In this document: one piece after another, positions 1 to 64,000 of the stretch
How the letters are laid out: each line of letters starts with the position of its first letter
How positions within the stretch are numbered: position 1 is the stretch's first letter
Source of the DNA: an uncultured Erythrobacter sp.
Lineage (GTDB): Bacteria > Pseudomonadota > Alphaproteobacteria > Sphingomonadales > Sphingomonadaceae
Direction: 5' to 3'
NCBI GenBank assembly: GCA_913055155.1
Contig: CAJXJR010000015.1
Location: 1 to 64,000, forward strand
Length of the DNA: 64,000 nt
Made by a program: the position numbers and the translations under genes
Notes under the pieces: generated by a model
What the model was told of the DNA's origin: nothing
What the model saw: the letters and a program-made list of their open reading frames with translations, nothing else
The model's database searches: none

Positions 1-3
1 TAA

Positions 4-876
4 ACATCAATCCCAGACGAGGCCCACACTCCGCAAATCTACGCCGCGAGTTGTGCCAAATGTTCTGACGACGGACAGCAGGAAGCCGCCGAAAACTCGC
101 GTGATCGCGGTAGCCCGCTGGGCCTGACGCCGGAAAAGATGCTGGACCGCGTGGAATGGCTGGAAGACGATTTCGAAACCGACATGCCGGTGGACAAGGA
201 CAAGGCCGATGTCCTGCTCACGGTCTCCTCCATCGAGGCGATGAAGTACCCGGATTCGCTGGTCGCCATGGCGAAGATCCTCAACCACGCAGGCGACGAC
301 TGGACCTTCTCCACCAAGGGCTATGAAGCGACCAATTTTGGTTACCTGGCGGGCCGCGCCGACATCGCCAAGCTGATGGTGGAACGCATCGTGGAGGCCG
401 CCGAGGCCATCGGCGCCAGCTCCGTTGTCATTCCGGAATGTGGTCACGCCTATGGCGTCATGCGTTGGTCGGGAGCGAACATCATCGGGCGTCCGCTGCC
501 GTTCAAGGTACTGCACATCACCGAATACATCGCCGAACTGCAACGCGCCGGGAAGCTTAAGCTCAAGCCGTTCGAGGACGCGGTGACTTACCACGATCCC
601 TGCCAGGTCTCTCGCCGCGGCGGGGCGACGCAGGATGCGCGCGATATCCTGAACGGCTTCGTCACGGACTTCCGCGAGATGGAGCCAACAGGGGAGATGA
701 ACTGGTGCTGCGGCGGTGGCGGCGGCGTGCAGGCGATGGGCCGCGCGGCAGACCTGCGCCACAAGGTGTTCCAGCTCAAGGTCGACCAGACCGAGGCGAC
801 CGGAACCAAGAAGCTGGTCTCCGCCTGCGCGAACTGCCGCCTGACGATGGACGAAAGCAAGGAAGCCCTGCACTGA
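4..876 (+). CDS. (Fe-S)-binding CCG-domain protein, 5' truncated, probable premature stop
   Basis: This is the C-terminal part of a heterodisulfide reductase/glycolate-oxidase-type iron-sulfur protein. Seen: two CCG-type cysteine motifs, DPCQVSRRGG followed by NWCCGGGGG, and a final SACANCRLTMD, the pattern that binds a noncubane cluster. The frame is open from base 4, just after an in-frame TAA at 1-3. The only ATG is at 139 and would give 245 aa without the expected N-terminal ferredoxin part, so the gene is a fragment here. After the TGA at 874-876 the same frame continues coding-like for 24 codons to a TGA at 949-951 that overlaps the next start. A tryptophan codon mutated to stop is the simplest reading. 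The electron-transfer role is inferred from the family; the partner is unknown. Confidence 0.6.
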   Translation, partial: TSIPDEAHTPQIYAASCAKCSDDGQQEAAENSRDRGSPLGLTPEKMLDRVEWLEDDFETDMPVDKDKADVLLTVSSIEAMKYPDSLVAMAKILNHAGDDWTFSTKGYEATNFGYLAGRADIAKLMVERIVEAAEAIGASSVVIPECGHAYGVMRWSGANIIGRPLPFKVLHITEYIAELQRAGKLKLKPFEDAVTYHDPCQVSRRGGATQDARDILNGFVTDFREMEPTGEMNWCCGGGGGVQAMGRAADLRHKVFQLKVDQTEATGTKKLVSACANCRLTMDESKEALH

Positions 877-947
877 GACGGCGAATTGCTGAGCCTGATC
901 GAGATGGTGGCCGACGCCCTGTTCGAGGACGAGGACACCGAGGACGC

Positions 948-1979
948 ATGAGCCTGCGTGGCTTGAGGCTGGGCCCCTGGCTGGGCGTGGTGGCGCCGCT
1001 GGGCGCGCTCAACCTGGCCATCTGGGCGCTGGCGCTGGGGTTGTTCCGCGATTCCGCGCTGCTGCTGGGGGCCTGCGGCCTCGCCTGGATGCTGGGCCTG
1101 CGCCACGCCGTGGATGCCGATCACATCGCCGCCATCGACGGGGCAACGCGGCGACTCATGGCCGAAAAGTCGACTGGAACCGACACCGGGGCAAGGCCGA
1201 TGCTCACCGGCCTCTACTTCTCGCTCGGCCACTCCACCGTCGTCTGGCTCGCCTCGTTGGGCGTGGCGCTGGCTGCCAGTGGGTTCGGCACCATGCTGGG
1301 CGGTGTCGAGCGGATTGGTTCGGTGGTCGGGCCGGGCACCTCGATCGTCTTCCTCTTCGCCATTGCGCTGGTCAACCTCGGCGTGCTGGCGGGCCTGCTG
1401 CACACCGCGCTGAAACGCCGCAAGGCCGATGCGCACGGCACCGAAGCGCCTCCGGAGGATATCGACGAACGGCTCGTGCCCGGCGGGCCACTGGCGCGGC
1501 TGGTGCGCCCGCTTTTCCGGCTGGTCACGCGCAGCCGCCACATGTTCGCCATAGGCGTATTGTTCGGCCTTGGCTTCGATACCGCCACGGCGATCATGGC
1601 GCTTGGCATCTCGGCTTCTGCCGCCATGCAGGGAATGACGATCTGGTCGATCCTGCTGTTCCCGGCGCTCTTCACCGCCGCCATGGCGCTGGTGGATACG
1701 CTCGATTCCATCCTGATGACGCGGGCCTATGGCTTCGCGCTGGAGGATCCGGGCCGCAAGCTCACCTACAACATCGCCATAACCGCCGTCGCCGTGCTGC
1801 TTGCGCTGGTGATCGGCATGGCGCAACTGCTGGTGGCGCTGCCTTCGACCGGCGGCACCCAGGCGGTAACCGGCGTGCTCGAACACGGCGGTTACACGGC
1901 GCTGGTCCTGTTCGGCGGACTGTGGCTGGCGGCATGGGCCGTTTCCGCCCTGTCCCGCTTGCGGCGCGCGACCCGCTGA
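948..1979 (+). CDS. NiCoT-family nickel/cobalt permease
   Basis: Inner-membrane secondary transporter of the HoxN/NixA (NiCoT) family, 343 aa, which imports Ni2+ and/or Co2+. Seen: the family signature RHAVDADHI at residues 52-60, FSLGHSTVV, and LGFDTATA in the second half (the family usually has LGFDTATE), with about eight hydrophobic segments and a variable cytoplasmic loop near residues 155-185. The ATG at 948 overlaps a TGA at 949-951 in the frame of the upstream iron-sulfur gene, which suggests the two were once translationally coupled. No nickel enzyme is encoded in the window, so the choice between Ni and Co is open. It is convergent with the two-component genes. Confidence 0.85.
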   Translation: MSLRGLRLGPWLGVVAPLGALNLAIWALALGLFRDSALLLGACGLAWMLGLRHAVDADHIAAIDGATRRLMAEKSTGTDTGARPMLTGLYFSLGHSTVVWLASLGVALAASGFGTMLGGVERIGSVVGPGTSIVFLFAIALVNLGVLAGLLHTALKRRKADAHGTEAPPEDIDERLVPGGPLARLVRPLFRLVTRSRHMFAIGVLFGLGFDTATAIMALGISASAAMQGMTIWSILLFPALFTAAMALVDTLDSILMTRAYGFALEDPGRKLTYNIAITAVAVLLALVIGMAQLLVALPSTGGTQAVTGVLEHGGYTALVLFGGLWLAAWAVSALSRLRRATR

Positions 1980-1982
1980 GCG

Positions 1983-3335
1983 TCAGCCCGGAAACACGAT
2001 CGACGCGGTGAGCCCGCGCGGCGACGAGGCCAGTTCCAGGGTCGCGCCGATCACTTCGGTAATGTCCTGCGCGATGGCGAGGCCAAGGCCGGAACCGGGC
2101 ACCGAATGATCGAAGCGCGTGCCCACCCTGGTGGCCAGAGCGAGCTGTTCCCCGGTCATGCCCGGCCCGTCGTCGAGGACCCGGATCGTCACTTCCCCCT
2201 CGGCGTTCTCCACCACCGACACATCGACCTTTTCGCGCGCCCATTTGCCGGCATTGTCGAGCAGGATCGACAGCAACTCTGCCAGGTTTACCGGATCGAC
2301 CGCGATGGCGAGCGGCGCGTCCATCTCGATCAGTTCGAAATGCTTGTCCGGGTGCAGGCGGCGCATGGCGTTGAGGATCGGCACCAGCAATTCGGGCAGC
2401 ACCGCCCGGCTGCCCGGCACCAGCGCGCCGGCAACCGAACTGGTACGCGCCAGCTGGTATTCGATCTGCTGGCGCATCGCCTCTGCCTGGTCGAGCAACA
2501 CCTGCCCACTGCTGGCACAGCTGTCGCGTTCGCACAGCCGCTCGGCCTCGTCGGTGATCACCGCCAGCGGCGTTCGCAGCGAGTGCGCGAGGTTGCCCGC
2601 CTGCACGCGGCTGCGCGCGACGATCGCACTGTTCTGCGCGATGTATTCGTTGAGGTCGCCCACCAGCGGCGCGATTTCCGACGGGTAACGCCCTTCCAGC
2701 CGTTCAGCCTTGGCCGCACGCAGCCGCGAAATCGCTTCGCCCAGCCGGTTGAGCGGACGCAGGCCGAAAGAGATGATCGCAAAGCCGGTGGCCAGCAACA
2801 GCGCGGCCAGGCTGGTCATCCACAGCGTAAGGTCACGCGTGAAGTCGGCAATATCGTCCTGCAGTTCGCTCTGGTCGGTGGCGATCACCACGTGCACCTC
2901 CTCCCCGCTCGGGGCAAACTGCAGCAGGCCATAGGTGATGGCCGGACCGGTCGGTCCGTCCTCGACCACGTGCGCGATATCGGGCGAGTGGGCGACACTT
3001 TCGTCCAGCCCGCCGCGCAGCATGCTGCCCGATTTCAACGTGGGCCTCCCGGGAACGCTGACTTGCCAGTAGAAACCCGAAAGCGGTTCTTCGTAGCGCG
3101 GGTCGGACAGCGGGCGGTCAAGCCGCGGCGCGCCGTCCGCATCCAGCCGTGTCAGCCGGGCCAGCTCGCGCACGTGCACTTCCAGCTCTTCGTGGTACAT
3201 GTCCTCGATATGGCTGGCGAAGACCTGCGTGGCGGTGAACCAGATGCCGCCGATGCCCAGCACCACCCACACCGTTACCGCCAGCAGGAAGCGCAGGCGC
3301 AAGCTGCCCGAAGATGTCTGTGGCGCGGCGCTCAT
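1983..3335 (-). CDS. PhoQ-like sensor histidine kinase
   Basis: Membrane sensor kinase of 450 aa. Seen: transmembrane segments at about 13-36 and 168-190 flanking a periplasmic sensor region, then a HAMP-like linker, a phospho-acceptor box with H251 in LAHSLRTPLAV (the HSLxTP form of PhoQ rather than HELRTP), an N box with N361, a DDGPGM box near 388 and GSGLGLA at 414-420. All catalytic elements are intact. The start codon overlaps the stop of the response regulator by 4 bases (ATGA), so the pair is one operon. Because the pair is divergent from a heavy-metal efflux operon, I infer that it senses metal stress. The ligand cannot be read from the sequence. Confidence 0.88.
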   Translation of the reverse strand: MSAAPQTSSGSLRLRFLLAVTVWVVLGIGGIWFTATQVFASHIEDMYHEELEVHVRELARLTRLDADGAPRLDRPLSDPRYEEPLSGFYWQVSVPGRPTLKSGSMLRGGLDESVAHSPDIAHVVEDGPTGPAITYGLLQFAPSGEEVHVVIATDQSELQDDIADFTRDLTLWMTSLAALLLATGFAIISFGLRPLNRLGEAISRLRAAKAERLEGRYPSEIAPLVGDLNEYIAQNSAIVARSRVQAGNLAHSLRTPLAVITDEAERLCERDSCASSGQVLLDQAEAMRQQIEYQLARTSSVAGALVPGSRAVLPELLVPILNAMRRLHPDKHFELIEMDAPLAIAVDPVNLAELLSILLDNAGKWAREKVDVSVVENAEGEVTIRVLDDGPGMTGEQLALATRVGTRFDHSVPGSGLGLAIAQDITEVIGATLELASSPRGLTASIVFPG

Positions 3336-3988
3336 GCCTCGAACCGATAGCCCATGCCGCGCAGGGTGGTGATGCGGTCCTTGCCGATCTTGCGGCGCAG
3401 GCGCCCCACCAGCACCTCGATGGTGTTGAGTTCACGCTCGGTATCGAGGTCGTAGAGATCCTCGAGAATCTCGCCCTGCGACAGCACTTGCCCGGCACGG
3501 CGCATGAACAGGTGCAGCAGGCCGAACTCGCGGCGGCTGAGCGACACCGGCTCGCCGTTGTCTGCAACCGTGCGGCCAACGGGATCGAGCGTCAGGCTGC
3601 CGGCTTTCAGGGCATTGTCGCGCTTGCCCATCTGGCGGCGGAACAGCGCCTGCAACCGCGCCTGCAGTTCCTCGAACCGCACTGGCTTGACCACGAAATC
3701 GTCGGCGCCCGAATTAAGGCCTTCCACCTTGTCCTGCCAGCTTCCGCGCGCTGTCAGGATCAGGATCGGGCATTCCACCCCGCGCGACCGCCAGTAACGC
3801 AGCAGGTCCAGCCCGTCGCCATCGGGAAGGCCCAGGTCAAGGATGATCGCGGCGATGGTGTCGAGATCGGGCCAGTCCTCGCCTTCGGCGCGGCTGGTGG
3901 CAAGGTCCACGGCATAGTCCGCCGCGCGCAGCCGATCGCCCAGCCTTTGGCCGAGAGCGGGATCGTCTTCCACCAGCAGGATACGCAT
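3332..3988 (-). CDS. OmpR/PhoB-family response regulator
   Basis: Two-component regulator of 218 aa. Seen: receiver domain with the acidic pair D8/D9, phospho-acceptor D51 in ILDLGLPDGDG, T79 and K101 (VVKPVRFEE), then a winged-helix DNA-binding domain ending in LRGMGYRFEA. I chose the ATG at 3988 (MRILLVEDDP) because the domain begins there; the frame is open further upstream but that stretch carries repeats and looks regulatory. It is the partner of the overlapping PhoQ-like kinase and probably controls both itself and the divergent efflux operon through the repeats at 4040-4076. Confidence 0.9.
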   Translation of the reverse strand: MRILLVEDDPALGQRLGDRLRAADYAVDLATSRAEGEDWPDLDTIAAIILDLGLPDGDGLDLLRYWRSRGVECPILILTARGSWQDKVEGLNSGADDFVVKPVRFEELQARLQALFRRQMGKRDNALKAGSLTLDPVGRTVADNGEPVSLSRREFGLLHLFMRRAGQVLSQGEILEDLYDLDTERELNTIEVLVGRLRRKIGKDRITTLRGMGYRFEA

Positions 3989-4039
3989 GGCAAGCCTTTC
4001 GAAACAGCAGCGGTCGTCCTTTGCTGCTAGGGCATCAAA

Positions 4040-4076
4040 CTGACAAGAAGCTGGCAAACTGACAAGTTGTTGTCAG
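4040..4076. promoter_or_regulatory. repeat cluster, likely response-regulator operator
   Basis: Between the divergent regulator (start 3988) and efflux operon (start 4100) lie CTGACAA at 4040-4046, CTGGCAA at 4051-4057, CTGACAA at 4059-4065, and the inverted copy TTGTCAG at 4070-4076. The first two copies are 11 bases apart, the helical spacing used by OmpR-type dimers on direct repeats. The last two form a perfect 7-base inverted repeat with a 4-base loop. Location and spacing suggest the binding site of the adjacent regulator. Confidence 0.5.
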
Positions 4077-4099
4077 CTTGGACAGGCATTTGCCGCACC

Positions 4100-5182
4100 A
4101 TGATCCGCAAAGCCCACTCCCTCGTGCTGCCCGCGCTCCTCGCGCTTGGCCTTCCCGCCTGCTCGGAAACCCCCGATTCGAGCGCTCCCGAAGCGGAAGG
4201 AGCGCAGGAGAGCCCAGGCCTTGCGATCGAAAACGCCGCAGCCGAAGTGGCCAGCGGCGTTCCTCTTGGCAGCGTTCCGGGACGGATCACCCTTCCCCCC
4301 GAGGCACGTCACGCTGTGACGTCACCGTTCCCGGGCGCTGCCATCCGGATCTACGTGATCGAAGGCCAGCCGGTTCGCCAGGGCGCCCCACTGGCGCTGG
4401 TGCGCGCGACCGAGCCGGTGTCGATCAGCGGCGATATCGCCCGCGCCCGCGCCGAACTGGGCGTGGCCGAAAGCCAAGCCGCGCGACTTGCCGACCTGGC
4501 ATCGGAAGGCGTGGTGGCACAGGCCCGCGCGGACGAAGCCAATGCCCGGCTGGAACAGGCCCGCGCCACGCTGGCCGAAGCGCAGCGCATGGCCGCCATG
4601 TCGGGCACCGGGCCGGACGGCACGATGACCTTGCGCGCGCCCATTTCCGGGCGCATGGCGCATGTCGGCATCGACACCGGCGAGATGGTGGGCGAAGGCC
4701 CTGCGCCATTCATCGTCGAGGCATCGGGCCCGCTGCGGGTGGAACTGCAACTGCCCGAACGGCTTGCCCGGCAGGTTCGCCCCGGCATGGCCGTGGAAGT
4801 CCAACTGCCCGGCAGAGATACAAGCGCACCGCCGATCGCGGGTCAGATCATGACGGTCGCCCCCTCGATCGAGATGGATACCCGCTCGGTCATGGCCACC
4901 GCCAGCATCTCCGCCGCTCCCGGCCTGGTCGCGGGACAAAACGTGATGGTCGTGATCAGCGGAGCGACCGCTGGCGAAGGCGTTTCCGTGCCCTCGGCTG
5001 CAGTCACCCGCTTTGACGGGGAGGACCACGTCTTCGTGGCTGACGGCGACAGCTACGTGCCGCGCGCGGTGCAGGTGGTTGCCAATGCCGGAGGGCGCGC
5101 AGTGATCGCCGAGGGACTGGCCGCCGGAGAGGTGGTTGCCACCAGCTTCATCGCCGAACTCAAGGCCGCCTCGGCGGAGTAA
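4100..5182 (+). CDS. RND efflux periplasmic adaptor lipoprotein (CzcB/CusB type)
   Basis: Membrane fusion protein of 360 aa that links the inner-membrane pump to the outer-membrane channel. Seen: a lipoprotein signal with lipobox LPAC and Cys21, a short barrel-sandwich half (GAAIRIYVIEGQPVRQGAPL), an alanine/glutamate-rich helical hairpin at about 110-165, the second lipoyl half (LRAPISGRMAHVGIDTGE), and beta-barrel and membrane-proximal domains. The start at 4100 is preferred because it opens directly on the lipoprotein signal. It is the first gene of a three-gene efflux operon, 6 bases before the pump gene. Confidence 0.85.
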   Translation: MIRKAHSLVLPALLALGLPACSETPDSSAPEAEGAQESPGLAIENAAAEVASGVPLGSVPGRITLPPEARHAVTSPFPGAAIRIYVIEGQPVRQGAPLALVRATEPVSISGDIARARAELGVAESQAARLADLASEGVVAQARADEANARLEQARATLAEAQRMAAMSGTGPDGTMTLRAPISGRMAHVGIDTGEMVGEGPAPFIVEASGPLRVELQLPERLARQVRPGMAVEVQLPGRDTSAPPIAGQIMTVAPSIEMDTRSVMATASISAAPGLVAGQNVMVVISGATAGEGVSVPSAAVTRFDGEDHVFVADGDSYVPRAVQVVANAGGRAVIAEGLAAGEVVATSFIAELKAASAE

Positions 5183-5188
5183 CCGGCA

Positions 5189-8100
5189 ATGCTTCGCTCC
5201 CTCATCGAAAAGGCGCTGTCGCTGCGCCTCGCCGTCATCGCCCTCGCGCTGATCCTGGCCGGCATCGGCGCATGGTCGTTCAACCGCCTGCCGATCGACG
5301 CCTTTCCCGATATCAGTTCCACGCAGGTGAAGATCATCCTGCGCGCGCCCGGCATGACCCCGGAAGAGGTCGAAAGCCGCGTCATCACCCCCATCGAAAT
5401 GGAAATGCTCGGCATCCCGGACCAGAGCGTGCTGCGCTCTGTCGCCAAGTACGCGATTGCCGACATCACCATCGATTTCCAGGACGGCACCGACATCTAC
5501 TGGGCGCGCCAGCAGGTGTCAGAACGGCTGAACGCCGTCATGGCCGACCTGCCAAGCACGGTGGAAGGCGGCATGGCGCCGATCTCCACGCCGCTGTCGG
5601 ACATGTACATGTTCACGCTGGAAGGGCCGCAGGACCTGGCGGAAAAGCGCCGCGTCCTCGACTGGATCATCCGCCCTGCCCTGCGCACTGTGCCGGGCGT
5701 GGCTGACGTGAACGCCCTGGGCGGCTATGTCGAAACCTTCGAAGTCGCGCCCGACAACAGTGCGCTGACCGCAGCCGGGCTTTCCACCGCCGATATCGCC
5801 GCCGCCATCGACAGCGGCAACCGCAACGATGGCGCCGGTCGCCTGACAACGGGCGAGGAAGCCCTGATCGTGCGTTCCACCGGCGCAATCCAGACGCTGG
5901 ATGACCTTTCCAACACCGTGCTGCGCAGCGGCAACGGCGGCGTGGTGCGGCTGGGCGACGTGGCAGAAGTGCGCACCGGCAGCCTGACGCGCTATGGCGC
6001 GGTGACAAAGGACGGCACCGGCGAAGCGGTGCAGGGCCTGGTCATCGGCCTGCGCGGGGCGGATGCTGCCCAGGTCGTCTCGGGCGTGGAGGCACGCCTC
6101 GCCGAAATCGCGCCCAGCCTGCCCGAAGGCATGGCCGTCAACGTCTTCTACGACCGGTCCGACCTGATCGAACGCGCCGTGGGCACCGTGGAAGACGCGC
6201 TGCTGGAAGCGACCGTGCTGGTCGTCATCCTGCTACTGCTGTTCCTCGGCGATTTCCGAGCCTCGGTGATCGTCGCACTGGCGCTGCCCATGGCCGCGCT
6301 GCTCACCTTCATCTTCATGCGTAGCATCGGCCTGACGGCAAACCTGATGAGCCTTGGCGGGCTGGCCATCGCCGTGGGCATATTGGTGGACGGCGCCGTG
6401 GTGGTGGTTGAAAACGTGGTCGAACGATTGTCCGACCCCAAGCACGCACACGGCGGCAAGGCGCGCAATATCCTGATCGCTTCCGCCGAAGTGGCCAAGC
6501 CCGTGGCATCGGGACTTGCCATCATCGCCATCGTCTTCCTGCCGCTGCTGACGCTGGAAGGGCTGGAAGGCAAGCTGTTCAGCCCCGTCGCGCTTACCAT
6601 CGTGCTGGCGCTGGTTTCCGCGCTGCTGCTGTCGCTCACGCTCATCCCCGTGATCGCCTTCTATTTGCTGAAGGTGAAGGAGGGGCACCACGAACCCTGG
6701 CTGATGCGCAAGATTTCGCCGCGCTATCACGGCCTGCTGAACGGCGCCTTCGCCCGCAAGAAGCTGGTCTACATCGTGGCCGGCGTGTCACTGTTGCTGA
6801 CGGGCGTGGCCTACAGCGTGACCGGCAAGACCTTCCTGCCGATCATGGACGAAGGGTCGGTGGTGATGCAGCTGGCCAAGCTGCCGTCGGTCTCGCTCGA
6901 ACACTCTGTCGAAGGCGATCTCGCCATAGAGCGCGCGATCATGGCCGAGGTGCCCGAAGTGGAGGCGATCATCGCCCGTGTCGGCTCCGACGAAATCGGC
7001 CTCGACCCCATGGGCCTCAACGAAAGCGACGCCTTCCTGCAACTGGCCCCGCGCGACGAATGGCGCGTGCCCGACAAAGACTGGCTGGTCGACCAGATCC
7101 GCCAGGTCACCGCGCGTTTCCCCGGCATCGAGCCCAGCTTCACCCAGCCGATCGACATGCGCACCTCGGAAATGCTCACCGGCGCGCGCGGTGACCTGGC
7201 GATCAAGCTGTTCGGCCCCGACCTCGACGAACTCTCGCGCCTCTCGGGCGAGATTCAGGCCCGGCTGGAAACCATCGAAGGCACCAGCGAGGCGATGACC
7301 GTCGCCAACGACACCGTCGACTACATGCAAATCGATATCGACCGCGTGGCAGCCGGGCGCCTTGGCATGCCCGTTACCGAATTGCAGGACATGATGCGCG
7401 CGCAGGTCGAAGGCATGCACGCCGGCGTCGTGGCCGAGGGCAACCGCCGCATTCCCATCGTGGTGCGCGGCGAAGGGCGCAGCGCCGATACCCCGCAGGC
7501 CTTTGCCGACCAGCTCTACCAGGCCCCCAGCGGCCAGCTGGTGCGCGCCAGCGACGTGGCCGATGTCAGCCTGGTGGAAGGCCCGGTGAAGCTGGAGCAC
7601 GAGAACGGCTCGCGCTTCGCCCTGGTGCAGGCCTTCGTGACCGGCCGCGACCTTGTCGGCTACGTGGAAGAAGCCCGCGCCGATATCGCCCAGAACGTCG
7701 AGCTTCCGGCAGGCTATCGCCTGGAATGGGGTGGCCAGTTCGAGAACCAGCAGCGCGCCAGCGCACGGCTGGGCATCGTGCTGCCGATCTCTGTACTGCT
7801 GATCTTCGCCATCCTCTATTTCACGCTGGGTTCGCTGCGCGCTTCGCTGCTGATCCTGCTCAACATCCCCTTTGCCATGGTCGGCGGGATGATCGCGCTG
7901 GCGGTGTCGGGTGAATACCTCTCGGTGCCTGCATCGGTCGGCTTTATCGCGCTGATGGGCATCGCCGTGCTCAACGGGCTGGTGATGGTGTCCTACTTCC
8001 GCCAGCTACGCAGTGAGGGCGTGCCCTTGCACCAGGCCGTGCGCCAGGGGGCCGAGCGCCGCCTGCGTCCGGTACTGATGACGGCCAGCATCGCCGCCTT

Positions 8101-8293
8101 CGGCCTCGTTCCGCTGCTGTTCGCCAGCGGGCCGGGCTCGGAAATCCAGAAGCCGCTCGCCATCGTGGTGGTTGGCGGGCTGGTATCCGCCACGCTGCTG
8201 ACGCTGGTGCTGCTGCCGATCCTTTACGAACGCTTTGGCGAGAGCAAAGGCGAACACGAAGAAGAGCACATGGGCGAAGGAGAACCGGCATGA
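5189..8293 (+). CDS. heavy-metal efflux RND transporter (CzcA/CusA type)
   Basis: Proton-driven inner-membrane pump of 1034 aa, the usual HME-RND length, exporting divalent or monovalent heavy metals. Seen: N-terminal helix followed by NRLPIDAFPDIS, two large periplasmic domains and two sets of transmembrane helices. The TM4 motif reads AVGILVDGAVVVVEN: it keeps the Asp and Glu of CzcA (DGA...EN) but has Ala where CzcA has the first Asp, as CusA does, so Zn/Co/Cd versus Cu/Ag cannot be decided. The C-terminal tail is rich in His and Glu (EHEEEHMGEGE). It overlaps the channel gene by 4 bases (ATGA). Confidence 0.9.
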   Translation: MLRSLIEKALSLRLAVIALALILAGIGAWSFNRLPIDAFPDISSTQVKIILRAPGMTPEEVESRVITPIEMEMLGIPDQSVLRSVAKYAIADITIDFQDGTDIYWARQQVSERLNAVMADLPSTVEGGMAPISTPLSDMYMFTLEGPQDLAEKRRVLDWIIRPALRTVPGVADVNALGGYVETFEVAPDNSALTAAGLSTADIAAAIDSGNRNDGAGRLTTGEEALIVRSTGAIQTLDDLSNTVLRSGNGGVVRLGDVAEVRTGSLTRYGAVTKDGTGEAVQGLVIGLRGADAAQVVSGVEARLAEIAPSLPEGMAVNVFYDRSDLIERAVGTVEDALLEATVLVVILLLLFLGDFRASVIVALALPMAALLTFIFMRSIGLTANLMSLGGLAIAVGILVDGAVVVVENVVERLSDPKHAHGGKARNILIASAEVAKPVASGLAIIAIVFLPLLTLEGLEGKLFSPVALTIVLALVSALLLSLTLIPVIAFYLLKVKEGHHEPWLMRKISPRYHGLLNGAFARKKLVYIVAGVSLLLTGVAYSVTGKTFLPIMDEGSVVMQLAKLPSVSLEHSVEGDLAIERAIMAEVPEVEAIIARVGSDEIGLDPMGLNESDAFLQLAPRDEWRVPDKDWLVDQIRQVTARFPGIEPSFTQPIDMRTSEMLTGARGDLAIKLFGPDLDELSRLSGEIQARLETIEGTSEAMTVANDTVDYMQIDIDRVAAGRLGMPVTELQDMMRAQVEGMHAGVVAEGNRRIPIVVRGEGRSADTPQAFADQLYQAPSGQLVRASDVADVSLVEGPVKLEHENGSRFALVQAFVTGRDLVGYVEEARADIAQNVELPAGYRLEWGGQFENQQRASARLGIVLPISVLLIFAILYFTLGSLRASLLILLNIPFAMVGGMIALAVSGEYLSVPASVGFIALMGIAVLNGLVMVSYFRQLRSEGVPLHQAVRQGAERRLRPVLMTASIAAFGLVPLLFASGPGSEIQKPLAIVVVGGLVSATLLTLVLLPILYERFGESKGEHEEEHMGEGEPA

Positions 8294-9513
8294 AGCGCCT
8301 TGCCCTGATCCTGCCGCTGCTTGCGCTGGCTGCTCCGCTGGCCGCCGAACCCGGATTGCCCAACGAAGAGCAGGTTTCCATCGCGCTGGATGCCTATCCT
8401 GCCGTCGAAGCCGCGCAACAGCGGGTCAGCGCCGCCCGGTCTTCCGCCCGCGCACGCGCCGCCAGCCCGCACGATTTCACCGTGACGGGCAGCTACACCC
8501 GCCGCTCCATCGATTTCGAAGGCGATTTCGACGAGTTCGATGCCGAACTGATGCGCGGCGTGCGCTTGCCCGGCAAGGCACGGCTGGATCGCGAGATCGG
8601 CACCCACCTGGTCGATGCGGCGGAAAACATGGCCGAAGATACGCGCCACCAGGCCGCCCTGGTGCTGGCGCAGCACTGGTGGGACTGGCTGGCCGCCTCT
8701 GCCGCCGCGCAGGTCGATCAGCAAGCCGTCGACAATTACCAGCGGGCGCTGGCCGCCGTGCGGCGCCGCGTGGAACTGGGCGATGCAGCCCCGCTGGATG
8801 CCGACCAGGCCGAGGCCGCGCTGGGCGCTGCCCGCGTGCGTGCCGCGCAGTCGCTGGGCGAGGCAAACCTTGCCCGCACCCGGCTTGCCACGCACTTCCC
8901 CGCCCTCGCCCTGCCCGCGCAGGCGCCGGAGATTCCCGTGCCCGAAGTGGTGACCGGCGAACTGGAGCGCCTTTCCGGGCTGGTGGTGATGAACAGCCAC
9001 GAGATCGCCGCTGCCGAAGCGCAATCGCGCGCGGTCGATGCCGCCGCCCAGCGCGCCCGACTGGACCGGGTGGCAGACCCATCCATCGGCGTGCGCGTAT
9101 TCTCCGAACGCGGCGGCGCGGAAACCGGCGCGGGCCTGGTCTTCTCCATGCCTTTTGGCGGCAGCCGTCGCGGCGCGCTGGCAGACCAGGCCACGGCCGA
9201 AGCCGATGCCGCCATGGCCGATGCCCGCATGGCGCGCTTTGCCGTGCAGGAAACCTCCGCCGCCGATCTGGCGCAGGCACAGTTCCGCATCGAATCGTGG
9301 CAACGCGCCCGCGAAGGCCTGCGCGCGCAGATGGCGGTGCTCACTCGCATGCGCCGGGGGCACGAACTGGGCGAGATCGACCTGGCCGACCTTCTGCTGG
9401 CCGAACGCATGACGCACGAAGCCTTCAGCCTGGAAGTGAGCGCGCGTGCCGAAGCCCAGCGGGCGATCACCCAGCTGCGCATCGACAGCCACCAGCTCTG
9501 GCTGGCGGACTGA
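8290..9513 (+). CDS. TolC-family outer-membrane efflux channel (CzcC type)
   Basis: Outer-membrane factor of 407 aa with a cleavable signal peptide (MKRLALILPLLALAAPLAAE) and two alanine-rich coiled-coil repeats typical of OEP domains, including PSIGVRVFSERGG in the second half. Its ATG overlaps the stop of the pump gene, and a GGAGAA ribosome site lies just upstream. It completes an adaptor-pump-channel operon; in the classical czc operon the channel gene comes first, so the order here is BAC. It converges with a sulfotransferase gene 4 bases beyond. Confidence 0.85.
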   Translation: MKRLALILPLLALAAPLAAEPGLPNEEQVSIALDAYPAVEAAQQRVSAARSSARARAASPHDFTVTGSYTRRSIDFEGDFDEFDAELMRGVRLPGKARLDREIGTHLVDAAENMAEDTRHQAALVLAQHWWDWLAASAAAQVDQQAVDNYQRALAAVRRRVELGDAAPLDADQAEAALGAARVRAAQSLGEANLARTRLATHFPALALPAQAPEIPVPEVVTGELERLSGLVVMNSHEIAAAEAQSRAVDAAAQRARLDRVADPSIGVRVFSERGGAETGAGLVFSMPFGGSRRGALADQATAEADAAMADARMARFAVQETSAADLAQAQFRIESWQRAREGLRAQMAVLTRMRRGHELGEIDLADLLLAERMTHEAFSLEVSARAEAQRAITQLRIDSHQLWLAD

Positions 9514-9517
9514 TCGC

Positions 9518-10819
9518 CTAGCGCGCCGCCACGCGGCCTTCCCGCGCGACGTCGAAGCTGCGCGCATAGTCGCCCAGCTGGTCCATCACCTGGCCTTCGG
9601 TCAGGCCGAATTCGGCCAGGCTGTAGCGATGCGGGCGGCGCTTCAGCCCCTCTGCCGCACGGTGGCAGGCCTCCATGGCAGGCCATGCGGGTTCGATTTC
9701 CAGGCCCAGGAAGCGATAGATCCGCTCCATCGCGCCGCGCCAGTCGGCATCCACGTCTTCGTAATGCACGTCGATCATCCGCTCAGGCGCGATGGCCTTG
9801 CGCCCTGCCTGCATCCGCTCCACCTGCAGCCGCGTCTTGCGCAGCCATTCGCGGCCAACCTGCCGCGGGTCGGCATGGTCGGAATAGATGCAGGTCTGGT
9901 TCCACGCCAGCGAGGCGGAGCTGGCCACCACCCTCAAGGGATCGCGGTGGGTGAAGACGAAGCGGGCATCGGGAAAGACCTTCAGCAAGGCATCGAGATC
10001 GAGCATGTGTTGCGGCGTTTTCAGCACCCACGGTTTCAGCGAGCTTTCCCGCTGCGACCAGCCGACCAGTCGCAACAGCCGCGCCATCTGGCGGTAGGCA
10101 GGCGTCGCATCCTGCCCTTCGCACCAACGCCCGTAGGTGGGCACGTGCCACTGCGCCTCGTGTTTCATGCCCCAGAAGCTGTTGACCAGCAGGCCCAGCT
10201 CTTCCTCAGGCTGCATCGGACCCGTAGGATGAATCGACAGCGTGCGCGGATTGGCCCATTCCGCTACCTTGCGCGCGCGGCGCGCTATCGTGATGCGATG
10301 GTCGTACCCGCCGTGGGTAAAACCGGGATGGGGCACCGGGCAGATCGTCTCGAAACTGCGCATGTGGGCAAAGCGCCGGTCTGCCGCCAGCAAGCGGTGC
10401 AGCCGCGTGGTGCCCGATCGCATCGGGCCGACCACGAAGACCGGTGCACGCAGCGGGCGTGCAAGGATTTCCGGATGGCGGGCGAACCATTGCTGCGCCC
10501 ACAAGCGGTCGACCAGCACCTTCTCGCATTGCTTCATGGCCACCCAGGCACCGGCCTCGTGCAGCTGCGCCTCGCCATCCAGGGCCTGCAACAGCATTGC
10601 CAGCGGCTGTTCGAACCACGAATCGCCAAAATCGTCGCACCCGGCACGCTCCGCCGCGCGCCGCATGATCGTCGCCTTGTCGCAGGTGGGGCGCGCCACC
10701 AGCCCGCCAGCCATGGCCAGGCGCGCCACCAGCTGGACTGCATCGACGAAACGGGTCCGCCGCGGAGGATCGATAATGGTCTGGTCCAGCAAATCGGGCC
10801 CCCGCTGCGTCCGGTGCAT
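9518..10819 (-). CDS. sulfotransferase family protein
   Basis: Predicted PAPS-dependent sulfotransferase, 433 aa. Seen: the 5'-phosphosulfate loop VGPMRSGTTRLHRLL in the middle of the protein, a 3'-phosphate site around FTHRDPLRVVASS, and YEDVDADW towards the C-terminus. The acceptor substrate is unknown. The reading frame stays open for hundreds of codons upstream across serS and surE on the other strand, but that part is shadow; the ATG at 10819 is chosen because homologous sequence begins there and it stops short of the divergent serS. A second, unrelated-architecture sulfotransferase lies at 40.6-42.6 kb. Confidence 0.75.
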   Translation of the reverse strand: MHRTQRGPDLLDQTIIDPPRRTRFVDAVQLVARLAMAGGLVARPTCDKATIMRRAAERAGCDDFGDSWFEQPLAMLLQALDGEAQLHEAGAWVAMKQCEKVLVDRLWAQQWFARHPEILARPLRAPVFVVGPMRSGTTRLHRLLAADRRFAHMRSFETICPVPHPGFTHGGYDHRITIARRARKVAEWANPRTLSIHPTGPMQPEEELGLLVNSFWGMKHEAQWHVPTYGRWCEGQDATPAYRQMARLLRLVGWSQRESSLKPWVLKTPQHMLDLDALLKVFPDARFVFTHRDPLRVVASSASLAWNQTCIYSDHADPRQVGREWLRKTRLQVERMQAGRKAIAPERMIDVHYEDVDADWRGAMERIYRFLGLEIEPAWPAMEACHRAAEGLKRRPHRYSLAEFGLTEGQVMDQLGDYARSFDVAREGRVAAR

Positions 10820-10933
10820 GTGACTGTTTGGATGGCCGAGGCTGCCAAATGTTCCCCGCACAGGCAAACCGGGGCGTGATTGGACGCCTGAACGCTGGAC
10901 AAGCGGCAACATGGCGAGGCATAGCCCGCGCCC

Positions 10934-12214
10934 ATGCATGACCTCAGACTGATCCGAGAGAATCCGGAACAATTCGATGCAGCGCTGGCAAAGCGCGGCG
11001 TGGAACCTGTCGCCGCCAAGCTGCTGAAGCTGGACGAGGAGCGGCGCGCGCTCACCACGCGCCTGCAGGAAATGCAGAGTCGCCGCAACGAGGCCTCGAA
11101 AGCCATCGGCCAGGCCATGGGCCAGGGCGACACCGAGAAGGCCGAGGCGCTGAAGGCCGAAGTGGCCGAGATAAAGCAGTCGATGCCGCAGCTGGAGGAA
11201 GAGGAGCGCGAGAAGGGCAAGGCGCTGAACGACGCGCTGGCCGCCATTCCCAACCTGCCGGCCGACGGCGTGCCCGAAGGCGCGGACGAGAGCGACAACG
11301 TCCACGTGAGCCGCTGGACCACCCCGCGCGTGCTGCACTGCAAGCCGCGCGAACACGCCGACCTCGGCCCGCCGCTGGGCATGGAGTTCGAAACCGCAGC
11401 GAAAATGTCCGGTGCGCGCTTTACCTTCTTGCGCGGACAGATGGCCCGCCTCAACCGCGCCATCGCGCAGTTCATGCTCGACCACCAGACGACGCAGAAC
11501 GGCTACACCGAATGCGCCCCGCCGCTGCTGGTGCGTGACGATGCCATGTTCGGCACCGGCCAGCTGCCCAAGTTCGCCGAAGACCTGTTTCACACCACCG
11601 ATGGGCGCTGGCTGATTCCCACGGCCGAGGTTTCGCTGACCAATTCGGTGCGCGAGCAGATCATCGAAGATCTCTCTGCGCCCATCCGCCTCACCGCCCT
11701 CACCCCCTGCTTCCGCAGCGAAGCGGGCGCGGCGGGCAAGGATACGCGCGGCTTCATCCGCCAGCACCAGTTCGACAAGGTGGAACTGGTTTCCATCTGC
11801 CGTCCGGACGATGCCCACGCGGAGCACGAGCACATGGTGGAAAGCGCCGAGAGCGTGCTGCGCGCTCTCGAACTGCCCTATCGCAAGGTGCTGCTGTGCA
11901 CCGGCGACATGGGCTTCGGCGCGCGCAAGACCTTCGACCTCGAGGTGTGGCTGCCGGGACAGGATACCTACCGCGAGATCAGCTCTGTCAGCTGGTGCGG
12001 CGATTTCCAGGCGCGACGGATGAACGCACGCTATCGTCCCGAGGATGGCGGCAAGAAGACCGACTTTGTCCACACCCTCAACGGCTCCGGCCTCGCCGTC
12101 GGCCGCACGCTGGTGGCCGTGCTTGAGAACTACCAGGAGGAAGACGGCTCTGTCTCCGTTCCCGATGCGCTGAAGTCCTGGATGGGCGGGATCGACAAGC
12201 TGGTGCCTGCCTGA
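10934..12214 (+). CDS. serS: seryl-tRNA synthetase
   Basis: Class II aminoacyl-tRNA synthetase charging tRNA-Ser, 426 aa, normal length. Seen: the N-terminal antiparallel coiled-coil arm at about 30-105, motif 2 ([18 protein letters not shown], then QHQFDKVE) and motif 3 ([16 protein letters not shown]) near the C-terminus. The start [10 protein letters not shown] matches the family. It is followed 3 bases later by surE and the two are probably cotranscribed. Confidence 0.97.
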
Positions 12215-12217
12215 ACC

Positions 12218-12973
12218 ATGCGCATCCTGCTCACCAACGACGACGGCATCCATGCCCCCGGCCTGACAGTGCTGGAGGAGATCGCCGCCCAGCTGTCCGA
12301 CGACGTGTGGATCTGCGCGCCGGCGGAGGAGCAATCGGGCGCGGGCCACTCGTTGACCCTGCACCAGCCGGTGCGGCTGCGCGAGCATGGAGAGCGGCGT
12401 TTCAGCGTCACCGGCACGCCCACCGACGCGGTTGGCCTGGGCCTGCGCAAGCTGTTTGCCGACAGGAAGCCCGACCTGGTGCTGTCGGGTGTCAACGCAG
12501 GCGAGAACCTGGGCGACGACATCACCTATTCGGGCACCATTTCGGCTGCCATGGAAGCTGCCCTGGCGGGCATCCCGGCGATCGGCCTCAGCCAGGCTTT
12601 CCGCGATCGCGGCCCCGGCTTCGATGCCGCCACCGCCTGGGGCGCCAGGGTGCTTGCCCCGCTGATCGACGTGCAGATGGCCAAGCGCACGCTCGTCAAC
12701 GTCAACTTCCCGCCGCTGGCGGCAGAGGACGTGAAAGGCATCCGGGTGGTGCGCCAGGGCTTTCACGATTATTCGCGCGGCTCGCTGGTCGAAGGCACCG
12801 ATCCGCGCGGGCGCAACTATTACTGGTTCGGCCTGCAGGATGCCGAGCATACACTGGACCACGGCACCGACCTGGAAGCGGTGGAAGACGGCTATATCGC
12901 CGTTACCCCGCTGCAGCTCGACCTTACCAACCATTCGGCCATCTCCGACCTGGCCGACAGGTTCGTCGCATGA
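12218..12973 (+). CDS. surE: 5'/3'-nucleotidase SurE
   Basis: Metal-dependent nucleoside monophosphate phosphatase, 251 aa. Seen: the N-terminal metal site LLTNDDG with D8/D9, the RxSGAGHS-like APAEEQSGAGHSLTL, and SGVNAGENLGDDITYSGT, all catalytic signatures of SurE. It lies 3 bases after serS and is followed 17 bases later by a potassium-channel gene, giving a likely three-gene operon. Confidence 0.95.
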   Translation: MRILLTNDDGIHAPGLTVLEEIAAQLSDDVWICAPAEEQSGAGHSLTLHQPVRLREHGERRFSVTGTPTDAVGLGLRKLFADRKPDLVLSGVNAGENLGDDITYSGTISAAMEAALAGIPAIGLSQAFRDRGPGFDAATAWGARVLAPLIDVQMAKRTLVNVNFPPLAAEDVKGIRVVRQGFHDYSRGSLVEGTDPRGRNYYWFGLQDAEHTLDHGTDLEAVEDGYIAVTPLQLDLTNHSAISDLADRFVA

Positions 12974-12990
12974 CCGGGGAGGCCTGAGCC

Positions 12991-14088
12991 ATGGCCCGTG
13001 CGCACACCAAGCCGGAGCAGCGGCGTGTAGGCAAGCGCCGCTTTGCCCCGCTGCGCCGGGCGGTGAACCTGCCCGTGTGGGGCGACCTGTTCATCCGCCT
13101 GGGGCTGGCGGTGTTCCTGATCTTCCTGGTGGTGATGATCCACTGGTTCGACCGCGACGGGCTGGTCGACAACCTCGACGGCCACGTCAGCTTCCTCGAC
13201 GTGATCTATTTCACCATGATCTCGATCACCACCACCGGCTTTGGCGATATCGCTCCGATCAGCGACCGTGCGCGGCTGGTGGAAGCGGTGATCGTGACCC
13301 CTGTCCGTTTCGCCGTGCTGTTCATCTTCGTCGGCACCGCCTACAACTTCCTTATCAAGCGTAGCTGGGAGAAGTTCCGCATGGCCCGCATCCAGGACCA
13401 GCTTTCCAACCACGTCGTCGTGCTGGGCTTCGGCATTTCCGGCTCCGAAGCCGTGAGCGAACTGATCGAGCGGGGTACCGACCCGGCCCAGATCGTGGTG
13501 ATGGACACCAGCGAGGACCGTCTCGAACAGGCCGAAGCGCTGGGCTGCAACGTGATCGAGGCCGATGCCTCGCGCGACGAGAACCTGCAGGCCGTGCGCA
13601 TCACCGAAGCGCAGACCGTGCTGGTATCCGCCGGGCGCGACGACAGCTCGATCCTTATCGTCCTTACCGTCCGCCACCTGGCGCCCAAGGTGCCGATCAG
13701 CGTGGTCGTGCGCGCCGCCGACAACGAGCTGCTGGCGCGCCAGGCCGGTGCCGACAACGTCATCAACCCGGTGCGCTTTACCGGCTTGCTGCTGGCCGGC
13801 AGCGCACGCGGGGCGCACATTGCCGACTACCTGGGCGACCTCGCCTCCGTCACCGGCCGCGTGCAACTGGTGGAGCGCGAAGTGCTGCCCGAGGAGATCG
13901 GCAAGCCGCTGAGCCAGCTCGCCACCGGCGGGCGCGGCATGCGCATCTATCGCAACGGCGTGGCCTGCGGCTTCTGGCAGCACGAGGCCGAGTGCCTGCA
14001 GGCGGGCGACATCGTGGTCGAGATCAAGCCCACCGAGGAAGACGTGCCCGACGGCAACTACCTCGACGAGGACGAGGAAGCGATCTGA
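12991..14088 (+). CDS. ion channel/TrkA-N NAD-binding potassium channel protein
   Basis: Potassium channel subunit of 365 aa. Seen: an N-terminal TM helix, a pore loop with TTTGFGD at 80-86 (the K+ filter, with GFG in place of GYG), a second TM helix, then an RCK/TrkA-N domain beginning VVVLGFGISGSEA with a Rossmann fold that binds NAD(H) or nucleotides, and a shorter C-terminal RCK_C part. The two-helix plus RCK layout is that of MthK/Kch-like channels. The role in K+ homeostasis comes from the family; gating ligand is unknown. Confidence 0.85.
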   Translation: MARAHTKPEQRRVGKRRFAPLRRAVNLPVWGDLFIRLGLAVFLIFLVVMIHWFDRDGLVDNLDGHVSFLDVIYFTMISITTTGFGDIAPISDRARLVEAVIVTPVRFAVLFIFVGTAYNFLIKRSWEKFRMARIQDQLSNHVVVLGFGISGSEAVSELIERGTDPAQIVVMDTSEDRLEQAEALGCNVIEADASRDENLQAVRITEAQTVLVSAGRDDSSILIVLTVRHLAPKVPISVVVRAADNELLARQAGADNVINPVRFTGLLLAGSARGAHIADYLGDLASVTGRVQLVEREVLPEEIGKPLSQLATGGRGMRIYRNGVACGFWQHEAECLQAGDIVVEIKPTEEDVPDGNYLDEDEEAI

Positions 14089-14110
14089 CCGCGCTGGCCC
14101 GGCAAGGGGC

Positions 14111-14527
14111 CTACCCCAGCAGGATGAACACCCCGCCGACAGCGGCCATGCCGACGATGAAGTGCGCGGCATCGATGGCGAACAGCTTGCCTGGCCGCAT
14201 CTGGAACAGGTAGTTGATGCCCAGCGCGGGCGTCATGATCAGCGCGCCGAAGCCGACGGCCATCATCATCACCACGTGCGGCGCCGGATTGGTGCGGGCG
14301 ATGTTGTGGCCCAGCATCAGGACGACGATCATCTCGAACGCGAATGCCAGCAGCATGATGAGCCAGGTCGGGTTCTGCCCCGCTCGCGGCCCGGCCTTCA
14401 CCATCTCGTCGGTAATGCCGTTCATTTCGCGCCAGCTCTTGCCGAAAAGCGGCCCGTACCAGATCGCCCCGATCACGAAGAAGGCCAGCGTGCCCAGCAC
14501 CACGGCCAGCAGGTTTACGTCACCCAT
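14111..14527 (-). CDS. DUF1761 membrane protein
   Basis: Small integral membrane protein of 138 aa with four hydrophobic segments. The N-terminus ([24 protein letters not shown]) is diagnostic of DUF1761, whose function is unknown. It converges with the potassium-channel gene (22-base gap) and is divergent from rimO across 74 bases. Confidence 0.8.
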
Positions 14528-14601
14528 GTCGTCTCTCCATTCCCCGGTCGCGAGACCGGTCTAGCCCAAGGCTGCAATCGGGTGTAGGGGCGCTGCCCAT
14601 C

Positions 14602-15978
14602 ATGGCAACCCAGATTCCAGAACAGAAGCGCGTGGGCATGGTCAGCCTCGGCTGCCCCAAGGCGCTGGTCGATTCCGAGCGCATCCTTACGCGGCTGCGC
14701 GCCGATGGCTATGCCATGAGCCCCGATTACGAAGGCGCCGACGTGGTGCTGGTGAACACCTGCGGCTTCCTCGACCGCGCCAAGGAGGAAAGCCTCGAAG
14801 CCATCGGCGAAGCCATCGCCGAGAACGGCCGCGTGATCGTTACCGGCTGCATGGGCGACGAAGCAGAGTTGATCCGCAAGCGCTTTCCGCAGGTCCTCGC
14901 GATTACCGGCGCGCACCAGTACGAGGACGTGGTGGACGCCGTGCACGAGGCCGCGCCGCCCAGCCAGGGGCCGTATATCGACCTGGTCCCGCAGGCACAG
15001 CCGGATATCAAGCTGACCCCGCGCCACTACAGCTACCTGAAGATCAGCGAAGGCTGTAACCACTCCTGCGCCTTCTGCATCATCCCGCAGCTGCGCGGGA
15101 AGCTGGCCAGCCGCCGCATCGATGCCGTGCTGCGCGAGGCAGAGAAGCTACTGGCCGCCGGGACCAAGGAACTGCTGGTGATCAGCCAGGATACCAGCGC
15201 CTATGGCGTGGATACCCGCCATGAAGAACGCATGTGGAAGGGCCACCCGGTGCGCGCCCACATGACCGACCTTGCCCGCGAACTGGGCCAGCTGCGTACG
15301 ACCGAAGGCGACGTGCCGTGGGTGCGGCTGCACTATGTCTACCCCTACCCGCATGTCGACCAGGTCATCCCGCTGATGGCCGAAGGGCTGCTGACGCCGT
15401 ACCTCGACATTCCCTTCCAGCACGCCAGCCCGAAGGTGCTGAAAGCCATGAAGCGCCCGGCGAACGAGGCAAAGGTGCTCGAGCGGCTGAAGGCCTGGCG
15501 CGAGGTCTGTCCCGAGATCGCCGTGCGCAGCAGCTTCGTGGTCGGCTTTCCCGGAGAGACCGAGGACGATTTCCAGTACCTGCTCGACTGGCTGGAGGAA
15601 GCCCAGCTCGACCGCGTGGGCGCCTTCCGCTTCGAGCCCGTGGAAGGCGCGGCGGCCAACGCGCTGCCCGATCCCGTGCCCGAGGAAGTGAAGGAAGAAC
15701 GCTTCGCCCGCGTGATGGAAGTGACCGAGCGGATCAGCGCCGCCAAGCTGGCCGCCAAGGTGGGCAAGACCATCCCCGTCATCATCGACGAGGTGGGCGA
15801 GCCCGACGAAGACGGCGATATCGGTGCAACGGGCCGCAGCCAGGCCGACGCGCCCGAGATCGACGGCGCCGTCTACCTGCGCAACGTGGCCGAAACGCTG
15901 AAGGCCGGCGACTTCGTGGACGTCGAAGTCGAGGACGCCGACGCACACGACCTCTACGGGGTGATTTCCGAAGGCTGA
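14602..15978 (+). CDS. rimO: ribosomal protein S12 methylthiotransferase RimO
   Basis: Radical-SAM enzyme that adds a methylthio group to the aspartate of ribosomal protein S12, 458 aa. Seen: UPF0004 domain with the three cluster cysteines in [17 protein letters not shown] and TGCMG, the radical-SAM motif CNHSCAFC, and a C-terminal TRAM-like domain. [12 protein letters not shown] separates RimO from MiaB. The start [10 protein letters not shown] at 14602 fits the family. Confidence 0.95.
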
Positions 15979-16137
15979 GCTGCCAGACGTGGAACGCCCA
16001 AGGGTGCCTTTTGAAAAAGCCGCCCAATCGCCCAAACTGCTGTAAAAAAGCGACATTCATAGCCCTGGCAGGCATGAAAGTGTAACCTTCCGCCAGCGCG
16101 CCGTGACAGCTGGTGGTGATGCCGACGATAGCAAAGA

Positions 16138-16160
16138 GCCGCCGCGATCATCGCAGCGGC
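16138..16160. terminator. hairpin between convergent rimO and amidohydrolase genes
   Basis: A 9-pair stem with one C-A mismatch (GCCGC-C-GCGA / TCGC-A-GCGGC) and a 3-base loop sits in the 205-base gap between two converging genes. No clear T run follows on the plus strand; on the minus strand a CTCTTT follows. It may act as a weak bidirectional terminator. Confidence 0.35.
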
Positions 16161-16183
16161 CCTTGGTGTAGGACAGCCAGCGC

Positions 16184-17392
16184 CTAGCGCGGCGTGTCGC
16201 TGACCTGTTCGCCTTCGATCACCACGCCGGTGACGTGGGTGGTGTATTCAAACGGGTCGCCGTCGAACATCGCCACGTCGCCGTCCTTGCCCACTTCCAG
16301 CGATCCGATGCGCTCTTCCATGCCGATCACGCGGGCGGCATCGATGGTCACGCTGGCCAGTGCATCTTCGGGCGAAAGGCCGTGGCCGACGGCGAAGCCG
16401 GCTTCCCACAGCACCACCCGGGTCTTGGGCACATAGGCCTCGTACCCCGATTGCAGCGCGAAGGGGATGCCCGCTTCGGCCAGCAGGCCGGCGGTGGTGA
16501 AGGCGGCATTTTCCAGCTCGCCCTCGTTACGGGCCATGGTGGGGTGGAGGATCACCGAGACGCCGGCCTCGCGCAGCTCGTCAAGCATCATGTGCGCATC
16601 GGCGGCGCCGTCGATGATAACCTCGATATCGAATTCGTCGGCCAGTCGCAGCGCAGACTGGATATCCTGCGAACGGTGCGCGGTGACGAGCAGCGGGCGC
16701 TCGCCGCGCAGCACCGAGACGAAGGCCTCCTGCGCCAGGTCGCGCGGCCCCTCGCCCTCTTCGCTGTCCAGCGCGTTCTGCGCCGCGACCAGCGCCTGGC
16801 GCAGCATGGACATCTGCTTGGCCCGCGTGCCGGGCGCGCCTTCGCGGTCCAGCGCCCAGCTGCCCAGGTTGGCCACCACCATGGTGCCATCCTCTACCAG
16901 CGCGGCATCCGCCGTGTTGCCGGTGGTCTTCACCACCATGGTCTGCCCGGAAACCAGCGCGCCGGGGCCGTGGCCGGTGTGCAACGTTGTGGTGCCCAGT
17001 TCGCGCACCCATTGCACCAGCCGATCGTGCGGATTGTAGGCATCCACGGCGCGCAGCTGCGGCTGCACCGGGGCGGAATCGTCCAGCTGGTCCTGGTCGT
17101 CGCTCTGGTTGAGATAGCCGGTCAGGCCGACGGTGCTGTGTGCATCGATCAGGCCGGGGGTCACCACGGGCGCTTCCAGCACGGCCATGCCGGTGGGGAT
17201 CGTAACAGTGTCGGCGGAACCGACGGCGGTGATGCGGCCGTCCTCGATCACGACCACGCCGTTCTCGATCACGCCTGCGGGGCCCATGGTCCACACCTGC
17301 GCCCCGCGCACGGCGATATCCTGCGCCATGGCCGAAGTGGAAAGCAGCGCGGCGGTGAAACCGGCAGCGATCAGTTTGCCAAGCTTGTTCAT
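16184..17392 (-). CDS. exported amidohydrolase-family protein, metal site degraded
   Basis: Secreted TIM-barrel amidohydrolase homologue, 402 aa, with a signal peptide ending in SAMAQD. Seen: the composite-domain start (VRGAQVWTMGPAGVIENG) and the C-terminal return (RIGSLEVGKDGDVAMFDGDP). The usual HxH metal motif reads DAHSTVG, with Thr in place of the second His, and later ligands also differ from its neighbour (AHRSQD, IDGAAD, FALQSGYE). Its start overlaps the stop of the upstream paralogue (ATGA), so the two are made together. It may be a non-catalytic partner or have altered chemistry. Substrate unknown. Confidence 0.8.
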   Translation of the reverse strand: MNKLGKLIAAGFTAALLSTSAMAQDIAVRGAQVWTMGPAGVIENGVVVIEDGRITAVGSADTVTIPTGMAVLEAPVVTPGLIDAHSTVGLTGYLNQSDDQDQLDDSAPVQPQLRAVDAYNPHDRLVQWVRELGTTTLHTGHGPGALVSGQTMVVKTTGNTADAALVEDGTMVVANLGSWALDREGAPGTRAKQMSMLRQALVAAQNALDSEEGEGPRDLAQEAFVSVLRGERPLLVTAHRSQDIQSALRLADEFDIEVIIDGAADAHMMLDELREAGVSVILHPTMARNEGELENAAFTTAGLLAEAGIPFALQSGYEAYVPKTRVVLWEAGFAVGHGLSPEDALASVTIDAARVIGMEERIGSLEVGKDGDVAMFDGDPFEYTTHVTGVVIEGEQVSDTPR

Positions 17393-18702
17393 TGCGCGCC
17401 CTCCAGCATGTGTGCCTCTCGTTCGAGGACGTGGGTGTTCATCTGCGGATTGCCCGCGCCGTATCCGCCGGTAGCGTGCAGCAGGTCTTCGGGGTCGGAT
17501 GCGTCGAACAGCAGTTCGCCCATCACCCAGGTCTCGGCGACATTGGTGTAGACCGACAGCGGATCGCCGGTCAGCACGATGAAATCGGCCAGCTTGCCCG
17601 GCTCCAGGCTGCCCACCCGGTCATCCAGCCCCAGCTGCACGGCACCGTTGACGGTGAGCGCGCGCAAGGCGCCGTCGCGGCTCATCCCGCCGCGCACGGC
17701 AAGGCCGGCGTGACGGAACATCAGGCGGCTGTCGAGGATGTTGTCGTCCGAATGCAGCGAGAGGAATACGCCCGCCTGCTCCAGCGCGGCGGCGGTTTCG
17801 ATATTGGCGTTGGCTGCTTCCAGCTTGCCGCCGGGGCTGTCCACCAGGATGGCGGAAACAGGGATGCCCTCGGCCGCGATTTCCTGCGCCACCTGGTAGC
17901 TTTCGATACCGTGCTGGATCAGCAGGTCGAAGCCGAATTCGCGGCGCAGGCGCAGCGCGGTCATGATGTCGTCGCTGCGGTGGGTGTGGAAGTGGACGAG
18001 GCGGCTGCCGTCCAGCACTTCGCACATGGCATCCATGCCGATATCGCGCGGGCTGCGTTCGCCTTCGCAGTATTCCTGCGCGGCCACGAAATGCTGCCGC
18101 ACCATCGCGGCGCTGCGCGCGCGGGTGGAGGGGAAGGCCGGGCTTTCGCGCAACGGATTGGTGCCGTTGGCCATCTTCATGCCGCCCATGATGTTTCCAT
18201 CCTCGTCCATCCAGGCATAGTCCTCGATGGAGTTCCCTTCGCTCAGGTGCATGTAGAAGGTCTGCCCGCTCATCAGCCAGCCGCTGCCGGGCATGATGTT
18301 GGCGGTGGTGACCCCGCCCGACCGCGCGCGGGCGATCGAACTGTCACGCACGTTGATGCTGTCCAGCGCGCGCACGTCGGGCTGGATCGCGGCGGAACTG
18401 TCCGCACCGGAGACCTGGCCGATGTGCGAGTGCGTATCGACGATGCCGGGCATGATGACCATGCCGCTGGCGTCGCGCACTTCGGCGCCGTCGGGAATAT
18501 CGACCGTGGCGCCCACCGCGACGATCTCGCCGTGGTGGATCACCATGGTGGCGTCCTCGATGGTGCCGGTGCCGCTGATGCCGCTCATGGTGTGCACGGT
18601 GGCGCCGGTAAAGGCGATTGGCGTCTCCTGCGCCATGACCGGTGCTGCCAGCAGCGCGCCCACAGCCGTGGCGGCGAGTGCCGCCCGCTTGATCGATTGC
18701 AT
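17389..18702 (-). CDS. exported amidohydrolase-family protein
   Basis: Secreted metal-dependent hydrolase, 437 aa, signal peptide ending in PVMAQE. Seen: the intact HxH metal motif in MPGIVDTHSHIGQ, a further His in HFHTHRSDD, QHGIESY and LHSDDN with the catalytic Asp, and the C-terminal GSLEPGKLADFIVLTGDP. This is the imidazolonepropionase/cyclic-imide-type layout. The ATG at 18702 has a good AAGGGAC ribosome site; the frame is open upstream but lacks homology. It overlaps its degraded paralogue by 4 bases and follows two other exported proteins on the same strand. Confidence 0.85.
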   Translation of the reverse strand: MQSIKRAALAATAVGALLAAPVMAQETPIAFTGATVHTMSGISGTGTIEDATMVIHHGEIVAVGATVDIPDGAEVRDASGMVIMPGIVDTHSHIGQVSGADSSAAIQPDVRALDSINVRDSSIARARSGGVTTANIMPGSGWLMSGQTFYMHLSEGNSIEDYAWMDEDGNIMGGMKMANGTNPLRESPAFPSTRARSAAMVRQHFVAAQEYCEGERSPRDIGMDAMCEVLDGSRLVHFHTHRSDDIMTALRLRREFGFDLLIQHGIESYQVAQEIAAEGIPVSAILVDSPGGKLEAANANIETAAALEQAGVFLSLHSDDNILDSRLMFRHAGLAVRGGMSRDGALRALTVNGAVQLGLDDRVGSLEPGKLADFIVLTGDPLSVYTNVAETWVMGELLFDASDPEDLLHATGGYGAGNPQMNTHVLEREAHMLEGAQ

Positions 18703-18758
18703 GGAAAGTCCCTTTCTCGTTTCAGCCGAGACTAGCGAGGCCGTTCCTGCGTGCAAGC

Positions 18759-19490
18759 CTATTCGGCGGCATATTCCTGTGCAAAGCTTGGATCGCATTC
18801 GTAGGGGTAGATGTGCTGCCCCTCGTGCCTTTCCCATTCGATCCAGCGCACGCCGTTGTTTTCCAGCATGACGGGGTCGGAAAACCACTGCGTCGCCACC
18901 AGCCGGCCATCCTCCGGATCGATGCGGTAGCGTTCGACCATGCGCAGGTTCTCGCTGTGGTCGAGACCGTTGTTGGTGATGGTGCTGGGCGCGATGTGGC
19001 TGGTCTCGATCACCAGCTCGTCACCCTCCCAGTGGCCGGTGGAAAAGCCCATCTTGGAAAGCGGGTAATCCTCGCCCGCCTCGCGGTCGTCCATGAACAC
19101 CAGGCGCACCTGGTCGAAGTATTCGTAACGGATCACGATGAGTTCGGGTGTCTGGTGGACCTCGAACGGGAACGGGCCTTGCAACGCGTAGACGATGCTG
19201 GGCGGCAGGCACACGCGGTCCAGCGTCATCTCGTCCTCCGGGTTCCACTCCTCGGCACGGGCGAGCGCTTCGTCGGTCGGCTCCAGCCCGCCGTATTCGC
19301 CGCGCGGAAACTCGGCGACGCCGGTATCCTCCACCAGCACGGTGCCTTCGGGCAGCCGGGCCAGCATGTCGGGCGCGGGGTCGCCAAGGTCGAACACCGG
19401 GCCCCAGAAGCCGGAGAGGTCGGGCGGTGTATCCTGCGCGGCAGCGGGCGTGGCAAGCAGCGCGAATGCGAGAGCGAGGCGCTTACCCAT
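18759..19490 (-). CDS. exported protein of unknown function
   Basis: Hypothetical secreted protein, 243 aa, with signal peptide MGKRLALAFALLATPAAAQD. The mature part is acidic and Trp/Tyr-rich, begins DLSGFWGPVFD, and contains LPPSIVYALQGPFPFEVHQTP and GHWEGDELVIET. This pattern is familiar from uncharacterised exported proteins that sit next to DUF6152 genes; no catalytic motif is evident. Its start overlaps the end of the DUF6152 gene by 8 bases, and an amidohydrolase follows after 56 bases. Confidence 0.65.
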   Translation of the reverse strand: MGKRLALAFALLATPAAAQDTPPDLSGFWGPVFDLGDPAPDMLARLPEGTVLVEDTGVAEFPRGEYGGLEPTDEALARAEEWNPEDEMTLDRVCLPPSIVYALQGPFPFEVHQTPELIVIRYEYFDQVRLVFMDDREAGEDYPLSKMGFSTGHWEGDELVIETSHIAPSTITNNGLDHSENLRMVERYRIDPEDGRLVATQWFSDPVMLENNGVRWIEWERHEGQHIYPYECDPSFAQEYAAE

Positions 19491-19866
19491 CGTTCTGTCC
19501 GAACGGGGCGGTGCCGATCAGGTTGCCCTGCTCGTCACGCACTTCGCGCAAGCGCATGTAGTTGCGCCCGTCGCGCGAACGCCAGCCCGATACGGTCACG
19601 TGCTGGCCGGGGCGCAGGCTGCCGCGCGTCCAGCCGCGCCGCCGCAGCACGACCGGCGCGTTGGTCTCTGCCCGCCATTCCTCGCCATCCACCTCGAACA
19701 CCAGCGTGCCGTGCGGGTTGGTGAAACGGAACGCGGTGACCGTGCCTTCCAGCGTAACCGGGGCATCGGGATCGAAATAGACTGCGAACGAATGGTGCGC
19801 AGTTGCAGGAATGGATGCGGGGATGGACGCCGCTAGTCCCAGCACCACAAGTGTCATCAAACGCAT
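19483..19866 (-). CDS. DUF6152-family exported protein
   Basis: Small secreted protein, 127 aa. Signal peptide ends around PATAHHS; the mature part begins with HHSFAVYFD and contains VTLEGTVTAFRFTNPH, the hallmark of DUF6152, with an OB-fold-like barrel. Function is unknown. The ATG at 19866 has an AGGAGAA ribosome site and gives a clean signal peptide, so the much longer open frame upstream is ignored. It is the first gene of a four-gene minus-strand run. Confidence 0.75.
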   Translation of the reverse strand: MRLMTLVVLGLAASIPASIPATAHHSFAVYFDPDAPVTLEGTVTAFRFTNPHGTLVFEVDGEEWRAETNAPVVLRRRGWTRGSLRPGQHVTVSGWRSRDGRNYMRLREVRDEQGNLIGTAPFGQNDG

Positions 19867-19941
19867 GGTTTCTCCTCTTCCAGCATCAATGTGCCGCGAA
19901 AAGCGGATGCGGTCCACTGCTCTGATCGCTATGGCGCACCC

Positions 19942-20358
19942 ATGCAGCAGGCCCAGACCCGATTCACCATCTCCACGCGCGGACAGGCGCTGTACGAATT
20001 CACCGACGAGGTGGCCGACTGGCTGGCCGGCACCGGGAGCGACACCGGCCTTGTCACCCTGCTGTGCCGCCACACCTCGGCCAGCCTGCTGATCAACGAG
20101 AACGCCGCGCCTGCCGTACAGCGCGACCTGCTTCGTTGGATGGCGCAGGCAGCGCCCGAAGGCGACATGTACGAACATGATAGCGAGGGGCCCGACGACA
20201 TGCCCGCGCATATCCGCACCATGCTGACGGGCGCCTCGCTCAGCGTGCCGGTGGCAGGCGGGCGCATGCTGCTGGGCACCTGGCAGGGCCTGTACCTGGC
20301 CGAACACCGGCGCGCGCCGCACCGCCGCGAGATCGTGGCCCATTTTATCGGAGAATAG
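19942..20358 (+). CDS. YjbQ/UPF0047 family protein
   Basis: Single-domain protein of 138 aa. Seen: TRGQALYEFTDEV, CRHTSASLLINENA and the C-terminal LGTWQGLYLAEHRRAPHRRE with the conserved His/Glu/Arg cluster of the UPF0047 fold. Some members complement thiamine-phosphate synthase mutants, so a minor phosphotransfer activity is possible, but the physiological role is unknown. The start MQQAQTRF at 19942 is preferred over an in-frame ATG 51 bases upstream. A transglutaminase-like gene follows after 37 bases. Confidence 0.88.
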   Translation: MQQAQTRFTISTRGQALYEFTDEVADWLAGTGSDTGLVTLLCRHTSASLLINENAAPAVQRDLLRWMAQAAPEGDMYEHDSEGPDDMPAHIRTMLTGASLSVPVAGGRMLLGTWQGLYLAEHRRAPHRREIVAHFIGE

Positions 20359-20395
20359 CGAAACCGCAGGCCTGCCTCGCGCGTTCGCAGCACAT

Positions 20396-21214
20396 ATGCC
20401 CATCGACATCACCGCCCGTTTCTCATTCCACCTGGACGAGCCGACCGACCTGCTGCTGCAGTTCGAAGTCGCGGCCATCCCAGAGCAGCAGATCCTCTCC
20501 AGCGAGACCAAGCTCTCCCGCGCCATGCACACCGCCCGCGTGCCTGCGCACAACGGGATCGGCGAGCGCATCTGGGTGCGGGCGGAGGGCGGTTACTGCG
20601 TTACCTACGCCGCGCAGGTGGAGGTAGAGCGCCTGGTGCCCGACATCAGCGCGCTGGCCGCGGTCAAGCCGCATGCCCTGCCGGGCGAAGCGGTCGAGTA
20701 CCTTTTCGATTCGCGCTATTGCCAGGCAGACCGCATGCACGGCTTCGTGATCGACCGCTTCGGCGAGCTGGAAGGCGGGGCCAAGGTGCTGGCCATGCGC
20801 GACTGGATCGCGGAGAATTTCCGGTACGAGCCCGGCGCTTCCAACGCGCACACCACGGCGGCAGACACCTTCGTCGCGCGCCGGGGCATCTGCCGCGACT
20901 ATGCCCACGTGATGATCACCCTTGCCCGCGCGGCGGCCATCCCGGCGCGGTATGTCAGCTGCTATGCGCCCGGCGTGAACCCGCCCGATTTCCATGCCGT
21001 GGCAGAGGTGTTCCTGGCCGATCCGGCAACGCCGGGCGGCGGGGCCTGGTATATCGTCGATGCCACGCGCATGGCCGATGCCAGCCACACCGCCAAGATC
21101 GGCATCGGCCGCGATGCGGCAGACGTATCCTTCCTCACCACCTTCGGCCTGTCGCGCTTCGACGGCTGCGAGGTCTCGGTGAGGGAAAGCGAAGTCCCTG
21201 AAAACGTCTCTTGA
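20396..21214 (+). CDS. transglutaminase-like cysteine protease-fold protein
   Basis: Cytoplasmic transglutaminase-like protein, 272 aa, with no signal peptide. Seen: an N-terminal beta domain, then the catalytic triad C166 (RRGICRDYAH), H200 (PPDFHAVAEVFL) and D222 (YIVDATRMA). All three residues are intact, so it should be an active thiol enzyme, perhaps a peptidase or amidase; the substrate is unknown. Downstream lies a 131-base gap before zwf. Confidence 0.85.
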   Translation: MPIDITARFSFHLDEPTDLLLQFEVAAIPEQQILSSETKLSRAMHTARVPAHNGIGERIWVRAEGGYCVTYAAQVEVERLVPDISALAAVKPHALPGEAVEYLFDSRYCQADRMHGFVIDRFGELEGGAKVLAMRDWIAENFRYEPGASNAHTTAADTFVARRGICRDYAHVMITLARAAAIPARYVSCYAPGVNPPDFHAVAEVFLADPATPGGGAWYIVDATRMADASHTAKIGIGRDAADVSFLTTFGLSRFDGCEVSVRESEVPENVS

Positions 21215-21345
21215 GAACGTTCACATTCTCGCCTAGGAGAGACCTAAATCAGGGAGAGACATGCGGCCGAGGTTTATGTTGCGCCGCAGCATGAAGGGGG
21301 GTTAGACTTGCACCCGACATTTGCGATGACGAACCGGGAGGCCGC

Positions 21346-22768
21346 GTGAGCACAAAGGCACAAACGCTGATCCTGTTCGGCGCGACGGGAGACCTCTCGC
21401 GCCGGATGCTGCTCCCTTCGCTCTGCGCGCTCGATGCCGACGAACTGCTGCCCGCCGACCTGGAAATCATCGGCACCGCCCGGTCGGAGATGAGCTCTTC
21501 GGAATTCCGCAATTTCGCGCGCGAGGCGCTGGAGACCTTCCTGCCTGCGCACCGGCGTGGCGGCATGGCCGATTTCCTCAACCGGCTGCATTACAGCCAG
21601 CTGGATGTCACCACCCCCGAAGGCTATGCCGAACTGGCCGCCAAGGTCGGCGAAGACCGCGAAGTGGCGATCTTCCTGTCCACCGCGCCCAGCCTGTTCA
21701 AGCCGACGATCGAAGGGCTGGCAGCCAACGGCCTGGCCGATGGCAACGCCCGAATCTGCCTGGAAAAGCCGCTGGGCACGGACCTGGAAAGCTCCTGCGC
21801 CATCAACGATGCCGTGGCCGGGGCCTTCCCCGAATGCCGCATTTTCCGCATCGACCATTACCTGGGCAAGGAGACGGTGCAGAACCTGATCGCCCTCAGG
21901 TTCGGCAACATCCTGTTCGAACCGCTGTGGAACGCCCAGCATATCGACCACGTGCAGATCACGGTTGCCGAGACCGTGGGCCTCGAAAGCCGCGTCGATT
22001 TCTATGACGGTGCGGGCGCGCTGCGCGACATGGTGCAGAACCACATGCTGCAGCTGCTGGCCCTGGTGGCAATGGAGCCACCGGGCAGTTTCGATGCCAG
22101 TTCCGTCCGCGACGAAAAGGTAAAGGTACTGCGCGCGCTGCGTCCGCTGACCGATGCCGAAAGCGTTACCGGCCAGTATCGCGGCGGCGCCAGCGGCGGG
22201 CAGATCGTACCCGGCTACGACGAGGAACTGGGCCGCGAAAGCAATACCGAGACCTTCGTCGCGCTGAAGGCGCATATCGACAACTGGCGCTGGCACGGCG
22301 TGCCGTTCTACATGCGCACGGGCAAGCGCCTGGCCGAGCGGGTGACCGAGATCATCGTCCACTTCCGCTGCGTGCCGCACTCGATCTTTCCCGATGCGCG
22401 GCTGAAGCCCAACAAGCTGGTGATCGGCATCCAGCCAGAAGAGAACATCACCCTGTCGCTGATGGCCAAAGTGCCCGGTATCGAGCACGAAGGCATGACC
22501 TTACGCGAAGTGCCGCTGAATATCGCCATGCCCGATGCCTTCACCGGCAAGCACAAGCGCATCGCCTACGAACGCCTGCTGCTGGATCTCATCAACGGCG
22601 ACCAGACGCTGTTCGTGCGCCGCGACGAGGTGGAAGCGCAGTGGGCCTGGATCGACGCCATCCGCGCCGGGTGGGAGGCCGAGGGCAAGGAACCCAAGAC
22701 CTATGCCGCCGGCAGCTGGGGCCCCAGCGCCTCGATCGCGCTGGCCGAACGCGACGGAGTAAGCTGGC

Positions 22769-22776
<8 letters not shown>
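21346..22776 (+). CDS. zwf: glucose-6-phosphate dehydrogenase
   Basis: Oxidises glucose 6-phosphate to 6-phosphogluconolactone, the entry step of the Entner-Doudoroff route. 476 aa with a GTG start at 21346 behind CGGGAGG. Seen: the coenzyme fingerprint [10 protein letters not shown] at 11-20, the substrate/catalytic motif RIDHYLGKE at about 168-176, and FYMRTGKRL further on. It overlaps edd by 8 bases. The gene for the next enzyme, 6-phosphogluconolactonase, is absent from this operon. Confidence 0.96.
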
Positions 22777-24582
<1,806 letters not shown>

Positions 24583-24583
<1 letters not shown>

Positions 24584-25557
24584 TGGAGCTGGTGACGGTA
24601 GATATCGGCGGCACCCACGCCCGCTTCGCCATCGCCACCAGCAAGGCCGACGGGTCCATCACGATGGACGAGCCCGTCACCCTGCACACAGAGGACCACG
24701 CCAGCTTCCAGACCGCGTGGGAGGATTACCGCGCGCAAAAGGGCGGCAGCCTGCCCGACAAGGTGGCCATTGCCATCGCCGGGCCGGTGGGCGGCGAGGT
24801 AATCCGCTTCACCAACAACCCGTGGATCATCCGCCCGGCACTGATCCCGGCCAAGCTGGGCTGCGCGGACTATGTGCTGGTCAACGATTTCGAGGCGGTC
24901 GCCCATGCCGTGGCGCGCGCGGGGGAGGACGAGTTCCTGCACCTCACCGGCCCTGAAAGCCCGCTGAAACCCACTGGTCGCCTCTCCGTCATGGGGCCGG
25001 GCACGGGCCTTGGCGTGGCGCACCTCTACCGCGAACCGGACGGCACCTACCGCGTTTCCGCCACCGAAGGCGGCCACATCGACTTCGCCCCGCTCGACCC
25101 GATCGAGGACGCCATCCTCGCCCGCCTGAGGAAGCGCCACACCCGCGTTTCGGTGGAACGCGTCGTTTCCGGGCCTGCCATCGTCGATATCTACGCCACG
25201 CTCGCCGCGCTGGAAGGCCGCGCGGTGAAGGAACAGGATGACGTGGCGATCTGGACGGCGGGCATGGAGGGCACGGACAGCCTCGCCGCAGCCGCCATCG
25301 ACCGCTTCTGCCTGTCGCTGGGCGCGGTGGCGGGCGATCTCGCGCTGGCGCAGGGCGGCTTTGCGGGTGTGGTGATCGCCGGCGGCCTTGGCTATCGCCT
25401 GCGCGACCACTTGCCGCGATCGGGCTTTGCCGAACGGTTCCGCGCCAAGGGCCGGTTCGAAAACCTGATGGCGGGCATCCCGGTCAAGCTCATCACCCAT
25501 CCGCAACCCGGCCTGTTCGGCGCGGCAGCGGCCTTCATCCAGCAGTACGGAGACTGA
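24583..25557 (+). CDS. glk: glucokinase
   Basis: ATP-dependent glucose phosphorylation, 324 aa, feeding the operon's pathway. Seen: phosphate site [10 protein letters not shown] at the N-terminus, the second phosphate-binding motif [13 protein letters not shown], the glucose-site EGGHIDFAP, and a C-terminal adenosine motif [10 protein letters not shown]. These identify the proteobacterial Glk (not ROK) family. The ATG shares its A with the stop of edd. Confidence 0.95.
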
Positions 25558-25562
25558 CACCC

Positions 25563-26183
25563 ATGAGCGCGCCCGACAACATCGAGGAAATCATGCTCAC
25601 TGCCCCGGTCATCCCGGTGCTGGTGGTGGACGATCCTGCCGATGCCCGCCCCATAGCCGAAGCGCTGGTGGCGGGCGGCCTGAAAGTGCTGGAAGTCACC
25701 TTGCGCACAGAGGCCGCGATCGAGGTGATCAAGCGGATGAACCTGGTGCCCGGCGCCATCGTCGGCGCGGGCACGGTCACCAACCGCAAGGAGCTGGATG
25801 CCGCGCTGGCAGCAGGTGCGGAATTCATCGTCTCCCCCGGCCTGACGGAGCCGCTGGGGCAAGCCGCGATCAAGTCCGGCGTGCCTTACCTGCCCGGCAT
25901 TGCCACCGCCAGCGAGCTGATGATGGGTCTCGACATGGGGCTTTCGCACTTCAAGTTCTTCCCCGCCATGGCCAATGGCGGCATCCCTGCGCTCAAAGCG
26001 CTGATCGCCCCGTTTGGCCAGTGCAAGTTCTGCCCCACCGGCGGCATTACCGCGGAAACCGCGCCCGACTGGCTGGCGCTCGACCCGGTGCTGTGCGTGG
26101 GCGGCAGCTGGGTCGCCCCCAAGGGTGCCAGTCGCGACGAAATCGCGCAGCTGGCCAGCGAAGCCGCGGCGATGGGCCAATGA
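25563..26183 (+). CDS. eda: KDPG/KHG aldolase
   Basis: Class I aldolase that cleaves 2-keto-3-deoxy-6-phosphogluconate to pyruvate and glyceraldehyde 3-phosphate, 206 aa. Seen: the catalytic Glu in [11 protein letters not shown], the GAGTVTN loop, and the Schiff-base lysine in SHFKFFPA. It follows glk by 5 bases and overlaps the next gene by 4 (ATGA). Confidence 0.96.
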
Positions 26184-28954
26184 GCGGCATCGAAGAGCTC
26201 TCGCAACGCCTGCAGGACCTGCACCAGCGCACGGTCGAAACCCCGCTATTCAATCCCGTCTTCCAGCTGGCGCACGACCTCTCGCGCGAGCTGGAAAGCG
26301 GGCAGATCACGCTCGACGATTTCGAAGCGCTGATCGCCGAGTGCGAAGTAGCCGCGCTGGGCGAACGCGCGCACCGGCTGGAAAACATGGTCTCTCCCAT
26401 CGGTACCGAGGCCAACGAAGCCGCGCTGGAAGATACGCTGGAGACCAAGGACTTCTCCGCTTTCCGGGCGCAGTGGGAACGCCCGCAGCTGCACGCCGTG
26501 TTCACCGCGCACCCCACCTTTTTGCTGACGCCGGACCAGTCCGATGCAGTCGCCGCTGCCGCCAGCGGTGGCCCCGCGATTACCGAGGATTGCGTGGGCG
26601 GCGAGCGCCCGCAAGTCACCCTGCCCTATGAACACCAGCGTGCCATGCGCGCCATCGGCCACGCGCAGGGCGCGCGCGATGCGATTGTCGCGCAACTGCT
26701 CGCCCACGCGCAAAAACACTGGCCGGACGAGTGGCACGAGCTTGTCCCCCTGCCCTTCCGCTTTGCCAGCTGGGTGGGCTACGACATGGACGGGCGCACC
26801 GACATCACCTGGTCCAATTCCATCGGCTTCCGCCTTTCGGAAAAGGCCGAGCGGCTGGCCCGCTACGTCGCCGCGCTGGAGGAAATCGACGCCGATCACG
26901 CGCTGCTGGCCGAACTGCGTCCCGCCGCCGATTACGCAGCTGAACGCGCGCAGGATTTCGCCGCCGACCTGTCTGACCCCGCCGCTCTGTCCGTTGCCGC
27001 CAATCGGCTGACCGCCAGCGACCCGCGCAAGCTGCTGAGCCTGAAACGCTATATCGACGCGCTGGAAGCCGAGGCGAGGAGCAGCGACGACGGCAAGCGC
27101 GCCGTCGCGCTGAAGACGCTGGCCGCCGCCATGCGCGCCGATGGCCTGGGCATGGGCTGGATCCACTTCCGCGTGAACGCCAAGCAGCTGCACAACGCCA
27201 TCCGCCGCCGGATCGACCCGGAGGGTAACCTCGACCTTGCCAGCAAGGGCGCGGTGGTACACATCAACCGCGCGATCGAGGCGATCGAACCGCGCCGCAG
27301 CAACTTCGGCGCGCTGGCTATCGAAGCCAGCACCGCCATTCGCCAGTTCCTGGCCATGGCGCAGATCCTTGCGCACATCGACGAAGACGCGCCGATCCGC
27401 ATGCTGATTGCCGAGTGCGAAGAGCCCGCCACCGTGCTCGCCGCGCTCTATTTCGCCAAGCTGTTCGGGATCGAGGACAAGGTCGACGTGTCGCCGCTGT
27501 TCGAGACCGAAAGCGCGCTGGAACACGGCGGCCGCTTCCTCGACGAGCTGCTGGCCGAACCGATCTACCAGGACTACGCGAAGAAGCGCGGGCGGGTAGC
27601 GATCCAGACCGGCTTCTCCGACGCCGGGCGGTTCGTCGGCCAGATCCCCGCCAGCCTGGCGATCGAGCGCCTGCAGGGCCGTCTCGCCGCCGCCATAGAC
27701 GCCAACGGGCTGAACGATGTTGCCGCGCTGATCTTCAACACCCACGGCGAGTCCATGGGCCGCGGCGCGCACCCTTCGAAAATGGCCGACCGGCTGGACT
27801 GGGCGCTCTCGCCCTGGGCGAAGCGCCGCTTTGCCCGCGCCGGGATCAAGCTGGAGCCCGAAGTCAGCTTCCAGGGCGGCGATGGCTACCTGTGGTTTTC
27901 CACTCCGGAACTGGCGCGCGCCATGCTGACGCGCATCGCGGTGCTGCGTCCGGCAGAAACCAGTGTCGATGTGCCCAAGGACATGTTCTACGTGCGCACC
28001 GACCTCTCCCTCGACTTCTACCGCGCGGTAAAGGACCACCAGCGCGAACACCTGGAAAGCGGCACCTACAACCGCGCGATCACTGCCTTCGGCCTGGGCC
28101 TGCTCAATTCCACTGGCAGCCGCGTTTCGCGTCGCCAAAGCGACCTTTCCGCCGACCGCGACATGAGCCTGCGCCAGATCCGCGCCATCCCGCACAACGC
28201 CGTGCTGCAGCAGCTGGGCTATCCGGTGAACGTGATCGCCGGGATCGGCGAGGCAGCGGAGGGCAATTACGAGGAGATCGGCGCGCTGCTGGAAGCCAGC
28301 CCGCGTGGCCGCGAACTGGTGCGGCTGGTGCGCGCCGCCAATGCGCTGGCCAGCGTGAAAACCGTGGCCGCCTATGGCGAGCTGTTCAATTCCGCCTACT
28401 GGGCCAGCCGCCCCTATCGCGGCACCGAACGACACCTGACCTCGGCTTGCGAGGCCCTGAGCGAATACCTGGTGAAGGACGACCGCGTCGGCGTGTTCCG
28501 CCGCCTTGCCAGCCGGCTGCGGGTGGACGCGATGAAGCTGCACCGCCTGCTGGCCTTCGTGCCCGACGACATGCCGACCGAGAACCGCGAGGACAAGCGG
28601 CGCATGATCGGCGTGCTGCAGGCGCTGCGCCTGGCGCTGTTCCAGGCGATGTTCATTCGCGCCGTCAGCGTGCCGCTGTTCAGCCGCGCCAACGATGTTT
28701 CGCGCGACGACGTGCTGGAAATGGTCTTCACCCTGCGCATTGAGGAGGCGTTGGCGCAGCTGCGCCGCACCTTCCCCACGCACTTTCCCGGCATCGCCCA
28801 GTTCGACCTGGCCGAGCCGACCGACTGGCCCGATCGCGGTGACGAGGGCTACGAAGCCATCCACCGCGACTATATCGACCCGATAGAGCGCGCCTATGGC
28901 CTCAGCTTGCGGATCACGACGGCCATTGCCAACATATTCGGGGCACATGGTTAA
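26180..28954 (+). CDS. ppc: divergent phosphoenolpyruvate carboxylase homologue
   Basis: PEPC-superfamily protein of 924 aa, about the usual length, at the end of the sugar operon. Conserved: FTAHPT with H111 (E. coli H138), IHFRVNA (R396 region), PLFETESAL and FSD (Mg ligands E506/D543), TGSRVSRRQ and LRAIP. Changed: SDSAKDAG reads SDAGRFVG (K546 to R484), HGRGGSIGRGG reads HGESMGRGA (R581 lost, two residues shorter), GGDRDGNP reads GYDMDGRT, and the C-terminal xNTG is missing. Anaplerotic carboxylation is the family function; with these changes it is uncertain. The start overlaps eda (ATGA). Confidence 0.75.
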   Translation: MSGIEELSQRLQDLHQRTVETPLFNPVFQLAHDLSRELESGQITLDDFEALIAECEVAALGERAHRLENMVSPIGTEANEAALEDTLETKDFSAFRAQWERPQLHAVFTAHPTFLLTPDQSDAVAAAASGGPAITEDCVGGERPQVTLPYEHQRAMRAIGHAQGARDAIVAQLLAHAQKHWPDEWHELVPLPFRFASWVGYDMDGRTDITWSNSIGFRLSEKAERLARYVAALEEIDADHALLAELRPAADYAAERAQDFAADLSDPAALSVAANRLTASDPRKLLSLKRYIDALEAEARSSDDGKRAVALKTLAAAMRADGLGMGWIHFRVNAKQLHNAIRRRIDPEGNLDLASKGAVVHINRAIEAIEPRRSNFGALAIEASTAIRQFLAMAQILAHIDEDAPIRMLIAECEEPATVLAALYFAKLFGIEDKVDVSPLFETESALEHGGRFLDELLAEPIYQDYAKKRGRVAIQTGFSDAGRFVGQIPASLAIERLQGRLAAAIDANGLNDVAALIFNTHGESMGRGAHPSKMADRLDWALSPWAKRRFARAGIKLEPEVSFQGGDGYLWFSTPELARAMLTRIAVLRPAETSVDVPKDMFYVRTDLSLDFYRAVKDHQREHLESGTYNRAITAFGLGLLNSTGSRVSRRQSDLSADRDMSLRQIRAIPHNAVLQQLGYPVNVIAGIGEAAEGNYEEIGALLEASPRGRELVRLVRAANALASVKTVAAYGELFNSAYWASRPYRGTERHLTSACEALSEYLVKDDRVGVFRRLASRLRVDAMKLHRLLAFVPDDMPTENREDKRRMIGVLQALRLALFQAMFIRAVSVPLFSRANDVSRDDVLEMVFTLRIEEALAQLRRTFPTHFPGIAQFDLAEPTDWPDRGDEGYEAIHRDYIDPIERAYGLSLRITTAIANIFGAHG

Positions 28955-29046
28955 ACGCGCCTAAACTGCTGAGTTCCGCCGTTTCAAACAGGGACGCAAG
29001 GCTACGCCCGCTGGCTTTCGCGCGCGAAATGGCGCATGTTCGCTGC

Positions 29047-29739
29047 ATGACTGGTGGCATGAAATGGATCGCCGGCCTCTCGCTGGCCGTTGTGGCGCTG
29101 ATCGGCACGGTCGTGCTGTTCGGGCGCGGGACGGAGGCGCAGGCGCACATGGAGACTTGGCTGTCTTCCGAAGACGTGCTGGCCGATGGCAGCGCCGCCG
29201 TGGACGATGCCATCGAGTTCGTGGCGAACGAAGTGGTGCAGGAAACCCCGCCCTACGACCCGGACGATCCCTTCGTCATCAAGCGCGTGCTGCCCATCGA
29301 AGGCCCGATCCGCTACGGCGAATGGCACTGGGACGACGAGGGCGTGCCCGAGGGCCTGCTGGTGATGACGGTGGACCTGCAGGCACGCGTGATCTCGGTC
29401 TTCCGCAACGGTTATGAAATCGGCGCGGCGGCGGCCCTGCTCGGCACGCCCGAGCACCCCACGCCGACGGGCACTTTCCCGATCCTGACCAAGGAACGCC
29501 ACAACGTTTCGGAAAAATACAACAACGCCCCCATGCCCTGGACCCTGCGCCTGACCTGGGACGGCGTGGCCATCCACGGCGGCTCGCAGGTCGAACGCGG
29601 CTATGCCAGCCACGGTTGCATCGGCGTGCCCGACGAATTCGTCTCGCGCCTGTATGAGATTGCCGAGGTGGGCGACGTGGTGATTATCACCGACGGGGTG
29701 ATGACGGGCGTCGGCGGGAGCCTGTCGACGGAGAGCTAA
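29047..29739 (+). CDS. L,D-transpeptidase (YkuD) family protein
   Basis: Predicted periplasmic cell-wall enzyme of about 230 aa that crosslinks or anchors peptidoglycan through L,D bonds. Seen: an N-terminal membrane anchor or signal, then a YkuD domain (LLVMTVDLQARVISVF) with the catalytic box HGG...SHGCIGVP, the Cys being residue 191. The box has Gly where most have Arg (SHGCIRL). The start is ambiguous: ATG at 29047 or 29059, neither with a good ribosome site. It converges with tilS, the stop codons overlapping. Confidence 0.85.
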   Translation: MTGGMKWIAGLSLAVVALIGTVVLFGRGTEAQAHMETWLSSEDVLADGSAAVDDAIEFVANEVVQETPPYDPDDPFVIKRVLPIEGPIRYGEWHWDDEGVPEGLLVMTVDLQARVISVFRNGYEIGAAAALLGTPEHPTPTGTFPILTKERHNVSEKYNNAPMPWTLRLTWDGVAIHGGSQVERGYASHGCIGVPDEFVSRLYEIAEVGDVVIITDGVMTGVGGSLSTES

Positions 29740-30695
29740 CCCGTCCGGCGCGCGGGTTCGGGGTGGCAGACCCAGCTACCGTCACGCACCGTGGCCAGCA
29801 CGCCGGCGACATTACCCCCCTCGCCGCTTTCCAGCCGCAACAGCAAGCGCGCAACATCGCCGCCGCGCGGCTTTCCGCCCATGCGCTGTAACACCTCTGC
29901 AAGCAGCCGCCGGTTCATCTCGCGCGATGGACCTGGTGTCAGGACGAAGCCATCGTCCGCCTCGCGAACCATTTGCGGCCAGAGTAGCTTGGCATAGCTT
30001 TGCAAGGCCTCGTAGGCCTCTGCCAGGTTGCTGGCCGATTGCGCCAGCGCACTCGGGTCGATGCAGTCGCAATCCGCCAGGGCTTGGCGCATGCGCACAC
30101 GGTCGAATCGCGGGTCGGCATTGCTGGGGTCGTTCGCAACAGTCTGGCCGGATGCCGCGACGACCTTTGCCAGGTCGTCGCGGCGAAATCCCAACAGCGG
30201 ACGGAGGATCGCGACGCCCAGGTCTTCGCGCCATTGTGCCTGTCGCACGCCTGCCAGCCCGGCGACGCCGCTCCCCCTGTTCAACCGCATCAGCAGGGTC
30301 TCGGCCTGATCGTCGGCATGGTGAGCGGTGGCGATGGCTCGAAGCCCTGTGCGGCGGGCCCAGTCCGCCAACGCCGCATACCGCGCCTCGCGCGCCATGG
30401 CCTGCACGTTGCCCTCGCCCACCTGCACGCTCAGCACCTCGCACGGCACCCCGCGCTCCTCGCAGGCGGCCGCCACCAGTGCGCACTCGTCCTTCGCTTC
30501 GGGGCGCAGGCCGTGATCGACGGTGGCGACTTCGAACCCGCCGGGGATGGCTTCATGCGCCAGCAGGAGCATGGCCATCGAATCCGGCCCGCCGCTGACG
30601 GCGAGGCCGATCTTTGCACCGGATGGATTCAGCCGCTCGAGCGCTGCCTTGAAGCGCCCGACCAGTTCCGGATCAATTGCAGTCGACGCGGCCAC
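29736..30695 (-). CDS. tilS: tRNA(Ile)-lysidine synthase
   Basis: ATP-dependent enzyme that converts C34 of tRNA-Ile(CAU) to lysidine, 319 aa. Seen: the PP-loop SGGPDS at 34-39, the adenylation region HHADDQAETLLMRLNRGSG, and RPLLGFRRDDL. It lacks the long C-terminal domains of E. coli TilS, as is common in alphaproteobacteria. Its start lies inside the 3' end of the CpoB-like gene (23-base overlap). Confidence 0.92.
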   Translation of the reverse strand: MAASTAIDPELVGRFKAALERLNPSGAKIGLAVSGGPDSMAMLLLAHEAIPGGFEVATVDHGLRPEAKDECALVAAACEERGVPCEVLSVQVGEGNVQAMAREARYAALADWARRTGLRAIATAHHADDQAETLLMRLNRGSGVAGLAGVRQAQWREDLGVAILRPLLGFRRDDLAKVVAASGQTVANDPSNADPRFDRVRMRQALADCDCIDPSALAQSASNLAEAYEALQSYAKLLWPQMVREADDGFVLTPGPSREMNRRLLAEVLQRMGGKPRGGDVARLLLRLESGEGGNVAGVLATVRDGSWVCHPEPARRTG

Positions 30696-31632
30696 CGAGG
30701 TCGTCGTACATCGTCTGCAAGCGGCCCACGGCCAGCGCCGGGTAGGTGTCGCCGAATTCGGCCAGCGCGATGCAGGCGCGGCGGGTGTCGCCCAGCGCGA
30801 TCATGCTTTCGGCCAGGTACAGCAAGCTGTCGGGCGCACGCGCGGCGCTGGAATCGGCCTGGTAGTTCTCGAAGAAATGCGTGGCGGCCGCGCGCGGTTC
30901 GCCGGCATCCAGGAAGGCGCGGCCCAGCAGGTTGCGGCCATAGGTGGTGCGCCAGTGATCGGGGTACTGCTCCACGAACATGGCCAGCTGCTGCTGCGCT
31001 TCGGGATAGAAGCCCGCATCCCACAGGCGGAAGCCATATACGTATTCATCGTCACCCGCATCGCCGGTGGCGGGCTTGGCAATGGCCTGCACCGCTTCGA
31101 CACGCTCGGGCGCAGGGCCGGCGGGCGGTTCGTTGTCGGGGGTTTCCGCCGCGACAACGACCGTGTCCTCGCCGTCTTCGGGCACTTCGATCACGCCGCT
31201 GGCGCCAGAACCGGAAGTGGTGCCGTCGGCCACGGCATTGGTGCCGCCGGTGATCCCGCGCGTCTCCAGCTCGGTCATTCGCATTTCCAGCGCGGCCAGC
31301 GCGTTTTCATTCACTTCGGTCGCTGCGGTAAGGCGCGCCAGCTGGCCTTCGATCGCGTCGAGCCGCGCCAGCACGTCGGTCAGTGCGGATGTCGTTACCT
31401 GCGGCGTGGCAGGCTGCGTGGTCGTGCCCGTCTGCGGCGTGATTTCGGGCTCGAAGAAACGATCGTCGCCGCCGGGAAAGACCACCCGCTGCAGCGCGTT
31501 GATCTGGCTTTCTATCCGCCGCAGCCGATCGTCCGATTGCGCCGCGGCCGGCACCGGCACGGCGACAGCCACCATGGCAGCGCAGATGGCAGCGCGGGTG
31601 ATGGTGAATGACGGCTTCGACCTTGCAAGCAT
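30673..31632 (-). CDS. CpoB/YbgF-like TPR protein
   Basis: Periplasmic protein of 319 aa, resembling the Tol-Pal-associated CpoB (YbgF) that coordinates envelope constriction. Seen: signal peptide ending PVPAAAQSD, an N-terminal coiled coil (DRLRRIESQINALQRV and a second stretch near 100-140), an acidic linker, and two or three tetratricopeptide-like repeats near the C-terminus (EAQQQLAMFVEQYPDHWRT). The ATG at 31632 gives the clean signal. Tol-Pal genes are not in the window, so the assignment rests on architecture and on the tilS neighbourhood. Confidence 0.7.
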   Translation of the reverse strand: MLARSKPSFTITRAAICAAMVAVAVPVPAAAQSDDRLRRIESQINALQRVVFPGGDDRFFEPEITPQTGTTTQPATPQVTTSALTDVLARLDAIEGQLARLTAATEVNENALAALEMRMTELETRGITGGTNAVADGTTSGSGASGVIEVPEDGEDTVVVAAETPDNEPPAGPAPERVEAVQAIAKPATGDAGDDEYVYGFRLWDAGFYPEAQQQLAMFVEQYPDHWRTTYGRNLLGRAFLDAGEPRAAATHFFENYQADSSAARAPDSLLYLAESMIALGDTRRACIALAEFGDTYPALAVGRLQTMYDDLGGRVDCN

Positions 31633-31791
31633 TGCCGGTGATCTCCTCAAATCAAGTTCGGCGCATTTCCGGGCGCATGGCTGCTTAACCATGCCAGCGG
31701 CGGGGAAGATAGAGGATTAACGCCTGCGCGGAACCTGCGTAACCCGGTATTCCCCGTGAAAAACCAGTCAGGTCAAAGCCCGTAGCACGCC

Positions 31792-32892
31792 TCAACGCTC
31801 CTCGGGTGCGGCATCGTCCTGTGCCGGAGCAACAGGTTCGGCAGGCGTGGGGGTCGCGGCGACAGGCTCGGCTGCCTGCACATCCTCCACCGCTGGCTGT
31901 GTTGCAGTGGGCGTGGGCGTTGGAGTTCGCGTGGGAGTAGGCTCGCTGACCGGGCTGGGCACACTTGCCGGCGTCGTCGTGCGCTCAGACGGTGTCGAAG
32001 CCGGGGCCGGAGCGGATGCACTCGTTGCCACGGGCTCCGGCGTCGGGGCAGCGGCACTGCCCAGGGCAAAGCCGATGGTGGCCGCTCCGCCGTCGGGCCG
32101 CGCCAGCAGCGCCTCGGCGGAAATCGGCACGTCCTGGATCGTCTCGACATCGGTGGCCAGCTTGCGCACCGGCTGGCCGCCCACGGTGATCGCCAGCAAG
32201 TCCGGCCGCCCGGTAATGATCTGCGGGTTCACCGCATCGGCGGGTACGGTGAAGCTTTCGCCCTCGGCCATGGTGCCTTCCTGCAGCACGGTGCCTTCGC
32301 CGTCGTAGAAGCGCACCCAGGCCTCGCCCTCGGCCGTGAAGACCACGGCGCCCGATGGATCGACGGCTGCCTCCGCCTGCTGTTGCGCCTCTTGCTGCTG
32401 CGCGGCGGCCTGGGCCTCCTCGCGCGCCTGTTCTTCCACCAGCGAAGGCATTTCGGCGGCCGGCGCGAACAGCGCGCGGGCGGCGAAGAAGATGCCAACC
32501 AGCAGCACCAGGATCGCGAACAGCGAGAAGTACAGCAGCCGCCCGCCCGGCGCGCGCGACGGGTCACCCGGCTCGAAGGTGCCGCGGGTCTGCTGTTCGT
32601 AGCGTTCGTTGACGGCGGCGGTGTCCAGTTCCTCGCGCGCCAGCGAAACCGCCTCTTCCTGGTCCACCCCCACGGTCTTGGCATAGGTGCGGGTGAAGCC
32701 GATGGCGTAGGTACGGCCCGGCAAGGACTCCAGCTCGCCCGCCTCGATATGTTCGAGGTGGCGCCGGGAAATGCGCGTTTCCGAGGCCACCTGTTCCAGC
32801 GACAGGCCCTTCGCCTCGCGTGCGGCGCGCAGCATGGGGCCAACGCCGGTCAGCGCTGCCTCTGCTTCGGTATCGTCTTCAGAATCGGTCAT
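31792..32892 (-). CDS. RodZ-like helix-turn-helix membrane protein
   Basis: 366 aa. Seen: a cytoplasmic Cro-like HTH (LRAAREAKGLSLEQVASET) at about 15-80, one transmembrane helix at about 118-140 (LLYFSLFAILVLLVGIFFAA), a glutamine/alanine-rich helix, and a periplasmic DUF4115 domain (WVRFYDGEGTVLQEGTM). This is the RodZ layout linking the elongasome to MreB. A tail of about 85 residues is almost only Ala, Pro, Thr, Ser and Val. The ATG at 32892 is chosen because conserved sequence follows it; the frame extends 51 bases further upstream. Confidence 0.8.
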   Translation of the reverse strand: MTDSEDDTEAEAALTGVGPMLRAAREAKGLSLEQVASETRISRRHLEHIEAGELESLPGRTYAIGFTRTYAKTVGVDQEEAVSLAREELDTAAVNERYEQQTRGTFEPGDPSRAPGGRLLYFSLFAILVLLVGIFFAARALFAPAAEMPSLVEEQAREEAQAAAQQQEAQQQAEAAVDPSGAVVFTAEGEAWVRFYDGEGTVLQEGTMAEGESFTVPADAVNPQIITGRPDLLAITVGGQPVRKLATDVETIQDVPISAEALLARPDGGAATIGFALGSAAAPTPEPVATSASAPAPASTPSERTTTPASVPSPVSEPTPTRTPTPTPTATQPAVEDVQAAEPVAATPTPAEPVAPAQDDAAPEER

Positions 32893-33003
32893 GACCGCTC
32901 CAGCAGGTAGGTGCTGGGTTGTATGCGAACCCTTCGTCGCCAACCCAATCGACCGAAGTCGCCCAAGTCAAGTGATTGTGCGGTGCAACCGCCCCGAAAA
33001 GGA

Positions 33004-35274
33004 CTATTCCACCTCTATTTCCCGCGCCTGCGCCCAGGCCTGCAGTTCTGCCCGCAGATCCTGCGGCGGATTGGCCAGCCAGCCGCGCATCGCCTCGCCG
33101 ATATCGCGGGTATCCACCTTGCGCACCAGTTCCTTGATCGGGCCGACAGCGGCTGGCGTGATCGACAGGCGGCGGATGCCGATTCCCAGCAGTGCCAGCG
33201 CCTCCAGCCGGCGCCCGCCCATCTCACCACAAACGCCCAGGTCCACCGGATAGCCGACGCAGCTTTGCACCACCCGGCGCAGGAACCGCAGGATGGCCGG
33301 GCTGACCCAGTCGTAACGCTCGGCCAGCATGGGATTGGCCCGGTCGGCAGCAAACAGGAACTGCGTCAGGTCGTTGGTGCCGATCGAGATGAAGCTCAGC
33401 TTGGGCAGCAGCAGGTCGAGCACTTCGGCGAGCGAGGGCACTTCCAGCATCACGCCATAATTGATGGCGCTGGGTAGCTGGTGCTTGCGCCCCTTCAGGT
33501 AAGCCAGCTGCTGGTCGAACACCTTCTTCGCGGCATCGAATTCCCACGGTTCGGAAACCATCGGGAACATCACGTTCAACTCGCGCCCCGCCGCGCCTTC
33601 CAGCAGCGCACGGGCCTGGGCCTTCATCAGGCCTTCGCGTTCCAGCGCCAGCCGCAGCGCGCGCCAGCCCATGGCCGGGTTCTCGTCTTCCTTGGCCGCT
33701 TCGCTGGAAATGTAGGGCAGCGACTTGTCACCGCCGATGTCGACGGTGCGGAAGATCACCTTCTTGCCCTTCGCCGCATCCAGCACGTCGCGATAGAGGC
33801 GCGCCTGCCGTTCGCGCTGGGGCAATTGTGCCGAGACAAGGAACTGGAATTCCGTGCGGTAGAGGCCGATGCCGTCGGCACCGGTCATCGACAGCATGCC
33901 CACGTCGTCGCGCAGGCCGGCGTTCATCATGACCTCGATCCGTTCGCCATCGCGGGTGAACGGCTCGACATCGCGCAGCTTGGCATAGGCCGCACGCTTT
34001 TCCTTGCTGCGGGCAAAGCGCGCCTCGAAGGCGGACAGCACGCCCGCAGAGGGGCGCAGCGTCACCGTGCCGGCATCGCCGTCCAGCAGCACCTCGTCGC
34101 CTTCGCGCACCATGCCGCGCACGTTGGCAACACGGCCGATCACCGGGATGCCCATGGCGCGTGCCACGATCACCACGTGCGCGGTGAGCGAGCCCTGTTC
34201 CAGCACGACGCCCTTCAGCCGGCGCTTGTCGTATTCCAGCAGTTCGGCCGGGCCCAGGTTCTTGGCCACCAGGATCGAATCCTGGGTCAGCCCCTTTTGC
34301 GCGGCCGTACCCAGCTGGCCGGAAACGATGCGGATCAGGCGGTTGGCCAGGTCCTCCAGGTCGTGCATCCGGTCGGCAAGCAGCGGGTCCTGGATTTCGC
34401 GCATGCGCATGCGGGTGCGCTGCTGCACGCGCTCGATCGCGGCCTCGGCGGTCAGGCCGGAATCGATCGCCTCGTTGATGCGGCGCGACCAGCCTTCGTC
34501 GTAGGCGAACATCTTGTAGGTCTCGAGCACCTGCTCATGCTCGCCGCCCACGCCGAATTCGGCCTGGCTGGCCATGGCGTCGATCTGCTCGCGCATGCGG
34601 TCGAAGGCGAGGTAGACGCGCTGGCGTTCGGCTTCGATATCCTCGGCCACCGTCTGTTCGATGGTGACGCGCGGCTGGTGGAACACGGCCTGGCCTATGG
34701 CGAGGCCTTTCACCAGCTTGAGGCCGGTCAGCACTTCCTGCCCGGAATGTGCCTCGGGCAGCCGGTCAAGGTCTTCGGAATCGACCAGCCCCGCGTTGTG
34801 GATCAGTTCTGCCAGCACCATTGCAGTGGTCTGCAGCGCCTCGATCTCCACCTCTTCGTACTTGCGCGGGTCGGTGTGCTGCACGGTCAGCACGCCAATG
34901 GCCCGCTCGCGCCGCACGATCGGGACGCCGGCGAAGGAATGGAACTTCTCCTCGCCGGTTTCGGGCTTGTACTGGAATTCGGGATGCGTGGCCGCTTCGG
35001 CCAGGTTCAGCGTCTCGATATTCTGGGCGATGGTGCCGGTCAGGCCCTCACCCACGCCCAGCCGGGTGACGTGTACCGCCGCCTGGTTCAGGCCGCGGGT
35101 GGCATACAGTTCCAGCATGCCTTCGCGCAGCAGGTAGATCGAGCAGACTTCGCTGGAGAGCGCTTCACCGATCGTTTCCACCACCTGGTTCAGCTTGGCT
35201 TGGGCGTGCGTGCGCGAAGCCATCACCTCGTGAAGGCTGGTCAGGATCTGTCGTGCGGAAGCGGCGGCGGTCAT
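33004..35274 (-). CDS. ptsP: PEP-protein phosphotransferase PtsP (enzyme I-Ntr)
   Basis: First phosphotransferase of the nitrogen PTS, 756 aa. Seen: N-terminal GAF domain (about 15-165), the enzyme I N-domain, phospho-acceptor H366 in GSLTAHVVIVARAMGIP, and the PEP-binding TIM barrel with TVDIGGDKSLPY, MFPMVSEPWE and the C-terminal cysteine region VQSCVGYPVDLGVCGEMGG. The GAF domain separates it from sugar enzyme I. It regulates rather than transports; its partners NPr and EIIA-Ntr are not in the window. Confidence 0.95.
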   Translation of the reverse strand: MTAAASARQILTSLHEVMASRTHAQAKLNQVVETIGEALSSEVCSIYLLREGMLELYATRGLNQAAVHVTRLGVGEGLTGTIAQNIETLNLAEAATHPEFQYKPETGEEKFHSFAGVPIVRRERAIGVLTVQHTDPRKYEEVEIEALQTTAMVLAELIHNAGLVDSEDLDRLPEAHSGQEVLTGLKLVKGLAIGQAVFHQPRVTIEQTVAEDIEAERQRVYLAFDRMREQIDAMASQAEFGVGGEHEQVLETYKMFAYDEGWSRRINEAIDSGLTAEAAIERVQQRTRMRMREIQDPLLADRMHDLEDLANRLIRIVSGQLGTAAQKGLTQDSILVAKNLGPAELLEYDKRRLKGVVLEQGSLTAHVVIVARAMGIPVIGRVANVRGMVREGDEVLLDGDAGTVTLRPSAGVLSAFEARFARSKEKRAAYAKLRDVEPFTRDGERIEVMMNAGLRDDVGMLSMTGADGIGLYRTEFQFLVSAQLPQRERQARLYRDVLDAAKGKKVIFRTVDIGGDKSLPYISSEAAKEDENPAMGWRALRLALEREGLMKAQARALLEGAAGRELNVMFPMVSEPWEFDAAKKVFDQQLAYLKGRKHQLPSAINYGVMLEVPSLAEVLDLLLPKLSFISIGTNDLTQFLFAADRANPMLAERYDWVSPAILRFLRRVVQSCVGYPVDLGVCGEMGGRRLEALALLGIGIRRLSITPAAVGPIKELVRKVDTRDIGEAMRGWLANPPQDLRAELQAWAQAREIEVE

Positions 35275-35310
35275 CTGTCCACTCGCCTATAGCAGATTGG
35301 CCAAAATGCA

Positions 35311-35340
35311 AATTCCCGGCCTCTGCGGAGGCCGGGAATT
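35311..35340 (-). terminator. intrinsic terminator of the small DUF465 gene
   Basis: A perfect 13-pair stem (AATTCCCGGCCTC / GAGGCCGGGAATT) with a 4-base loop. Read on the minus strand it is followed by TTTGCATTTT, so it should stop transcription of the minus-strand DUF465 gene before ptsP, giving ptsP its own promoter. Confidence 0.8.
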
Positions 35341-35347
35341 CAAGGTC

Positions 35348-35503
35348 TCAATGCAGCGCGATCTCTTCCTTGATGGCGAGCTTCTGCTTCTTGAGGACCT
35401 GGATTTTCGCACTGTCGGGCGAGGGACGGTTCATCTCTTCGCGCAATCGACGGTCGAGCCCCTCGTGCTTTTGCTGGAGGGCTTGGACGTGCGAAGTTTC
35501 CAT
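35348..35503 (-). CDS. DUF465 (YdcH-like) small protein
   Basis: 51-aa charged helical protein. The pattern HVQALQQKHEGLDRRL...KLAIKEEI is typical of the DUF465/YdcH hairpin; function unknown. The ATG at 35503 has an AAGGAGA ribosome site. The gene ends just before a strong terminator and is divergent from a second DUF465 gene at 35717. Confidence 0.8.
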   Translation of the reverse strand: METSHVQALQQKHEGLDRRLREEMNRPSPDSAKIQVLKKQKLAIKEEIALH

Positions 35504-35716
35504 GAGGCAGTCTCCTTGACAGTCTGGGCCGGAAAAGCCCGGCCCGCGTGGTGACCCAGACGCGATGACTGCCGTTCGACTCGCAAGCGGCAGTCGCCGC
35601 GTGATTGTCATCAAACCATAATAGTCCTAATTCTCCAAACCCGTTGGCGATGAATCGCCTCTGGCGAACGTTATATTGTATCTGGCGGCGCCAGCTAGGG
35701 ACTGGGGAAGGCGAGC

Positions 35717-35914
35717 ATGACAGAAGACGAAATGCGCAAGCGCCTCGCCGGCCTCAAGGTGGAGCATCGCGATCTAGACATTGCCATCGAGGCGCTGGTG
35801 CAATCCGGCGGGCCGGACCAGTTGCAGGTTGCCCGGCTGAAGAAGCGCAAGCTGCGCCTGCGCGACCAGATCAGCCAGATCGAGGATTTCCTGACCCCCG
35901 ACATCATCGCCTGA
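35717..35914 (+). CDS. DUF465 (YdcH-like) small protein
   Basis: 65-aa charged alpha-helical protein: an N-terminal helix (MRKRLAGLKVEHRDLDIAI) and a second helix with the LKKRKLRLRDQI pattern of DUF465. Function unknown. A GGGGAAGGCGAG ribosome site precedes the ATG. It is divergent from, and paralogous to, the gene at 35348-35503. Confidence 0.8.
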   Translation: MTEDEMRKRLAGLKVEHRDLDIAIEALVQSGGPDQLQVARLKKRKLRLRDQISQIEDFLTPDIIA

Positions 35915-35990
35915 CCGCCCGCCGGGCGAAGCGTGCAGGAGCGGGACAGTCGGGGGAAAAAACCGCCAGCCGTTCTTTCCAGCACCACCA

Positions 35991-36010
35991 GTTTTCGCAT
36001 ATGCGAGAAC
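35991..36010. promoter_or_regulatory. 20-base palindrome upstream of the DUF1465 gene
   Basis: GTTTTCGCATATGCGAGAAC contains the perfect 12-base palindrome TCGCATATGCGA (35995-36006) and extends to 20 bases with a single mismatched pair. It lies 114 bases before the DUF1465 start with no coding function, so it could be an operator for a dimeric regulator. The regulator is unknown. Confidence 0.4.
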
Positions 36011-36124
36011 TAGGTGGGATTGCGTATATCCTTTGCAGCAATCGCGGACCAACCATTGATTGTGCAGCTGCGAATGATTCAGCCGCGCATACGGGCCGCA
36101 ACGGATTAGAAGGCTGGTGAAACA

Positions 36125-36586
36125 TTGCAGACTGCCAATCTCAACGAAGTCATCGTGAACAAGCTTTACGAAGATGGCCTGCTACTGGCGGACGAGGCAC
36201 GCGCTTCATTCGACCTGGAGGACAGCTTTGGCGGCGCGCGGGATGAAACCAGCGCCGCACGGGCAGCAATGAGCTGCGAGGCGCTGCGCACCACCACGCG
36301 GATGATGCACGCGATCGCCTGGCTGCTGAACCAGCGCGCCTATTTTTCGGGCGAGATCAGCGAGTTCCAGCTGCGCCGCCATGGCCGGCTGCCGCCCGCA
36401 CAGCCCGCGCCCAGCCACGAGGAGCTGGCGCTGCTGCCGCCCCATGTTGCCGACCTGGTGGATCGCACAGTGGAACTGTACGCCCGTATCGAACGGCTGG
36501 ACCGGGCCTGGCGCAAGAGTTTCGAACTGCAGCCCGCCGCCGTGCATCGCCTGCGCGAACGGCTGGGCTACGCCTTCGCGCGCTAG
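36125..36586 (+). CDS. DUF1465 family protein
   Basis: Predicted cytoplasmic protein of 153 aa, largely helical. The core (LYEDGLLLADEARASFD, then TTRMMHAIAWLLNQRAYFSGE) matches DUF1465, an alphaproteobacterial family of unknown function. No ATG or GTG lies near the conserved start; the likely start is the TTG at 36125 after GAAGGCTGGTG. It converges with glpK 11 bases downstream. Confidence 0.78.
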   Translation: MQTANLNEVIVNKLYEDGLLLADEARASFDLEDSFGGARDETSAARAAMSCEALRTTTRMMHAIAWLLNQRAYFSGEISEFQLRRHGRLPPAQPAPSHEELALLPPHVADLVDRTVELYARIERLDRAWRKSFELQPAAVHRLRERLGYAFAR

Positions 36587-36597
36587 GCTTTCGCTCC

Positions 36598-38073
<1,476 letters not shown>

Positions 38074-38098
38074 TGGCAATCCTCTCTCGGCCCGCCAT

Positions 38099-38980
38099 AT
38101 GCACACCATGGCGCTTCCCCCGCAACCCTGGCCGACCGGCAAAGCCGAACAACTGGAGCCGCTGGTGCGCCGCGTACTGGCGCCCAACGCCTCGCCCTAT
38201 ACCTACACCGGCACGCAGACCTACCTTGTCGGCACCGACGAAGGGCTGGCGGTGATAGACCCCGGCCCGGCAGAGCCCGGACATCTCGCCGCGCTGCAGG
38301 CAGCCATCGGCGATGCGCGGGTTTGCGCCATCATGTGCACCCACACCCACCGCGACCATTCGCCTGCTGCCGCGCCGCTGGCCGCAGCGACCGGCGCACC
38401 GGTGGTCGGCTGCGCGCCGCTGCACATCCAGTCCGACGCCCCGCGCGTGGATGCACCTTTCGACCAGCATTACGAACCCGACCGTGTGATGGAAAACGGC
38501 GAATCCATGACCGGCCCCGGCTGGACGCTGACCGCCCTCGCCACGCCCGGCCACACCTCCAACCACCTGTGCTTCGCGCTGGAGGAAACAGGCGCGCTGT
38601 TCACCGGCGACCACGTGATGGGCTGGTCCACCAGCGTGGTGGTGCCGCCCGATGGCGACATGGCCGACTACATGGCCAGCCTGCACCTGCTGTACGAGCG
38701 CGAACAGGACCGGGTCTATTACCCGGCCCACGGCCCCGCCGTCGAACGTCCCCGACAACTGGTGCGCGGCATGATCGGCCACCGCCGCCAACGCGAACGC
38801 CAGATCCTGCGCCTGCTGGGCGAGGAAGCGCGGAGCATCGAGGCGCTGGTGCCGGTGATGTACAAGGGCGTGGACGAGAAACTGTGGCCAGCCGCCGCCC
38901 AAAGCGTGCTGGCGCACCTGCTGGACCTGGAAAAACGCGGCGAAGCGGCGCGCGATGGCGAGGACTGGACCGCGACCTAG
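38099..38980 (+). CDS. MBL-fold metallo-hydrolase (LACTB2-like)
   Basis: Zinc hydrolase of 293 aa. Seen: the metal motif CTHTHRDHS (HxHxDH), ATPGHTSNHLC, FTGDHVMGW and PAHGPAV providing later ligands, then a C-terminal winged-helix domain (RERQILRLLGEEARSIEALVP). That two-domain layout is LACTB2-like; members act on thioesters or nucleic acids, so the substrate is open. The start may be ATG 38099 or 38108; neither has a clear ribosome site. Confidence 0.8.
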   Translation: MHTMALPPQPWPTGKAEQLEPLVRRVLAPNASPYTYTGTQTYLVGTDEGLAVIDPGPAEPGHLAALQAAIGDARVCAIMCTHTHRDHSPAAAPLAAATGAPVVGCAPLHIQSDAPRVDAPFDQHYEPDRVMENGESMTGPGWTLTALATPGHTSNHLCFALEETGALFTGDHVMGWSTSVVVPPDGDMADYMASLHLLYEREQDRVYYPAHGPAVERPRQLVRGMIGHRRQRERQILRLLGEEARSIEALVPVMYKGVDEKLWPAAAQSVLAHLLDLEKRGEAARDGEDWTAT

Positions 38981-38986
38981 GCGCGC

Positions 38987-40201
38987 CTAGCCCTCGTCCT
39001 CCAGCACCGCAGCCATCGGCGTCGTGCGCGGCAGCGACTGGAAATCCTGCTGCTCTGCCCCGGGCACCGGCTTGCTGACCGCCGCGCGCCACAGGCCGAA
39101 CAGCGATGCGGCCACCGCCACCGCGCCAATCGCGCCGAACAGTCCCGGCGGGCCCAGTGTGGCCATGGCCACCGATCCCGCCATCGGCCCCATCGCCGCG
39201 CCCACCGAATAAACCAGCACGAGCCCGCTGCTCGCGCCCACGCGCTCGCTTTCGTCCAGGTGGTCGTTCGAATGGGCGACGCACAATGGATAGAGCGCGA
39301 AGGCAAAGCCGCCGAACAGCGCCCCGATAGCAAAGATCGCCACGGGCTCGCGCACCAGCGCCAGGGCAGCACACAGCACCGCGGTGGCCAGCATGCTGGC
39401 ATTGATGACGCGGCGACGGTCGAACCGGTCGGACAGGCGACCCAGCGGGTATTGCAGCACCACGCCGCCGGAGATCACGCAGGAGGTGAATAGCGCCACC
39501 TGGCTCAGCGGCAGGCCCACGCGCTGCACGAACACCGCGCCCAGCGCATAGAACGCACCCAGCATGATGCCTGTCGCCAGCGTACCGACGATGCCCAGCG
39601 GTGAAACGGCATAGAGCCGCTTCAACGAGAAGGCGGTAACCTCCTCCATGATCGGCTGCTCGATCTTCGTCAGCACCACGGGCAGCACCGACAGGGACAG
39701 CAGCACGGCAGAAGCCATGAACGGCAGCGCGGGCGCATTGTCGCCCAGGTTCAGCAGGAACTGCCCCACCGCCTGCCCGGCGTAGAGCGCGATCATGTAG
39801 GCCGCCAGGATCGCGCTGCGGTTGTCGGGCCGGGCCACGCGATTGAGCCAGGACTCGAGGCAGACGAACACCCCGCTCATCACGAAACCGTCGGCAAAGC
39901 GCAGCACGGTCCACACGGCGGCATTGTCGATGATGGCGTAGGACAGCGAACTGGCGGAGTAGAAGGAGACGAAGGCGGCAAAGGCACGGATATGGCCAAC
40001 CCGCCCGATCAGCGGCGCGACCTTGAGCGCACCCAGCGTCAGCCCGGCGAAGTAACTGGTGGCCACAAGGCCGATCAGCAGCGCGCTGTGCCCGGTCTGC
40101 TCCAGTCGCACGGCGATCAGGGTGGACAGGAAGCCGCTGCCCGCCATCAACACGAAAATCGCCACCAGCAGGGTGCGCACCGAGTTGAGCGAGGTCATCA
40201 T
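38987..40201 (-). CDS. MFS transporter (YcaD-like)
   Basis: Major facilitator permease of 404 aa with about 12 transmembrane segments. Seen: SYFAGLTLGAL, RFADGFVMSGVFVCLESWLN, VLQYPLGRLSDRFDRRR (the loop 8-9 signature) and GGFAFALYPLCVAHSNDHL, a set that matches the YcaD family. Substrate unknown. Two adjacent ATGs at 40201 and 40198 can both start it. It converges with the MBL hydrolase gene, 6 bases apart. Confidence 0.8.
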   Translation of the reverse strand: MMTSLNSVRTLLVAIFVLMAGSGFLSTLIAVRLEQTGHSALLIGLVATSYFAGLTLGALKVAPLIGRVGHIRAFAAFVSFYSASSLSYAIIDNAAVWTVLRFADGFVMSGVFVCLESWLNRVARPDNRSAILAAYMIALYAGQAVGQFLLNLGDNAPALPFMASAVLLSLSVLPVVLTKIEQPIMEEVTAFSLKRLYAVSPLGIVGTLATGIMLGAFYALGAVFVQRVGLPLSQVALFTSCVISGGVVLQYPLGRLSDRFDRRRVINASMLATAVLCAALALVREPVAIFAIGALFGGFAFALYPLCVAHSNDHLDESERVGASSGLVLVYSVGAAMGPMAGSVAMATLGPPGLFGAIGAVAVAASLFGLWRAAVSKPVPGAEQQDFQSLPRTTPMAAVLEDEG

Positions 40202-40294
40202 GATTCGCGCCCCTAGTCGTCTTGCCGGCGCTACGCCAGAGCAGGATTGCCCCGCATGGTGGACTCGGCGCTGCAGCGCGCCTAGGCCCCGCCG

Positions 40295-40639
40295 ATGACG
40301 CAAATCGGCTTCGACGACTTCATGGCGGTGGATATCCGCTGCGGCACGGTAACCGACGCGCAGCCTTTTCCTGAGGCACGCAAGCCCGCGATCAAGCTGT
40401 GGGTGGATTTCGGCGCGGATCTGGGCGTGCGCAAAAGCTCCGCGCAGATCACCGATCACTACACGCCCGAAGGGCTGAAGGGACGCAAGGTCATGGCCGT
40501 CGTGAACTTCCCGCCGCGCCAGATCGGGCCGTTCATGTCCGAAGTGCTGGTGCTGGGCTTTCCCGATGCGGCCGGCGCGATCGTGCTGGCAAGGCCGGAC
40601 GCAGGGCTGGACCTGCCCGATGGCGCACGGCTGGCCTAG
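40295..40639 (+). CDS. CsaA-like tRNA-binding-domain protein
   Basis: Single OB-fold protein, 114 aa. Seen: DIRCGTVTDAQPFPEARKPAIKLWVDFG, AQITDHYTPEGLKGRKVMAVVNFPPRQIGPFMSEVLVLG, matching the free-standing tRNA-binding (EMAP/MetG C-terminal) domain of CsaA, a proposed chaperone or RNA-binding dimer. The stop overlaps the convergent sulfotransferase stop by 4 bases. Confidence 0.88.
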   Translation: MTQIGFDDFMAVDIRCGTVTDAQPFPEARKPAIKLWVDFGADLGVRKSSAQITDHYTPEGLKGRKVMAVVNFPPRQIGPFMSEVLVLGFPDAAGAIVLARPDAGLDLPDGARLA

Positions 40640-42588
40640 GGCTCGATCCCCAGCGCCGCACGCAGGTCGCCCAACCACGGGTCGAAGGGCACCCATGCGC
40701 CCTGCCCCTTGCGGTTGATCGGCTGGCGCACCTGTTCGCTGCTGGCTGTACGCACGGCGCGGTCGGTCTTGTGGAACTGCAGGCACGCATCTTCGAACTC
40801 CAGCCCGCAATGGTCCAGCATGCGGCGGATCTGCCCTTCGGGGTCGTCCAGCACGTCTTCGTGCTGCACGCGCAGCACCTTGCCCGGCAGCACTTCGTCC
40901 CAGTGCTGCATCAGGTCGACATAGTCGGCGTAATAGCGCCCGATCTCGGTCAGGCCGTAGGTAAATTCCTGCCCCTCGGCGAACAGCTGCTTGAAGCCGG
41001 AAAAGCAGCAATCCATCGGCGCGCGGCGGGCATCGATGATCTTGGCATTGGGCAGGATCAGGTGGATCAGGCCGATGTGGCGGAAGTTGTTCGGCATCTT
41101 GTCGATGAAGAACGGCGCGCCCTGCCGGTGGACCATGGTGTTCTCGATGTACTGCCGGCCGAAGGTCTCCAGCTGCTCTGCCGAAAGGTCGTGCAGCACC
41201 TGCGGGTAGAGCGATTGCCCGGCCTTGCGCCCGCGCAGCCGGTGGGCCAGCGCCAAGATGTCGGGCAGCTCCAGCGTGCCATCGACCTGTGAATGGCTGG
41301 CCAGGACCTGCTCCAGCAGCGTCGATCCCGCGCGTGGCAGGCCAAGGATGAAGATCGGGTCGGGCGCCTTGTGCCCTGCGCCCTCGTGCCTCGCGAACAG
41401 CTCCGCCGTGCAGGTCTCGCGCTGCTTCGCCAGTTCGGCGCTCATGGTGTCGGCGTCGTAACGGGTCTGTGCGCGCTTCAGCGCGTTGCCACGCTCGTAA
41501 TTGCGGAAGCTGGCTTCGTAGTCCTTGCGGTCCTCGTGCGCCTTGCCCAGCGCGAAGGACAGGTGGACCCGGTCCATGAAGGCAAGGTCGGGCCGCGCCA
41601 CCTGCTCTTCCATCCGCGCCATTTCGTCTTCGGTGAAGCGATAGGTCTTCAGGTTCGCCAGCGCATACCAGGCATCGCCGTGGTCGGGCTTTGCGGCAAA
41701 GGCGGCGCGGTAGCTTTCGATGGCCTTGTCGGTCTCGCCAGTGGTCTTCAGCGCGTGGCCGCGGCTGGTCAGCGTGGCGGGATCGTTCGGTACCTTTTCC
41801 AGCACCTGCTCGAATAGGGCAAAGGCGCGTTCGTAGTCGCCGGTCTGCATCGATTCGATGGCGAGATGCGACTGGAACAGCGGGTTTGCAGGATCGCTTT
41901 CGTAGAGGCTTTCCGCCTCCTCGCGCGCGCGCTCGAACTTCTGCCGGCGACGCAGGGCATCGATGTAGTCGAGCCGCACCTGCACGTTCTCCGGCTCGAA
42001 CATGGCCGCGCTTTCCAGCAGGAATTCGGCATCGTCCATAATGCCCAGCTTCACCCCGATCTGCGCCAGCAGCCGCATGCCTTCCACGTTCTTCGGGTTG
42101 GCGCGCAGGAAGTGGCGGCAGATTTCCTCTGCCCGCAGGATACGCCCTTCGTGCAGGTGATGGGTGACGGCGACCAGTTCGCGCGGCAGGCTGGCAATGC
42201 GCTGCGCCTGGGCCGCAGCCTGACGGGATTCGCTGCCCATTTGCAGCTCTGCCAGTGCCCGCCAGCTGGCATCCAGCGCGGGGTTGAAGCGCACGGCACG
42301 CTGGTAGGCGGCAATCGCCTCTGCCGCCTTGCCTTGCGCGCGGGCAAGGTGCCCGGCCTCCTGCCAGGCGCGACCATATTCGGGCATGGCGGCGTGCAGC
42401 CGGGCCAGCATGTCCGATGCCTCGGCGTGCCGGTTCAGGTATCGCAGCGCGACAGCGGCCATGTACAGCGCCTCGCCATCACCGGGGTCGGCGGTCACCA
42501 GTGGATCGACCAGCGCCAGACCCCGCGGGAAATCGCCTGCCTGCATCGCCTTTTGCGCCAGCGCCAGTTGTTCGTCGCGATCATTCAT
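40636..42588 (-). CDS. TPR-sulfotransferase fusion protein
   Basis: 650-aa protein: N-terminal tetratricopeptide repeats over about 380 residues, then a sulfotransferase domain. Seen: repeat units such as ALYMAAVALRYLNRHAEAS and AIAAYQRAVRFNPALD; the PAPS loop ILGLPRAGSTLLEQVLASH; a 3'-phosphate region RRAPMDCCFSGFKQ; and the C-terminal WVPFDPWLGDLRAALG. This layout is common in proteobacteria, and the acceptor is not known. It is probably cytoplasmic since no signal peptide is present. Confidence 0.85.
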   Translation of the reverse strand: MNDRDEQLALAQKAMQAGDFPRGLALVDPLVTADPGDGEALYMAAVALRYLNRHAEASDMLARLHAAMPEYGRAWQEAGHLARAQGKAAEAIAAYQRAVRFNPALDASWRALAELQMGSESRQAAAQAQRIASLPRELVAVTHHLHEGRILRAEEICRHFLRANPKNVEGMRLLAQIGVKLGIMDDAEFLLESAAMFEPENVQVRLDYIDALRRRQKFERAREEAESLYESDPANPLFQSHLAIESMQTGDYERAFALFEQVLEKVPNDPATLTSRGHALKTTGETDKAIESYRAAFAAKPDHGDAWYALANLKTYRFTEDEMARMEEQVARPDLAFMDRVHLSFALGKAHEDRKDYEASFRNYERGNALKRAQTRYDADTMSAELAKQRETCTAELFARHEGAGHKAPDPIFILGLPRAGSTLLEQVLASHSQVDGTLELPDILALAHRLRGRKAGQSLYPQVLHDLSAEQLETFGRQYIENTMVHRQGAPFFIDKMPNNFRHIGLIHLILPNAKIIDARRAPMDCCFSGFKQLFAEGQEFTYGLTEIGRYYADYVDLMQHWDEVLPGKVLRVQHEDVLDDPEGQIRRMLDHCGLEFEDACLQFHKTDRAVRTASSEQVRQPINRKGQGAWVPFDPWLGDLRAALGIEP

Positions 42589-42627
42589 GGGTGCGCCCTA
42601 TCAAAGCAAGACTGCACATACAAAACA

Positions 42628-42656
42628 GCGGGGGCGAACCGCTGGTTCACCCCCGC
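42628..42656 (-). terminator. intrinsic terminator of the TonB receptor gene
   Basis: A 13-pair stem with one mismatch (GCGGGGGCGAACC / GGTTCACCCCCGC) and a 3-base loop. On the minus strand it is followed by CTGTTTTGT, and it lies 26 bases beyond the stop of the TonB-dependent receptor, so it should end that transcript. Confidence 0.75.
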
Positions 42657-42682
42657 CGCATTGGTTTCGTGCGTGGACCGGA

Positions 42683-45334
42683 TCAGTAGTCGTAGGAGAC
42701 CCGCACACCCACCGTCAGCGGACGGTTGGTGGTGATGCGTGCCCGGTCGTTGACGAAGTTGCCCGAGATCTGCGCCCGTTCGTCGAATAGGTTCTCGCCA
42801 TAGACCTCGAAGCGCCACTGGTCGGCCACCACACCGGCGGAAAGATCGACCACGGCATAGCTGTCGAGACGCAGCTTGTTGATCTCGATGATGTCGGTGA
42901 ACTTCGATGCCGAATAGGTCAGCTGCGGCTGGATATAGGCTTCCAGCGTGTTCGACAGGTCCCATTCGTAGCGCACGCGCACATTGCCCTGGAATTCCGG
43001 GGCAAAGGCCAGCGGTTCTCCCACCACCACGTCGTTGGTCGGGGTCAGCACTTCGGTGATCTCGGTATCGAGGATCGAGAAGGCACCCGCCACGGTCAGG
43101 CCGGGAACGGCATAGGGCGCGATGGTGAAGTCTGCCTCGAGACCATAGATCTCTGCATTCGCCGCGTTGTCCGAGAAGAACAGGTTGGTGATGCTGGGAT
43201 CGAAGATGGTCGTCTGCAGGCGGCTGATATCGACATAGAAGGCCGAGCCGTTGAAGCGCAGCTGGCCGCCGACCAGGTCAAGCTTCCAGCCCAGTTCGTA
43301 GTTCTGCACCTCGTCGGTTTCGAGCTCGAACGGCACGGTGAAACCGGCGCCGTTGGTGGCACCACCCGGACGGTTCAGCAAGCCCGGACGGAAGCCTTCC
43401 GAATAGGTCGCGTAGAACAGCGTGTCGGGCGTGGGCGTAACCTGCAGCGTGCCCTTGTAGATCACGCCATCGGTCTGCGCCGTATCCGGCGCGCGCACCG
43501 CGTTGAACACCTGCTGGGCCTGGGTGGCGGAGAGACCGGCATCCTGGATATCCTGCAGGCTGTCTGCGGTGGTGAAGGTCTGCCGCAGCGCGGCGTTACA
43601 GCTGTTGATGAAGGTATAGCTGCCGTCGCCATCGTACAGGTCGTTCAGGTCCGTACCGAAGGCATTGGCATCCTGCGCCGCGCCCGAGTTACAGAACGAA
43701 CCGTTGGCGCTGCCTTCGAAATCGACCTCGATATCGTAGTAGCGCGCACCCAGCGTGATGGTCAGCAGGTCAGGCACGATATCGAAGCTGGCTTCGCCGA
43801 AGATGCCGATCTGTTCGTCCGTGCGACGGATGTCGTTGCGGAAGATGGTATCGGCGGGGAACGGCCCCGGATCGGTATTGAAACCGGGCTGCGGGAAGTT
43901 CGGCGCAAAGGGGCCGAACGGCTGCGCGATCACGTTGCCGGGATAGTTGAAGTCGTTGCGCTCCTTCAGCTCCAGGTCGGAATAGAAGCCGCCGGCGGTG
44001 GCGCGCACGCGCCAGTCGTCAGGCGTGCTGAAGCGCAGCTCCTGCGTGAACACGGTCGTGTCGCTGTCCGACGTGACATAGAGGTTGGGCGGCTGGCAGG
44101 TGCCGCTGGGATCGGCGGAACCGGGATAGCTGACCGAGCCGTCGCAGATGTAGTAGGGCAGGTACTGGCCGACGAACAGGTAGTCCGAATAGTCGACCCG
44201 CTGCTGCGTTTCGCGATCGGTGTAGGCACCGGTGTAAACCACGTCGAGCATGGCCAGGCGACCTTCGACGGTCCAGCTGGTGTTGCTGAAATTGTCTTCC
44301 AGGCGATCGTCCTCGAAGCGCTGGATTTCCAGGTCGTCGAGCCCGCCCAGTTCCGGATCGGCGAAGAACACGCCGTCGCTTTCCAGGCTCTGGCGCGAAT
44401 GGGCCAGGGTGATGGTCCAGTCGGGAGTGACCTCCCACAGCGCGGTGGCGCGGAAACCGGCATAGGTGGTGTCGTTGAAGTTGTCTTCGACAAGGCCGGA
44501 GTTGTTGGTTTCAAGGAAGGTCACGTTCGACAGGTCGGCCGTGCTCTGGAAACCCGCGCGCAGGGCGCTGACCGGCACGCCGTTCGCACGCACGGTGCCT
44601 TCCGGACGGAAACGGGCGCTTTCGCTGGCATCGCGAGTGCCCTGGACGTTGTCGATATAGCCGCCCTGGTGATCGAGGTAGGCCACGCCGCGCACGGCCA
44701 GCGTATCGGTCACCGGCACGTTCAGCATCACCTCGGTCTTGTACGAGGTTTCACCACCGTTGGTGAAGCTGACGCCAGCGCTGGCACCGGCATCGAAACC
44801 GGCAAGGCTGGGCTTGTTGGTGATGAGGCGAACCACGCCGGCCTGCGAGCTGGCGCCGAACAGCGTGCCCTGCGGACCCGACAGCACCTCGATACGGGCA
44901 AGGTCGGCAGCGTAGACGTCGAGGTTACGACCCGGCTGCGCCAGCGGTTGCTCGTCGAGGTACATGGCGACGTTGGGCGCAAGGCCGGCAACGCCTGCGG
45001 TCGTCAGGTTCGGCGTGGTGGATGCCAGGCCGCGGATGTAGATGGTCGACTGGCCCGGACCACTGCCGCCCGCGGTAACCGTGGGCAGCTGCTCGAGATA
45101 GTCCTCGAACGTGTCGATGTTGAGCTCTTCCAGCCCTTCCTCACCGAGTGCCTGCACGGAAACCGGCACGTCCTGCAGGTCTTCCTGGCGCTTGGTCGCG
45201 GTAACGACGATGGTGCCCACACCGCCCTGGCGCGCTGCAGGCGCCGCCTCGATTGCGGTGTCCTGCGCCATGGCAGGCGATGCGAGGGCAATGGCAAGCG
45301 CGCCGATCGACGCGCCGCTGGTATATTTCGACAT
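42683..45334 (-). CDS. TonB-dependent receptor, substrate unknown
   Basis: Outer-membrane beta-barrel importer of 883 aa. Seen: signal peptide ending SPAMAQD, an N-terminal TonB-box-like stretch with VVTATKRQEDLQDVPVSV, a plug domain with IYIRGL, ARIEVLSGPQGTLFGASS and GVVRLITNKP, and a 22-strand barrel ending in GVRVSYDY with a terminal aromatic. The ATKR-LQDVPVSV type is very frequent in sphingomonads and is usually for plant- or pollutant-derived organics rather than siderophores. The promoter region carries the features described at 45335-45703. Confidence 0.9.
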   Translation of the reverse strand: MSKYTSGASIGALAIALASPAMAQDTAIEAAPAARQGGVGTIVVTATKRQEDLQDVPVSVQALGEEGLEELNIDTFEDYLEQLPTVTAGGSGPGQSTIYIRGLASTTPNLTTAGVAGLAPNVAMYLDEQPLAQPGRNLDVYAADLARIEVLSGPQGTLFGASSQAGVVRLITNKPSLAGFDAGASAGVSFTNGGETSYKTEVMLNVPVTDTLAVRGVAYLDHQGGYIDNVQGTRDASESARFRPEGTVRANGVPVSALRAGFQSTADLSNVTFLETNNSGLVEDNFNDTTYAGFRATALWEVTPDWTITLAHSRQSLESDGVFFADPELGGLDDLEIQRFEDDRLEDNFSNTSWTVEGRLAMLDVVYTGAYTDRETQQRVDYSDYLFVGQYLPYYICDGSVSYPGSADPSGTCQPPNLYVTSDSDTTVFTQELRFSTPDDWRVRATAGGFYSDLELKERNDFNYPGNVIAQPFGPFAPNFPQPGFNTDPGPFPADTIFRNDIRRTDEQIGIFGEASFDIVPDLLTITLGARYYDIEVDFEGSANGSFCNSGAAQDANAFGTDLNDLYDGDGSYTFINSCNAALRQTFTTADSLQDIQDAGLSATQAQQVFNAVRAPDTAQTDGVIYKGTLQVTPTPDTLFYATYSEGFRPGLLNRPGGATNGAGFTVPFELETDEVQNYELGWKLDLVGGQLRFNGSAFYVDISRLQTTIFDPSITNLFFSDNAANAEIYGLEADFTIAPYAVPGLTVAGAFSILDTEITEVLTPTNDVVVGEPLAFAPEFQGNVRVRYEWDLSNTLEAYIQPQLTYSASKFTDIIEINKLRLDSYAVVDLSAGVVADQWRFEVYGENLFDERAQISGNFVNDRARITTNRPLTVGVRVSYDY

Positions 45335-45703
45335 TTATGGAATCCCCTTGGATGTCGCGTTTGCGATCACGCTGCGATTTTCACCAGCCGCATGATCGTA
45401 TAAAAAACGCGCGCGAAAGAATTTCGCGCGTCGGGGAGCGGATAGCGGGACTACTGCAGGGATTCCAGCGGACAGACGGAGTTTTTCGGGACTCCGACTT
45501 CACATGTTGCATAAGAACAACATTCAAATGAAGATCGCCGAATAGATCAAATGCTAATTTTATATCTATGCATTATAAGATGCAATGGTAATATATACTT
45601 ATTCAATAGGCAGAACGGCGAAGCTCTAACTCAAGCACAAGGCAAGTCTTGAGAAATTTGTTGGAAGCCTCCCCGGATTCGCTCTTGAGTTTTAGTGTAC
45701 GCG
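45335..45703. other. 369-base intergenic region, AT-rich, with several inverted repeats
   Basis: This is the longest gap in the window. From about 45535 to 45610 it is strikingly AT-rich against a GC-rich background. It holds TGCAT/ATGCA (45569-45584), CTCAAG/CTTGAG (45630-45653), CGGAGT-like/ACTCCG arms near 45480-45497, and GGAAGCCTC/GAGGCTTCC (45663-45671 and 45711-45719, the second arm inside the transporter gene). A strong terminator lies at 45402-45430. On the minus strand TATAAT occurs within the TGCAT repeat. I see no protein gene; the region could hold a small RNA or a regulated leader of the TonB receptor. Confidence 0.5.
45402..45430 (-). terminator. intrinsic terminator upstream of the TonB receptor
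   Basis: A perfect 9-pair stem (CGCGCGAAA / TTTCGCGCG, 45410-45418 and 45422-45430) with a 3-base loop, followed on the minus strand by a CGTTTTTT run. It lies 274 bases beyond the transporter stop and 68 bases before the receptor start, so it either ends a separate short transcript or attenuates the receptor transcript. Confidence 0.75.
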
Positions 45704-47401
45704 CTACTGCGAGGCTTCCCACTCCTCGCAGGCCTCGGCAGTACAGGGCACGCCGTGGCGCTTGCGGATGATGTCGAATACAATCGCCTTCACGATCGCA
45801 ATCGCCATCAGCGCCACCACCAGCGAGAACGGCAGGGCACCGATAATCATGGTGATGCGGATTGCATCGATCCCGCCGATGATGAGCATGGAGCCGACCA
45901 TGAAGGCCAACGCCGCGCCCCAGAACAGGATGTGGCGACGGCGCTGCCCGTCGGTTTCGCCCGCGCCGTTGATGGTGTTGACGATCAGGATGGCGCTGTC
46001 GGCGCTGGTGATGAGATAGGTCATCAGCAGCACTACCACGAGGCCGGAGACGATCGCCGCAAAGCCAGGGTCGAGCAACACGGCAAGCGTGGCGTAGAGC
46101 TGGTCGGATATGCCGGTGCTGACGATGCTGCCGCCTGCGGCCCCGCTCAGCTCCAGCTCGATCGCGGTGCCGCCCACCAGCGTCATCCACACAAAGCACA
46201 TCAGCGACGGCACCAGCAGCACGCCCAGCACGTACTCGCGCACCGTGCGCCCGCGCGAGATGCGGGCGATGAACATGCCCACGAACGGCGCAAAGGCAAT
46301 CCACCAGGCCCAGTAGAACACGCTCCAGTCGAGCTGCCACTGCACCAGCGCATCGCCCACCGGCGTACCACCCTGGAACAGCGTGAGCGCATTTTGCGGC
46401 AGGGTGCGCAGATAGTCGAACACGCCCACGCCCAGCAGCTCCAGCCCGTACAGGCCGGAACCGACCACGGCGAACAGCGCCAGCAGGGCGAAGGACAGGC
46501 CCATGTTGAGGTTGGAAAGCCACTTGATCCCCTTGCCCACGCCCGACAGCGCGCTGATGGTGGACGCCCCCACCAGCAACACCAGCGAGACGATGATGGC
46601 GGCAGGGGTGGAACCGCCCTCGTCCATCAACCATTCGCCCAGCCCCAACCGGTAAAGGCCGGCCACGAACTGCTCCACGCCAAAGCCCATGGTCACCGCC
46701 ACGCCCAGGATGGTGGCCACGACGGCAAAGATATCGACGACATGGCCGAAGCTGCCGGACATCACGCGACCGAACAACGGCGCGAGCGCAGAACGGATCG
46801 TCAGCGGCAGGTTGCGACGGTAAGCGACATAGCCGATGGCGAGGCCAACCAAGCCATATGTGCCCCAGGCTGCCAGCCCCCAGTGCAGGAAGGTGTAGAT
46901 ATAGGCAGGCCGCACCGCCTCCTCGCTCATCGGCTCCACCAGTCCGCGGATGATATCCGGGTTGTTCTGGAAATGGGCCAGCGGCTCGCCGGTGGAATAG
47001 GTCAGCATGCCGATGCCGATCCCTGCGCCGAACAGCATGGAAAACCAGCTGAAGCGGCCGAATTCCGGCTTTTCGCCCGGATTGCCGATGCGCAAGGTGC
47101 CCGATTGCGGCAGCACGGCCAGCCCCAGCGCCACCGCCATCACCGCTGCGACTAGGTAGACATACCATCCGGAAAAGGTTGCGATGATGGTGTTGTTGGC
47201 CGCCGACAGCGTCTCGTTCGCGCTGACCGGGAAGAAGATCGCCCACATGATGATGAGCGAGACGATGATCTTCGAAGGGATCGTCACCGCGCGGCTGAAC
47301 CCGTCGTAAAAGCCGCGGTCGTGCGTGTCGATCGGCAGGTCTACCAGCGGCGGGTCGATCGGGCTGTCGTCCGGCTTTGCCACTGGGACCTGCTGATTCA
47401 C
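45704..47401 (-). CDS. BCCT-family transporter
   Basis: Sodium- or proton-coupled transporter of betaine, choline or carnitine type, 565 aa, 12 TM segments. Seen: the glycine stretch GAGIGIGMLTYSTGEP in TM3 and the BCCT signature around WWIAFAPFVGMFIARISRGR in TM8. F370 replaces the Trp (BetP W377) of the usual WWxSW box, so the substrate may differ from betaine. I chose the GTG at 47401, preceded by AGGAG, since the product VNQQVPVAKPDD begins there; the frame is open further upstream without homology. Confidence 0.88.
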   Translation of the reverse strand: MNQQVPVAKPDDSPIDPPLVDLPIDTHDRGFYDGFSRAVTIPSKIIVSLIIMWAIFFPVSANETLSAANNTIIATFSGWYVYLVAAVMAVALGLAVLPQSGTLRIGNPGEKPEFGRFSWFSMLFGAGIGIGMLTYSTGEPLAHFQNNPDIIRGLVEPMSEEAVRPAYIYTFLHWGLAAWGTYGLVGLAIGYVAYRRNLPLTIRSALAPLFGRVMSGSFGHVVDIFAVVATILGVAVTMGFGVEQFVAGLYRLGLGEWLMDEGGSTPAAIIVSLVLLVGASTISALSGVGKGIKWLSNLNMGLSFALLALFAVVGSGLYGLELLGVGVFDYLRTLPQNALTLFQGGTPVGDALVQWQLDWSVFYWAWWIAFAPFVGMFIARISRGRTVREYVLGVLLVPSLMCFVWMTLVGGTAIELELSGAAGGSIVSTGISDQLYATLAVLLDPGFAAIVSGLVVVLLMTYLITSADSAILIVNTINGAGETDGQRRRHILFWGAALAFMVGSMLIIGGIDAIRITMIIGALPFSLVVALMAIAIVKAIVFDIIRKRHGVPCTAEACEEWEASQ

Positions 47402-47621
47402 TGTGCTGATGCTCCTGCCGTTTCGACAATGTCCGACGGTCACGCAGGCGGCATGCACGGGCACCGTCGATGATGGGATGAGGACAAAGCATAGGGACTT
47501 GGCATCACATTGCAAACGCCCCACATCGTGGGCGCCTGCCCGGAACACTCTCGCCAAAGCGCGTGTTGGTTCTATAAGCGCGGCAACCGCATACGCTGCC
47601 ACACGAAAACGGGGCCATAGA

Positions 47622-48617
47622 ATGACCGACCAGACCGCCATCCCCGCAGGCATCGACCTGCTCGAGGAAATCAACCGCCTGCGCAAGGAACGCAATGCGG
47701 TGATCCTGGCGCACTATTACCAGAAGCCCGAATTGCAGGACCTGGCCGATTTCGTGGGCGATTCACTGGAACTGTCGCGCAAGGCAGCGGAAACCGATGC
47801 CGACGTGATCGCCTTTTGCGGCGTGAAGTTCATGGCCGATACGGCCAAGATCCTTTCCCCTGAAAAGATCGTCGTGCTGCCCGACATGGAAGCCGGCTGC
47901 AGCCTCGAGGATTCCTGCCCGCCGGACAAGTTCAAGGCCTTCCGCGAGAAGCACCCCGATCACATCGCGCTGACCTACATCAACTGCTCGACCGAGGTAA
48001 AAGCCCTGTCGGACGTGATCGTCACGAGCTCTTCTGCCGAGACCATTCTCGAGCAGATCCCGGAAGACCAGCCGATCATCTTCGGCCCCGATCGCCACCT
48101 TGGCGGTTACCTCAACCGCAAGTTCGGCCGCGACATGCTGCTGTGGCCGGGCGTGTGCATCGTGCACGAGGCGTTCAGCGAGAAGGAACTGCTGAAGCTG
48201 AAGGCGGAAAACCCCGATGCGCCCATCGCCGCGCACCCGGAATGCCCGCCGACGATCCTCGACCATGCCGACCACGTCGGCTCGACCAGTTCCATCCTCA
48301 ACTACGCCAAGACCTTCCCCGGCGACACGCTGATCGTGGCGACGGAGCCGCACATCATCCACCAGATGGAAAAGGCGCTGCCGGAAAAGACCTTCCTCGG
48401 CGCACCGGGCGCGGACGGCAACTGCAGCTGCAACATCTGCCCCTACATGGCGCTCAACACCATGGAAAAGCTCTACCTGTGCCTGCGCGACCTGGAACCG
48501 CGCATCGAGATCGAGGAAAGCCTGCGCCTGAAAGCCAAGGCCAGCCTCGACAAGATGCTGGAAATGGCCAGCGGCACCGTGGGCAAGGGTGACCTGGGCA
48601 GTCCAAGCGGGGATTGA
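47622..48617 (+). CDS. nadA: quinolinate synthase
   Basis: [4Fe-4S] enzyme condensing iminoaspartate with dihydroxyacetone phosphate to quinolinate in de novo NAD synthesis, 331 aa. Seen: AHYYQKPELQDLADFVGDSL, YINCSTEVKALSD, the HPECPP motif with cluster cysteine, and CNCSCNICPYMA near the C-terminus. The ATG at 47622 matches the conserved start; the long open frame before it is not conserved. nadB and nadC are not in the window. It overlaps a small gene by one base. Confidence 0.95.
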   Translation: MTDQTAIPAGIDLLEEINRLRKERNAVILAHYYQKPELQDLADFVGDSLELSRKAAETDADVIAFCGVKFMADTAKILSPEKIVVLPDMEAGCSLEDSCPPDKFKAFREKHPDHIALTYINCSTEVKALSDVIVTSSSAETILEQIPEDQPIIFGPDRHLGGYLNRKFGRDMLLWPGVCIVHEAFSEKELLKLKAENPDAPIAAHPECPPTILDHADHVGSTSSILNYAKTFPGDTLIVATEPHIIHQMEKALPEKTFLGAPGADGNCSCNICPYMALNTMEKLYLCLRDLEPRIEIEESLRLKAKASLDKMLEMASGTVGKGDLGSPSGD

Positions 48618-48910
48618 TGGCGCTGTTCCGGCTGATGATAGAGGGGCGTGACTATCCCGGCTTCCTGTTCGAGCAGCCGGAGACGCCCTATGGCTTCTTC
48701 ACCACGCGCTGGATCGAGGCGCCAACCCGCGCCGAGGCCGAGCAGACCGCGCTGCGCGCCGTTCGCTGGGAGTTCGAGGACCTGCTCCCCAGGCGCAAGC
48801 CCGGCATGCCCAAGCCTTCCCTCCACCTGGTCGAGGTGGAGCAGGTGGCGACCTTCCCCGAAGATGCCGTGTCGATGGGTGCGACCTGGTATCCGATGGA
48901 TGCGGAATAG
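48617..48910 (+). CDS. small protein of unknown function
   Basis: 97-aa hypothetical protein whose ATG overlaps the nadA stop (TGATG). It contains GFFTTRWIEAPTRAEAEQTALRAVRWEFEDLL and WYPMDAE at the end. The coupling to nadA and the coherent, non-repetitive sequence support a real gene. I do not recognise a family, and it has no signal or membrane segment. Confidence 0.65.
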   Translation: MALFRLMIEGRDYPGFLFEQPETPYGFFTTRWIEAPTRAEAEQTALRAVRWEFEDLLPRRKPGMPKPSLHLVEVEQVATFPEDAVSMGATWYPMDAE

Positions 48911-48949
48911 CGTGCGCAACCCACCCGCCCTTCGCGCGTTGTCCCTGGC

Positions 48950-50284
48950 ATGAAGGCCGAAATCCTGTGGGCGTGGCGTAGGCTCAACGCCAATTACTGG
49001 TTCTACCCGGCGCTGTCCGCCGTGGGCGCGCTGCTGTTGGCCTGGCTGTGCATCTGGGTTGACAGGTCCGGTCATGCCAGCTGGATGGAGGGCGCCGCCT
49101 GGCTCGCCCCCGCACGGCCCGAGGGCGCCTCCACCATGTTGCAGGTGATCGCGGGCTCGATGATCGCGGTCGCCTCCACCGTGTTTTCGATCACCATCGT
49201 TGCCGTCAGCTATGCCAGCGGCAACTACGGCCCGCGCCTGCTGGTCAATTTCATGGAGGACAGGGGCAACCAGTTCTCGCTCGCCACCTTCATCGGCACC
49301 TTCGTCTTCGCACTGACGGTGCTGCGCAGCGTGCGGGCGCCGGACGAGGTTTCCGCCATCGATGTCGCCGGCGATCCCCTGCCCGGCTTCGTACCGCAGC
49401 TGTCCCTGCTGGTGGCTTTCGTGCTGATGGGATTTTCGGTGGCGGTGCTGGTCTACTTCCTCAACCACGTGCCCTCAGCCATCCGCATCACCAAGGTGAT
49501 CGAGGGGATCGGCAGCCGCCTGCTGCGCGCGGTGGAGGCGACCTACCCGCGCGAAGGCAGCAATGACGAGCCCGAAGAGCGCCCCCGCGGCAAGCCGCTG
49601 CTCGCGAGCGAGGCGGGCTATGTGCAGCTGATCGATTTCGGAGATCTTGAACGCCTTGCCCGCAAGAACGCGCTGGAACTTTCGCTGTCGGTTCGCACGG
49701 GCGATTTCGTCCACACCGGGCTGCCGCTGCTCGAATACACCGGCGGCGATGGCGCTTCCGATGGGGAAGACGATCTGCGCGATTGCTTCACCTTGGGTTT
49801 TTCGCGCACGCCGGAACAGGACCCGCAGTTCCTGATCGACGAACTGGTGGAGATCGGGATGCGTGCCCTTTCGCCGGGCATCAACGATCCCTTCACCGCC
49901 ATCACTGCGCTGCACTGGCTGGGCGCGGCCACGGCGCAGATCGGCAGCCGCTACCTGATCAAGGATATCTGCAACGAAGACGCGGAGGACTGCCCGGTCT
50001 ATCCCCTGCCCGACGACTTCGAGCACTATGTCCAGCGCGGTTTTGGCACCATCCGCAGCGCGGTTGCCACCAGCCCCGTCGCTGCCCGTGTCATGCTTCA
50101 GGTGCTGTGCAGCGCGGCCACGACGCTGCAATCGGCAGATCGCCGCAAGGTGCTGCTGGACGAGGCGCGCAGCCTGCGCGAACAGGCGCTGATCGCGCTA
50201 GACGGGCCGGACCGGCGCGCGGTGGAAGAGCAGTTCGACGAGCTGCTGCCGAAGTTCCGGCAGGCCGGGCCTATACCGGATTGA
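48950..50284 (+). CDS. DUF2254 membrane protein
   Basis: 444 aa. Seen: four TM segments in the N-terminal half (LSAVGALLLAWLCIW, IAGSMIAVASTVFSITIVA, and two more), then a soluble C-terminal half including GYVQLIDFGDLERLARK and SPGINDPFTAITALHWLGAA, which is the signature of DUF2254. Function unknown. Its stop overlaps the stop of the convergent EamA gene by 14 bases. Confidence 0.82.
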   Translation: MKAEILWAWRRLNANYWFYPALSAVGALLLAWLCIWVDRSGHASWMEGAAWLAPARPEGASTMLQVIAGSMIAVASTVFSITIVAVSYASGNYGPRLLVNFMEDRGNQFSLATFIGTFVFALTVLRSVRAPDEVSAIDVAGDPLPGFVPQLSLLVAFVLMGFSVAVLVYFLNHVPSAIRITKVIEGIGSRLLRAVEATYPREGSNDEPEERPRGKPLLASEAGYVQLIDFGDLERLARKNALELSLSVRTGDFVHTGLPLLEYTGGDGASDGEDDLRDCFTLGFSRTPEQDPQFLIDELVEIGMRALSPGINDPFTAITALHWLGAATAQIGSRYLIKDICNEDAEDCPVYPLPDDFEHYVQRGFGTIRSAVATSPVAARVMLQVLCSAATTLQSADRRKVLLDEARSLREQALIALDGPDRRAVEEQFDELLPKFRQAGPIPD

Positions 50285-51179
50285 CCCGTGGGCGCGGTGG
50301 CGCCTTGGGGCCGGTAATGCGGGCCAGCACCAGCGCGCTGGCGACCAGCACGATCCCCACCACGTCCAGCGGCACCAGCCATTCACCGAAGACCATCCAG
50401 CCGACCAGCGCGGCCACGGCAGGCTGGGTGAGCAGGGCAATGCCGATCACCAGCGGCGGGAATTGCTTCAGGGAATAGACCAGCAACCCCTGCCCCACCA
50501 GCTGGCTGGAGAAGGCCAGCACCAGCACCGGGGTCCAGTCGGTGGGCCAGAACGGCTCCCCCAGCAGCATGGCGACGACGAACAGCACCACCACGCTGGC
50601 GCTGCTGGATACCGCCAGCAGGCTCCAGCTGCCGAAACTGCGGCGCGCATCCTGCAACAGCAGCAGGTATCCGGCATAGAGCAGGCCCGCCAGGAGGCAG
50701 AACAGGTCGCCGACAAAGTTGGCAGGCGACAGCTCCAGCGAACGGCCAAGCAAAATGCCCGCCCCGCCCAGCGCGGCAAGGATCGCGGGCCATTCCCGCC
50801 CCTTGGGCAAACGGCGCAGCATCACGAAGCCCCAGACCATCAGGATAACGCTGCCGGCATTGCCGAACAGCACGGCATTGGCGAGGCGGGTATCGCCGAT
50901 GCCGACATGCCAGCTGGCAATGTCGAGGCCGAAAAACACCCCGCCCGCCAGCACCAGCAGCACGGCCTTGCGCGGGATACCGCCCACGTGCTCTCCGCGC
51001 AGCCGGGCAATCAGGAACAGGAACGGCAGCGCCAGCGCCACCCGCCAGAAGCCCGCGCTGACCGGGCCGGTATCGGCCAGCCGCACCAGCCACGGCCCGC
51101 AGGCAAGCGCGACATTGCCCGCCAGCAGCGCGGCGAGGCCCAGCAGCCGGGTGCGCAAAGGCTCGTGACCCGTGTCCAT
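50271..51179 (-). CDS. EamA/DMT-superfamily permease
   Basis: Ten-TM drug/metabolite transporter of 302 aa formed by two EamA repeats. Seen: WLVRLADTGPVSAGFWRVALALPFLFL in repeat one and LLTQPAVAALVGWMVFGEWL in repeat two. These are generic for the family and do not tell the substrate. The ATG at 51179 opens the first TM repeat; upstream sequence in this frame antisense to the lipoprotein gene is not conserved. Confidence 0.82.
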   Translation of the reverse strand: MDTGHEPLRTRLLGLAALLAGNVALACGPWLVRLADTGPVSAGFWRVALALPFLFLIARLRGEHVGGIPRKAVLLVLAGGVFFGLDIASWHVGIGDTRLANAVLFGNAGSVILMVWGFVMLRRLPKGREWPAILAALGGAGILLGRSLELSPANFVGDLFCLLAGLLYAGYLLLLQDARRSFGSWSLLAVSSSASVVVLFVVAMLLGEPFWPTDWTPVLVLAFSSQLVGQGLLVYSLKQFPPLVIGIALLTQPAVAALVGWMVFGEWLVPLDVVGIVLVASALVLARITGPKAPPRPRVNPV

Positions 51180-51204
51180 CAGGGGGCGCGGCCTAACGCG
51201 GCGC

Positions 51205-51501
51205 CTATTCGGCCGCGACAGGCTCCGCAGCGGGTTCAGGGGCAGCGGGTTCAGGAGGTGCCTCGGGCGCCTGCGCCGGTGCTGCAGCAGGTGCTGGCGC
51301 AGCGGTTTCCTCGGGCGCGGCCAGCGGCGCCTGCGAACGCACCTGGTCCAGCGGCAGCATGGCATCGCTGATGGTGCCTTCCAGCACTTCGCCCGAAGCC
51401 TCTCGCCCGTCGTTCTCCACCTCGACCACGTCGTCGTCGCCGCAGGCCGAAAGCGCCAGCAACAGCGGCGCGGCGATAGCAAGGGTGCGGCGAATCGACA
51501 T
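51205..51501 (-). CDS. small Ala/Pro-rich lipoprotein
   Basis: 98-aa predicted lipoprotein with signal and lipobox LSAC (Cys20), then an acidic stretch (GDDDVVEVENDGREASGEVLE) and a C-terminal tail of Ala, Pro and Glu. No family recognised. It lies 2 bases after lipB on the same strand and is probably cotranscribed. Confidence 0.65.
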   Translation of the reverse strand: MSIRRTLAIAAPLLLALSACGDDDVVEVENDGREASGEVLEGTISDAMLPLDQVRSQAPLAAPEETAAPAPAAAPAQAPEAPPEPAAPEPAAEPVAAE

Positions 51502-51503
51502 GG

Positions 51504-52181
51504 TCAGGTGGTCTCCGGCTGTGCAATGGCACCAAGGAAATCCCCGGCGCGCGCCAGCAATGCCTCATCCCATTCCTCCGGCGCAACCGTCTTTCCGAGG
51601 CGCTGCATGCTGGTGACGCCGTATTCGGCAATGCCGCAAGGCACGATGCCGCCGAAATGGGAAAGGTCGGGCGACAGGTTCACGGCAAATCCGTGCATGG
51701 TCACCCAGCGCCGCACGCGCACGCCGATGGCGCCGATCTTGGCCTCGCTGCCGTCGGCCTCGTGCGTCCAGATGCCGATGCGTTCGGGCACGGCAAAGGC
51801 CTTGACCCCGAAATCGGCCAGGGTGGCGATCACCCAGCCTTCCAGCGCGTGGACGAACTGGCGCACGTCCCTGGACCGCTTCTTCAGGTCGAGCAGCACG
51901 TAGGTCACCCGCTGGCCGGGGCCGTGGTAGGTGTAGCGCCCGCCGCGCCCGGTCTCGACCACGTCGAAGCGCGGGTCGACCAGCTCGGCCGTGTCCGCGC
52001 TGGTGCCGGCGGTGTAGACCGGCGGGTGTTCCAGCATCCACACCAGTTCGCGCACGTCCTCTCCCGCAGCCAGTGCCGCATTGCGCGCTTCCTGCGCGGC
52101 CAGCGCCTCGCGATAGGGCACCTGCTCGGTGGAACGGCGCCATTCGATTGACGGGTCGAGAGGAAAGCTGGTGGCGGTCAT
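51504..52181 (-). CDS. lipB: octanoyl-[acyl-carrier-protein]:protein octanoyltransferase
   Basis: Transfers octanoate from ACP to lipoyl domains, the first step of lipoate synthesis, 225 aa. Seen: [39 protein letters not shown], the lysine in [12 protein letters not shown], and catalytic C182 in [13 protein letters not shown]. The Cys/Lys dyad is intact. A small lipoprotein gene follows 2 bases later. Confidence 0.95.
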
Positions 52182-52248
52182 GACTTGGCAATTGCGTGGC
52201 GATAGCCAGTGCGCTTATCAAGTGTTCAATCGCATTCACGAGGATCAA

Positions 52249-53085
52249 ATGGCGGAAAAACTGGACCTTGGACGCGCCTGGAACGAGGCGACCGCGCTGA
52301 TTGCTGCCAACAAGGACGTCGTCCTGATCGTGGCCGGGGTGTTTTTCTTCCTGCCCAATGTCATTTCCACCCTGCTGCTGCCCTCGCAGGAAGCGATGGT
52401 AATGCAGATGGAAGCCATGGGCGCCAATCCCGATCCGGAAGACATGATGGCCATGATCGGCGACTATTTCGCCCAGTCCTGGTGGATCTACCTGGTCTTC
52501 GGCCTGATCCAGGCCGCCGGCGTGCTGGGCCTGCTGGCGCTGCTGACCGACAAGGCCCGGCCGACCGTGGGCGAAGCCCTGGGCTTCGGGGTGAAGGCAC
52601 TGGTGCCTTACCTGGTGGCCCAAATCCTGCTGGGCATGGCCCTGGTGCTGATCCCCGTGCTGCTGATCGCCTTGGGCGCGGCAGTAAATGAAGGCGTGGG
52701 GGTTCTGCTGGGCATGATCGGCCTGGTGGTTGCCGTATACGTGTGGATCAAGTTTTCGCTGCTTTCGCCCGTGATCGCGATCGAGAAGACGATGAACCCG
52801 GTGAAGGCGCTGGGCCGATCATGGCAGCTGACGAAGGGCAACTCCTTCCGCCTGCTGGCTTTCTATATCCTGCTGATCCTGGCCGCCGGGATCCTGTCCG
52901 CCATCGCCAGCATGCTGCTCAGCCTGTTCGCGGTGCTGGGCGACGAGATCGGCCTGTTCGCCATGGCCATCGGCGGCGGGCTGGTAAGCCTGGCCTTCAC
53001 CACGATCATGCTGGCCGTGCTGGCCTCCGTCCACCGGCAATTGTCGGGCGGGGTCGAGGGCGGGGTCGGCCAGACCTTCGACTAG
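52249..53085 (+). CDS. YciC-like multi-pass membrane protein
   Basis: 278-aa protein with about six hydrophobic segments, starting MAEKLDLGRAWNEATALIAANK. The layout, with a conserved NPVKALGRSWQLTKGN loop before the last two helices, resembles YciC and DUF975/UPF0259 proteins of unknown function. The ATG at 52249 has an AGGA site; the open frame upstream lies antisense to lipB. It converges with the ArsC-like gene 21 bases downstream. Confidence 0.72.
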   Translation: MAEKLDLGRAWNEATALIAANKDVVLIVAGVFFFLPNVISTLLLPSQEAMVMQMEAMGANPDPEDMMAMIGDYFAQSWWIYLVFGLIQAAGVLGLLALLTDKARPTVGEALGFGVKALVPYLVAQILLGMALVLIPVLLIALGAAVNEGVGVLLGMIGLVVAVYVWIKFSLLSPVIAIEKTMNPVKALGRSWQLTKGNSFRLLAFYILLILAAGILSAIASMLLSLFAVLGDEIGLFAMAIGGGLVSLAFTTIMLAVLASVHRQLSGGVEGGVGQTFD

Positions 53086-53106
53086 GCCGCCCCGCGCGGC
53101 CAGCGG

Positions 53107-53451
53107 TCAGAGGATTTCCTCGACCTTTTCCACCGGACGGCACAGTCGCACGCCCTTTTCGGTTTCCACCAGCGGGCGCTCGATCAGCCTGGGGTCGGCG
53201 GCCATGGCATCCAGCACGGTGTCGGCATCGGCTTGCGGCAGCCCGCGCTCCTTCGCGTCGGTGCCCGACAGGCGCAGGCCCTCGGCCGGCGCCATGCCCG
53301 CATCGGCGTAGAGCTGCGCCAGCTTCTCGCGGCTGGGCGGGTTCTTCAGGTACTGCACCACCTCCACTTCCACGCCGTCGCGATCCTGCAGGATGGCCAG
53401 CGTGTTGCGGGACTTGCTGCAATTGGGGTTGTGCCAGATGGTCGCCTTCAC
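53107..53451 (-). CDS. ArsC/YfgD-family thioredoxin-fold reductase
   Basis: 114-aa ArsC-family protein. Seen: NPNCSKSRNT with catalytic Cys11, LSGTDAKERGLP, and PRLIERPLVETEKGVRLCRP, the substrate-binding arginine region. The CSKSR motif is of the YfgD type, whose arsenate reductase activity is not established, rather than classical plasmid ArsC (CGTSR). No ars operon genes are nearby, so a role in arsenic resistance is only a possibility. Confidence 0.88.
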   Translation of the reverse strand: MKATIWHNPNCSKSRNTLAILQDRDGVEVEVVQYLKNPPSREKLAQLYADAGMAPAEGLRLSGTDAKERGLPQADADTVLDAMAADPRLIERPLVETEKGVRLCRPVEKVEEIL

Positions 53452-53531
53452 GCGAATTCTCCTCTTCCGAAACTCTGCCGCCCCCTAGCGCGCGAACTTT
53501 TTTGCGCCAATGGCACATTTGGTGTTGCCAC

Positions 53532-53546
53532 TGAAAATCATTCTCA
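53532..53546. promoter_or_regulatory. Fur box upstream of the siderophore receptor
   Basis: TGAAAATCATTCTCA differs at one position from the perfect inverted heptamer TGAGAATCATTCTCA of classical Fur sites. It lies about 53 bases before the apparent receptor start, so iron-dependent repression by Fur is likely. Confidence 0.7.
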
Positions 53547-53598
53547 ATACAGGTGCTCTTGCAAATCAATTGCAATAAGAATCGTAGGGGAAGACACT

Positions 53599-55692
53599 AT
53601 CCGTACCGCAACCGCCCGCCTTGCACTGCTCGCAAGCGCCGCCACCATCGCTCCAACGCCTGCCCTGGCCAATGCCGCCGCGGAGGCGCAGCGCGATTAC
53701 CTGCCCAGCAACATCATCGTCACCGGGCAGCGCGAAACCTACGTCGGCGATGACGGCAGCACCGGCACCAAGACGCCCACGCCCATCATCGACGTGCCGC
53801 AGGCCGTCACCGTCATCACCGCAGACCAGCTGGAAGACCAGGGCGTCACCAGCCTGAACGATGCCCTGCGATTCGTGCCCGGCGTCAGCCTGGAAACGGG
53901 CGAAGGCCACCGTGACGAGGTGTTCATTCGCGGGCAGGAAACCACGGCGGATTTCTACCTCGACGGGCTGCGCGACGACGCGCAGTACTATCGTCCGCTC
54001 TACAACGTGGAGCGCGTGGAAGTGCTGAAAGGCGCCAACGCACTGATCTTCGGCCGCGGCGCAGGCGGCGGCGCGATCAACCGCGTATCCAAGGTGGCCG
54101 AATTGGGCATGCCCGAATACGCCCTTGGCGCGCAGGTCGACAGCTTCGGCGCCTTTGCCCTGAATGCCGATGCCAACCTGCCCGTGGGCGACGCCGTCGC
54201 TGTCCGCCTGAACGGCACTTACGAGGAATTCGACAATCACCGCGATGTCTACGACGGTCGCTTCATCGGCTTTTCGCCCACGCTCACCGCGCAGCTTGGC
54301 CCCGATACCCGTCTCTACGCCTGGTACACCTATGACGATGACGAGCGCGTGGTCGATCGCGGCCTGCCCTCGCTGAACGGCGGCCCGCTGCGGGGTTATG
54401 ACGAAACCTTCTTCGGCGATGCCGACTACAATTTCAGCGATGTCGAAGTGCATATCGCCCGCACCCGGCTGGAGCACGATTTCAGCGAGGCCTGGAGCCT
54501 CAATGCCAGCCTGCTCTATGCCGACTACGACAAGTTCTATTCCAACATCGTGCCCGGTGGCGGCACCACCGCGACTACGGTGACCCTGTCGGGCTATGAA
54601 AGCGGCACCGATCGCCAGAACCTGATCGGGCAGGTCAACCTTGTCGGCCAGTTCGACACCGGGTCGCTGGGCCACACGCTGCTGCTGGGCGCCGAGGTCG
54701 GTTCGCAGGATACCGATGCCGTGCGCAACCGCGCACTGTTCAATAACGGTGCGGACACCAGCGTCACCGTGGCGCTGGCAGACACCATCACCGTGCCCGC
54801 CTTCACCCTGGCGCCGCAGCGCGCCAGCATGTCGGAGCTGTCGACCCTGTCGTTCTACGCACAGGAACAGCTGGATATCGGCATGCTGCAGCTGGTGGCG
54901 GGCGTGCGCTTCGACCGCTTCGACCTTGAAAGCACCGACCTGATTTCGGGCTTCGACGGCGCGCGGGTGGACGAACGCTGGAGCCCGCGCTTCGGCGCGA
55001 TCCTCAAGCCGCAGGATAACCTGTCGATCTACGCCAGCTATGCCGAAAGCTTCCTGCCGCAATCGGGCAACCAGTTCACCGTGCTCAGCCAGCAGTCTGG
55101 ATCGCTCGATCCGGAAACCTTCGAGAACATCGAGCTGGGCGTGAAATATGCCCCGCATCCCGAACTGCTGCTGACGGCGGCAGTGTTCCGCCTGACCCGG
55201 TCCAACACCACGGCACCCGATCCGGCCAACACCGGGCTGGTGGTACTGGCCGGCGAAAGCGAAGTCGAAGGCTTCGAACTGGGGCTGGTGGGCGAGCCGG
55301 TCGACGGCCTTTCTCTGAGCCTGGGCTATGCCTATCTCGATGGCGAGATCACCTCCACCACCACATCGGCAGCCGCCGGCACGGTGTTGCAGCAGGTGCC
55401 AGAGCACCAGATCACCGCTTGGGCGCGTTACGACGTTACCGACAGGCTGGGCTTCGGCGCCGGGCTTACCCACCTGTCGGAGCAGTTTGCCTCGCTCAGC
55501 AACAACGTGGTGATGCCCGCCTACACGCGGGTGGATGCAGCGGTATTCTTCGAAGCGACAGAGACGCTGTCACTGCAACTGAATGTCGAGAACCTGTTCG
55601 GCGAGGAATACTATCCCAGCGCCCACGGCGACAACAACATCCAGCCCGGCGCTCCGCTGAGCGCCAGCTTCGGTGCGAGGTTGGTGTTCTGA
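53599..55692 (+). CDS. TonB-dependent siderophore receptor, non-canonical start
   Basis: Outer-membrane ferric-siderophore importer of about 697 aa. Seen: signal-like start (RTATARLALLASAATI, cleavage after PALA), PIIDVPQAVTVITADQLEDQ, plug motifs EVFIRGQETTADFYLDGLRDDAQYY and VEVLKGANALIFGRGAGGGAINR, and a barrel ending ASFGARLVF. No ATG, GTG or TTG lies in frame between 53452 and the signal peptide. The codon 5 bases after an AGGGGAAG ribosome site is ATC at 53599, where ATG would be expected. A Fur box at 53532 supports an iron-uptake role. The coordinate given assumes ATC is the start. Confidence 0.8.
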   Translation: MRTATARLALLASAATIAPTPALANAAAEAQRDYLPSNIIVTGQRETYVGDDGSTGTKTPTPIIDVPQAVTVITADQLEDQGVTSLNDALRFVPGVSLETGEGHRDEVFIRGQETTADFYLDGLRDDAQYYRPLYNVERVEVLKGANALIFGRGAGGGAINRVSKVAELGMPEYALGAQVDSFGAFALNADANLPVGDAVAVRLNGTYEEFDNHRDVYDGRFIGFSPTLTAQLGPDTRLYAWYTYDDDERVVDRGLPSLNGGPLRGYDETFFGDADYNFSDVEVHIARTRLEHDFSEAWSLNASLLYADYDKFYSNIVPGGGTTATTVTLSGYESGTDRQNLIGQVNLVGQFDTGSLGHTLLLGAEVGSQDTDAVRNRALFNNGADTSVTVALADTITVPAFTLAPQRASMSELSTLSFYAQEQLDIGMLQLVAGVRFDRFDLESTDLISGFDGARVDERWSPRFGAILKPQDNLSIYASYAESFLPQSGNQFTVLSQQSGSLDPETFENIELGVKYAPHPELLLTAAVFRLTRSNTTAPDPANTGLVVLAGESEVEGFELGLVGEPVDGLSLSLGYAYLDGEITSTTTSAAAGTVLQQVPEHQITAWARYDVTDRLGFGAGLTHLSEQFASLSNNVVMPAYTRVDAAVFFEATETLSLQLNVENLFGEEYYPSAHGDNNIQPGAPLSASFGARLVF

Positions 55693-55713
55693 CGGGCTAA
55701 TCCGAACCCCAGA

Positions 55714-56280
55714 CTAATCGGAACCCAAGTCGTCCGGGCTGGCATCCTCCACGCGCATACCCGGAACGGCGCGCGCCGCGTCTGCAGGGTCTATACCCGG
55801 TGCAGGCGCGGCGCTTATCGTTTCGCGCCTGCGCATTACCCGGCCGGCGCGCTGCACCGCGCGCACAAGCCGGGGATAGACGCCGCAACGGCACAGGTTG
55901 GGGATGGCATCCCTGATCTGCGCCTCGCTCGGATCGGGGTTGCCGCGCAGCAAACCTGCCGCGGCGATGGCGATCCCCGGCGTGCAGAACCCGCACTGGA
56001 TCGCCTGTTCAGCCACCAGCGCCTGCTGCACCGGGTGCGAACGGTCGCGGCTGAGCCCTTCGATCGTGGTGATGAAGCGCCCCTCGGCCTCGCCGATGGT
56101 GACAAGGCAACTGCGCAGCGCCTCGCCATCCACCAGCACCATGCAGGCGCCGCAGTCGCCCGCGCCGCAACCGTACTTGGTGCCAGTAAGATTGGCCGCG
56201 TCGCGCAGCGCGTGCAGCAATGGCGTGTCCGGGTCCATGTCGAAATCGACAGGCCGCTCGTTCACCGTCATTGCCGTCAT
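55714..56280 (-). CDS. (2Fe-2S)-binding small subunit of a molybdenum hydroxylase
   Basis: 188-aa protein with two 2Fe-2S sites. Seen: the plant-type ferredoxin cluster KYGCGAGDCGACMV with a later C (LRSCLVT), and the second, all-helical cluster site QCGFCTPG and NLCRCGVYPR. This is the small subunit type of isoquinoline 1-oxidoreductase or CO dehydrogenase CoxS, which normally works with a molybdopterin large subunit. No large subunit is in the window. The C-terminal 35 residues are an acidic/Ala extension. It is minus-strand beside a class II aldolase. Confidence 0.85.
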   Translation of the reverse strand: MTAMTVNERPVDFDMDPDTPLLHALRDAANLTGTKYGCGAGDCGACMVLVDGEALRSCLVTIGEAEGRFITTIEGLSRDRSHPVQQALVAEQAIQCGFCTPGIAIAAAGLLRGNPDPSEAQIRDAIPNLCRCGVYPRLVRAVQRAGRVMRRRETISAAPAPGIDPADAARAVPGMRVEDASPDDLGSD

Positions 56281-56294
56281 GCGTCAGGAGCCTG

Positions 56295-57053
56295 TCAATT
56301 GCGCCAGCTGGGATCGATGGAATCGATCTTGCGCGTCCAGGCCTGGAAGTCCAGCTTGCCGAAGTCGTCCGTCAACTGCTTGTCGCGGTCGCGCTGGTGC
56401 TGCTCGATCACTTGCGGAGGCACGATGATCGGCTTGCCCAGGCTGGCAGTCTTCACCTGCACTTCGCACGCGCGCTGGAGCATGTAGTAGAGCAGGAACA
56501 TCTCGTAGATGGTCCGCCCCATCACCACCGGCCCGTGGTTCTTCAGCATCAGGATCTGGTGGTTGCCCGCGTTCTTCACCAGCCGTTCGCCCTCTTCGCT
56601 GCGCACGGTGATGCCTTCGAAGTCGTGATAGCCGATCGCGCCTTCGAAGAAACAGGAATAGAAATTGCTCGGCTCGAGCCCGCCTTCGGTGGCGCATACC
56701 GCCATGGTATCGGGCGTATGCGTGTGGACGATGGCATGGGCGTGCGGCAGGTTCTTGTGGAATACGCTGTGCTGGGTGAAACCGGCCAGGTTCACGGGGT
56801 GCGGATTGTCGCCCACCTTCTGCCCGTTCTCGTCGATCTTGACGAGGTTGGAAGCGGTCACTTCCTCCCACAGCAACCCGTAGGGATTTATCAGGAAGTG
56901 GTTTTCCGTGCCCGGCACCCGCAAAGTGATGTGGTTGTAGATGGATTCGCACCAGCCAAGGTGGGCGAAGATGCGATAGGCGGCCGCCAGGTCCAGCCGC
57001 GCCTGCCATTCCTCCGGGCTGCAATCGACATTGTCATTAACTTGCGTGGCCAT
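56295..57053 (-). CDS. class II aldolase/adducin family protein
   Basis: Zinc-dependent aldolase or decarboxylase-type enzyme, 252 aa. Seen: GWCESIYNHITLRVPG, the zinc HxH in HAIVHTHTPDTMAV, and LKNHGPVVMGRTIYEM carrying the third histidine. Substrate unknown; such proteins are frequent in aromatic and sugar-acid degradation clusters. The ATG at 57053 has a GGAGAGAA ribosome site. It is divergent from the VOC gene across 120 bases that contain a palindrome. Confidence 0.82.
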   Translation of the reverse strand: MATQVNDNVDCSPEEWQARLDLAAAYRIFAHLGWCESIYNHITLRVPGTENHFLINPYGLLWEEVTASNLVKIDENGQKVGDNPHPVNLAGFTQHSVFHKNLPHAHAIVHTHTPDTMAVCATEGGLEPSNFYSCFFEGAIGYHDFEGITVRSEEGERLVKNAGNHQILMLKNHGPVVMGRTIYEMFLLYYMLQRACEVQVKTASLGKPIIVPPQVIEQHQRDRDKQLTDDFGKLDFQAWTRKIDSIDPSWRN

Positions 57054-57101
57054 GGGTTCTCTCCGTAATGATTTTGCCCGGATCAATAGCGCGACATTGA
57101 C

Positions 57102-57112
57102 TTTGTCACAAA
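57102..57112. promoter_or_regulatory. palindrome in the divergent aldolase/VOC promoter region
   Basis: The perfect 11-base palindrome TTTGTCACAAA lies midway between the two start codons. On the minus strand a -35-like TTGTGA overlaps it, 17 bases ahead of a -10-like TATTGA. A regulator bound here could control both directions. No regulator gene is present in the island. Confidence 0.4.
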
Positions 57113-57173
57113 CACTGGCAAGCACTGCCCGCAAAGGCGCGGCATGAAAAGACCACGCCGGTGGGAGATTCAG

Positions 57174-57719
57174 ATGGCAGATCAGTTGGGCTATGGCCAG
57201 CCCATGGAAGGCGTTGCGCAAACGGCATTCATCGTGCCGGACCTGACCGCTGCCATCCAACACTGGGCCACCAACTGCCGTGCCGGCCCCTTCTACGTGC
57301 TGCCGCACCTGCTGGCGCCGGGCCAGGTCTATCGCGGCGAGGAAAGCCGCGCCGACGTGACGCTGGCCATGGGTTTTGCCGGGCACATGCTTATCGAACT
57401 CATCCAGCCGCTGGATGACCATCCCAGCGTCTACAAGGAGACCAGGGACCTGCGCCGGTTCGGCTTCCACCACCTCGGCATCGCCTGCGCCGATGTCGAC
57501 GCCAGCAGCGCGGATTACCAGCAGCGCGGCTATGCAGAGGCCTATCGCGCCGCCGTGCCGACCGGGGGCGAAGTCGTCTACCTCGATGACGGCAGCGGCC
57601 CGCAGGCCGGATTTCTCGAATTGTTGCCGGTGACCCCGGCGATGGACGAAACCTTCACCCGCTTCTGGGAAGCGAGCCGCGACTGGGATGGCTCGGACCC
57701 CATACGCCCCTTCGGATAG
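57174..57719 (+). CDS. VOC-superfamily (glyoxalase/dioxygenase fold) protein
   Basis: 181-aa protein with paired beta-alpha-beta modules. Seen: GVAQTAFIVPDLTAAIQHW in the first and FHHLGIACADVDASSADY in the second, and FLELLP at the end supplying the usual Glu ligand. His and Glu positions suggest a metal enzyme, but VOC members range from isomerases to dioxygenases. The ATG at 57174 has a GGGAGA ribosome site and is preferred over an in-frame ATG 30 bases upstream. It is the first gene of the plus-strand catabolic run. Confidence 0.75.
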   Translation: MADQLGYGQPMEGVAQTAFIVPDLTAAIQHWATNCRAGPFYVLPHLLAPGQVYRGEESRADVTLAMGFAGHMLIELIQPLDDHPSVYKETRDLRRFGFHHLGIACADVDASSADYQQRGYAEAYRAAVPTGGEVVYLDDGSGPQAGFLELLPVTPAMDETFTRFWEASRDWDGSDPIRPFG

Positions 57720-57733
57720 GATACGAGAACACG

Positions 57734-59029
57734 ATGAGCACTCCTGCAACCGACACCCCGCAGCAGGGCAACTGGGTCACCAACTCGCCTGCCTACCAGA
57801 CTTTGCTGGTGTTCCTGCTGGCGCTGAATTTCGGCATCGTTTTCTTCGACAGGCAGGCGCTCAACGCGCTTATGCCCTTCGTCCAGCCCGAACTTGCGCT
57901 CTCGCAGACGCAGATCGGCCTGCTGGCCAGCGGCCTTTCGTTTACCTGGGCCATTGCCGCGTTCTTCGTCGGTCGCCTGTCCGACTCGATGGGCAAGCGC
58001 AAGATCCTGCTGGTAATCTCCACCGTCGCCTTTTCGCTGTGTTCGTTCCTGTCGGGTATTGCCACCAGTTTCCTGTTCCTGTTCGCCGCGCGCCTGCTGA
58101 TGGGCGCCGCGGAAGGCGGCGTGATGCCGATCAGCCATGCGATGGTGGCGAGCGAGGTCGATCCCAAGCGGCGTGGTCTGGCGCAGGGCGTGGCGCAAAA
58201 CCTGGGCTCCAACCTGCTGGGCAGTTTCCTGGCCCCGGTGGTGCTGGTTTGGTTTGCCCTGCAGTTCAGCTGGCGCGAGGCGTTCTATCTTGCTGCCGTG
58301 CCCGGCCTGCTCAGTGCTGCGATGATCTGGTTCATGCTGCGCGAGCCGCTGATGCCCAAGCGCGAGCCCAAGCCCAAGGTCGCAGGTTCCAATCCCGTCA
58401 CCGATTACATCGCCGAAGTGATCAGCGCGATGAAGGTACGCAACATGTGGATCAGCGTGGTCGTGGGCGTGCTGATGGTCGCGCACTTCGTCACCACTTG
58501 GGCCTTCATGCCGCTCTACCTTACCGAGGTGAAAGGCTACGATCCCGAAACCATGAGCTGGATCATGGGCTCGCTGGGCATCGCGGCCGCGATCTACAGC
58601 TTCACCGTGGCCGGTATTTCGGACGTGATCGGACGCAAGCCGGTGATGGTCGCCCTGCCGCTGCTGGCCGTGGTCGGTCCGTTAGGCGCGATGTTCTACG
58701 AAGGCGGGGCCTTCGGCCTGGCAGCGATCTTCTTCGTCGGCTGGGCGGTGAACGGCGTATTTCCCATCTTCATGGCGACAATCCCGTCAGAGACTTTCAA
58801 GCCCGTCCACCATGCCACCGTACTCGGTCTGGCCATGGGCAGCTGCGAAGTGCTGGGCGGCGTGTTCGGCCCGATTATCGGCGGCGCGCTGAACGATGCC
58901 TTTGGCCTCGACAGCTTCCTGTGGCTGCTGATCGGCCTTTCCGTGGTCAGCGGTATGATCGCCATGGGCCTGAAGGAAACGGCGCCTGCAGCGCTGGCCA
59001 AGAAGGGCCTGACCTACGAACCCGTCTGA
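57734..59029 (+). CDS. MFS transporter
   Basis: 431-aa permease with 12 predicted TM segments and cytoplasmic loop motif VGRLSDSMGKRK between TM2 and TM3. RLLMGAAEGGVMPISHAMVASEVDPKRRG is typical of anion:cation symporter-like MFS proteins that import organic acids or aromatics. It lies 14 bases after the VOC gene and 10 bases before the esterase, so it is likely the uptake system of the island. Confidence 0.85.
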   Translation: MSTPATDTPQQGNWVTNSPAYQTLLVFLLALNFGIVFFDRQALNALMPFVQPELALSQTQIGLLASGLSFTWAIAAFFVGRLSDSMGKRKILLVISTVAFSLCSFLSGIATSFLFLFAARLLMGAAEGGVMPISHAMVASEVDPKRRGLAQGVAQNLGSNLLGSFLAPVVLVWFALQFSWREAFYLAAVPGLLSAAMIWFMLREPLMPKREPKPKVAGSNPVTDYIAEVISAMKVRNMWISVVVGVLMVAHFVTTWAFMPLYLTEVKGYDPETMSWIMGSLGIAAAIYSFTVAGISDVIGRKPVMVALPLLAVVGPLGAMFYEGGAFGLAAIFFVGWAVNGVFPIFMATIPSETFKPVHHATVLGLAMGSCEVLGGVFGPIIGGALNDAFGLDSFLWLLIGLSVVSGMIAMGLKETAPAALAKKGLTYEPV

Positions 59030-59039
59030 GGAGAGCGAA

Positions 59040-59927
59040 ATGTCCGATCCCATCCTCGCCGAACTGATCGCCACCCTGCGCGCGAACGACCTCGATCTCT
59101 CCGACGATCCCGGTCCGCTCCGCGTCGCCTACGAGGAAATGTTCGCCAGCTTCCCGGTGGCGGAGGACCTTGCGATCGAGGACACCGAACTGGGCGGCGT
59201 GCCTTCCGTCAGCGTCAAAACGCCCGGCAGCACCGGCGGCGTGGTGCTGTACTTCCACGGCGGTGGCTACGTGATCGGGTCGGCAAAGGGCTATCGCAGC
59301 CTTGCCGGCGAAGTGGCCCGCGCGGCAGGCATGGATGCGCAGGTGATCGACTATCGCCTGGCGCCCGAACACCCCTTTCCCGCGGCGGTAGACGATGCGG
59401 TTGCCGCTTACCGCGCACTTGTAGCCAGCGGCACGGCACCGGAAAAGATCGCCTTCGCCGGCGATTCCGCCGGTGGCGGGCTGGTGCTCGCGGCCCTGCT
59501 GAAACTGCGCGACGACGGGGACAAACTGCCTGCCGCCGCGCTGCTGATTTCGCCCTGGGCAGACCTCACCTGCACCGCCCCGTCGATCGCGGCCAAGGCA
59601 GAAGAAGACCCCTCGCTTACCATTCAGGGCCTTGAAGCCTGCGCCGCGCATTACCTCGGCGACGGCGACCGCGCCCAGCCGCTGGCCTCGCCTGCAAGGG
59701 CAGACCTGTCCGGCCTGCCGCCGCTGCTGGTGCAGGTCGGCAGTATAGAGATCCTGCTGGACGATGCCCTGGCCGTTGCCGCCAGGGCGGGCGCTGGCGG
59801 CACCATGGTGCGGCTGGAAGTGCATCCCGGCCTGCCCCACGTCTTCCACGCGTTTGCCTTCATGCTGCCGCAAGCCAGGGCCGCACTGGACGAGGCAGGC
59901 ACCTTTCTTGCGAGGTACGCGGCATGA
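59040..59927 (+). CDS. alpha/beta hydrolase (HSL-type esterase)
   Basis: 295-aa esterase of the hormone-sensitive-lipase family. Seen: oxyanion motif FHGGGYVIGS, nucleophile box GDSAGGG, then LVQVGSIEILLDD (Asp) and LPHVFHAF (His). The catalytic triad is complete. Overlap of its stop with the start of a Baeyer-Villiger monooxygenase (ATGA) makes hydrolysis of the ester formed by that enzyme the obvious role. Confidence 0.88.
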   Translation: MSDPILAELIATLRANDLDLSDDPGPLRVAYEEMFASFPVAEDLAIEDTELGGVPSVSVKTPGSTGGVVLYFHGGGYVIGSAKGYRSLAGEVARAAGMDAQVIDYRLAPEHPFPAAVDDAVAAYRALVASGTAPEKIAFAGDSAGGGLVLAALLKLRDDGDKLPAAALLISPWADLTCTAPSIAAKAEEDPSLTIQGLEACAAHYLGDGDRAQPLASPARADLSGLPPLLVQVGSIEILLDDALAVAARAGAGGTMVRLEVHPGLPHVFHAFAFMLPQARAALDEAGTFLARYAA

Positions 59928-61534
59928 GCAAGGCACACACCCTCGACGCGCTGATCGTGGGCGCGGGTTTTTCCGGCCTCTACATGCTGCACAAGCTGCG
60001 GCAGGAGGGCTTCACCGCCCACGTGGTGGAGAAAGCCTCCGGCGTTGGCGGCACCTGGTTCTGGAACCGTTATCCCGGCGCGCGCTGCGACATTCCGTCC
60101 ATCGAATACAGCTACAGCTTCGATCCGGAGCTGGAAGCCGAGTGGCGCTGGACCGAACGCTATGCCGCGCAGCCCGAGATCCTGCGCTATCTCGAACACG
60201 TTGCCGACCGGTTCGACCTCAATCGCGATATTTCCTTCAACACGCTGGTCACCACGGCCCGCTGGGATGAAGAGCGCGGTCGCTGGCTGGTCGAGACCGA
60301 CGGCGGCGACAGCTACGACGTGCAGTTCCTGGTGCTGGCCACCGGCGCGCTGTCGCAGCCCAAGATGCCCGACATTCCCGGCCTGGAAAACTTCGAAGGA
60401 GCCGTGGTGCACTCGGCCACCTGGGACGACAGCGTGGACCTGGAAGGCAAGGCCATCTGCCAGTTCGGCACCGGCTCCAGCGGCATCCAGATCGTGGGCG
60501 AAGTGGCCAAAGTGGCAAGGCAGCTGACCGTGTTCCAGCGCACCCCCAATTTCGCCGTCCCCGCCAGCAACCACCCGCTGCCCGAAGATTACCTCGAAAA
60601 GCTTCTGCCGGACTATCCCGCGCTGCGCGAACGCGCGCGCACTTCGCCGCTCGGTTTCTTCCACGCCGCGTGGGAAGGCAGCGCCAAGGCAGACGATCCC
60701 GCTGCCCGCGAGGAACGGCTGGAGAAGGCATGGAAGGCAGGCACCACCGGCCTGCTGCAAGCTTACGACGACTTGCTGTTCGACGAGGAAAGCAACGCCT
60801 TTGCCTGCGATTTCGCCCGCCGCAAGATTTCCGAGCTGGTGAGCGACCCGGACAAGGTGCGCAAGCTTACCCCGCACGACTATCCGATGGGATCGCGGCG
60901 GCTGTGTACCGAAGTCGGCTTCTTCGAAGCGATCAACCGCGACAACGTGACGCTGGTGGACGTGCGCGAAGAGCCGGTGGAGACGGTGACGGCCCACGCG
61001 GTCGTCACCTCCGCAGGCGAATACCCTGCAGATGTCATCATCCTGGCCACCGGGTTCGATGCCTGTGTCGGCGCGATCAAGGCGATCGACATTCGCGGGC
61101 GCGACGGGCGTTCGATCCGGGAGGAGTGGGACAACGGCCCGCGTGCCTATCTGGGCCTGGCCGTCGAAGGCTTCCCCAACATGTTCACCATCACCGGCCC
61201 CGGCAGCCCATCAGTGCTGTCGAACGTGGTGGTTTCCATCGAACAGCACGTGGAATGGGTGGCGCGGTGCATGGTCGACATGCGCGATGGCGGCAAACAG
61301 GTGATCGAAGCGACGGCAGAGGCCGAGGCGGCATGGATGGACCATGCCAACGAGATCGCGCACCAGACGCTCTTCCCCCGCGCCAACTCGTGGTACCAGG
61401 GGCACACGAAGGACGGGCGGCAGGTGTTCATGCCCTATGTCGGCGGCGTGGGCGCCTATCGCCAGAAGTGCGACGAGGTGGCCGCCAACGGGTATGAAGG
61501 CTTCACGCTAGAGGGTGCTCGTGAAACGGTTTGA
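59924..61534 (+). CDS. Baeyer-Villiger monooxygenase (type I, FAD/NADPH)
   Basis: Flavin monooxygenase inserting oxygen next to a ketone to give an ester or lactone, 536 aa, the usual length. Seen: FAD Rossmann motif GAGFSG at 13-18, GGTWFWNRYPGARCD, the BVMO fingerprint FEGAVVHSATWD at 157-168, NADPH Rossmann motif GTGSSG at 182-187, and LATGFDA in the C-terminal half. The fingerprint (FxGxxxHxxxW) separates it from other flavin monooxygenases. Coupled to the esterase by a 4-base overlap. Substrate unknown. Confidence 0.93.
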   Translation: MSKAHTLDALIVGAGFSGLYMLHKLRQEGFTAHVVEKASGVGGTWFWNRYPGARCDIPSIEYSYSFDPELEAEWRWTERYAAQPEILRYLEHVADRFDLNRDISFNTLVTTARWDEERGRWLVETDGGDSYDVQFLVLATGALSQPKMPDIPGLENFEGAVVHSATWDDSVDLEGKAICQFGTGSSGIQIVGEVAKVARQLTVFQRTPNFAVPASNHPLPEDYLEKLLPDYPALRERARTSPLGFFHAAWEGSAKADDPAAREERLEKAWKAGTTGLLQAYDDLLFDEESNAFACDFARRKISELVSDPDKVRKLTPHDYPMGSRRLCTEVGFFEAINRDNVTLVDVREEPVETVTAHAVVTSAGEYPADVIILATGFDACVGAIKAIDIRGRDGRSIREEWDNGPRAYLGLAVEGFPNMFTITGPGSPSVLSNVVVSIEQHVEWVARCMVDMRDGGKQVIEATAEAEAAWMDHANEIAHQTLFPRANSWYQGHTKDGRQVFMPYVGGVGAYRQKCDEVAANGYEGFTLEGARETV

Positions 61535-61574
61535 GCGCTGGCGGCCAATGCCGACCAACTACCCTGTCGCATTA

Positions 61575-61629
61575 TAACAATCGTTAGGATAGACTGTTAG
61601 TCCAAACGAGATTCGCGGTTTAGCGCGAA
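61575..61629. promoter_or_regulatory. intergenic inverted repeats before the cupin genes
   Basis: The 114 bases between the monooxygenase and the first cupin are locally AT-rich and hold TAAC/GTTA (61575-61586), GACT/AGTC (about 61592-61602), and the perfect TTCGCG/CGCGAA (61612-61617 and 61624-61629). A second promoter or a translational control element for the cupins is plausible. Confidence 0.35.
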
Positions 61630-61648
61630 CCGGTAAGGAGAGAGACAC

Positions 61649-62182
61649 ATGCCAGAGGCACCCACCACCGAACCCTGGGCCGGCACTCCGCCGGTGCCCC
61701 ACGCCCTGCGCCCCGGTGCCAAGCCCGAAGCCTACATGGCCAAGATCGCCGAAGGCGACGAGAAGTACTGGGTCCCCATCGTCGAGGATGTCTATTCCAA
61801 GCCGGTGTGGATCAGCCCCACGCTCAACATGTGGGCCGACGTGCTGATGGCGAAGAAGCCGTGCATCGTTAACCGGCATTACCATCCCAAGCCCATCTGG
61901 GCCTACACCATCAGCGGCAAGTGGGCCTACCTGGAGCACGACTGGACTGCCACCGCGGGCGATTTCATCTTCGAGACTCCGGGCGAAAGCCACACGCTGG
62001 TCGCCTATGAGCACGAAGACCCGATGAAGGTCTTCTTCGTTGTCTCCGGCCCGCTGATGTGGCTGGATGAAGAAGGCAACACCGTCGGCCACTTCGATGT
62101 CTTCGACTACATGAAGATGGCCCGCGACCATTATGACGCGGTCGGCATCGGTGCCGACTATGTCGATACCCTGATCCGCTAA
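61649..62182 (+). CDS. cupin, 2,4'-dihydroxyacetophenone dioxygenase family (copy 1)
   Basis: 177-aa cupin, the same length as characterised 2,4'-dihydroxyacetophenone dioxygenase, a non-haem iron enzyme that cleaves the C-C bond of a hydroxyketone to a carboxylic acid plus formate. Seen: metal ligands H77 and H79 (NRHYHP), E96 (YLEHDW) and H115 (PGESHTLVAY), at nearly the positions known for the enzyme. GGAGAG ribosome site. First of three paralogues; it is the most divergent of them. Confidence 0.82.
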   Translation: MPEAPTTEPWAGTPPVPHALRPGAKPEAYMAKIAEGDEKYWVPIVEDVYSKPVWISPTLNMWADVLMAKKPCIVNRHYHPKPIWAYTISGKWAYLEHDWTATAGDFIFETPGESHTLVAYEHEDPMKVFFVVSGPLMWLDEEGNTVGHFDVFDYMKMARDHYDAVGIGADYVDTLIR

Positions 62183-62194
62183 AGGAGATTACCC

Positions 62195-62731
62195 ATGGCA
62201 ACCATGACTGCACCCCCCAGCGACAAGGCTGAAATCGTCGACGTTCCATATGCCTACCGCGAACTGGTGGACCGCACCTCGCCCGGCGGGCGTTATATCG
62301 ATGCGCAGAGCGATGACGACAGCCCTTGGGTGCCCTTCGGCCCCAACGCGGCGATCAAGCACCTTGCTTTCGACGTGCGCCAGAACCTGTTCTCCAACAT
62401 CCTGTGGATGAAGGGCCCGGGTGTCATCGGCACGCACTTCCATCGCGGCACCATCACCATGGTCTGCCTGGAAGGCAGCGTGCGCTATCTGGAATACGAC
62501 TGGGTGGCATCGCCCGGCGGTCTGATCCTGGAAGTGCCTGGTGAAAGCCACACGCTGGTTACCGAGCATCCCGAAGGCTGCAAGCTGTTCGGCTGGATGC
62601 AGGGCCCGATCGACTTCTACGATGGCGACGCCAATTTCGTGGAAACGGCGGACGTGTTCTGGATGATGAACCACTACGAAACCTACTGCAAAGAGCAGGG
62701 CATCAAGATCAATCCGAAGCTTTACGTCTGA
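62195..62731 (+). CDS. cupin, 2,4'-dihydroxyacetophenone dioxygenase family (copy 2)
   Basis: 178-aa paralogue, 12 bases after copy 1, with an AAAGGAG ribosome site. Ligands: H81 and H83 (THFHRG), E100 (YLEYDW) and H119 (PGESHTLV). The C-terminus NHYETYCKEQGIKINPKLYV is almost identical in pattern to copy 3. It is followed by an intrinsic terminator. Probably a C-C bond-cleaving dioxygenase or a hetero-oligomer partner of the other copies. Confidence 0.82.
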   Translation: MATMTAPPSDKAEIVDVPYAYRELVDRTSPGGRYIDAQSDDDSPWVPFGPNAAIKHLAFDVRQNLFSNILWMKGPGVIGTHFHRGTITMVCLEGSVRYLEYDWVASPGGLILEVPGESHTLVTEHPEGCKLFGWMQGPIDFYDGDANFVETADVFWMMNHYETYCKEQGIKINPKLYV

Positions 62732-62739
62732 TTTTTCAT

Positions 62740-62771
62740 ACCGCTCCGGACCACGCGTCCGGGGCGGTTTT
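62740..62771 (+). terminator. intrinsic terminator between cupin copies 2 and 3
   Basis: An 11-pair stem with one mismatch (ACCGC-T-CCGGAC / GTCCGG-G-GCGGT) and a 5-base loop, followed by TTTTCATTT. It starts 9 bases after the stop of copy 2, so most transcripts would end here and copy 3 would be expressed at a lower level or from its own start. Confidence 0.75.
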
Positions 62772-62792
62772 CATTTGGCTGGAGAGGAAACC

Positions 62793-63350
62793 ATGGCCAC
62801 CCAGGAAAAGCCCAAGCTGGGCGCAAAGACCGCTGCCGAGGCTGGCGAGTTCAAGATCGTCAACGTGCCGGAAACCTACAAGCACGTGATCGACGAATAC
62901 GTGCGCGAAGGCACCTATGTCGGGCAATCCGAAACCGAGAGTCCGTGGGTTCCCTTCGGCGACAATGCCGCCATTCGCCACCTGGCTTTCGACGTGCGCA
63001 ACAACGTCTATGCCAACGTGCTGTGGATCAAGAGCAAGGGCGTGATCGGCACGCACAAGCACCGCGGCATGGTGTGGGCCATCGGCCTGGAAGGCACTTT
63101 CCGCTACCTCGAATACGACTGGGTCTGCGGGCCGGGTGATTTCATCACCGAATTCCCCGGTCACGCGCATACCCTCGTCACCGACGAGCCCGACGGCATG
63201 AAGGCCTTTTTCTGGATGCAGGGCGCCAACGAATTCTACGACGAGGACGGCAACCACGTGGAAACGCTGGATGTCTGGTGGTTCATCAACCACTACGAAA
63301 GCTACTGCAAGGAACAGGGCATCCCGATCAACCGGGAGCTTTATCTGTGA
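62793..63350 (+). CDS. cupin, 2,4'-dihydroxyacetophenone dioxygenase family (copy 3)
   Basis: 185-aa paralogue starting MATQEKPKLG; the ATG at 62793 has a GGAGAGG ribosome site, preferred over a TTG 18 bases upstream. Ligands: H88 and H90 (THKHRG), E107 (YLEYDW) and H126; copies 1 and 2 have PGESH where this has PGHAH, putting an extra histidine near the metal. The C-terminus NHYESYCKEQGIPIN matches copy 2. Its stop overlaps the GTG of the SDR gene. Confidence 0.82.
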   Translation: MATQEKPKLGAKTAAEAGEFKIVNVPETYKHVIDEYVREGTYVGQSETESPWVPFGDNAAIRHLAFDVRNNVYANVLWIKSKGVIGTHKHRGMVWAIGLEGTFRYLEYDWVCGPGDFITEFPGHAHTLVTDEPDGMKAFFWMQGANEFYDEDGNHVETLDVWWFINHYESYCKEQGIPINRELYL

Positions 63351-64000
63351 GCGAACCCAAGACGCTCGACCAGTTCGACCTGACCGGCCGCACCGCGCTG
63401 GTGACCGGCGCCGCCAGCGGTATCGGCCTCGCCTATGCCGAAGCCGTGGCCGAGGCGGGCGCCAAGGTGACCATCACCGATATCGATGCCGAAGGCGCCG
63501 AACGCGAAGCGGCCCGGTTCGTCGAGCAGGGCTATGACGCGCGCTGGGACGTGTGCGACGTATCCGACCTGGAGCAGGTGGCCCGCGCCTTCGACGATCA
63601 CGTGGCGGCCTATGGCGGCTGCGATATCGCCTTCGCCAATGCCGGCCTCGACGTGGGCGACGGGTTCTGGAGCCCGGAAGACAAGCGCAACCCGGCAGGC
63701 CAGATCGATGTCTACCCCAAGGAGAAGTGGGACAAGTCGATCGCCATCAACCTGACCGGCGTGTTCCATACCGTACGCGAGGCGGCGCGGGTGATGAAGG
63801 CGAACGAGGCGAACGGTGGCCGTCGTGGCGGCTCCATCGTCATCACCAGTTCCAACGCGGCAGAGGTGAACGAGGCGATCGTCGGCGTGCCCTACATGGC
63901 GGCCAAGGCGGGGGTGAAGCACTTCATGCGCCATTCCGCCTACGAACTGGCCGCCTATGGAATCCGCGTGAACGCCATCGCACCCGGCCCCTTCGTCACC
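63347..64000 (+). CDS. SDR-family oxidoreductase, truncated by the window end
   Basis: At least 218 aa of an NAD(P)-dependent short-chain dehydrogenase. Seen: coenzyme motif TGAASGIG at 20-27, D-x-D region ITDIDAEG suggesting NAD, FANAGLDVG, catalytic ITSSNA and YMAAK, and IRVNAIAPGP at the end. The active site is intact. The start is a GTG at 63347 that overlaps the stop of cupin copy 3 (GTGA). Likely oxidises an alcohol or reduces a ketone in the island's pathway, but the direction is not known. The C-terminus lies beyond base 64000. Confidence 0.9.
   Translation, partial: MSEPKTLDQFDLTGRTALVTGAASGIGLAYAEAVAEAGAKVTITDIDAEGAEREAARFVEQGYDARWDVCDVSDLEQVARAFDDHVAAYGGCDIAFANAGLDVGDGFWSPEDKRNPAGQIDVYPKEKWDKSIAINLTGVFHTVREAARVMKANEANGGRRGGSIVITSSNAAEVNEAIVGVPYMAAKAGVKHFMRHSAYELAAYGIRVNAIAPGPFVT

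Follow-up and report, generated by a model that had tools for sequence, protein, structure and literature searches.

DAD, a cupin dioxygenase, converts 2,4'-dihydroxyacetophenone into 4-hydroxybenzoate and formate. A different route to aryl ketone breakdown relies on a Baeyer-Villiger monooxygenase (BVMO) and an esterase. In Rhodococcus rhodochrous GD02, these are AcpA, an acetophenone monooxygenase standing at 55% to PAMO, and AcpB, a phenyl acetate esterase of the HSL type, and their genes are the most up-regulated on acetophenone (PMC9618137). The 4-hydroxyacetophenone pathway of Pseudomonas fluorescens ACB uses the monooxygenase HAPMO, an esterase and a hydroquinone dioxygenase (PMC9618137, PMC6366072), and the lignin degrader Comamonas serinivorans SP-35 carries a DAD gene and a BVMO gene in one genome (PMC6307125). 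In cluster G-II of Novosphingobium sp. MBES04, a DAD-like gene leads an operon whose expression rises 2.9- to 44.6-fold in response to a lignin dimer. The promoter of this operon responds most strongly to GHP and also to 2,4'-dihydroxyacetophenone, and phenylpropanones induce the DAD-like gene yet do not serve as an energy source (PMC10866074). How sphingomonads cut aryl-ketol side chains derived from depolymerised lignin is partly unknown, and a study of G-diketone in N. aromaticivorans leaves this cut to unknown enzymes, with two models that expect vanillin (PMC8612281). None of the titles and abstract openings listed in our survey, drawn mostly from outside the subscription journals, describes a BVMO-cupin operon or an operon with tandem DAD-type cupins. 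A word search for 'cupin' and 'dihydroxyacetophenone' in the main text of PMC11837543 and PMC12997858 returned neither term, and passages of PMC13101465 and PMC6366072 contain nothing that bears on such a cluster.

The window analysed here is a stretch of 64,000 nucleotides from an uncultured Erythrobacter species. As the preliminary description had it, ten genes occupy positions 55714-64000, with neighbours overlapping by a few bases (Table 1). The coordinates bear out its run of VOC, MFS, esterase, BVMO, three cupin and SDR genes on one strand, where the largest gap (114 bases) separates BVMO from cupA and the esterase and BVMO reading frames overlap by 4 bases. They likewise bear out the class II aldolase and orphan 2Fe-2S subunit genes, both divergent on the minus strand at 55714-57053. 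The run continues past the window end with genes for two Zn-alcohol dehydrogenases (ADH1 and ADH2), a metallo-hydrolase and a MATE pump, as called with a simple codon-position script. In an NCBIfam search at 1e-10, the three cupins and the VOC protein had no match. Lignin-like aromatic ketones are the probable targets of the gene set, whose products would trim their side chains. We consider it rather likely that the locus is a chromosomal operon whose products use O2 to split aryl alpha-ketols and form benzoates, which would pass to PobA and LigAB, and that the BVMO-esterase pair forms a side branch.

Table 1. Genes of the cupin cluster and its immediate surroundings (contig coordinates; the window ends at 64000).
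Gene	Position	Strand	Assignment	Basis or remark
TonB-dependent receptor	53503..55692	+	Probable outer-membrane uptake	PF00593/PF07715; start arbitrary
Fer2	55714..56280	-	Orphan [2Fe-2S] small subunit, xanthine-dehydrogenase type	PF01799, PF00111
Aldo	56295..57053	-	Class II aldolase/adducin family	PF00596; NF005451 above cut-off
VOC	57174..57719	+	VOC (Glyoxalase_4) protein	PF13669
MFS	57734..59029	+	MFS permease, probable importer	PF07690
EST	59040..59927	+	HSL-family esterase, accessory module	PF07859; HGGG and GDSAG motifs
BVMO	59924..61534	+	Type I, phenylacetone/steroid monooxygenase group, accessory module	phmmer, fingerprint
cupA	61649..62182	+	DAD-type cupin, predicted aryl alpha-hydroxyketone dioxygenase	60% identity to DAD
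cupB	62195..62731	+	DAD-fold cupin, iron site kept, other pocket	Sequence comparison
cupC	62793..63350	+	DAD-related cupin, iron site kept, third pocket type	Alignment, AlphaFold model
SDR	63347..64207	+	SDR dehydrogenase	PF00106; GTG start, picked by inspection
ADH1	64260-65378			Beyond window
Metallo-hydrolase	65384-66274			Beyond window
ADH2	66281-67282			Beyond window
MATE pump	67336-68706			Beyond window

All three cupins had been described as DAD-like; only cupA is close to Alcaligenes DAD, with 60% identity over 171 residues, whereas cupB and cupC stand at 27%. Our alignment took in 281 cupins with a minimum length of 120 residues and a minimum identity of 40% (242 after identical rows were dropped, DAD included), whose classes were set by the best tblastn label and some of which lie outside clusters; a tree built by a quick method covers 70 of the 242 sequences. 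The cupA protein matches DAD at 20 of 22 compared active-site positions, the exceptions being F43I and V82I. It retains the iron ligands His76, His78 and His114, along with Tyr93, Glu95, Glu108 and the phenol-binding residues Trp61 and Asp63, whose roles in DAD have been described (PMC4219425). The three histidines and all five of the substrate-site residues Trp61, Asp63, Phe129, Tyr93 and Glu108 are present in 73 of 73 cupA rows, and in each row position 43 is I, M or V and position 82 is I. From this comparison, cupA is predicted to be an aryl alpha-hydroxyketone dioxygenase of the DAD type.

The six iron-site residues of DAD (the His ligands, Tyr93, Glu95 and Glu108) are invariant across the 168 cupB and cupC rows. 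Position 61, which is W in DAD, is F or Y in all 168, and position 63, which is D in DAD, is N in 167 and T in one. Given the loss of this phenol-binding pair, we do not class cupB and cupC as DAD, and their substrate may not be a phenolic ketol. Their pockets are unlike that of DAD, and each is conserved within its clade, that of cupC including N63, N135 and H156. It is unlikely that only cupA is a DAD-type dioxygenase and that cupB and cupC instead act on beta-diketones in the manner of acetylacetone dioxygenase or are partners in binding or isomerisation. The low identity and altered pockets are consistent with such roles, and acetylacetone dioxygenase (3bal) appears at rank 9 among the structural matches of cupC. 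However, the iron site is fully retained and the best PDB match of the cupC AlphaFold model (pLDDT 90) is DAD itself (5bpx). Moreover, cupC is the only cupin adjoining SDR and ADH2 in minimal clusters of the Halomonas type, and thus is probably catalytic. We tentatively propose, with considerable doubt, that cupB and cupC represent two widespread, uncharacterised classes of iron dioxygenase that cleave side chains and, together with SDR and ADH2, might cut between C-alpha and C-beta of C-beta-substituted aryl ketols. Such ketols include Hibbert ketones and ketols derived from arylglycerols. We rate this proposal lower because vanillin is the product predicted by the published G-diketone models, and DAD chemistry would yield vanillate directly (PMC8612281).

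Conservation was assessed in two sets of related loci, in which a gene label required at least 40% identity and the expected strand. The first comprises 40 family stretches from 37 of the 39 other matching genomes (G193 and G135 were left out, G117, G195 and G164 gave two stretches each, and several stretches end at contig ends). The second comprises 80 named loci, those ranked best by likeness to cupB and cupC among 198 confirmed places; 57 of the 80 span at least 20 kb. One further scan scored up to four candidates in each genome. SDR is found in 35 of the 40 stretches and 76 of the best 80 loci, and SDR and ADH2 occur together with cupins in 34 and 70, respectively. MFS (29/40 and 63/80) and VOC (28/40 and 53/80) are also frequent, followed by the divergent Fer2 gene (22/40 and 16/80), the class II aldolase (21/40 and 15/80) and, in close relatives, a TonB receptor next to the cluster on the same strand with at least 40% identity (4/40 and 9/80). 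Three cupins, without BVMO, are present in 10 of the 40 stretches and 48 of the best 80 loci, the latter share being biased upward because these loci were chosen by likeness to cupB and cupC. The minimal core of cupin, SDR, ADH2 and MFS extends to Gammaproteobacteria. The core is more than a chance grouping and withstands the preliminary description's own test of conserved gene order, as its order recurs across genera and its minimal form across classes. The full order proposed for checking, esterase-BVMO-cupA-cupB-cupC-SDR, was found only in the window and in G313 among the genomes examined; G304 has the order without cupA, and G318 carries a Rieske gene in place of cupC.

The region had also been called an island, a view that neither composition nor context bears out. 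The G+C content is 0.640 for 55714-68706, compared with 0.660 for window positions 1-55713 and 0.641 for the whole contig. Flanking gene families are matched in 22 of the 40 family stretches and not in the other 18; upstream families are held in common with the window contig in 21, downstream families in 11 and both in 10. No mobility genes were found among the cluster genes scanned. Given this ordinary composition and the recurring flanks, we rejected a catabolic or genomic island.

Type I BVMOs are recognised by the fingerprint FxGxxxHxxxW(P/D) flanked by two GxGxxG motifs. The window protein has the fingerprint FEGAVVHSATWD at position 157 and GxGxxG motifs at 13 and 182, and it matches 1w4x by phmmer with an E value of 4.5e-173. 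Its best PDB match is PAMO (580 bits), followed by steroid monooxygenase 4aos (533 bits), and cyclohexanone monooxygenases also score high. A close BVMO is present in 12 of 40 genomes of the genus, with the esterase adjoining it in all 12, and lies inside the cupin operon in four. A MarR-type regulator, recognised by eye, adjoins the free-standing BVMO-esterase pairs.

The pair is a separate accessory module, an occasional add-on to the operon. It is improbable that chance alone placed it in the operon and that its ketone has no relation to the cupin route. The pair does sit elsewhere in the other eight genomes and is missing from all 40 family stretches and from 79 of the best 80 of 198 named loci, the exception being Aurantiacibacter odishensis. 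In contrast, the operon BVMOs of the four genomes fall into three separate clades (a single clade is rejected, p-AU 6e-5), whereas their esterases form one clade with support of 100/99. In addition, the cupin cluster is present in 11 of the 12 genus genomes with BVMO versus 12 of the 28 without it (own genome counted; Fisher p 0.005, shared descent not corrected for), which hints at a functional link. The preliminary description envisaged one ketone pathway of BVMO and three cupins. What stands is a catabolic cluster with a BVMO, an esterase and DAD-type cupins that probably acts on aryl ketones. The combination as a single established pathway was rejected, given its rarity in both sets of loci.

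Gene neighbours in related clusters indicate aromatic side-chain catabolism. In relatives, a sigma-54 activator is encoded divergently, and its Chromohalobacter copy combines V4R with XylR_N, a domain described as 'activator of aromatic catabolism'. Novosphingobium-type loci encode a Rieske protein with a VanA_C domain and a cytochrome paired with a flavoprotein. The flavoprotein is a close relative of nsVAO, a member of the VAO/PCMH family that oxidises vanillyl alcohol (PMC7617285). An NCBIfam search at 1e-30 matched none of these three genes (Rieske, cytochrome, flavoprotein) in the related cluster. The window's own cluster has no VanA-like or VAO-like gene. A search for the vanillyl-alcohol dehydrogenase of Marinicaulis flavus near its cupin cluster gave two nsVAO relatives, on contigs numbered 2 and 7, and none within the 17.8 kb around the cluster. 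The window's own genome carries pobA above the equivalog cut-off as well as ligA and ligB; no intradiol dioxygenase was found there. A search for hydroquinone dioxygenase PF18191 gave no match, as was also true for its 14 controls, and the window cluster holds no clear candidate for a ketone alpha-hydroxylase.

These data also bear on whether the true substrates are alicyclic, terpenoid or steroid ketones, such that BVMO would form a lactone or ester, the esterase would open it, and cupB and cupC would act on non-aromatic ketols. The high scores of BVMO against 4aos and cyclohexanone monooxygenases and the lost phenol-binding pair of cupB and cupC fit this scheme. However, we regard it as very unlikely, given that cupA departs from DAD at only two active-site positions and keeps Trp61 and Asp63, that the XylR_N, VanA_C and VAO/PCMH neighbours belong to aromatic-catabolism families, and that the genome has pobA and ligAB.

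In our aryl-ketol model, the operon would act on side chains of aromatic ketones and alcohols that come from lignin or plants, and the TonB receptor and MFS permease would import these compounds. SDR, ADH1 and ADH2 might oxidise carbinols of the side chain, which would give ketones and alpha-ketols. With O2 as co-substrate, the mononuclear-iron cupins would next split the bond that joins the ring-attached carbonyl to the carbinol carbon, releasing an aryl carboxylic acid and a short acid. Here, cupA might act on ketols resembling 2,4'-dihydroxyacetophenone, and cupB and cupC on those with other ring or side-chain substitution. The genome encodes both PobA and protocatechuate 4,5-dioxygenase, to which the aryl acid could pass. 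The operon of this species, like that of a few relatives, adds BVMO and the esterase, which may form a side branch that handles ketones lacking an alpha-hydroxyl, converting ketone to ester and then to phenol and acid (or acid and alcohol), as proposed for AcpAB. The model gives no step to the aldolase, VOC, Fer2 and metallo-hydrolase genes. The conserved operon thus offers named candidates for the aryl-ketol side-chain cut, namely iron cupins with distinct, clade-conserved pockets. If the proposal for cupB and cupC is true, these proteins are candidates for the step left open by the G-diketone study (PMC8612281).

Among known systems, the Hpe/Acv acetovanillone pathway differs in that its kinase, biotin carboxylase and phosphatase genes have no counterpart among the cluster genes scanned. 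Two further known systems are nsVAO of Novosphingobium sp. (PDB 9FFK) and p-cresol methylhydroxylase; a relative of nsVAO with a cytochrome c gene occurs in the related cluster in 19 of the best 80 named loci but not in the cluster of the window itself. MBES04 G-II, by description only, resembles the locus in that it is a sphingomonad operon with a DAD-like gene at its head, but it has four genes, three of them called hypothetical. For Comamonas serinivorans SP-35, both routes were likewise proposed within a single genome, where they were assigned by annotation; the relevant sections of that report describe no joint operon (PMC6307125). The P. fluorescens ACB pathway also directs a BVMO and an esterase at an aryl methyl ketone (PMC9618137, PMC6366072), whereas the window BVMO is nearest to PAMO in the PDB. 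DAD of Alcaligenes sp. 4HAP (4p9g, 5bpx) shares with cupA the 60% identity, iron site and phenol-binding Trp/Asp noted above, with cupB and cupC the iron site, and with cupC the modelled fold. The locus differs from it in having up to three tandem cupins of distinct pocket types with SDR, ADH2 and MFS, and in cupB and cupC without the phenol-binding pair. The AcpA-AcpB module of R. rhodochrous GD02 is, like the window pair, a two-gene unit in which a PAMO-type BVMO adjoins an HSL-type esterase. However, the GD02 pair feeds phenol to catechol, whereas the window pair is inserted in a DAD-type operon. Through this occasional graft, two known aryl-ketone strategies meet in one operon.

The cluster is real, conserved and wider than the preliminary description had it. 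Every gene listed there was found at the locus, with VOC, MFS, esterase, Baeyer-Villiger monooxygenase (BVMO), three cupin (cupA, cupB and cupC) and SDR genes forming a plus-strand series in the window. Spacings from VOC to cupC are 14, 10, -4, 114, 12 and 61 bases, and cupC and SDR overlap, in agreement with the reported overlaps or gaps of at most 114 bases. The aldolase and 2Fe-2S (Fer2) genes, 14 bases apart, both diverge from this run, with 120 bases between aldolase and VOC. The same-strand run extends beyond the window, which takes in the first 64,000 bases of a contig of 98,222 bases in a 3.1 Mb genome. Fer2 is an orphan subunit without an adjoining gene for a large or FAD subunit, and its place beside the aldolase is conserved. 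Two MoCoBD_1 matches lie elsewhere in the genome, away from Fer2.

Coordinates of features in and around the cluster and at other loci discussed
Feature	Sequence	Position	Strand	Remark
TonB receptor	window contig (C15)	53503-55692		upstream of cluster
Fer2	window contig (C15)	55714-56280		orphan 2Fe-2S subunit
ADH1	window contig (C15)	64260-65378	+	
Metallo-hydrolase	window contig (C15)	65384-66274	+	
ADH2	window contig (C15)	66281-67282	+	
MATE pump	window contig (C15)	67336-68706	+	
Apparent serine recombinase	window contig (C15)	90562-92148		judged by eye
Apparent insertion-sequence transposase	L204 (G000:C10)	3780-4487		judged by eye
pobA	L204 (G000:C10)	4807-6039		
LigB-family dioxygenase	L207 (G000:C14)	5602-6870		
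LigB-family dioxygenase	L207 (G000:C14)	8261-9520		
Cytochrome c gene, then nsVAO-like flavoprotein gene	L117	12427-14360		

A cupC search matched 40 of 298 family-sample genomes, including the cluster's own. Window genes were mapped by tblastn onto 40 stretches of at most 20 kb from 37 of the 39 other matching genomes, and were counted when identity was at least 40% and the strand was as expected. The recurring order, from which some members can be absent, is Fer2< Aldo< VOC> MFS> cupA> cupB> (cupC>) SDR> (ADH1, metallo-hydrolase) ADH2>. Conservation of gene order, proposed earlier as a check, is thus borne out by a core order that recurs in these stretches and, reduced, in Gammaproteobacteria. 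SDR and ADH2 occur together in 34 of the 40 stretches (29 with MFS), and the cupins number three in 10, two in 20 and one in 10.

The locus had also been called an island. However, gene families matching those beside the cluster on the window contig flank it upstream in 21 of the 40 stretches, downstream in 11, on both sides in 10 and on either side in 22. They include ArsC-type and lipoyl ligase (LplA-B_cat) genes upstream and a PhyR-type regulator downstream. In about half of the stretches (22/40) the cluster occupies a single chromosomal place, and it does not look like an island. In the remaining 18 stretches, it either sits elsewhere or its flanks are hidden by contig ends. Far from the cluster, at about 84-97 kb of the window contig (L011 and the end of L010), several genes have lower third-position G+C (0.54-0.73), which together with an apparent serine recombinase suggests that a mobile region lies close to the end of the contig.

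Scanning GTDB genomes with a cupB/cupC alignment gave 198 confirmed places, the best 80 of which were analysed. SDR and ADH2 are present in 70 of these 80 (60 with MFS), and three, two or one cupins are found in 48, 21 and 11, respectively. Hosts among the best 80 of 198 include Novosphingobium, Aurantiacibacter, Parvularcula, Marinicaulis, a Paenalcaligenes, Halomonas, Chromohalobacter, Modicisalibacter and Marinobacterium. In seven gammaproteobacterial loci (L140, L141, L145, L153, L155, L159 and L160) the cluster consists of cupC-SDR-ADH2-MFS, with an additional cupB about 4 kb further on in L160, and the Marinobacterium locus L161 carries cupC-SDR-ADH2. Six loci of this minimal or a similar type were checked; four (L140, L145, L159 and L161) have a divergent open frame of some 600 residues next to cupC, its start shared by all four, and L155 and L157 lack it. 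The L159 frame has XylR_N, V4R and sigma-54 activator domains, and its top NCBIfam model is MobR, with a score below the cut-off.

All three cupins had been described as resembling 2,4'-dihydroxyacetophenone dioxygenase (DAD). This holds for cupA, which shares 60% identity with Alcaligenes DAD across 171 residues, but less so for cupB and cupC, which reach only 27% and have lost the phenol-binding pair. Among 241 cupins from the loci (73 A, 83 B and 85 C), the iron site is constant (three His, Tyr93, Glu95 and Glu108). The phenol-binding residues of DAD, Trp61 and Asp63 (PMC4219425), are present in 73/73 cupA and exchanged in 168/168 cupB and cupC, whose comparison with DAD pocket positions hinges on alignment at 27% identity. 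G129 and I49 occur in 83/83 cupB, whereas cupC carries Y61 (85/85), F129 (84/85) and N135 (83/85). In a quick-method tree of 70 rows, DAD and cupA cluster (support 100), cupB forms one side of a branch (90), and so does cupC (88), the distant row L081 excepted. The tandem thus comprises three old paralogue classes. Their separate, conserved pockets speak for a substrate apiece and against a gene-dosage effect. The AlphaFold model of cupC (pLDDT 90.3) has DAD (5bpx) as its top solved match (TM 0.71 by query, 0.84 by target). The next two matches are uncharacterised cupins, and acetylacetone dioxygenase ranks ninth. A lone cupC-like gene at L081:10001 (second locus of G164; 40% identity), near which no other window genes were found, might represent a fourth DAD-related class.

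The BVMO belongs to the phenylacetone monooxygenase (PAMO)/steroid monooxygenase group and has the type I fingerprint. Matches at 1e-100 occur in 13 of 40 genus genomes, 12 of them at no less than 66% identity, and in all 12 an esterase adjoins the BVMO. At 1e-180, 8 of 296 family-sample genomes match, the cluster's own counted. The pair lies inside the cupin operon in four genus genomes (G000, the cluster's own, G304, G313 and G318) and outside it in eight, in five of which a small gene, MarR-regulator-like by eye, adjoins it. Of the 23 genus genomes with cupB, 11 are among the 12 that bear the pair and 12 among the other 28 (Fisher p 0.005, uncorrected for descent). The exception, G321, is 86% complete.

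Operon BVMOs form three clades mixed with free-standing ones, and a single clade is rejected (p-AU 6e-5), whereas operon esterases form one clade (100/99). Given these differing histories, one or both genes of the pair must have been exchanged. Swaps might have taken place in free-standing BVMO-esterase loci, although the simplest reading of the trees is that BVMOs were recruited repeatedly beside an operon-type esterase. This conflict between the trees of the adjacent BVMO and esterase genes (loci L162-L173) is a sign of exchange inside the two-gene unit.

The simplest chemistry that would unite the conserved parts is alcohol oxidation followed by ketol cleavage. The SDR and ADHs would oxidise side-chain alcohols, the cupins would cut the resulting aryl alpha-ketol by dioxygenolysis, and the acid product would enter the protocatechuate route. 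The BVMO-esterase graft might provide a second exit, for ketones without an alpha-hydroxyl. In the cluster's own genome, pobA scores 620 bits (cut-off 538.7), ligA and ligB exceed their respective cut-offs, and the LigB family has five matches. No intradiol dioxygenase match was found there by a search that detected 4 of 14 controls. Thus, 4-hydroxybenzoate from the predicted DAD reaction could be used by this genome. The pobA gene lies about 320 bases from an apparent transposase, and two further LigB-family genes (about 420 residues) are near each other.

Among the best 80 of 198 loci, the cluster includes a Rieske gene in 35 and paired genes for a cytochrome c and a flavoprotein in 19; Rieske, cytochrome c and flavoprotein genes are all absent from the window's own cluster. 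In L117 the Rieske protein has a VanA_C domain, the cytochrome c is of the cbb3 type, and the flavoprotein belongs to the VAO/PCMH family and matches the vanillyl alcohol oxidase nsVAO (9FFK), scoring 1019 bits across 499 residues. The flavoprotein gene comes directly after the cytochrome c gene, a layout known from p-cresol methylhydroxylase. The two overlap by 4 bases in L117, and across the 19 loci that have both (L117 and 18 others) their tblastn ends are separated by 0 to about 100 bases.

The enzyme families are ordinary and, as far as we have seen, the arrangement is new: a core of DAD type, whose cupins fall into three pocket classes, with BVMO and esterase as an optional side module. 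nsVAO is reported to be slow on vanillyl alcohol (kcat 0.29 per second) and poor on eugenol, and its authors could not rule out that an endogenous cytochrome serves as acceptor (PMC7617285). The adjoining cytochrome c gene suggests such an acceptor for the nsVAO-like flavoprotein. The closest described counterpart of the BVMO-esterase pair in the literature available to us is AcpA-AcpB of R. rhodochrous GD02, which rises more than 4,000-fold on acetophenone (PMC9618137). A Novosphingobium operon with a leading DAD-like gene, likened here by description rather than sequence, fits the proposed chemistry in that it is induced by lignin phenylpropanones and also responds to 2,4'-dihydroxyacetophenone, although the strain is reported not to live on phenylpropanones (PMC10866074). 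For N. aromaticivorans, the available text of a G-diketone study leaves the enzymes for the side-chain cut unidentified and expects vanillin, whereas DAD chemistry would yield vanillate (PMC8612281). This difference makes cupB and cupC testable but not obvious candidates for that cut.
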